Source: a virus
Strand: one strand, 5' to 3'
IMG/VR virus record: IMGVR_UViG_3300020190_000328
Span: 1 to 24,946 of that record
Length of the DNA stretch: 24,946 nt
The notes under the pieces were generated by a model. It was given only the letters and a program-made list of their open reading frames with translations. It had not been told where the DNA came from and made no database searches. Shown here one piece after another: positions 1 through 24,946 of this stretch. A program made the translations under genes and the position numbers. Position 1 is the stretch's first letter; each line of letters starts with the position of its first letter.

Positions 1-2
1 AG

Positions 3-476
3 ATTGAGACGTTCCGGTCTTTGCCGGAATGGCGATTGCGTCGGCAAGCGGGCCTGGTTCGACACTCGGACGACTGGTCCGAGCCCGACCTCATAGCAAT
101 CATCAATGGGGACAGCTACGATTTTAACGAATTTGATAAGGTCGTCATGGTCGGAACGAATTCGTATTATTCGTTACGGTCAATACTCAATAGAAAGGGT
201 GTTGACCTGTTTGTCTTCGTAATGCACGAAGATCGTGTGTTGACCGAACATGATGTGCGGGGGGTATGCCCGCCAAAGTCAGATTTGTTAGTGATCAACT
301 GGGACAAAAACATCGCACGAATGTCTGACGCCGGTCTTTTGTGGCGTATTGCTGAAAAGTTCCCGCTTGTATTTGACGATCCGTCGAACCTCTTACAAGA
401 CAAAGACAAGATTCGTCACAAGATTCGTCGCCGGTGCACTTCTGCAAGTATGCCCAACGACACGGTGTGGACTTAA
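3..476 (+). CDS. Unknown protein, 5' end cut by window edge
   Basis: The reading frame is open from the left edge (first full codon at base 3) to a TAA at 474-476, so the true start lies outside the window; an internal TTG at 21 is not a convincing start because no ribosome-binding site precedes it. The visible part alternates hydrophobic strands (VVMVGTN, LFVFVMHED, DLLVINWD) with polar helices, as in a small alpha/beta fold, and ends in a basic stretch (KIRHKIRRR). I do not recognise a family. It is followed by AGGAGG and the next plus-strand gene, so the three plus-strand genes probably share one transcript ending at the hairpin at 1201. Confidence 0.6.
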   Translation: METFRSLPEWRLRRQAGLVRHSDDWSEPDLIAIINGDSYDFNEFDKVVMVGTNSYYSLRSILNRKGVDLFVFVMHEDRVLTEHDVRGVCPPKSDLLVINWDKNIARMSDAGLLWRIAEKFPLVFDDPSNLLQDKDKIRHKIRRRCTSASMPNDTVWT

Positions 477-485
477 GGAGGATTG

Positions 486-716
486 ATGTTTAGGTACAAC
501 GATGACGAGGACTACTACTGCAAGTACCAACCGGAATGGGATGAGTTACCCAATGAGGAGCAGTGGAAACGCATTCTCGCCGCGTTTGAGTATTTGTGCG
601 CTGTTGGTAGGGTCCCATACTCAACTGAAGTCGGAGACGACGGTACGTGGCACGAGTACGCTCCAGCAATTGAGTTGGCTGAAGAATGGTACAACGAGAT
701 GGAGGAGAATAACTAA
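486..716 (+). CDS. Small acidic hypothetical protein (76 aa)
   Basis: ATG at 486 is preceded by AGGAGG at 476-481, which overlaps the stop of the gene upstream; a TTG at 483 is in frame but too close to that site. The product is rich in Asp, Glu, Tyr and Trp (for example YNDDEDYYCKYQPEWDELP), with a central helix-like EEQWKRILAAFEYLC, and has no motif I recognise. Its TAA overlaps the ATG of the next gene by one base (TAATG), which points to translational coupling with the glycosylase-like gene. Small acidic phage proteins are often host-takeover or DNA-mimic proteins, but nothing here shows that directly. Confidence 0.7.
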   Translation: MFRYNDDEDYYCKYQPEWDELPNEEQWKRILAAFEYLCAVGRVPYSTEVGDDGTWHEYAPAIELAEEWYNEMEENN

Positions 717-1159
717 TGCAAACTTTCTTGCCTTACGGCAAAAACTACAGACAAAACGCACAAGTTTTAGACAACAAGCGTCTCGGCAAGCAACGTGTTG
801 AAAACCTTCAGATAATCAACTGCTTGGTTGGTGTGTCCACAGGTTGGAGAAACCATCCAGCGGTAAAGATGTGGAGAGGTTATGAAAAAGCCCTGTTACA
901 GTATCAAGTTGCTATTTGCGATGAATGGGTGAAAAGAGGGTACAAAGACACTTGTCTAGTTAAGAGTGCAGTAGTAATGACTAAGGACCCAGTAATAGCA
1001 AATTCTCTACCAGTTTTACCTTGGTGGCTTGATGATGAAGAAGTTGAACAAAAGGTGATGGTGTCTCATCAATCAAACCTGTTGCGTAAACTCTCAGGCC
1101 ACTACGCTCCACACTTCCCAGCTGTTCCTAATGACCTTCCGTATCATTGGCCAGTTTGA
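716..1159 (+). CDS. Pyrimidine-dimer DNA glycosylase-like protein (MSMEG_6728 / Pyr_excise type)
   Basis: The N-terminus MQTFLPYGKNY and the motif LDNKRLGKQRVENLQI (residues 18-33), followed by GWRNHPAVKMWRGYE (43-57) and the C-terminal SHQSNLLRK plus YAPHFP, are the signature of the MSMEG_6728 family. That family is grouped with T4 endonuclease V-like pyrimidine-dimer glycosylases (Pyr_excise) in domain collections. The family is thought to bind or repair UV-damaged DNA; for the bacterial branch the activity is inferred rather than widely demonstrated. At 147 residues it looks full length. It starts one base before the stop of the preceding gene ends and is the last gene before the terminator at 1201. 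The assignment to the family is firm, the enzymatic activity is not. Confidence 0.85.
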   Translation: MQTFLPYGKNYRQNAQVLDNKRLGKQRVENLQIINCLVGVSTGWRNHPAVKMWRGYEKALLQYQVAICDEWVKRGYKDTCLVKSAVVMTKDPVIANSLPVLPWWLDDEEVEQKVMVSHQSNLLRKLSGHYAPHFPAVPNDLPYHWPV

Positions 1160-1163
1160 CATA

Positions 1164-1182
1164 GCCACGTGCTAAACGTGGC
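1164..1182. other. Short perfect hairpin after the plus-strand genes
   Basis: Perfect 7-bp inverted repeat GCCACGT / ACGTGGC around a 5-base loop, just behind the stop of the glycosylase-like gene and 19 bases before the large terminator. No T-run follows, so it is not a terminator by itself. It may protect the 3' end of the transcript; function unproven. Confidence 0.4.
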
Positions 1183-1200
1183 CCCGTCCAAATAACAAAA

Positions 1201-1253
1201 CCCCGAGCGGGCGACTACACACCGTAGTTGTCCGCTCGGGGTATTATTTTTTT
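1201..1253. terminator. Strong, probably bidirectional intrinsic terminator between convergent genes
   Basis: An 18-bp stem (1201-1218 with 1224-1241, ten outer base pairs perfect CCCCGAGCGG/CCGCTCGGGG, two G-T wobbles inside) closes a 5-base loop and is followed on the plus strand by TATTATTTTTTT. On the minus strand the same stem is followed by TTTTGTTATTT. It lies between the plus-strand genes ending at 1159 and the minus-strand deaminase ending at 1257, so it most likely stops transcription from both sides. Confidence 0.92.
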
Positions 1254-1256
1254 GTC

Positions 1257-1649
1257 TCAAATCCGGCTGAAAATCATGTCATCAATTTTCGATTTTCCAA
1301 ACCCCGACGGCTCGGTCCAAATCGCTGAGTGAACCCCATACTCATGCAACAGTTCTTGGCATCTTTCGCAAGGTTTTGCCAATCCAAGGTGCCCATTTCT
1401 GGTAACTCTTGCGACAAATATTGTCGCTCCTGTTGCATCCCCAGCACGCTTCAAAGCAACCTCTTCCGCATGGTACGAAACCCCTTCAAGGTCAACCTGA
1501 GAAGGTAAATTTCTATATCGATTTACACCCATGCTCAGCACTCTTCCACCTTTTACGAGCACTGCTCCCACTCTCCATTGTGAGTGTGTTGCTGTCGATG
1601 AAACATCGACAGCGTAGTCAAGCCATTTAAGCTGTCTTGTGGTAATCAT
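1257..1649 (-). CDS. dCMP/cytidine deaminase family protein
   Basis: A 130-residue zinc-dependent deaminase. The catalytic motif HAE is at residues 60-62 and the zinc-binding PCxxC (PCERC) at 93-97, in the usual order and spacing for the cytidine/deoxycytidylate deaminase superfamily. Such phage enzymes convert dCMP to dUMP for dTTP synthesis, or deaminate free cytidine; the residues visible here do not decide which substrate is used, and nucleic-acid editing relatives share the same core. ATG at 1649 overlaps the stop of the glycosyltransferase (ATGA), indicating coupling. It is the last gene of the long minus-strand array and ends four bases beyond the terminator T-run. Confidence 0.88.
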   Translation of the reverse strand: MITTRQLKWLDYAVDVSSTATHSQWRVGAVLVKGGRVLSMGVNRYRNLPSQVDLEGVSYHAEEVALKRAGDATGATIFVARVTRNGHLGLAKPCERCQELLHEYGVHSAIWTEPSGFGKSKIDDMIFSRI

Positions 1650-2710
1650 ATGTTACTGATTAAGTCTGTGAGTTTTTGTACACCGCAGGATATGTCTCGT
1701 GGTTGTATGCGGGAACGTAGCTCAATTCCAACATTTCTACGATTGTCTGGGTTTGACAAGTATTTTATGTGCTTCACCCAGTCCTTTGGCTTGTTTGCTA
1801 TAAACCCTACATTTAATTTTTTGTGTAAATTCACGTATGCATTAAGATCTTGGGCAATAAATGGAATTCCTGACGCTGCATACTCTAAACCTTTTATGTC
1901 TGATTTTGCCATGTTGAACGGAGTCTTGTTTAGTGGAACAATCCCAATATCCATTTTCATAAGTTCTGGGTAACGTTCAGCTGGGCGCAGGTCTTCTACA
2001 GTTACCAGGTCTTCTGAAACCCCAAGCCTGCTTGCAAAGGTTGGTGCACCACTGTGGTGACCACCGTGGTAAAGAGTTATTGAACCACTCTTTGCCATTG
2101 GGTTAAGCACACCTTTTAGTGTCTCAATGTCCCTGCTTCGATGTGCTGTTGATCCCACCCATCCAACAACTGGAGTGTTGGTGTCTGTGTAGGTTGTCTG
2201 TGTAAATCGATTGATGTCTACAGTGTTTTCAATAACCTGTATTGGGCACCTTACAAATGATGAAGCCCTATCAGCAAGATAGGTGGTACTGACAGTTAAA
2301 ATCATGGACTTTGACAAGATTGCTTTGTAGTTGTTGATGTTCTCAATTTTGTTAACTTTTGGGTGGTTATGCAAGAACGCCATATTTGAGGTGTCTAGAC
2401 CCCAATACCAATCATCGAGGTCGTTTATTATTTTTTGCCCATTTGCGATAGCCATGGGCACGTGCTGGGTAAGCCCCTCATGCATTAAACGTTGCATGTA
2501 GATCACGTCTACTTCGTGCATCTCTTTATCCTCAGATACTACAACAAATCTGTCGTGATACCAAGTGAGTACACCAACGTGTACTTCAAATGGGAGGTGG
2601 TCAACATACTGACCCAGGCGTGCCCATCCACTTCCTCCCCACAATGCTACAGGCTCCCCTGTTTTTATAGGGTGGAGCCAATCACCCGACACTATTCCTA
2701 GTCTTAGCAC
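1646..2710 (-). CDS. GT-B fold glycosyltransferase
   Basis: The C-terminal half carries the nucleotide-sugar-binding region of GT4-like glycosyltransferases: VVGWVGSTAHRSRDIETL, DIGIVPLNKTPFNMAKSD and KGLEYAASGIPFIAQ, with the conserved Glu in GLEYA. The first Glu of the classical E-x7-E motif is not present. I chose GTG at 2710 because AAAGGA lies 7 bases upstream and the first beta strand (LRLGIVSGDW) starts right after it; an in-frame TTG at 2752 would give 14 more residues but overlaps the preceding gene by 71 bases. The acceptor is unknown: host wall polymers, virion proteins or modified DNA bases are all possible. It overlaps the deaminase start by four bases. Confidence 0.85.
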   Translation of the reverse strand: MLRLGIVSGDWLHPIKTGEPVALWGGSGWARLGQYVDHLPFEVHVGVLTWYHDRFVVVSEDKEMHEVDVIYMQRLMHEGLTQHVPMAIANGQKIINDLDDWYWGLDTSNMAFLHNHPKVNKIENINNYKAILSKSMILTVSTTYLADRASSFVRCPIQVIENTVDINRFTQTTYTDTNTPVVGWVGSTAHRSRDIETLKGVLNPMAKSGSITLYHGGHHSGAPTFASRLGVSEDLVTVEDLRPAERYPELMKMDIGIVPLNKTPFNMAKSDIKGLEYAASGIPFIAQDLNAYVNLHKKLNVGFIANKPKDWVKHIKYLSNPDNRRNVGIELRSRIQPRDISCGVQKLTDLISNI

Positions 2711-2885
2711 TGCTAGTTCCTTTGTACTCCATAGTTTTTGACCTCTTTCCAACCCCGCAGGGGTGGGTGGGGAGCTCGTTCAGAGGAACGAACACCTCCA
2801 CCCACGCACTGCACTTAGCGCACTCATAGATACCAGGTGGGTATTTTTGTCTGCTTGTCTCCATGAGCAACATTGTACTACTCAT
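2682..2885 (-). CDS. Small zinc-finger-like protein (67 aa)
   Basis: The ATG at 2885 overlaps the stop of the HTH gene upstream (ATGA). The product has CAKC at residues 22-25 and THPC at 40-43, a plausible Cys2/His-Cys zinc site, followed by a basic Ser/Thr/Lys tail. Its end overlaps the preferred start of the glycosyltransferase by 29 bases and contains that gene's ribosome-binding site. I do not recognise a family. The coupled start and paired cysteines make it likely to be real, but the evidence is modest. Confidence 0.6.
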   Translation of the reverse strand: MSSTMLLMETSRQKYPPGIYECAKCSAWVEVFVPLNELPTHPCGVGKRSKTMEYKGTSSAKTRNSVG

Positions 2886-3124
2886 CAGACCTTTGTGCGA
2901 CGCTTCCAGTTTGAGCCGAATTCAATGATGTGTTGAGCATTCCAAAGAGGGGTTGCTGACAGTTGAGTAATTGGAGCAGGGAAATCTGCGCGCTTTCTCA
3001 AAGCATGTATCTGCTGTTTGGGGCAGTTAAGAATGCTGGCAACCTCTGCTGTTCCAGCAATGTCTTCAATCTTAATCAACAACATTTCTTCGGGAAGTTG
3101 AACTGTAAGTGTGTTTTCATCCAT
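2885..3124 (-). CDS. Small helix-turn-helix DNA-binding protein (AlpA/MerR-like, 79 aa)
   Basis: Residues 21-70 read IAGTAEVASILNCPKQQIHA, then a basic turn (LRKRADFPAPI) and a strand LWNAQHIIEF. This is the winged-helix arrangement of small AlpA/excisionase-like phage regulators: a helix that picks a promoter or recombination site, then a wing, then an anchoring helix. The start is ATG at 3124 because AAGGAG lies 7 bases upstream; the open frame extends further but has no such site. A candidate promoter lies at 3165-3193, so this may be the first gene of a short transcript with the zinc-finger, glycosyltransferase and deaminase genes. Whether it acts as a repressor, activator or excisionase cannot be told. 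Confidence 0.72.
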   Translation of the reverse strand: MDENTLTVQLPEEMLLIKIEDIAGTAEVASILNCPKQQIHALRKRADFPAPITQLSATPLWNAQHIIEFGSNWKRRTKV

Positions 3125-3164
3125 TGTGTTTCTCCTTGTGTCTTGGGCTTTGCCCGTTGTTTGT

Positions 3165-3193
3165 ATGCTACACGTGGCTATTTTCAATTGCAA
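3165..3193 (-). promoter_or_regulatory. Candidate sigma-70 type promoter upstream of the HTH gene
   Basis: On the minus strand TTGCAA (4 of 6 matches to the -35 consensus) is separated by exactly 17 bases from TAGCAT (4 of 6 matches to the -10 consensus), about 40 bases ahead of the HTH start. The surrounding 90-base gap is AT-rich and is one of the few gaps in the minus-strand array large enough for a promoter. Sequence match only. Confidence 0.4.
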
Positions 3194-3216
3194 CTATTGT
3201 TGTTTATTTTTTTTAG

Positions 3217-3756
3217 TTATTTGCACGTACGTGTCCAAGGCTCAAATCCGCATCCACGGTGAATATCGTGCCAAATGTACATTTCCCATGCCCACGCAAA
3301 GTTGTAATACGGATCATTTACGTATGTCCAACTGCCGTATTTGTCATTAATCTCGTCGTGCCACACCTGGTTGATCTGTAGCGGGCCTGAATCGTGTCCA
3401 TTCCAGCGGGGGTGCCCCTCGATGATGTTTAGACAACGACTTTCGTTCCAAGCCTCATCTAATACGTCTATTAGTAGTTCTTGAGGCCATCCGGCTGCAA
3501 GCGCAATTGGTGCTAATTCTTCACATTTGCTACCGGGAGGCACCAATGTAGTCGTAGTGGTAACTGGTGCTTCTGTGGTGGTGGTGGTGGTGGTAGTTGT
3601 TGGTTGTACCACAGTGGTTTGTGGTGTGGTTGTGGTGGCTAATTGAGTGAGTACTTCTTCTTTTGGGTTTTCTATACAGTTTGCCAGTGGTGTCAAGATC
3701 GCGATATTGATAGCAAACGCCACCAAAATCACTGGTTTTGAGTATTTCAATTTCAA
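3217..3756 (-). CDS. Secreted lysozyme/transglycosylase-like protein with poly-Thr linker
   Basis: Start is taken at TTG 3756, which has AAGGAG seven bases upstream; this gives a classical signal peptide (MKLKYSK, then the hydrophobic VILVAFAINIAILTPL, ending LANC near residue 27, perhaps a loose lipobox). Residues 40-72 form a Thr-rich linker (runs of eight and five Thr). The C-terminal domain has WNESRCLN, with Glu105 as the candidate catalytic acid, then DSGPLQIN (122-129), as in soluble lytic transglycosylases and related lysozymes; four cysteines may form disulfides. It would cut host peptidoglycan outside the membrane, either at lysis or as a wall-remodelling factor. WhiB lies directly upstream. 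The catalytic fold is confident, the exact class is not. Confidence 0.8.
   Translation of the reverse strand: MKLKYSKPVILVAFAINIAILTPLANCIENPKEEVLTQLATTTTPQTTVVQPTTTTTTTTTEAPVTTTTTLVPPGSKCEELAPIALAAGWPQELLIDVLDEAWNESRCLNIIEGHPRWNGHDSGPLQINQVWHDEINDKYGSWTYVNDPYYNFAWAWEMYIWHDIHRGCGFEPWTRTCK
3575..3594. repeat. Trinucleotide (GTG/ACC) microsatellite in the Thr linker
   Basis: Uninterrupted GTG repeat on the plus strand, encoding Thr codons on the minus strand inside the linker of the lysozyme-like protein. Triplet slippage here would change linker length without breaking the frame. Confidence 0.6.
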
Positions 3757-3786
3757 AAGTATTCTCCTTGATAGGGGATAATGACA

Positions 3787-3813
3787 GTGCCCAACCATTG
3801 GGTGGTTGGGCAC
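3787..3813. promoter_or_regulatory. Perfect 11-bp hairpin between WhiB and the lysozyme-like gene
   Basis: Arms GTGCCCAACCA and TGGTTGGGCAC with a 5-base loop, in the 95-base leader of the lysozyme-like gene. No T-run follows on either strand, so an intrinsic terminator is unlikely; an operator, an RNA-processing site or a translation-modulating leader hairpin are possible. An AT-rich TAATATAGAT stretch just upstream on the minus strand could be a -10 element, but I find no good -35. Confidence 0.5.
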
Positions 3814-3851
3814 GTATCTATATTACCAAACTATGACGGAAACTTGCTAAA

Positions 3852-4226
3852 TCACATGCTGGAAAGTTTGAAAACCAACGATTCTATGTTGAATTCTTGT
3901 CCTCTAGCAGGGAATACTTCTTTTGGAATCTTTTTTCTTACCGTTACAGAGCACTCTCTACACTTTGGGCACCGACAGCCGAAACGGTACATTTCGATAA
4001 CTCCGTGGTGAAGCCTTGCGGTGCCTCTGCGCTCTTGTGGAGTCAACCCACCCCACAATCCCCATGTTTCGTTCATACCATAATTCAAGCACTCTTCCCA
4101 CACATCACATGTGTGACATACGGCTTTTCCAGCTTTGTAGTATGCATTGTGGTTTGTTTGGTCAAGCGGGGGAAAGAAGATATCCGGGTTCAACCCGCGG
4201 CAAGGAGCATCTTCCAACCATTCCAT
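3852..4226 (-). CDS. whiB-like: WhiB-family Fe-S transcriptional regulator with extra C-terminal Cys cluster
   Basis: The four cluster-binding cysteines of the Wbl family are present as C9, C37-x2-C40 and C46, followed by the family turn WGLWGG (55-60) and LTPQERR. Wbl proteins bind a [4Fe-4S] cluster and contact the main sigma factor to change promoter choice; phage copies such as WhiBTM4 repress host whiB genes and alter septation. Beyond residue 80 this one has a second cysteine group, CRCPKCREC (84-92), then a basic stretch, which is not part of the minimal family domain. Start and stop spacing (TAA two bases before ATG 4226) suggests co-transcription with the DUF1599-like gene. This gene is the strongest evidence for an actinobacterial host. 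Confidence 0.95.
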   Translation of the reverse strand: MEWLEDAPCRGLNPDIFFPPLDQTNHNAYYKAGKAVCHTCDVWEECLNYGMNETWGLWGGLTPQERRGTARLHHGVIEMYRFGCRCPKCRECSVTVRKKIPKEVFPARGQEFNIESLVFKLSSM

Positions 4227-4227
4227 A

Positions 4228-4524
4228 TTACTGTTCTAGATTTCGTCTGAATAGACACAGAGCAATTAAGGCGTAGGTAGCGATGTCCAAAAGACTGTCC
4301 TCTATGCCCTCATTTCGTAGTGTTGACCCTCTGGCCGCAGATTGAAGGCGAACAACCTTGTCGTTAGCACGCATCATTGCTCCAACCCACGGTGGGATTC
4401 CCCATTGACTTGAGGACGATACGTTTGCAAACTGATCAAGTTGTGATCCGTAGTCAGCCCCTTTCCTGTCATGCATGTCAATGACCTCTTGTATTGCATC
4501 CATAAACTCATTTGGATTATGCAT
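4228..4524 (-). CDS. DUF1599-like all-alpha protein
   Basis: The 98-residue helical protein has DRKGADYGS (19-27), MMRANDKVVRLQ (50-61) and EDSLLDIATYALIALCL (75-91). This layout (an 'xDYG' helix, an 'R.xDK..RL' helix and an 'ED.LLDxAxYA' helix) matches the DUF1599 / nucleotide-modification-associated family, which is distantly related to MazG-like NTP pyrophosphatases. A role in nucleotide or modified-base metabolism is therefore plausible but not shown. Its ATG overlaps the preceding gene by eight bases. Confidence 0.65.
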   Translation of the reverse strand: MHNPNEFMDAIQEVIDMHDRKGADYGSQLDQFANVSSSSQWGIPPWVGAMMRANDKVVRLQSAARGSTLRNEGIEDSLLDIATYALIALCLFRRNLEQ

Positions 4525-4828
4525 TGTTGGTGTTGTCCATTTCGTTGTCGTTGTACACTGAAAACATCAAAACATTGTAAATTTCGCTAATAAGCCATTC
4601 TGCTGCTTCTTCACGACTATCCTCGTTAGTTATGTCCCAATTCATCCACAAAGTGCATCCCTTTGTTGACAGGTATTCTTTGACGGTATCTACGCTCAAT
4701 GGGGTTTTAGATAGATAATCATCTCCGTTTATGGTAACGTTGTCCGCGACAATCTGTGAACCATCTACACAAACATTGTTTGACTTGTTACTACTGGGGG
4801 TACCGATCTTGTGCCATGTTCTTGCCAT
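4517..4828 (-). CDS. Unknown protein (103 aa)
   Basis: ATG 4828 has AAGGAG seven bases upstream, a clear ribosome-binding site. The N-terminal third is polar (GTPSSNKSNN); the rest mixes short strands (TLWMNWDI) with an amphipathic helix EEAAEWLISEIYNVLMF. I recognise no domain. Upstream, in the 45-base gap to the next gene, there is a small stem CCACC/GGTGG without a T-run. The downstream gene overlaps by eight bases, so the two are probably coupled. Confidence 0.7.
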   Translation of the reverse strand: MARTWHKIGTPSSNKSNNVCVDGSQIVADNVTINGDDYLSKTPLSVDTVKEYLSTKGCTLWMNWDITNEDSREEAAEWLISEIYNVLMFSVYNDNEMDNTNNA

Positions 4829-4873
4829 GTTGTGCTCCTTGTTGTAGTGGTTGCGCCACCAAGTTTAGGTGGG

Positions 4874-6304
4874 TCATTCGGTAAAGTCAATAACATCCTG
4901 AATAAATTGGTCAGTTTGATTTGGACCAAAACCACCACTAGGAAGTTGCTTTGATATTTCTCCAGCCTTCGTACCAAACAGTCTAGAAAGTACACCAGCA
5001 TTGCCTCGTGCCTCAACCTCAATGCGCATCAAATCACGGGTGTCTGAAATGTTCTTAAACTTATCTATGAGTGAGAACAGTCTATCCATCTCTGATGAGA
5101 GGGCTGGGTCGAGTCCCTGACCCTCAAGTTCCTCAGCAAATCTTGCGAACAAAACTCTACTGGCTTGCATCTCAATCATTGCCTGTAGCACAGCTTGTAG
5201 CTGATCCTTGGATCGTATCTCTACGGGCAACTTAAAGCCACAATCAGAATGTTCGCGGAATGCGGGACAACGTGAGGCTAAATAGCAACTATCACACTGA
5301 CGCAAGGGGCTGCTTTGATACCGAATTACAGGGGTTTCTTTTGGTGCTATTTCTATGTATTCATCCTGCTCAGCGCCTGTTTGTGTACCTATTGAAACTA
5401 TGTTTTCAATGCCCATAACCGGTAGTAATAATCGCTCACTGTCGTGCCGCTTTTCTAGAGGTGGTATAGCAATACTTCCCCCACGTGAAACCGGTTTAGG
5501 TAAAGTATGGGTAATGGGGGGTATATCAACTATATCCTCCCTTTCTTGGGGGGTAATCTCTGACTCGTCGTCTTCATCAATGGGGTCATAGGCCCAAAAA
5601 GTTCCCTCTTCCCAAGCCTTCCAAGACCTTATTGACAGCGCTCCTACCTCTGAAACATCGTCTTCCATAATTAAATCGTAATCTATACCAAGACGCATGA
5701 TGTCGGCCCGGTGCTTACGTCTGGCAGACTCTTTCTGTTGAGCTGGGTATCTGTGCAATCCGTGACCATCCCATACCTGGGTTTCCCCATATCTAATGGA
5801 GGAAGTCCATGACCCCACAACCACTGCCTCCCAGGGAAGCTCCTGAATGATGTCTGGCTTGCTTGTAAGGCCATACAGCTTTGCTCCCCAGCGCTGGGAT
5901 AGAGATCGTATTCTTGGCAACGTCTTGCTGTTTATGGCCTTGTCTGATATGGCCACTCTTCCGTTCTTCTGACAAAGCCATGCCATGCGTTCTAGGTCGT
6001 CCCCATCTGACCAAACGGGCACGTACTTTTCCCCTAGCCATTCACCATCCATATCTGGCCTGCCAATAACTACAGATAAACTGTCCGCGTGGTCTCTTAC
6101 AAAGTTTTCATACTTGTTAAGATCCTCGTCGTTTTCTGATGTGTACACAAGTAACTCAGCTCCACCGTAAAGCGTGGACAGATCTAGCTCCTTACGCTTT
6201 GGTACTGGAAAGTGTGTGATGTTTATACCCATCTTGTCGACACCATTGGCAACCAGTAGGCTTCTATGGGTTCCCTTTTCAGCACCGCCAAAGAATATCT
6301 TCAT
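4874..6304 (-). CDS. Two-part protein: degenerate TGT/DpdA-like barrel plus Cys-rich helical domain
   Basis: ATG 6304 overlaps the preceding stop (TAATG) and has GGAGA just upstream. Residues 1-235 begin FFGGAEKGTHRSLL and continue through VPVW (95-98), GAKLYGLTSKPDII (140-153), VVVGSWTSSIRYG (161-173) and RHRAD-like basic helices. From memory this order resembles phage DpdA/tRNA-guanine-transglycosylase barrels, which swap a 7-deazaguanine into DNA, but positions where those carry catalytic Asp (as in 'DSGAF' and 'VDSTSW') here read YTSEN and VVGSW. Residues 235-330 are acidic and Pro-rich, probably disordered. Then C337-x2-C340-x5-C346-x8-C355 makes a metal-site candidate, followed by a helical domain (QLQAVLQAMIEMQASRVLF). 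Real gene: certain. The barrel assignment is a hypothesis. Confidence 0.75.
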   Translation of the reverse strand: MKIFFGGAEKGTHRSLLVANGVDKMGINITHFPVPKRKELDLSTLYGGAELLVYTSENDEDLNKYENFVRDHADSLSVVIGRPDMDGEWLGEKYVPVWSDGDDLERMAWLCQKNGRVAISDKAINSKTLPRIRSLSQRWGAKLYGLTSKPDIIQELPWEAVVVGSWTSSIRYGETQVWDGHGLHRYPAQQKESARRKHRADIMRLGIDYDLIMEDDVSEVGALSIRSWKAWEEGTFWAYDPIDEDDESEITPQEREDIVDIPPITHTLPKPVSRGGSIAIPPLEKRHDSERLLLPVMGIENIVSIGTQTGAEQDEYIEIAPKETPVIRYQSSPLRQCDSCYLASRCPAFREHSDCGFKLPVEIRSKDQLQAVLQAMIEMQASRVLFARFAEELEGQGLDPALSSEMDRLFSLIDKFKNISDTRDLMRIEVEARGNAGVLSRLFGTKAGEISKQLPSGGFGPNQTDQFIQDVIDFTE

Positions 6305-6774
6305 TATTCTCTCCAAGTCTTTTCTGCGGCCTTTAGGGCTTGCTCATTCATCTCATGGACAAGAGTATCCCAATCTTTTATAACACGCAATCCAGCCCAT
6401 TCTGGGCGCACGACATAGGGTGAAGCGGCCAGCAGTGTTGGGATACCTAGTTTTAAGGTTTCGGCACAGGTTATTGGGTCGTTATCAACGTACCATTCAG
6501 CCTTGCCAAACACTGCGGCTACTCGATGAACTTTCTCAGCTCTTAAATGGGAGTTTGGCTCGTCTAGCATTTCATAAAACGAGGGTTTTATCCCCTCTTT
6601 TTTTAGCCAGTCTTCAATTGGTAACTTGTCGTATGTTTCGTTGACTACCAAGCAAACACGACCAATTGAAAAATCGTGCATCATACGCCAGAGTGAAAAC
6701 CCCTGAGGATCTGGCTGTCTTAAAGCCAGAATTTCCGCTGGGCGAGCCAGCACAGAAAAGTTAAATATGATCAC
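6304..6774 (-). CDS. HAD-like protein with altered catalytic motif
   Basis: The C-terminal half, AEWYVDNDPITCAETLKLG (92-110) followed by IPTLL and RPEWAG, matches the motif IV region of phage HAD-superfamily phosphatases, including an Asp pair at D97/D99. Motif I, normally DxDxT at the extreme N-terminus, reads FNFSVLA (4-10): both Asp are replaced, so phosphatase activity by the usual mechanism is unlikely. GTG 6774 overlaps the previous stop (GTGA), and no room exists for a longer N-terminus carrying the missing motif without entering the previous gene. It may bind a phosphorylated ligand or protein rather than hydrolyse it. Confidence 0.7.
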   Translation of the reverse strand: MIIFNFSVLARPAEILALRQPDPQGFSLWRMMHDFSIGRVCLVVNETYDKLPIEDWLKKEGIKPSFYEMLDEPNSHLRAEKVHRVAAVFGKAEWYVDNDPITCAETLKLGIPTLLAASPYVVRPEWAGLRVIKDWDTLVHEMNEQALKAAEKTWRE

Positions 6775-7229
6775 CCGTCATACATCCCTTTTACTTGACG
6801 GTTCTTGAAAGTCACAAAAGCTGACGCTGGGCAGTAATGGCACAGATATTGGCGGTTTTCTTTTGGAACGCCAATCTTACGTCCAATCGTTTTTGACTCG
6901 TTCTCGTAGTCAGGGCACATCCCGGATGGGCGGTTATGTCGGTTAAAGCACTTTAGAGCTTCAACTTTTAGGTCGTTGCGCACTTCCCGTACTTCCCACT
7001 CGTTCTTTGCTAGCTCCTGTTTAATCTTGGTCTCATCACCAAGCTTCTCCCAAGTTTCTTGGTCGCATCGCAAGATTATTGACTTGTGTGCGTCAGGATC
7101 TGGATTTGAGGCTTGTCCAAGGTGACGATTACAGAGCTCAATAAGTTCCATATCGTATTCAGCTGGACCATCATAGTCGAGCATACGGTACATCGTACCA
7201 CAGGATTGACACGTCAAAAGACGGGGCAT
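6771..7229 (-). CDS. Zinc-ribbon protein of unknown function
   Basis: Two cysteine pairs, CQSCG at residues 7-11 and LCHYCP near residue 130, plus CFNRHNRPSGMCPDY around 93-107, suggest one or two structural zinc sites. Between them is a charged helical region. The ATG at 7229 has AGGAG eight bases upstream. Similar zinc-ribbon proteins occur in actinophages as I remember them, without a known role. It heads the cluster containing the HAD-like and barrel proteins, joined by four- and one-base overlaps, so the three likely work together or at least are co-translated. Confidence 0.72.
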   Translation of the reverse strand: MPRLLTCQSCGTMYRMLDYDGPAEYDMELIELCNRHLGQASNPDPDAHKSIILRCDQETWEKLGDETKIKQELAKNEWEVREVRNDLKVEALKCFNRHNRPSGMCPDYENESKTIGRKIGVPKENRQYLCHYCPASAFVTFKNRQVKGMYDG

Positions 7230-7260
7230 ATTGTACTCCTAATTAGGTTTATTTAATTAT

Positions 7261-7482
7261 TCAGTCTTCTGCGTAACCATATTCGTATTCATCATCAGAT
7301 GATACAGTAATCCCACGCATAAAGTCAACAACATTGTATTGAGTTTGTAGCATTTTTGCTCTGGTTACAGCGTAATCATCCGTGCGCTCTCCACCTCGTC
7401 CAGGGGTTAAGCTCTTTAGACGACCATCGTTGATACCACTATGAAGGTCGTCGTTCATCGATCTTGATGTATTTACTGCCAT
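7261..7482 (-). CDS. Small hypothetical protein (73 aa)
   Basis: ATG 7482 is preceded by GAGGAGG six bases upstream, the strongest ribosome-binding site of this region, placed right after the stop of the 607-residue protein. The N-terminal half is polar and basic (NDGRLKSLTPGRGGERTDD), the middle has a short helix, and the C-terminus is acidic and Tyr-rich (DDEYEYGYAED). No recognisable domain. It closes the low-complexity gene block; the next 30 bases hold the ribosome-binding site of the zinc-ribbon gene. Confidence 0.75.
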   Translation of the reverse strand: MAVNTSRSMNDDLHSGINDGRLKSLTPGRGGERTDDYAVTRAKMLQTQYNVVDFMRGITVSSDDEYEYGYAED

Positions 7483-7492
7483 TTGATCCTCC

Positions 7493-9316
7493 TCAGGTTC
7501 CTGGCCGTCTTGAGCGTTGACGGAAAGCTTGGCGCTTTAATTCACTGTCTGCTTGGCCTATAGCTTGCATAGCAACGCCAATATATCCAGTCTGACCTTG
7601 GGTCATGTCACGAGCCGGGGGCTTAGGGTGACGTGATGGACCAGTGTACGATGGGTTACCAAAGTCAGGACGTACAGCTCCTGTGATTGGGTTAATGTCG
7701 TGCCTAGAGGGTTCAACGGTATTTGAATTGGGCTGTTCACCGTATCTTCCTGCTTTGGCACCAGCTGGAACTGGCCCACGTCCACCAAAGCGACCAAGTG
7801 TGCCACCTCCTCGCTGAGTAACCCTATTAATGGGGGAGCTTGCCGGTGACCCGTTGTTTGCAGAGTTACCGTAGGTCATATCCCGCAGCGCAGATGGACT
7901 AATACCCATTGCCTGCATCTGCTCCCATGCTGCCCGGTTATACCCATTTAGCGCACCCATAGGTGCTCCACCTGCTGGGAGACCAGTGGTTGGGGCACCT
8001 GATGGCAATCCTCTAGTGTCTGCCATATAGTCCATAGTAGCTTGTGATGTGTACTCCGGACCTGGGCCATAAGTAGTACCACCCATTACACGGTCAGCAG
8101 CTCTGTTCCACATACGGTCGAGTACGCCAGGTCTCTTTCCTGGAAGACCAGTGGTTGGTGCTGGTGCGCCAGGACCACCCGCTGGTGCACCAGTCGTTGG
8201 TGCTCCTGTTGGGGCACCAGTTGTGGCTGGTGTGCCACCACGATACCGCTCTAGCCCGGTACCAGGAGTGGGTTCGGGGTCGTATGGGCGTGTTTCTGGC
8301 CGTCGTCGTGGTACTACGGGGCCCAGATCTGGGTCGTAATCACGGAAAGTGCCACCTTTTATGGGCTTTTCTATTTCAGGCATGGGTCTAGGTGTACCTG
8401 TTTCTGGTTTAGAAGCAGGATTACCGCTAGTGTCATAGTCCCCACCCATCCCCTCGTATTGTGGTGGCATTCCTCCGGTGTTTGAACCGGGCTGTCCTGG
8501 GCGGGGAACGCCAATGTCCATTACACCACGATCTTCAGGTTCCCACCCTTTTTCTGGATTTCCTTTAGGGGTAGGGGCCTTACCTGGGGGTGGAGGAGGG
8601 GTATCTTTAGCGGTAGGTGGGGGGAAGGAAGAAGGAGGTGCGGTAGGAGGTTGTTGTGGGGTGCCACCACCGCTTCCAAAAAATGGGTGGTTAGGGTCAA
8701 ACATAAAGTTTTGTAGGCTTGCTCCACGAGAAAGCGCAGTTGCACCAGCGCCAATTTGAGCCATGTTAAAGTCACCGTCAATGCTGGTGTTACCACCAGA
8801 TATAACTTGGTTACCGCCAACGTTGGTATTGGCGGATTGGTTCATGTTCTTGGCTTTGACTCTTTTATTTGATGTGTTTCCACTTTGCTGTGAGCCCATA
8901 TCTACTCCTCCGCCACCTGGCGCTGGTTGTCCACCTTTAGGTGTTTTTTCTTTAGATTCTTGATCTTTTTTGGTTTTTAATTTACCCATTTTACCAAAAA
9001 AGTTCTTTACGGTTTGCTCTTCTGAGCCGGGGCCGTAGGCAGTACCGCCCTGAGGGGCACGCATCGTTCCTGAAACTGACCTAGCTTGATAGGCAGTTCC
9101 TGGTGACTTACCGCCTGTGTTTATATCACGTGAGTAGCTTGACGCAAATCCGGGAGAACTTGGGTTACTACCGGATGCAGGTATTCCTGAGCTGTATGCA
9201 TTACGCAGTTGCCAGGAACCTGGTAGGGTTCCCTGCTGTTTAAGACGTTCCTGGTAGAAGTCAAAAGTTGGGGCCAGGTCTGGATTATTTGTATAAAAGT
9301 TTCCGTCAAAAGGCAT
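7493..9316 (-). CDS. Large Pro/Gly-rich, mostly disordered protein (607 aa)
   Basis: The ordered-looking ends (PTFDFYQERLKQQGTLPGSW near residue 15-34 and GYIGVAMQAIGQADSELKRQ near the C-terminus) flank a long low-complexity region: a Lys-rich segment, a Gly/Asn-rich segment (NVGGNQVISGGNTSIDGD), a proline-rich segment (PPSSFPPPTAKDTPPPPPGK) and a Gly-Ala-Pro-Thr repeat tract. GGTxYGPG occurs twice. No enzyme motif is visible. A structural or scaffold-like role, or a condensate-forming protein, is compatible with the composition but is inference. It sits in a run of similarly biased genes and starts two bases after the previous stop. Confidence 0.8.
   Translation of the reverse strand: MPFDGNFYTNNPDLAPTFDFYQERLKQQGTLPGSWQLRNAYSSGIPASGSNPSSPGFASSYSRDINTGGKSPGTAYQARSVSGTMRAPQGGTAYGPGSEEQTVKNFFGKMGKLKTKKDQESKEKTPKGGQPAPGGGGVDMGSQQSGNTSNKRVKAKNMNQSANTNVGGNQVISGGNTSIDGDFNMAQIGAGATALSRGASLQNFMFDPNHPFFGSGGGTPQQPPTAPPSSFPPPTAKDTPPPPPGKAPTPKGNPEKGWEPEDRGVMDIGVPRPGQPGSNTGGMPPQYEGMGGDYDTSGNPASKPETGTPRPMPEIEKPIKGGTFRDYDPDLGPVVPRRRPETRPYDPEPTPGTGLERYRGGTPATTGAPTGAPTTGAPAGGPGAPAPTTGLPGKRPGVLDRMWNRAADRVMGGTTYGPGPEYTSQATMDYMADTRGLPSGAPTTGLPAGGAPMGALNGYNRAAWEQMQAMGISPSALRDMTYGNSANNGSPASSPINRVTQRGGGTLGRFGGRGPVPAGAKAGRYGEQPNSNTVEPSRHDINPITGAVRPDFGNPSYTGPSRHPKPPARDMTQGQTGYIGVAMQAIGQADSELKRQAFRQRSRRPGT
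8147..8235. repeat. Imperfect tandem repeat coding Gly-Ala-Pro-Thr
   Basis: The plus strand repeats variants of GGTGCxCCAGTxGTTGG several times; on the minus strand it encodes (T)GAPTTGAP-type repeats, collagen-like in composition but not strictly Gly-X-Y. It lies inside the 607-residue protein and is a likely spot for repeat-number variation. Confidence 0.55.
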
Positions 9317-9317
9317 A

Positions 9318-9611
9318 TTACACGTTCCCCAAAGAGTTCATTGAGTACCTTCCAGTACCCTCAAAATCACCAGTCATAAGAGCCGGCATAACTGGAGTAC
9401 CCGACACCCATGACCTGTAGGATACCCCATATCTTGACATAGAAAAAACTGACATTAGATTGTGTTCTTGCTTTGCCATGCCACGAGTTTGTGGGAATAA
9501 TTGTTGGGGTACCACAGGGCGTGTTTGTCTAATCGTCTCAGGATCACTGATAGCTGCTTGTAGAGCCTGGTCTACAAGAAACTCCTGACGAGTGCCCCAT
9601 GGTTTTGCCAT
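9318..9611 (-). CDS. Hypothetical protein (97 aa)
   Basis: The ATG at 9611 lies one base after the stop of the preceding gene. The product starts with an amphipathic helix (TRQEFLVDQALQAAISDPET), continues with Pro/Arg/Gln-rich sequence, and ends with hydrophobic turns SYRSWVSGTPVMPALMTGD. It is less disordered than its neighbours and could be a small structural protein. I recognise no family. Tight spacing on both sides (one base each) marks it as a member of the low-complexity operon. Confidence 0.72.
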   Translation of the reverse strand: MAKPWGTRQEFLVDQALQAAISDPETIRQTRPVVPQQLFPQTRGMAKQEHNLMSVFSMSRYGVSYRSWVSGTPVMPALMTGDFEGTGRYSMNSLGNV

Positions 9612-9612
9612 G

Positions 9613-10053
9613 TTACTGACCTATACCGTCGTACTGGCTCATACCCTTTTTGGGTTTAAGATTGGGGCGCTTTATACCTTGTGGGTCTGCTTGGTCCGGT
9701 TCAGAGTAGGGCTTACTGTAGGGAACGTCAAAGCCCTGTAGATTCATATTCTCTTTGCCTTGCATACTTTTTGGTCGGCTTGTGCCCTTGCTTATGTCCT
9801 TTTTGGGTTTCTCAGTATTTTTGGGTTTCTCAGTAGTTGGACGAGGAATCCCATAAGGATTTGCTTCATCTTTACCTTGTATACCTTGGATGGATTTAGC
9901 TTGCCTGTAAAGGTCGCGCTTGTTTTGTTTATTTGCAACTCTGTCAGAGTCAGCAATTATTGGGTCAATAGCTGGTCCTGGGTTGCTTGATGGGCCAACC
10001 CAGTAATTCTTTATACCTGCAAGGCCACCACGAATGGTTGATTTAATACCCAC
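9613..10053 (-). CDS. Lys/Pro-rich disordered protein with GIKxTxRGG N-terminus (146 aa)
   Basis: GTG at 10053 has AAAGGAG with a 7-base spacer and lies 11 bases inside the preceding gene. The N-terminus MGIKSTIRGGLAG is nearly the same as that of the next gene upstream (MGIKTTFRGGMGG), suggesting a duplicated short signal. The rest is hydrophilic, with degenerate repeats: 'QGKxxxN' followed by 'GIxRP' and runs of Lys-Pro. Such sequence is expected to be unfolded and positively charged, so nucleic-acid or virion packaging contacts are conceivable. No known domain. Confidence 0.72.
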   Translation of the reverse strand: MGIKSTIRGGLAGIKNYWVGPSSNPGPAIDPIIADSDRVANKQNKRDLYRQAKSIQGIQGKDEANPYGIPRPTTEKPKNTEKPKKDISKGTSRPKSMQGKENMNLQGFDVPYSKPYSEPDQADPQGIKRPNLKPKKGMSQYDGIGQ

Positions 10054-10258
10054 TGTCCATCTCCTTTGCGGTTCCTAGCTCTTTGTAGGGGTCTCTAGAT
10101 GTGTCTTCTTCTACGTAAGCACCATCATCGTCTTCACGGTAGATAGGCAAGCTGTTTTCGTCAATGGAGGTGCGGCTGTTCATTTGCATTTTTTGAAGCT
10201 CTCCATGATGGGCGTGATAACCGCCCATTCCTCCACGAAATGTTGTCTTAATTCCCAT
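10043..10258 (-). CDS. Small protein with GIKxTxRGG N-terminus (71 aa)
   Basis: I place the start at ATG 10258 because the resulting N-terminus MGIKTTFRGGMGGYHAHHG matches that of the following gene (MGIKSTIRGGLAG); the frame is open back to an ATG at 10328 that overlaps the previous gene and lacks a ribosome-binding site. An AAGAG stretch upstream of 10258 is only a weak site. After the Gly/His-rich start the protein is acidic (YREDDDGAYVEEDTSRD). No domain recognised. Confidence 0.65.
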   Translation of the reverse strand: MGIKTTFRGGMGGYHAHHGELQKMQMNSRTSIDENSLPIYREDDDGAYVEEDTSRDPYKELGTAKEMDSGY

Positions 10259-10304
10259 TTTTGCTCTTTTCTTACGTGGTCCCGTCCAATTGGGGCCTAG
10301 TTTT

Positions 10305-10514
10305 TTATTTTGAGTTATCCCTAACACCATTCCAAGTGGTGCTTTGGGCTTTTGACTTGGCTATAACATCTTCGTACTGTTCTTGAATGCTTTTGTGTAA
10401 TTCTTGAGCTTGTTCAAGTGTCAGTCCAGGGTTGATACCCTCAACATATATTTTATACAAAGCATCTGCTAGGGTTAGTGGTGCTTGAATTTTTGGTGTG
10501 GTTACATCACTCAT
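10305..10514 (-). CDS. Small helical protein (69 aa)
   Basis: ATG 10514 has AGGAG six bases upstream. The sequence predicts a helix LTLADALYKIYVEGI, a turn NPGLT and a second helix LEQAQELHKSIQEQYEDVIAKS, that is, a compact helical hairpin, with a polar tail. It is one of the few clearly ordered proteins in this block. No family recognised. Confidence 0.7.
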   Translation of the reverse strand: MSDVTTPKIQAPLTLADALYKIYVEGINPGLTLEQAQELHKSIQEQYEDVIAKSKAQSTTWNGVRDNSK

Positions 10515-10550
10515 TGTATTCTCCTGTGTTGTTTGTTATTGGATATAGCT

Positions 10551-10973
10551 CTACTTGTATCTGGCGTCAGTTGCGTTACCATAGGCATCTTGTACCATGT
10601 TAGCGCCACCAACTTTACCAATTGCAGTACTTCTAGCCCAGTCTTGTCCCAATCCTGGGTTTTCCTTGCGTAGTTTCTTGTAGTTGCTCTTCAAGGACCC
10701 CATGTTACCTGCAGGCACACTGTACCCGGCTTGACTACTGTTGCTAATTGGAGAGATCTTTCCTTGAGCTGTATTCTCAGCGATTTCTTCTTTTGTCGGA
10801 GCTGGGGCGTTACGAGTTTTTGATGAAAATGCCATCACATTTGGTGCATAGTTGCCCACGGGCGCATTTGGGTTACTTGTACCAAAGCTACCTCGCGGTT
10901 TGCCTGAAGCAACTCCATGGGGGTTATCTCCACGACCTGCACCGTATCCTCCTGGACGGGTTCCACCAATCAT
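10551..10973 (-). CDS. Gly/Asn/Pro-rich hypothetical protein (140 aa)
   Basis: ATG 10973 is preceded by AAAGGAGG with a short spacer. The first half is Gly-rich and disordered (GGTRPGGYGAGRGDNPHG); the second contains a helix KEEIAENTAQGK and a basic segment SLKSNYKKLRKENPG with DWARSTAIGKVGG, which may fold or bind nucleic acid. No known domain. Both sides of the gene leave only about 30 bases to the neighbours, with the ribosome-binding sites in them. Confidence 0.7.
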   Translation of the reverse strand: MIGGTRPGGYGAGRGDNPHGVASGKPRGSFGTSNPNAPVGNYAPNVMAFSSKTRNAPAPTKEEIAENTAQGKISPISNSSQAGYSVPAGNMGSLKSNYKKLRKENPGLGQDWARSTAIGKVGGANMVQDAYGNATDARYK

Positions 10974-11001
10974 ATTTCCTCCTTTTACTAACTATAGTTT
11001 A

Positions 11002-11505
11002 TCATTTCCACGGCGGAGCTAGCGTTTTAAGAAGGCTCCGTCTTTGCATGTCAATTACCTCTTGCTGCTGTCTACCTATACCTCTTGGTATACCCCTTGG
11101 ACCAGCTTTACCATCGTTTGTTAACTGAACTGGCGCAGCACCTGGGGGTGCAAACTTCATGCCTTGTGATTGATATAGTAAGCCAGTTTGAAGGTTAAAC
11201 TCTTCTGGCCATAGGTAATCGCCAGTATTTATGCGTTCACCCTTGTGAACTCCTCGGCTATAGGGCCTAGTGTTGGTTCTAGCAACAGCGTTTACAATCT
11301 TGTCTTGTCTACGGTTAGAAGACATTGTACCCAGGTAGCCGTCCGGGTATTGAGTGTCGGGGTAACCACCCCATGCGGCTAAACGTGCGTCCTTAGCGTT
11401 CCTGAACGATGGGGTTGGGCCAAGCATAGGCTGGCTTTCTGGTACGTAAGGATCGTATCCTCCACCCCAGTCAGTAAACGTCTGCTGATTTGGACTAGCG
11501 GCCAA
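11002..11505 (-). CDS. Hypothetical protein (167 aa)
   Basis: TTG at 11505 is chosen because GGAGG lies five bases upstream; a TTG at 11517 is in frame but overlaps that site. The protein is rich in Gly, Pro, Tyr and Arg, with short ordered-looking parts (FRNAKDARLAAWGGYPD, DYLWPEEFNLQTGLLYQSQ) and a C-terminal amphipathic helix RQQQEVIDMQRRSLLKTLA. The TTG lies inside the end of the 46-codon gene upstream (overlap 11 bases), so its expression may depend on translation of that gene. No family recognised. Confidence 0.65.
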   Translation of the reverse strand: MAASPNQQTFTDWGGGYDPYVPESQPMLGPTPSFRNAKDARLAAWGGYPDTQYPDGYLGTMSSNRRQDKIVNAVARTNTRPYSRGVHKGERINTGDYLWPEEFNLQTGLLYQSQGMKFAPPGAAPVQLTNDGKAGPRGIPRGIGRQQQEVIDMQRRSLLKTLAPPWK

Positions 11506-11635
11506 GGGTTCCTCCAAAAGCTCCTAGAATACCGCCCTGTCCACCACCAACGTTTGAAATTGGCTTAGGTTTAGGAGTCTGTTTCTTTTCAGTTTTCTTC
11601 TTTTTAGAAGTTGAAGAAGTCTTCTTTGAGGACAT
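11495..11635 (-). CDS. Very small Lys-rich protein with Gly-rich tail (46 aa)
   Basis: ATG 11635 to TAG at 11495-11497. The product is MSSKKTSSTSKKKKTEKKQ, then PKPKPISNVGGGQGGILGAFGGTLGR: a strongly basic half and a glycine-rich half. An AAGGA/AAGAG stretch lies just upstream, inside the 53-codon gene, which it overlaps by 32 bases; it also overlaps the following gene. It fills what would otherwise be an empty stretch between the giant gene and the 167-residue protein. The coupled arrangement and biased composition matching the neighbours support it. Confidence 0.55.
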   Translation of the reverse strand: MSSKKTSSTSKKKKTEKKQTPKPKPISNVGGGQGGILGAFGGTLGR

Positions 11636-11765
11636 GTCGCTCTTTTTCCTTACGTTTTTGTTTGTACTCTAGCTTTTCTTGTTCTTCGTACACTTCGTCA
11701 AATACGTCGTCTATGTTTTGTAAATTAGCTAGCTTACGCCAATAATCGTTGCTGTACTTACGCAT
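11604..11765 (-). CDS. Very small charged helical protein (53 aa)
   Basis: ATG 11765 to TAA at 11604-11606, starting 25 bases after the stop of the giant gene; GAGG lies 11 bases upstream, a slightly long spacing. The sequence MRKYSNDYWRKLANLQNIDD continues as an acidic then basic helix (DEVYEEQEKLEYKQKRKEKER), probably a single long helix or coiled coil. No family recognised. Together with the nested 46-codon gene it accounts for the whole interval 11495-11765. Confidence 0.55.
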   Translation of the reverse strand: MRKYSNDYWRKLANLQNIDDVFDEVYEEQEKLEYKQKRKEKERHVLKEDFFNF

Positions 11766-11790
11766 ACTGTGTGTTACCTCTAAACATATA

Positions 11791-14700
11791 CTACTGGTTA
11801 TCTGGGTCTATTTGCGAAGTATTTCCAGAAATATTAGGAGTATTGTCAAATTGTGGTGATAATTTTTTATCCATTTGAAATTTTGTTAGTGGTTTAGGAC
11901 GGCTTGGGTTTGGATTTGTTACCGGAACTGGATATTTAGCAGCTTGTGATATAGCATCTTCTTTCACAAACTTAGGAGTTGCACGTCTAGCCTGCGCCGA
12001 CTCTGTTGATTCCTGAATTTCTGATATCTTTGCTTCCGGCAAAACAACAGAACTAGTACCAACTGGAAGTTCTTTATTTGTCCTCCCTGGCGTCATAGTA
12101 TCAGGACCTTCGCTACCAACGTTTATGGGGAATCTTACTGAACCGGAACGGACATTAGTCCTCGTAGAACCACTGATTGGTTGGTTGTTGACAACAATAG
12201 GTGGCCCAGGCTGTCTAGACCTTAGCTCATCTTCAACAAATCTGTCTAGAAAGTCTGGCGTTTCAAATCCTGGTCCTATCGGCATGTTTGCGTCAATGGC
12301 TTTTCCAATATTTTGTCTAACCTGTCCTGAAATAGCATAGGAGTCTGGAAGAGATTCTAAAATAGAAGCTAACTTAGTAGAATCTGACACAGGAGCAGTA
12401 TCTCGGGGTTGTGGTTTGACCTTTTGAGGGATACCTCTAACCATGTTTCCAAATCGCACCATGTTTCCTGTAGAACGCATCGTTCCTCTCCGTGTCCATT
12501 TTGGTTTTTCATCTTTATCTTTAGCCTTATCGCCTAGTGTTTCAGGTGCGGTTTTCGACTGTGTGTTGGGGTTACCTTTAGCTACTGTTTCTTTTTGCGC
12601 GACTTCAACCCCTTTTACCGTTCCAGAAACACGTCCACCTGGCGTTGTCACTTCAAAGGTGTGCCCCACGTCTTTTCCTACGATGGCTGCACCTATCGGT
12701 GATTTTGATGACAATCGTGGGTGTTTTCCAACGGATGATTTTTCACCTGTAGGTATTTCATACGTTTGTGTTATACCATTTAGCTCTAATGTAACGTGCT
12801 TACCTGGACCAACTCCTGGTGTAGCAAATGGATCTATAATAGTATGGTTATCTAGTTTGTGCTCTAGTTCACTAATTCTGGATTCATGCCTTGTTTGCTC
12901 AGCAAGATTAGCTACGTGTTCGGCGTTTTCTCTCAAGTCTCCGAAAGCTGCAGATTCAGCTAGCTGATCAGCTATTTTTTGCCGACCAGTTGTTTTTAGT
13001 TCCTGAAGCTGGCTTTGTATATCTTTGAAGTCATATGTAGTTAGTTGATGTTCGCCAGTACCCGCACGTGAACCAACAGACGGCACACTACCACTACTTG
13101 ATCCAACAGATGCTGTACTACTATCAGCGGTAGGTGCTTGGACGACCTTATCAATTGGGTTTATGCTTGTATACTTAACGATGCCACTGTCATCCATCTT
13201 CGTTTGTTTAGAAATGAGCCAGTTGCGGCCTTTGCGTTGCCTATCTTGGAGATCGTTAGACGCAATTGGATAGTTATAGGTTCCAGGTTGTTCTTCCTGA
13301 AAGGCAAGGTTCATTGGATCTATCAATGGGCTGTCTTCATTTTCAGTAACTATATCTCCCATTCTATTTTTTGCATATCTGCGTAATGGGTCTACACCTG
13401 CAAACTGGTTGCCGGTTACGGGAATTCCTGTTGTTGCGCCGTACCTAATGCTACCATCATCATTTATTATCTTTTTACGTCTTTGGGGCAAAAATGGTAG
13501 TGCTGCATAACCAGACACACCAGCTGGTGCGGACAAAGGTGAGAGTGGTTCGGTAAGTTTTGCTTTTGCTAGTGCTTGTGCTTCTTTTTGATGGCGTTCC
13601 GCTTCTCTGTACCTTTCGTTAAGTGCGTCAGCTACTTTATCAGTCTTACCTTCTTTTGCATCTTGAAGTCTCCGTTCTTGCGATTCGGATCTTGGAGTAA
13701 TACCAGAAGCTGTAGCTTTGTAACCACGTTGTCTAACAGCGCGGGCATAAGCTGCGTCTTCTGGAGTGAAGTCTCCTCTACTAAGTCTTGCAATTCGTTC
13801 TGCTTTATCAGTTAGCCCCATCTCCTGTAAAAGGGATCCCATCTCAGGTGGAGCTTCTGGGAACATTTTTTCAGGTATCTTTTTTTCATCGTCAGAATAT
13901 ACAACTTGACCTGATTCATCAAGCTTTGGAAAACTACTAAGTATGTTATTTATGGCTATTTCTGCTGGTAGGTCCTTATTACGAGTGTAGTCGTTATATT
14001 TTTCCCAATCCTTTTTTTCTCTCTCTGAGGGGTTATGGGTGTATTCTACATCTCCAATATCCTCAACTTCCATACCAATTACGTCTTCGACGCCAGCCCA
14101 CGACAGTCCCGCAGGGAATATTTTGCGCCCATTTACCTCACGGTTTTCGGTTGTGTAGTATTTACCCCCGTACACACGTCGTTTGATTGTCCTTTTCTCA
14201 GCAGATGGGGGGGTTCCAAGTAAACGTTCAAGTATGGTTGCTCGTATTTCGTTGCTAACTCTTGCAGTACCTTTATCTCCTGCCGAATCTTCCTTAAGTT
14301 TTGGTCTTCTTACTGTTTCTCCGCCTACATCTATTTCTTCATAGACAAAATCACTAGTCCTTACGTCGAACTCAAGCTCTGACTGGTTTCTTATCCTCTG
14401 AATGTGCCGTTCAACGGCTTTTCTACCTGCGTCTTTAATTTCCCGTGTTACCTGCCCACGTTTTGCACTATGTCTTCTTTTTTCAGCCTCGTATTCTTCT
14501 AAACCTTTATCGTCCATGGCGTAGGAAAATCTATCTGGAGGGTCACCAGGAGGTGACATACCTTCAACTTCTTCACCGGCTGCGTTTAATTTAGTGTGCG
14601 TGCCTGCTTCTATATCTTTTCTTGTTTGTTCTTCGGCGCTTCTTCGTAATCTTCTAGCTTCTTCCAGGTCTTTTAAAGCAGAAGCTATGTGTATACTTCT

Positions 14701-17637
14701 TAAATTAAAAGCTTCTGCAGACTTTCCTAATGCTTTTGCGTATTCCTCATCAGTTGCATCTTTTTCTTCAAGTCTTTCTGCGGTACGTATGAGTTTTTCT
14801 GCATCTTTAGTAGATGTCAAACCAAACTGCACCCTAAGCTCTGGTGAAAGGGTCCCACGATTAGCTGCTTGTTGAATTGCACGTGCAGCTACTTCACCAT
14901 ACCCAGTGATTTGCTGAGAAACACCAAGTGCAGTTTCTGTTAAAGGTTCTCCGGTTTCTAGGTCTTTACCACCCGTTACTGTTTTTGGTTGTCTTTGGAA
15001 TACTCCAAGTCTTATTCCAGAAGCGTCAACTCCAACAGGAGCAGTTTTTTGCCTCTTACCCATAACGGGTATGTTTTTCATTACTGGTTTGTTGTTCTCA
15101 TCGTACACTGGGTTTCCAGCATCATCAACTTTTTGTTTTCTTTGAAACTTTAGTTTTCCTTTATCGTCAACTTCTTGGTAGTCTTCCATAACCGGAGATT
15201 GAACTGTTTTGCGTCTCTTTTCGGTACGCATTCCAGTTACTGTTGGATTACCCGTTTCGTCATTTTCAATAACAGGTACTTGTACGTCTTCTGTCTGGTC
15301 ACTTAAGCGTGTTTCGTATACTAAAGCTCTGGGTGCTAGGGTTCCAGATTCTAAGGCTCTTTGTTTGACTCTTTTAGCAGCGGATCTAGTAAATTTACCA
15401 TGTGCATCTTTAGCTGTTTCAACTTTTGTAACTGGGTCTACCTTAAATAAAAGCGGGTTTAAGGTTGGGTCTTGCACCCCTTCGCTGAATATTTCGTTTG
15501 ATCTAATACTTCCTAATTTACCCTGCTTACGGAACTCATTAACAACCTGTAGCTGGGATCTAGTTAGACCACTACCGGTAATTCTTTTTGATCCGGGGTC
15601 ACCCTCTCTCTTTTGGGAAGGGAGAACAGTACCGGCTGGTTGTTTTGGAAGTGACTCTTGTAGATCAAATATATGGCTGTATAGGTAGTCCTTTGGACCT
15701 GGGGCGGTGTCACGATAAAGGTATGCAGGACCCCCTCGTGCATCAGCGGGTCGAGATCTAACCGAACCGCCAAATTTAGACAGTTGGTCTTCAACAACAT
15801 CTTTACGAAGCCCAGGTCGCGTAATGACAGAGATTACTTGACCTGTTACTGGGTCGTGAACTTCAGTTGTCTGCCTACCTGAATTTGGATAAGCTGTGCT
15901 AGTTTGACGAATAAATTCATTTCTTACGTCTTTGTCAAACCCAAACGCGTCTTGGAATTCTGAGTGTGTTAGTCCTTGTTCTTCCCCTTCAAACGTAAAA
16001 CCATCTGGCCCAAACGTTTCTGTGTAAGACCCAGGAGATAGTAATGATTCTGCGACTCTTTCATGACCAACATTTTTTAAAAAGTAAGCGACCGTTGGGT
16101 CGTTTTCTGCAACAGCTGTTAGGTGCTCTTTTGCCGCTCTTATCCTAATGTTGCGTTGTTCACGCTCCATAGACTCTTGCAGTTGAGTCTTTTTTCCAAA
16201 GGAAAGATTATAAAGAACAAGGTCTTGTTGATAGGCTCTATCCCCTTCTTTTCCTCTTCCATAAGAGCCTCTCTGCGGCTCTGTGGATGAAAATGTATCA
16301 AAAGTGTTGTCACTTTTTTCCATGTCGCGAAATTTATCACGGTAGTTAAGCGCTCTAGTGAGCAACCTACGTGTATACCCTAATCTAGCGGCCTCGCGTT
16401 GTTCTCTAGTAGTAGCTTGCGGTATAGGACCACGATTAGACGGTGTACCATCTGGGCCAAGTCTAGATTGTGCAAGATCTGGGTCAACCTCTATGTCCTG
16501 GTCCAATCTTTGCCTGGCTGTGGTTGGTCCTACCCCATAAACTGCTTCGTTAGATTCGGCAAATTCAGCCTCAGCACGACGTCTCTCTGTGTCTTGAACC
16601 ATCTCTGATTTGGCAGAGCTAGCCTTAGATGCAGCCTGTCTTGCAGCGTCTGTAACAGTTAGATCTACGGGGTTCATTACCCCTAGATCAAACTCGGGCA
16701 TACCCTCAGAGTCAATGTCACCGGTTGCCTGGTACAGCTCTGCTATGTTAACCGGGCCTTTATTACTCATCAACTCTACGTCATCTAAATCATCAACTCC
16801 GGGTATACCACCCAAGAATATTATGTGAGCTACTAGATCCTGTTCTGTTGGGGTTTTCCCATCCCTTGAGCTAACGTATCCGTGTTTATCTGCGTAGGGG
16901 CTCTTAGGGTCGTAGGAAATACCAGGCAACCCACCAGTGGTGTACGTCCGTAGGAATTCTGGGATGCCTTGTAGCGCCGAGGGCAAGTCAGGCGCCCCTG
17001 GGCTTCCTGGTGCAAGAAGTTCAGCATCATAAGCAGCGGCTTTGTCGTATTTCATATCCGCGATTTCGGCTTCAGTGGAGAATTTTAAAGCCTTAGCTTT
17101 AGCTTTTTCGGATAGTTCACGAGATCGTTCTTCGTTTGTTTTTTTATTTCGTGCTCGTTTTATGTCACCTTTACGAGTTTCTCCAGTGGTGTGACCTTTG
17201 CGCTTTTTATCTTCTGGGGTGTTTCTTTCAGCAGCTTTACGAGCTCGGTCTCTAGCCCGGTTTCTACCTGGGTCTTCTTTCATAATCTCACGCCTAACGT
17301 GCGGAGGAAGTTCCGCTAGACGTTGATCATAAGGACTTTGTACCTCACCTGGAGCCTTTTCTTTAGGTAACTTTAGTGTCTCTTCAATTATTTCTCTATC
17401 TTCGTCAGTTAGCTCAGTGCTAGTTACCTGCTTTGGCCCCTTGGGTGGAGGTGGAGGAGGAATTGGCTTTTTAGGACTACCTGTGAGCAGTGGCTTGTCT
17501 GGGCGTGAGCGTGTTGAAGCGTCGTCCGATTTTGGAGCGTCATCTTTTTTAGAGTTTACTCTAGCATCATCTTCTCTTGCTTCTTCAATTGACTTAGAAA
17601 TTAAACCTTCAATTTTTTTCTTGGGGTTCTTTGCCAT
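11791..17637 (-). CDS. Giant, largely disordered protein with an internal GreA-like domain (1948 aa)
   Basis: ATG 17637 has GGAG ten bases upstream. The N-terminal ~200 residues are highly charged and Pro/Lys/Arg-rich (PPPPPPKGPK near 60). Between there and ~1500 are charged helical segments, coiled-coil-like stretches and degenerate repeats such as 'DDAGNPVYDENNKPVM'. Residues about 1531-1680 match a transcript-cleavage factor GreA/GreB: coiled coil with GDLRENAEH (1566-1574; D1567 and E1570 correspond to the catalytic acidic pair), RISELEHKLDN (1587-1597), SPIGAAIVGKDVG (1646-1658) and VTTPGGRVSGTVKGVEV (1663-1679). The last ~270 residues are again disordered. It leads a block of low-complexity genes and follows SpoVS. 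A virion-carried or early protein that targets RNA polymerase is my inference; no structural-protein motif is evident. Confidence 0.9.
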   Translation of the reverse strand: MAKNPKKKIEGLISKSIEEAREDDARVNSKKDDAPKSDDASTRSRPDKPLLTGSPKKPIPPPPPPKGPKQVTSTELTDEDREIIEETLKLPKEKAPGEVQSPYDQRLAELPPHVRREIMKEDPGRNRARDRARKAAERNTPEDKKRKGHTTGETRKGDIKRARNKKTNEERSRELSEKAKAKALKFSTEAEIADMKYDKAAAYDAELLAPGSPGAPDLPSALQGIPEFLRTYTTGGLPGISYDPKSPYADKHGYVSSRDGKTPTEQDLVAHIIFLGGIPGVDDLDDVELMSNKGPVNIAELYQATGDIDSEGMPEFDLGVMNPVDLTVTDAARQAASKASSAKSEMVQDTERRRAEAEFAESNEAVYGVGPTTARQRLDQDIEVDPDLAQSRLGPDGTPSNRGPIPQATTREQREAARLGYTRRLLTRALNYRDKFRDMEKSDNTFDTFSSTEPQRGSYGRGKEGDRAYQQDLVLYNLSFGKKTQLQESMEREQRNIRIRAAKEHLTAVAENDPTVAYFLKNVGHERVAESLLSPGSYTETFGPDGFTFEGEEQGLTHSEFQDAFGFDKDVRNEFIRQTSTAYPNSGRQTTEVHDPVTGQVISVITRPGLRKDVVEDQLSKFGGSVRSRPADARGGPAYLYRDTAPGPKDYLYSHIFDLQESLPKQPAGTVLPSQKREGDPGSKRITGSGLTRSQLQVVNEFRKQGKLGSIRSNEIFSEGVQDPTLNPLLFKVDPVTKVETAKDAHGKFTRSAAKRVKQRALESGTLAPRALVYETRLSDQTEDVQVPVIENDETGNPTVTGMRTEKRRKTVQSPVMEDYQEVDDKGKLKFQRKQKVDDAGNPVYDENNKPVMKNIPVMGKRQKTAPVGVDASGIRLGVFQRQPKTVTGGKDLETGEPLTETALGVSQQITGYGEVAARAIQQAANRGTLSPELRVQFGLTSTKDAEKLIRTAERLEEKDATDEEYAKALGKSAEAFNLRSIHIASALKDLEEARRLRRSAEEQTRKDIEAGTHTKLNAAGEEVEGMSPPGDPPDRFSYAMDDKGLEEYEAEKRRHSAKRGQVTREIKDAGRKAVERHIQRIRNQSELEFDVRTSDFVYEEIDVGGETVRRPKLKEDSAGDKGTARVSNEIRATILERLLGTPPSAEKRTIKRRVYGGKYYTTENREVNGRKIFPAGLSWAGVEDVIGMEVEDIGDVEYTHNPSEREKKDWEKYNDYTRNKDLPAEIAINNILSSFPKLDESGQVVYSDDEKKIPEKMFPEAPPEMGSLLQEMGLTDKAERIARLSRGDFTPEDAAYARAVRQRGYKATASGITPRSESQERRLQDAKEGKTDKVADALNERYREAERHQKEAQALAKAKLTEPLSPLSAPAGVSGYAALPFLPQRRKKIINDDGSIRYGATTGIPVTGNQFAGVDPLRRYAKNRMGDIVTENEDSPLIDPMNLAFQEEQPGTYNYPIASNDLQDRQRKGRNWLISKQTKMDDSGIVKYTSINPIDKVVQAPTADSSTASVGSSSGSVPSVGSRAGTGEHQLTTYDFKDIQSQLQELKTTGRQKIADQLAESAAFGDLRENAEHVANLAEQTRHESRISELEHKLDNHTIIDPFATPGVGPGKHVTLELNGITQTYEIPTGEKSSVGKHPRLSSKSPIGAAIVGKDVGHTFEVTTPGGRVSGTVKGVEVAQKETVAKGNPNTQSKTAPETLGDKAKDKDEKPKWTRRGTMRSTGNMVRFGNMVRGIPQKVKPQPRDTAPVSDSTKLASILESLPDSYAISGQVRQNIGKAIDANMPIGPGFETPDFLDRFVEDELRSRQPGPPIVVNNQPISGSTRTNVRSGSVRFPINVGSEGPDTMTPGRTNKELPVGTSSVVLPEAKISEIQESTESAQARRATPKFVKEDAISQAAKYPVPVTNPNPSRPKPLTKFQMDKKLSPQFDNTPNISGNTSQIDPDNQ
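12598..13047 (-). other. GreA/GreB-like domain coding segment
   Basis: Codes residues ~1531-1680 of the giant protein. In free GreA an N-terminal coiled coil enters the RNA polymerase secondary channel and the tip Asp-Glu pair helps cleave backtracked RNA; a C-terminal FKBP-like domain docks on the polymerase. Both halves are visible here in order and at nearly the usual length (~150 residues): coil with the tip GDLRENAE, then a beta-rich part with SPIGAAIVGK and TPGG. Confidence 0.88.
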
Positions 17638-17681
17638 TGTCAGTTAACTCCAGTACATCAATGGGAAATATCAACAATGTT

Positions 17682-17697
17682 ACCACTTTATAGTGGT
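17682..17697. other. Short hairpin upstream of the giant gene
   Basis: Perfect 6-bp inverted repeat ACCACT/AGTGGT with a 4-base loop, in the 65-base gap between SpoVS and the giant gene. Too short and without a T-run, so not a terminator; possible operator or chance. Confidence 0.25.
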
Positions 17698-17702
17698 GTG
17701 CA

Positions 17703-17984
17703 TTACCTAGTAACAGGCTTAAAAGAGATGGCGGAAATTGTCTCTCCGTTGTCTCCGGGTATGTCATCAAACCCTATGATGAAACACAAATCGACCCCTC
17801 TTGGTGCCACGAATCCTCTAGCAATAGCGCAAGCTTTAACTGCTTGGTTAACAGCGCTGGCTCCTATTGCGCGCATTTTAGGGGACTGTCCAGCAATCAC
17901 TGACCTGGCTACAATTGACCCTACGCTTTGTGGGTTGCTTCCACCTGATACTTTTACAATATCGTCTACCGGTTCTTGAGACAT
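17703..17984 (-). CDS. spoVS-like: SpoVS-family protein
   Basis: Residues 5-66 read VDDIVKVSGGSNPQSVGSIV, then KMRAIGASAVNQAVKACAIA and RGFVAPRGVDL. These are the conserved blocks of SpoVS (stage V sporulation protein S), a small Alba-like alpha/beta protein. In Bacillus SpoVS affects sporulation, septation and autolysin expression and is probably a nucleic-acid-binding protein. The length (93 aa) is typical. ATG 17984 has CGGAG seven bases upstream. It lies between the resolvase-like gene and the giant gene. Its role in a phage is unknown; nucleic-acid binding or interference with host cell-cycle control are guesses. Confidence 0.92.
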   Translation of the reverse strand: MSQEPVDDIVKVSGGSNPQSVGSIVARSVIAGQSPKMRAIGASAVNQAVKACAIARGFVAPRGVDLCFIIGFDDIPGDNGETISAISFKPVTR

Positions 17985-18004
17985 AGTTTACTCCGTATGT
18001 TTAA

Positions 18005-18022
18005 AAGGTTGTTATCAACCCT
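18005..18022 (-). terminator. Weak hairpin, possible partial terminator upstream of SpoVS
   Basis: On the minus strand AGGGTTG-ATAA-CAACCTT forms a short stem (five perfect G-C/A-T pairs, then one wobble and one A-T) followed by only two to four T. It could attenuate transcription between the recombination genes and SpoVS; weak. Confidence 0.25.
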
Positions 18023-18028
18023 ATAATT

Positions 18029-18394
18029 TTACGAGTAACCGCCCTCTTTCAGCAGAGTAACAAAGTCATCTAACCGCATCACAACGTAGGTATCACCTAG
18101 TGCTTTTTCACCTTTACCAGCCCTCTTAACAACTAAAGCTGGCATTGACTTGCCAAGTTTAGACGCTTGCTCAACAGTTGCGTCTAACCAACCACTTAGG
18201 TTTAGCTTACGTTGGTTTTTACACTGTATCGCAAGCTCTCTTTCGGCAATGTGGTTTCTGATGCCGTTGATATCCCCAGTGTCCTCACTACCTTTGAGTA
18301 CGGTACGGGCTGCTTTTAGAAAGCCGTTAGCGTTGAGGTAACGTTTGATAGATGTTTCAAACGATGTACCTTTTTGTTTAGCCCTGTTTGACAT
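18029..18394 (-). CDS. PDDEXK endonuclease, Holliday-junction-resolvase-like (121 aa)
   Basis: Motifs in order: GTSFETSIKRYLNANGF (Glu near residue 13), GDINGI (Asp near 41) and ELAIQCKN (Q-x-K near 57-59), then SGWLDATVEQASKLGKSMPALVV. This is the PDDEXK nuclease layout of phage and archaeal resolvase-like enzymes, with Gln in place of the Glu of ExK, a known variation. It would cut branched DNA in a metal-dependent way. The start is ATG 18394 (GTG 18397 also possible); it overlaps the end of the upstream small gene by 17 bases. Second resolvase-like nuclease in this cluster, the other being at 19916. Confidence 0.8.
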   Translation of the reverse strand: MSNRAKQKGTSFETSIKRYLNANGFLKAARTVLKGSEDTGDINGIRNHIAERELAIQCKNQRKLNLSGWLDATVEQASKLGKSMPALVVKRAGKGEKALGDTYVVMRLDDFVTLLKEGGYS

Positions 18395-18557
18395 CACCGC
18401 TCACCGCCTTGCTGATCTTACGAAGTTCATTAAGGATCTCAACAAGAGTATCGTTGACCTTCAACAGGGGCTCTGTTGTGGACCGGTAAGCCTCACGCTG
18501 GCGATTTAGTGCCTGGTTGGCTTCCTTGGCTGCCTGGTATCCGTAGGGGTCTGACAT
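18378..18557 (-). CDS. Small helical protein (59 aa)
   Basis: ATG 18557 has GGAG six bases upstream, located in the last codons of the preceding gene; a TTG at 18569 is in frame but lacks a site. The sequence is two helices: AAKEANQALNRQREAYRST and a Leu-rich EPLLKVNDTLVEILNELRKI, likely a coiled coil or helical hairpin. No family recognised. Spacing of one base to the gene before and overlap with the nuclease after it argue for coupled expression. Confidence 0.7.
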   Translation of the reverse strand: MSDPYGYQAAKEANQALNRQREAYRSTTEPLLKVNDTLVEILNELRKISKAVSGDVKQG

Positions 18558-18558
18558 G

Positions 18559-19062
18559 TCATGCTCCAAATCTTGATGTACGTTGGTCTTTTCCGTGCAG
18601 ACCTATCCTACGACTTAACTCTCGAGAAAGCAACTGGGCCCCGCGTTCACAGGATTCAAATACAGCTTCAACTAGTTTACGATAAGCTCTAGAAACTTGG
18701 TACTTCTCTTGCTGAGCAACAACCCTGTGGTCTGTATCTCGACGTGCCTTAGCAATAGTTACCCGATCACCTTTAACGTCAGACCCCCACTGCTCAATCA
18801 GTACTTTTGCTTCTGTGATTCTACAGAGGTTGCCATCCCTATCTTCATCAATTTCAGCTTGCACTAGCTGTCCTTTTGTGTAAGATACCCAAGACATATA
18901 CTCTGTATACAAGTCCATGAGGTCGCTGTCGTCTAGGTCGTCTAGGTGGTCCGGTAGTTCTGGTGGATTATCCGACGGTCTAGCAGGCAGAGAGAACTTA
19001 CTATTAAATTTAGAGAGAGCTGGGTCTCCGTAGTCTTTTGGTATTACTCTCAATTCCAACAA
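18559..19062 (-). CDS. Helical phage protein of unknown function (167 aa)
   Basis: After a Pro-rich and very acidic region (PPELPDHLDDLDDSDLMDLY) the protein is almost entirely helical and charged (KGQLVQAEIDEDRD, RVTIAKARRDTDHRVVAQQE, AYRKLVEAVFESCERGAQLL), ending in a basic tail. I start it at TTG 19062, inside the end of the Cas4-like gene (13-base overlap); TTG 19056 is an equally weak alternative. It sits between two nuclease genes, which suggests a recombination or replication accessory, but no motif proves it. Confidence 0.75.
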   Translation of the reverse strand: MLELRVIPKDYGDPALSKFNSKFSLPARPSDNPPELPDHLDDLDDSDLMDLYTEYMSWVSYTKGQLVQAEIDEDRDGNLCRITEAKVLIEQWGSDVKGDRVTIAKARRDTDHRVVAQQEKYQVSRAYRKLVEAVFESCERGAQLLSRELSRRIGLHGKDQRTSRFGA

Positions 19063-19919
19063 ACTTTCTGGTATGGGCAGTATTTACAACCGGTGGCTTT
19101 ACTATCAGTTGCCCAAACTGGGTGTTCGGGCTCAGTGTTGTCCTCTAAGTGTGCGATAACTTTGCTGCAGTTGTCAAGAATTGGTTGAATTATTTCTTTT
19201 TGAAAGATAACGGTAAACTCTTTTACCTCCTGGGTGGGCTTCCACTCATAGATAAACACCATCTTGTCGTGGCCTGTACAGTGCATGTAGATGTGGCCCT
19301 GGCGGACATGGGAAGCAAATGGCTTTTTTATGTTTTTCCAAAGACCATCAAGTGTTAGCTCGCCACTTGAGTATGCTTTGTACAAGTTTGGGTGATCCCA
19401 CCGAACAGTGCCCAGACCAACGCTCTTTATTTCAATAAGAGCTTTGCCTTCTCCATCAACCAACTCTCCATCCGCGTGACCGAGTATGCGAAACCCATCG
19501 TCACGTACAGGTACCTCGCGATAAATGACATTACTAGAATTGCACTGGTGGCAATGGCTAGGAGAAACCCCGTACCATACTTCAGAACACGACGCACATT
19601 CCCATTTGCCACCAAGTATCCCAGCTTGGTGCATCCACTTTTGCCACTTTGCATGAATCGCATGGCCCTCCTCAAACACGTTCAACCTAGTCATATTATA
19701 TGACTCATCTAAGGCAGGATACTTGTTAATTTTATACCACGCGGCTCTAGCACACCAATCTTTTTTTGAAAGCTCAGAAGGGTGCAAATGGTCAGTGTCT
19801 CTGTGTTTGTTTCTCTCGCGGTTGTTTATCACAAGACGCTCTTGGATTACTGGTAGTATACGACCTTTGGACTTTATTGATTCTTTGTAAGTCTTGGCGT
19901 ACCAAGGCGCCTCTGTCAC
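19050..19919 (-). CDS. Cas4/RecB-like exonuclease with Fe-S cluster and inserted zinc ribbon
   Basis: Nuclease motifs of the RecB/Cas4 PDDEXK family: EEGHAIHAKWQ (83-93), GHADGEL with D150, LIEIKS with E163-x-K165, and QGHIYMH with Q207. C56 in DWCARAAWYK plus C278-x2-C281-x5-C287 at the C-terminus are the four ligands expected for the [4Fe-4S] cluster of Cas4/AddB-type nucleases. An extra zinc ribbon, C108-x2-C111 and C123-x2-C126, is inserted before the active site. The start GTG 19919 overlaps the previous stop (GTGA). In a cluster with RecA, DNA polymerase and SSB it is most likely a DNA-end processing 5'-3' exonuclease for recombination. No cas1/cas2 or CRISPR repeats are present. Confidence 0.9.
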   Translation of the reverse strand: MTEAPWYAKTYKESIKSKGRILPVIQERLVINNRERNKHRDTDHLHPSELSKKDWCARAAWYKINKYPALDESYNMTRLNVFEEGHAIHAKWQKWMHQAGILGGKWECASCSEVWYGVSPSHCHQCNSSNVIYREVPVRDDGFRILGHADGELVDGEGKALIEIKSVGLGTVRWDHPNLYKAYSSGELTLDGLWKNIKKPFASHVRQGHIYMHCTGHDKMVFIYEWKPTQEVKEFTVIFQKEIIQPILDNCSKVIAHLEDNTEPEHPVWATDSKATGCKYCPYQKVCWN

Positions 19920-20269
19920 AAGCGATCCCCGTCTACTCCTACCAACATTTGGAAGTCAGCCTCGTTAAGAATTACGTAGTGTCTGCCCCCAAGGTCAAAC
20001 TGAAGTACGGGAAGCCGATCTTCAAGGACACCGCGTTGAGTAAGGTCAGCCAACTCACTAGCCTTAATTGAGTAAGACTTTAGATTGTTTGTAAGCTTGT
20101 TCTCAATAAGAAGCTCGTGAGTGCGCACGTCGTTCTTTCTAAGCCAACCAGACCCAGATCCTGCGTTCCTACTGCCTCTATACATCTTGGCAGAACGCTT
20201 CTCCTGCTTCTTGGAAGCTCTCATAGTTTCACGCTGTTGATCTGCTCTGTTTTCTTTACCGAATATCAT
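19916..20269 (-). CDS. Resolvase-like PDDEXK nuclease (117 aa)
   Basis: SKKQEKRSAK (19-28, with Glu23), GSGSGWLRKNDVRTHELLI (37-55, with Asp47) and E56-x-K58 are arranged as in small phage Holliday-junction-resolvase-like nucleases, followed by the typical strand-rich end LPVLQFDLGGRHYVILNEADF. Expected role: cutting branched recombination intermediates. ATG 20269 has AAGGAG eight bases upstream inside recA and overlaps its stop (ATGA); the next gene overlaps by four bases. Directly beside RecA, so a recombination role is well supported by context. Confidence 0.82.
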   Translation of the reverse strand: MIFGKENRADQQRETMRASKKQEKRSAKMYRGSRNAGSGSGWLRKNDVRTHELLIENKLTNNLKSYSIKASELADLTQRGVLEDRLPVLQFDLGGRHYVILNEADFQMLVGVDGDRL

Positions 20270-21285
20270 AGGAAATACTCCTTTGCTTTCTCTTTGAGTT
20301 CAGATTGTAGTTCCAAGTCTTCGCGAACCCCAAGCAACAGGGCATCTTTTCCTTGCCACTTTTGGTCTTTGTAGTTGTAGTAGGCTCCAGCTCTTGTGAT
20401 TATGTCTGTTGCAATACAGATGTTAACAATGTCTTTGATCACATCAAAATCACCTAGTTTGAATGGTTGGCAATTGGCAAAGTAGAAGTCAACAACAGCA
20501 ACCTGCTGTGGTCTGTACGTTTTATTCTTTAGAGTTCTGGCTTTAATGGTCTGACCTACTGGCTCATCCTTAAACTTCAACCACTCATCTCGTTTTACTT
20601 CTAGTCTTACAAAGTAATGAAAGTTCTTGGCTTTACCGCCTGGTGTGGTGCGTGGGTCTCCATACATCACGCCAATCTTCTCTCGCCATTGGTTGATGAT
20701 CAAACCAGTGCACCCGCGATCCTCGTCAATCAACGACCTCTTTTGCGCCTTACTGCTCTTACGGAAAAACTTTCCAGTCAGTCTGGCTCCTAGACCCATC
20801 GAGAACTCATCCATCATCTTCTCAGCTTCATCACCTGGGACTAGTGCCGGAAGTGAATCTAGGACAATACAGTCAACTGCCCTATTCTCCATTGCACGAA
20901 TAATCAGGTCGTAGACCTGTTCCATTACGTTGGTCTCAACTACCCAAAGTCGGTCGAGGTCTACACCAATTGCCTTGGCGTAGTCTGGAACAAACTCTTC
21001 GGCGGCAATCCACATAGCCACCCACTCTGGATCAGCAGCTTGGTTAGCAGCTATGGTCTTGTAAGCCAAGGCTGTTTTTCCTGATGACTCGTCACCAATG
21101 ATTTCAGACCATTGGTTCATCGGCCACCCGCCTCCAAGCATAAGGTCAAAAGCTAGTACGCCTGTTGTAATACGTGGAACTTCTTCTTTTACTTTGTTTC
21201 CTTGGACAATAACTTGATCTCCATATTTCTTGTTAATAGAAGAAATAATGGATTCAAGGCTCTCACGGCCAGTTTCACTTTTCAT
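20266..21285 (-). CDS. recA-like (UvsX): RecA-like recombinase
   Basis: ATG 21285 has AAGGA seven bases upstream, giving 339 residues. Walker A is GDESSGKT (64-71; bacterial RecA has GPESSGKT), the catalytic Glu is at E96 in WIAAEEF, Walker B is CIVLDS (139-144), and loop L2 follows INQWREKIGVMYGDPRTTPG (197-216). The protein forms filaments on single-stranded DNA and carries out strand exchange. The large C-terminal acidic domain of bacterial RecA is shortened, as often in phage versions. It sits between the zinc-ribbon protein and the resolvase-like nuclease, with a four-base overlap to the latter. Confidence 0.96.
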   Translation of the reverse strand: MKSETGRESLESIISSINKKYGDQVIVQGNKVKEEVPRITTGVLAFDLMLGGGWPMNQWSEIIGDESSGKTALAYKTIAANQAADPEWVAMWIAAEEFVPDYAKAIGVDLDRLWVVETNVMEQVYDLIIRAMENRAVDCIVLDSLPALVPGDEAEKMMDEFSMGLGARLTGKFFRKSSKAQKRSLIDEDRGCTGLIINQWREKIGVMYGDPRTTPGGKAKNFHYFVRLEVKRDEWLKFKDEPVGQTIKARTLKNKTYRPQQVAVVDFYFANCQPFKLGDFDVIKDIVNICIATDIITRAGAYYNYKDQKWQGKDALLLGVREDLELQSELKEKAKEYFL

Positions 21286-21299
21286 TGTTTTCCTTGTTG

Positions 21300-21722
21300 T
21301 TATACTACCCAAGAAGCTTGGGAGGCTTGGTCGTACATACCATTCCAACCGCATTCAAAGCATCGCGGTGCTGGGCTGTTACCGTTGATTGTTGTGTTTC
21401 CACCTTTAGCTGTGCGTATAAACACGTTGCCACTACCACACTCTGGGCAGGTTAGATTTCCCTGCTTCTTAGCAGCTTCTCCTCGACCTTCCCATAGATG
21501 CGGTTGTCTTAGTGCTTCACCCAACCATCCTGGCCCTCTGGTAATGGGTTCGTTTGATACAGGTTGAGGTAGTGGGGTGTCTTTGTATGGCTGAGGATTA
21601 GAGTGAGTCAGCCCAGACGGTAGGCGTATAGGGATTGTAGTTGGTGGCATAGATGAAGTTGTGGGTCTAGCAGAAGTGGTTGGATTACCACTAAGCTTCT
21701 TAGCCCACCAATCACTGCTCAT
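21300..21722 (-). CDS. Pro-rich protein with C-terminal zinc ribbon (140 aa)
   Basis: ATG 21722 has AGGAGG nine bases upstream and lies 11 bases inside the previous gene. Residues 1-80 are Pro/Thr/Ser-rich and probably unfolded. The C-terminus has CPECGSGNVFIR and CFECGWNGMYDQ, a Cys4 zinc ribbon of the kind found in transcription and replication accessory proteins. No specific family recognised. It lies 14 bases before recA, together with the gene upstream filling the space between DNA polymerase and RecA. Confidence 0.78.
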   Translation of the reverse strand: MSSDWWAKKLSGNPTTSARPTTSSMPPTTIPIRLPSGLTHSNPQPYKDTPLPQPVSNEPITRGPGWLGEALRQPHLWEGRGEAAKKQGNLTCPECGSGNVFIRTAKGGNTTINGNSPAPRCFECGWNGMYDQASQASWVV

Positions 21723-22167
21723 CCTCGTCACCCTCCTCTAAGTCGCAGTCGTCATCTGACAGTGCTGATGATAACATGAATTCTAGCAGCGACACAATAT
21801 TAGTTTCAACTAAAGATGAGTCATACTTTTCAGGTTCAACAATGCTCAGCATCTCCTGGTCAATTAGGTGAGCTACAGCTGCTATACCAAAGGCTGTAAT
21901 AATATTCTCTGTAGAAACAATGGTGTCTTCGTCTAGACCGGCGGTATCCCGCAGGACGTTTACCATCCAATTTGCGCATTCTTTTACGCTGTCTAGAATA
22001 CCTGCGTGAGATAAAGTAAACCATTTTTGCATTATGTCCATGATTTCGTGTTCTTGGACTTCTGCAGATGGTACAGCGAACCCTGCAGCATGCGCCAGCT
22101 TCTGGCCTTCAAGTATAGATAGGGTGAGGTAAAAGTTACGCTCTTCAACTGGACTTGACGCCATCAT
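21712..22167 (-). CDS. Helical acidic protein (151 aa), unknown
   Basis: ATG 22167 overlaps the polymerase stop (TGATG); GTG 22170 is an alternative with GGAGG at a better distance. The sequence is a series of hydrophobic helices (FYLTLSILEGQKLAHAAGF, EIMDIMQKWFTLSHAGILD, TENIITAFGIAAVAHLIDQE) ending in an acidic tail (DDDCDLEEGDEDE). No family recognised. The acidic tail and position next to DNA polymerase would suit a replication accessory, which is inference. Confidence 0.72.
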   Translation of the reverse strand: MMASSPVEERNFYLTLSILEGQKLAHAAGFAVPSAEVQEHEIMDIMQKWFTLSHAGILDSVKECANWMVNVLRDTAGLDEDTIVSTENIITAFGIAAVAHLIDQEMLSIVEPEKYDSSLVETNIVSLLEFMLSSALSDDDCDLEEGDEDEQ

Positions 22168-24254
22168 CACCCTTTCGCCTCCGACCAATTATACGCTGAG
22201 TGGCATGAAACTTTTAACGGAATACCATTAATAATGTTACCATCTCCCATAGATAACACAACCTTTTGCTGTAACTCGTCAACTATCTGATCTGGAACCA
22301 TAGCCACTAGTTCGTCATGTACCTGTACTAGGATCTTTGAGCCTGTCCCAGTTAGTATATTGTTTACATCAATCATGGCTTTCTTGCATATGTCAGCAGC
22401 AGAACCTTGTACCACCGCGTTGACTGCCTGTCTCTCTGCTCTGGCCTTCAACATGCTGTCATCAGAGCGCAGATCTGGCAATCTACGTCGTCTTCCTGAG
22501 AGGGTTTCAACGTACCCATTCTTGATACCTGCTTCAATAACACTCTTTTTCCATTTAGTGATGCCAGAGAACTGCTTGTAGTACTGATCGATGACGGAGC
22601 GTGCGTGCTCTACGTCAACTCCTGTGGTTCTTGCCAACTTTTGTGGGCCACCACCATAGGCCGTAAGGAAGTTAACACCCTTACCAAGCTGGCGTTCTTC
22701 TGAGGTAACCTCAGATACATCCTTACCTAGAATCAGGGCGGCAGCGCCAGCGTGGATGTCTTCGTTGTTCAAGAAAAACTCGCTCATCTTTTTGTCTTCG
22801 GAGAACATACACATAACACGGAGCTCGATCTGGTCGTAGTCAGCGACTAGCAGTACATGGCCGGGGTTAGCTACGAATAAACCACGGACGCTACTGTCTC
22901 TTGGAATGTTCTGCAGATTGGGGTTGCTGGAGGAAAGTCTTCCAGTAGCTGTTCTATGCAGGTGGAACGATGGGTGCAGAGAACCTTTGTATAGTTTGGT
23001 AAGTAGACCATCAACATAGGTTGACTTAACCTTTTTAGTTTCTGCCCAATCTATGAGCAGTGGTACTACAGGATGTTTGCTTTCAAGATTGCGAAGAGCT
23101 TCTTCATCAACCGATGCTGAACCCTTGTCGGTGTATTTGGTTGGCTTCAGCCCAAGACCACCCTCGTCCTTCTTACTAAACAGAAGTTGTTGTTTGTGCT
23201 TTGTACTGTCTGGGTTAAACCCGGGGGGTGCGTAATCCATCATCCCAAGTAGTAACCCATTTAGATGGGTGTCTAACTCTTTGCCAAGCTTAGTCATAGA
23301 TCGATGGTCTACAGGTATCCCGTTGTCTTCCATGTCCATCAATACACGGATAACTTCCATGTCTTGTCGAAGGCAAGACAGCAACTGCTCTTTATTTTGA
23401 ATCTTTTGACACAAGACTTTGTATAGATGCCACGTCCACTTTACGTCTAGGTGCACGTACCTAACCGCCTTGGAGAAGGGCACCTGAGTGATTATTGCGC
23501 CAAGCTTTCCGTCCATGTGATAGGGGTTAAAGCCACCAAAATTGTGGGCAATTAGTTTGTCAAGGCTGTACTCAGAAAGGTTCTCATTGAGAATGTGCTG
23601 TATAATCATCGTGTCGATGAACGGTCCGTCTGGTAAGCGGTCGTTGTAGTACTTGCGAATTGATCTGGCGTCAAACTTGATGTTGTGACCAACCTTGACA
23701 ACATCACTAAAGAATATTGGTTCCAAGACTTTAAACACGTCAGTACGTGAAAGTTGCTCAGGAGCTGCTGAGTACTCAGCCGGTATGTAGTACCTAGCTT
23801 TTGCCTCAGACTCTTTGCCATTTGCTAAAACTTTGCGGTAACCAGGGGGTGGTATGGTTGTACCGTCACCACGTTCTTCTGGTACGAGTATTTCACCATT
23901 TGGGTGGCCCATGGGTATGGCCCATGACTTACCCTCTGTTGCTAAACCAATCCAAAAGACTTCGTTTCTCATTGGATCTAGAGCTAAAGTGTTTTGCCAC
24001 CTAGTAACGATGGCCTCTTTAGACCTAGCCAACACATCTTCAGATGTTGTTTTAAGGGTGCTTTCGTGCTGCTTCCACTCTTGTTCGATCCACGCAATAA
24101 CATCACTGTGGCGTTCTACGTTGCCGCGTGTTTCTACGTCAAAGGCAAAAGCGCCAGCACTTTGAATGTGTTGAACAATTTCGTGAAGCTCTTCAATTGA
24201 AGATACTACGTAGGGGGCCATGTGACCCCCTACGTAGTTGTTGCGTTGCGGCAT
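22167..24254 (-). CDS. polA-like: Family A DNA polymerase with 3'-5' exonuclease domain
   Basis: Replicative phage DNA polymerase. Exonuclease: FDVET (38-42), VGHNIKFD (188-195) and YVHLD (266-270), all acidic residues present, so proofreading should be active. Polymerase: motif A VADYDQIELR (470-479), motif B RQLGKGVNFLTAYG (521-534, with Phe at the position of E. coli F762) and motif C QVHDEL (644-649). There is no 5'-3' exonuclease domain. ATG 24254 follows the SSB stop by one base without a ribosome-binding site; ATG 24221, also in frame, has AGGGGG upstream but lies in the loop of a perfect hairpin (24205-24238). Both starts leave all domains intact. Confidence 0.97.
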   Translation of the reverse strand: MPQRNNYVGGHMAPYVVSSIEELHEIVQHIQSAGAFAFDVETRGNVERHSDVIAWIEQEWKQHESTLKTTSEDVLARSKEAIVTRWQNTLALDPMRNEVFWIGLATEGKSWAIPMGHPNGEILVPEERGDGTTIPPPGYRKVLANGKESEAKARYYIPAEYSAAPEQLSRTDVFKVLEPIFFSDVVKVGHNIKFDARSIRKYYNDRLPDGPFIDTMIIQHILNENLSEYSLDKLIAHNFGGFNPYHMDGKLGAIITQVPFSKAVRYVHLDVKWTWHLYKVLCQKIQNKEQLLSCLRQDMEVIRVLMDMEDNGIPVDHRSMTKLGKELDTHLNGLLLGMMDYAPPGFNPDSTKHKQQLLFSKKDEGGLGLKPTKYTDKGSASVDEEALRNLESKHPVVPLLIDWAETKKVKSTYVDGLLTKLYKGSLHPSFHLHRTATGRLSSSNPNLQNIPRDSSVRGLFVANPGHVLLVADYDQIELRVMCMFSEDKKMSEFFLNNEDIHAGAAALILGKDVSEVTSEERQLGKGVNFLTAYGGGPQKLARTTGVDVEHARSVIDQYYKQFSGITKWKKSVIEAGIKNGYVETLSGRRRRLPDLRSDDSMLKARAERQAVNAVVQGSAADICKKAMIDVNNILTGTGSKILVQVHDELVAMVPDQIVDELQQKVVLSMGDGNIINGIPLKVSCHSAYNWSEAKG
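24205..24238. promoter_or_regulatory. Perfect 13-bp inverted repeat at the DNA polymerase start
   Basis: Arms ACTACGTAGGGGG (24205-24217) and CCCCCTACGTAGT (24226-24238) with an 8-base loop. On the mRNA the loop (UCACAUGG) contains the AUG of the internal start 24221 and the arm contains the purine-rich AGGGGG. It is placed where a translational operator would act. Coding constraint is visible too: it encodes YVGGHMAPYVV. Confidence 0.75.
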
Positions 24255-24255
24255 A

Positions 24256-24945
24256 TCAGTCAGACAAGTCTTCTAATGCAATCTGAATGAGATCCTTGCG
24301 GGACGGGATCTGGATGATATCGGAGGTGTACGCAGATTTGCGCATGACCTTGAAGTCTGTCTCAGTGAGGATATCGATGTTCCACTCTTCTAGGTCCCGC
24401 TCCTTGACCAGCTGGTGGTTGGTTGCGGAGGTAGCACCCTTACCGGAGCGGCTTACGGCCCAGAAGTGTTTGGACAGGGGCCCTTGACGTGGGTCAACGT
24501 GGAAGTTTTTGAGTTGATCAATGGCTCTAGGACCAACCTCATAGGACTTAAGAACTGGCTCTGAATCAGGAGACAGCAAGACAACGTTGAACGCAAACCG
24601 TGTTGATGGACGGCTACCGGCATCGCATAGTGGGCAACCCTTAGGGTCGAGGTCGGCAATACAGGTGAATGACTTCTGCCCTGAACGCTCAACCCAGTGC
24701 TGTCTGTAAGTAGCGTAAGGCTCATCTTCAAGGAACTTGATGATGATTGGTTCTTCGCTAACACGGAGGCGTTGGGCGTACGGCGAGTCTGCAGATTTTG
24801 CCTGCTCCACTGCTCCCCATCCCCGGCGGATAGCGCTCGCGGCACTAACAGGTGCCGCGTCGTCGGTCACTACTTTTGTCTGTCGGCGTACCGAAGTTGC
24901 TTCTTCCAGCACTTCGGTGTCGTCGTCGTCGTCGTATCTTGACAT
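24256..24945 (-). CDS. Zinc-containing ssDNA-binding protein, phage gp32-like
   Basis: The 229-residue protein starts at ATG 24945, one base from the right edge, so its ribosome-binding site is not visible. The N-terminus is acidic (a run of five Asp) and disordered. The core has strands IIIKFLEDEPYATYRQHW and a cysteine group C95-x8-C104-x2-C107 (CPLCDAG) with His83 nearby, like the zinc site in T4 gp32-type SSBs, then TRFAFNVVLLS. Position directly before DNA polymerase and close to recA fits. It would coat single-stranded DNA at forks and in recombination. Family is assigned by pattern and context, not by a strong signature. Confidence 0.78.
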   Translation of the reverse strand: MSRYDDDDDTEVLEEATSVRRQTKVVTDDAAPVSAASAIRRGWGAVEQAKSADSPYAQRLRVSEEPIIIKFLEDEPYATYRQHWVERSGQKSFTCIADLDPKGCPLCDAGSRPSTRFAFNVVLLSPDSEPVLKSYEVGPRAIDQLKNFHVDPRQGPLSKHFWAVSRSGKGATSATNHQLVKERDLEEWNIDILTETDFKVMRKSAYTSDIIQIPSRKDLIQIALEDLSD

Positions 24946-24946
24946 A

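Follow-up and report, generated by a model that had tools for sequence, protein, structure and literature searches.

The stretch of DNA considered here (the window) is a viral record 24,946 bases long, and the gene that concerns us is a very long open reading frame, the "giant". It lies downstream of genes for PolA, UvsX, a Cas4-like and a RusA-like protein, all on one strand; the SSB-like gene of the same group owes its presumptive identity to synteny and position, and to the annotation of phage Alone3. Table 1 collects the features of the locus. An initial annotation, made from the sequence alone, had reported both halves of a GreA-like domain inside this 1948-residue phage protein, and that report is upheld below: two Pfam domains exceed their cut-offs and a Gre fold is predicted. 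The coordinates and residue numbers given at that time were right to within a few bases, while the strand has to be corrected to minus.

Table 1. The giant gene, its recognisable parts and its neighbours in the window.
Feature	Position	Strand	Basis
Replication/recombination genes: SSB-like (putative), PolA, UvsX, Cas4-like exonuclease, RusA-like resolvase	18029..24945	-	Upstream, same strand as giant
SpoVS-like gene, conserved upstream border of slot	17703..17984	-	Pfam SpoVS 3.7e-20
Giant ORF, 1948 codons	11791..17637	-	ORF list; 57% identical full-length relative in contig G005
Long helical hairpin, residues 965-1100	14338..14745	-	Block common to the seven longest aligned giants; AlphaFold2 helices
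GreA N-terminal coiled-coil hairpin, residues 1531-1600, tip GDLRENAE	12838..13047	-	PF03449; AlphaFold2 helices
GreA C-terminal (FKBP-like) domain, residues 1609-1678, motif SPIGAAIVGKDVG	12604..12813	-	PF01272
C-terminal LSPQFDNT motif	11839..11862	-	Sequence comparison of giant C-termini
171-aa gene of unknown function, conserved downstream border of slot	11002..11517	-	99% identical in contig G003

With the neighbouring DNA polymerase as query, a scan recovers 80 related contigs of viral origin, up to 100 kb long. The cultured relatives, recognised through PolA, UvsX and the 171-aa gene, are the Streptomyces phages BRock, Alone3, LuckySocke, GiJojo and pSt2308; BRock is a myovirus by description (PMC7453282). 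The ORFs of one environmental contig of 89.8 kb, G011, read as sheath-like, tape-measure-like and baseplate-like genes, and its phage accordingly fits a myovirus; the phages of the window's group fit as myoviruses related to BRock. The Streptomyces phage relatives of the flanking genes, together with a WhiB gene in the window, indicate that the host is probably actinobacterial. The habitat we take to be freshwater, from knowledge of such phages rather than from sample records.

Giants are always found between the SpoVS gene and the 171-aa gene, and what occupies this slot differs greatly from phage to phage. The longest slot ORF ranges from ~157 to 1953 aa, and it exceeds 600 aa in 17 of the 41 distinct slot contents among the fetched loci (these 17, with the giant of contig L020, make up the set of 18 giants referred to throughout). 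The slot is hypervariable: giants of 600-1953 aa, nearly unrelated to one another, stand between near-identical flanks (the SpoVS protein is 100% identical in contigs G003, G005 and G007) and are absent from more distant relatives. Homologues of the 171-aa gene are present in BRock, Alone3 and others. Two small genes alone part it from the "sporulation protein" gene in BRock, and the corresponding stretch of Alone3 likewise has small genes only; the giant is thus an addition typical of the environmental group.

The comparison with G003 is the most direct view of how giants change. Positions 24945 to 17710 match at 92% DNA identity and positions 11813 to 8487 at 86%, and blastn finds nothing between 17710 and 11813: the matching stops at either edge of the giant's gene (11791-17637). 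The giants themselves are 30% identical over 146 residues, as against 100% for SpoVS and 99% for the 171-aa protein. The backbone of the window is closest to that of G003, yet the giant most similar to the window's own is the one in G005 (57% over 1931 columns). That backbone and giant point to different closest relatives shows exchange of the whole giant gene between phages. That the giant is an exchangeable, hypervariable gene, most of whose alleles are without Gre, goes beyond what the initial annotation had noticed. An assembly chimera was ruled out by G005, an independent contig with the identical architecture. (Another contig matches giant residues 1-519 at 100% but bears a small deletion; in L002 (IMGVR_UViG_3300021092_000422), at ~10243, the frame of a near-identical giant is broken by a small deletion near codon 82, which is either a true variant or an assembly error.)

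The giant had been described as charged and disordered, and its composition bears this out: it is hydrophilic, its composition is disorder-like and it contains no cysteine; the 18 giants pooled contain one cysteine in 23,525 residues. Mean TOP-IDP values are 0.18 for the giants, 0.09 for PolA and 0.07 for UvsX, and disorder is to be read as a prediction only, because the same scale hardly separates the folded Gre part (0.16). The overall alignment of the 18 giants is poor. The helical hairpin block is predicted as two helices (2-47 and 79-120), confidently for most of the blocks modelled; a structure search of the PDB yields no relative of it, and a scan of IMG/VR with the hairpin matches giants of this phage family only. 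No significant match to the giant was obtained with PADLOC and PHROGs, and Pfam finds no domain other than Gre over its cut-off in the 18 giants (LPD22 appears once, at 0.081).

A peptide of the form (L)SxQF or GGQFNx recurs near the C-terminus of otherwise divergent giants. QF falls within the final 35 residues of 11 of the 18, against 1.3 expected from the giants' own QF density; the enrichment is suggestive only, because related giants are not independent. The peptide is a possible sorting, docking or cleavage signal. Internal repeats resembling LS.QF occur in the G003 and L020 giants.

The identity of the Gre domain is secured from several directions. PF03449 (GreA_GreB_N) matches with E 1.3e-15 and 57.8 bits against a curated cut-off of 24.5, and PF01272 (the GreA_GreB C-terminal domain) with E 7.4e-10 and 39.1 bits against 26.9; the two together occupy 12604-13047. 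Profile searching returned Gre factors, as the initial annotation had anticipated: besides Pfam, a phmmer search of the PDB with residues 1500-1700 lists Gre and Gfh1 proteins only, the best being E. coli GreA (1grj, 1.1e-13). The two-helix coil and FKBP-like domain that it had also expected are both present in the AlphaFold2 model (mean pLDDT 89.4, from a 40-row input alignment), which has a coil of two helices (10-39 and 48-73) followed by a beta C-domain. The top 14 Foldseek matches in the PDB are GreA, GreB and Gfh1 proteins plus 3bmb, a Gre-like RNAP-interacting protein, and the TM-scores against 1grj are 0.68/0.74. Chance similarity to GreA was considered and ruled out: two Pfam domains match independently of each other, the structure matches as well, and there is a full-length relative.

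It is a diverged GreA nonetheless. The Asp and Glu claimed to be the catalytic pair, D1567 and E1570, do align with D41 and E44 of E. coli GreA, and their equivalents are retained in all three phage copies (the window, G005 and G011). The positions of Arg37 and Arg52, which we take to be part of the GreA basic patch contacting RNA, are occupied by Ala1563 and Leu1578 in the window and by Ala and Lys in G005. By alignment, the domain has kept the cleavage acids and lost the basic patch. Five near-invariant GreA columns by the tip (alignment columns 38, 39, 41, 50 and 53) also differ in the window, and beside the tip the cellular consensus EARAHGDLRENAEYHAA stands against ESAAFGDLRENAEHVAN. The loss of Arg37 and Arg52 and the altered tip-side columns suggest that Gre activity is perhaps weakened. 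The designation "diverged" follows from the NCBIfam GreA cut-offs (TIGR01462 and PRK00226), which are not reached: for TIGR01462 the score is 94 bits (113 for G005) against 139. Identity to the sampled cellular GreA proteins is 27-39%. In a tree against that sample, which is biased by its search patterns, the phage copies fall outside the cellular groups with weak support (68), for which reason no donor is named; ultimately the domain would be of bacterial origin.

Between the window and G005 the domain has pN 0.29 and pS 0.75, the latter saturated, and a dN/dS value is therefore not given; stretches of the giant outside Gre have pN 0.23-0.44. On this comparison the sequence of the giant is under purifying selection, and the constraint on Gre is unexceptional relative to the rest.

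How widely is Gre distributed among the giants? In profile searches of 33 records it is confined, apart from the window, to G005, which has both domains, and G011, which has the coil alone. Pfam correspondingly detects the coil in three of the 18 giants and the C-domain in two, and the giant family evidently does not need Gre, since the whole domain is present in two distinct giants and the coil alone in one. In G011 the coil follows shortly after the hairpin block; in the window it lies several hundred residues further on. The domain may have been gained on two occasions, or on a single one with rearrangement and loss besides; the tree, with a support of 68, favours neither history.

Outside this family, 2.9 million IMG/VR viral contigs were searched with an exact DNA pattern for GDLxENA(E/D)Y. 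The census yielded 20 contigs, 18 of them encoding Gre: 15 are stand-alone (157-186 codons from stop to stop), one is truncated by the end of its contig, and the remaining two, G005 and G011, are embedded. Variants such as the window, with His in the pattern's last position, are overlooked by this census. BFVD holds no match to the Gre domain at E 1e-3. Taken together, these results indicate that viral GreA exists and that embedding is seen here only in this phage family. (The stand-alone GreA genes sit on large viral contigs of 45-465 kb (L318, L319, L324, L325, L329, L331-L333 and others); no description of such genes was found among the papers searched, and some of these cases may be bacterial sequence. 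GreA matches in the phage collection were left unused: several are annotated bacterial GreA or GreB in misfiled records, and the remainder are unannotated, including three fetched regions without annotation.)

Comparison with known proteins places the architecture more exactly. The window's Gre shares with E. coli GreA (1grj) and GreB (2p4v) both domains in order, the fold (here predicted) and the acidic pair at the coil tip; it differs from them in its divergence, in the changed Arg37 and Arg52 positions, and in being internal to a protein of 1948 residues instead of making up a stand-alone protein of ~158. The stand-alone viral GreA genes (L266, L267, L318 and others) are also on viral contigs, but at 157-186 codons are not embedded. 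The earlier assertion that GreA stands alone was too strong: NCBIfam includes cellular fusions, NF011309 (a GreA model of 906 positions) and NF004969 (718 positions), presumably the Borrelia and Chlamydia types, in which Gre likewise belongs to a large protein. There Gre is C-terminal and only the Gre part matches, whereas in the giant it is internal, with 270 residues after it. The Pike of B. subtilis HelD offers another likeness, a Gre-like coil within a larger protein that works in the RNAP secondary channel (PMC7749165), although the Foldseek match (6wvk) is weak and HelD is a folded UvrD-like NTPase with a Gre-like arm; Pfam and NCBIfam searches find no NTPase family in the window giant, which is without a recognisable one. 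TraR and lambda Orf73 are mobile-element proteins that act on RNAP through the secondary channel, and the phage-encoded Orf73 is a precedent for reprogramming of host RNAP by that route (PMC9239242); they belong to the DksA family, are of ~70 aa and are not homologous to Gre. The domain, its fold, virus-borne GreA and cellular Gre fusions are thus already known. What is new is a full Gre module inside a phage's giant, an exchangeable and hypervariable carrier: as the initial annotation had supposed, no protein built in this way turned up among the phage records, in BFVD, in IMG/VR or in the open-access papers searched.

What might a Gre module do in such a carrier? GreA restarts bacterial RNAP that has stalled. 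It enters the secondary channel of the enzyme, docks with its C-domain at the channel rim and completes the active site with its acidic tip, so that backtracked RNA is cleaved. The reprogramming of host RNAP suggested by the initial annotation is plausible. The reading that we favour, by a modest measure, sees in the giant an accessory protein that brings its Gre module into the secondary channel of host RNAP and stimulates cleavage of backtracked RNA; the known GreA mechanism and the precedents of HelD and TraR/Orf73 recommend RNAP binding and cleavage stimulation. The giant would be rapidly diverging, largely disordered and probably made during infection, with Gre as one of its few folded modules. 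The C-domain would dock on the rim of the secondary channel; the inserted coil would bring Asp1567 and Glu1570 to complete the active site, and backtracked RNA would be cleaved; the disordered carrier may then tether RNAP to other binding partners of the giant. Because replication genes adjoin, the module may act while the phage replicates, for instance where RNAP has stalled in front of the fork.

The main rival to cleavage is competition without it. The module might sit in the secondary channel much as Gfh1, Rnk, the HelD Pike or TraR/Orf73 do, and work there as an inhibitor or competitor that keeps host factors out or clears host RNAP. The altered Arg37 and Arg52 positions would suit such a part, as would the persistence of the G011 coil without its docking domain, for which tethering could substitute, and HelD, Rnk and Orf73 are secondary-channel binders with no need to cleave; the model is unable to tell Gfh1 from Gre, the fold being common to both. 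Pure blocking has no need of the D41 and E44 equivalents, and all three copies have them. We judge this competitor tentatively conceivable, well behind cleavage in likelihood.

Delivery with the virion, which the initial annotation had entertained, finds little encouragement in the position of the gene, which adjoins replication genes and not virion genes. The proposal would be that the giant is packaged and injected like the polyvalent proteins or T4 Alt, its Gre acting at once on host RNAP. Size, the single cysteine in 18 giants, disorder-like composition and a recurrent QF peptide, perhaps a sorting tag, are all compatible with it, and phage polyvalent proteins are a known class, very large and bearing an effector-like domain as the giant does (PMC5512222, in which GreA is unmentioned). 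Those proteins, however, are typically encoded near late genes (PMC5512222), whereas the giant comes after replication genes, and in G011 some 17 kb separate it from the closest probable tail gene; the giant also lacks their several effector or polyvalent-associated domains, which are absent from the 18 giants except for one chance-level match. Packaging is for these reasons unlikely. Slightly less likely still is that Gre is a passenger, a folded segment captured by a tolerant disordered carrier and serving as a spacer without Gre function: few alleles have it, G011 keeps the coil alone and the window has its tip-side changes, but pN in the domain is low against saturated pS, and the acid pair is retained in three diverged copies.

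A broader proposal, which we put forward speculatively and think rather doubtful, concerns the slot itself. It may be a host-takeover locus in which alleles of a disordered scaffold, produced next to the replication genes and carrying modules for different host machines, are swapped whole between phages; the Gre of the window would then couple RNAP covalently to a phage scaffold, clearing or restarting RNAP on replicating phage DNA. Were that so, the giants in which no domain can be recognised would carry modules still to be described. If Gre is active, recruitment of transcript cleavage by a phage for its own transcription or replication becomes testable. The finding also marks a hypervariable locus in environmental phages, and its other alleles may hold more host-directed modules.

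Some other genes of these phages deserve mention. G011 encodes a stand-alone PARP/ART-like protein (L090:9057-9542; Pfam PARP 2.3e-9, with ART-PolyVal below its cut-off) in a second cluster of small disordered proteins. An N-terminal peptide, M.IK(S/T)T(I/F)(R/K)GG(M/L).G, is common to small proteins at 9613-10330 of the window and at 6615-7022 of G011, which come from two separate gene clusters. At 4874-6316 there is a queuine tRNA-ribosyltransferase-like gene (phrog_887, 8.3e-38); in phages, genes of this sort are in some cases DNA modifiers of the DpdA type. Finally, a Pro/Gly-rich protein of 607 aa without a family match (7493-9316) is 77% identical in G003 and 33-38% identical elsewhere, and on these figures it appears to be a second fast-evolving disordered protein.
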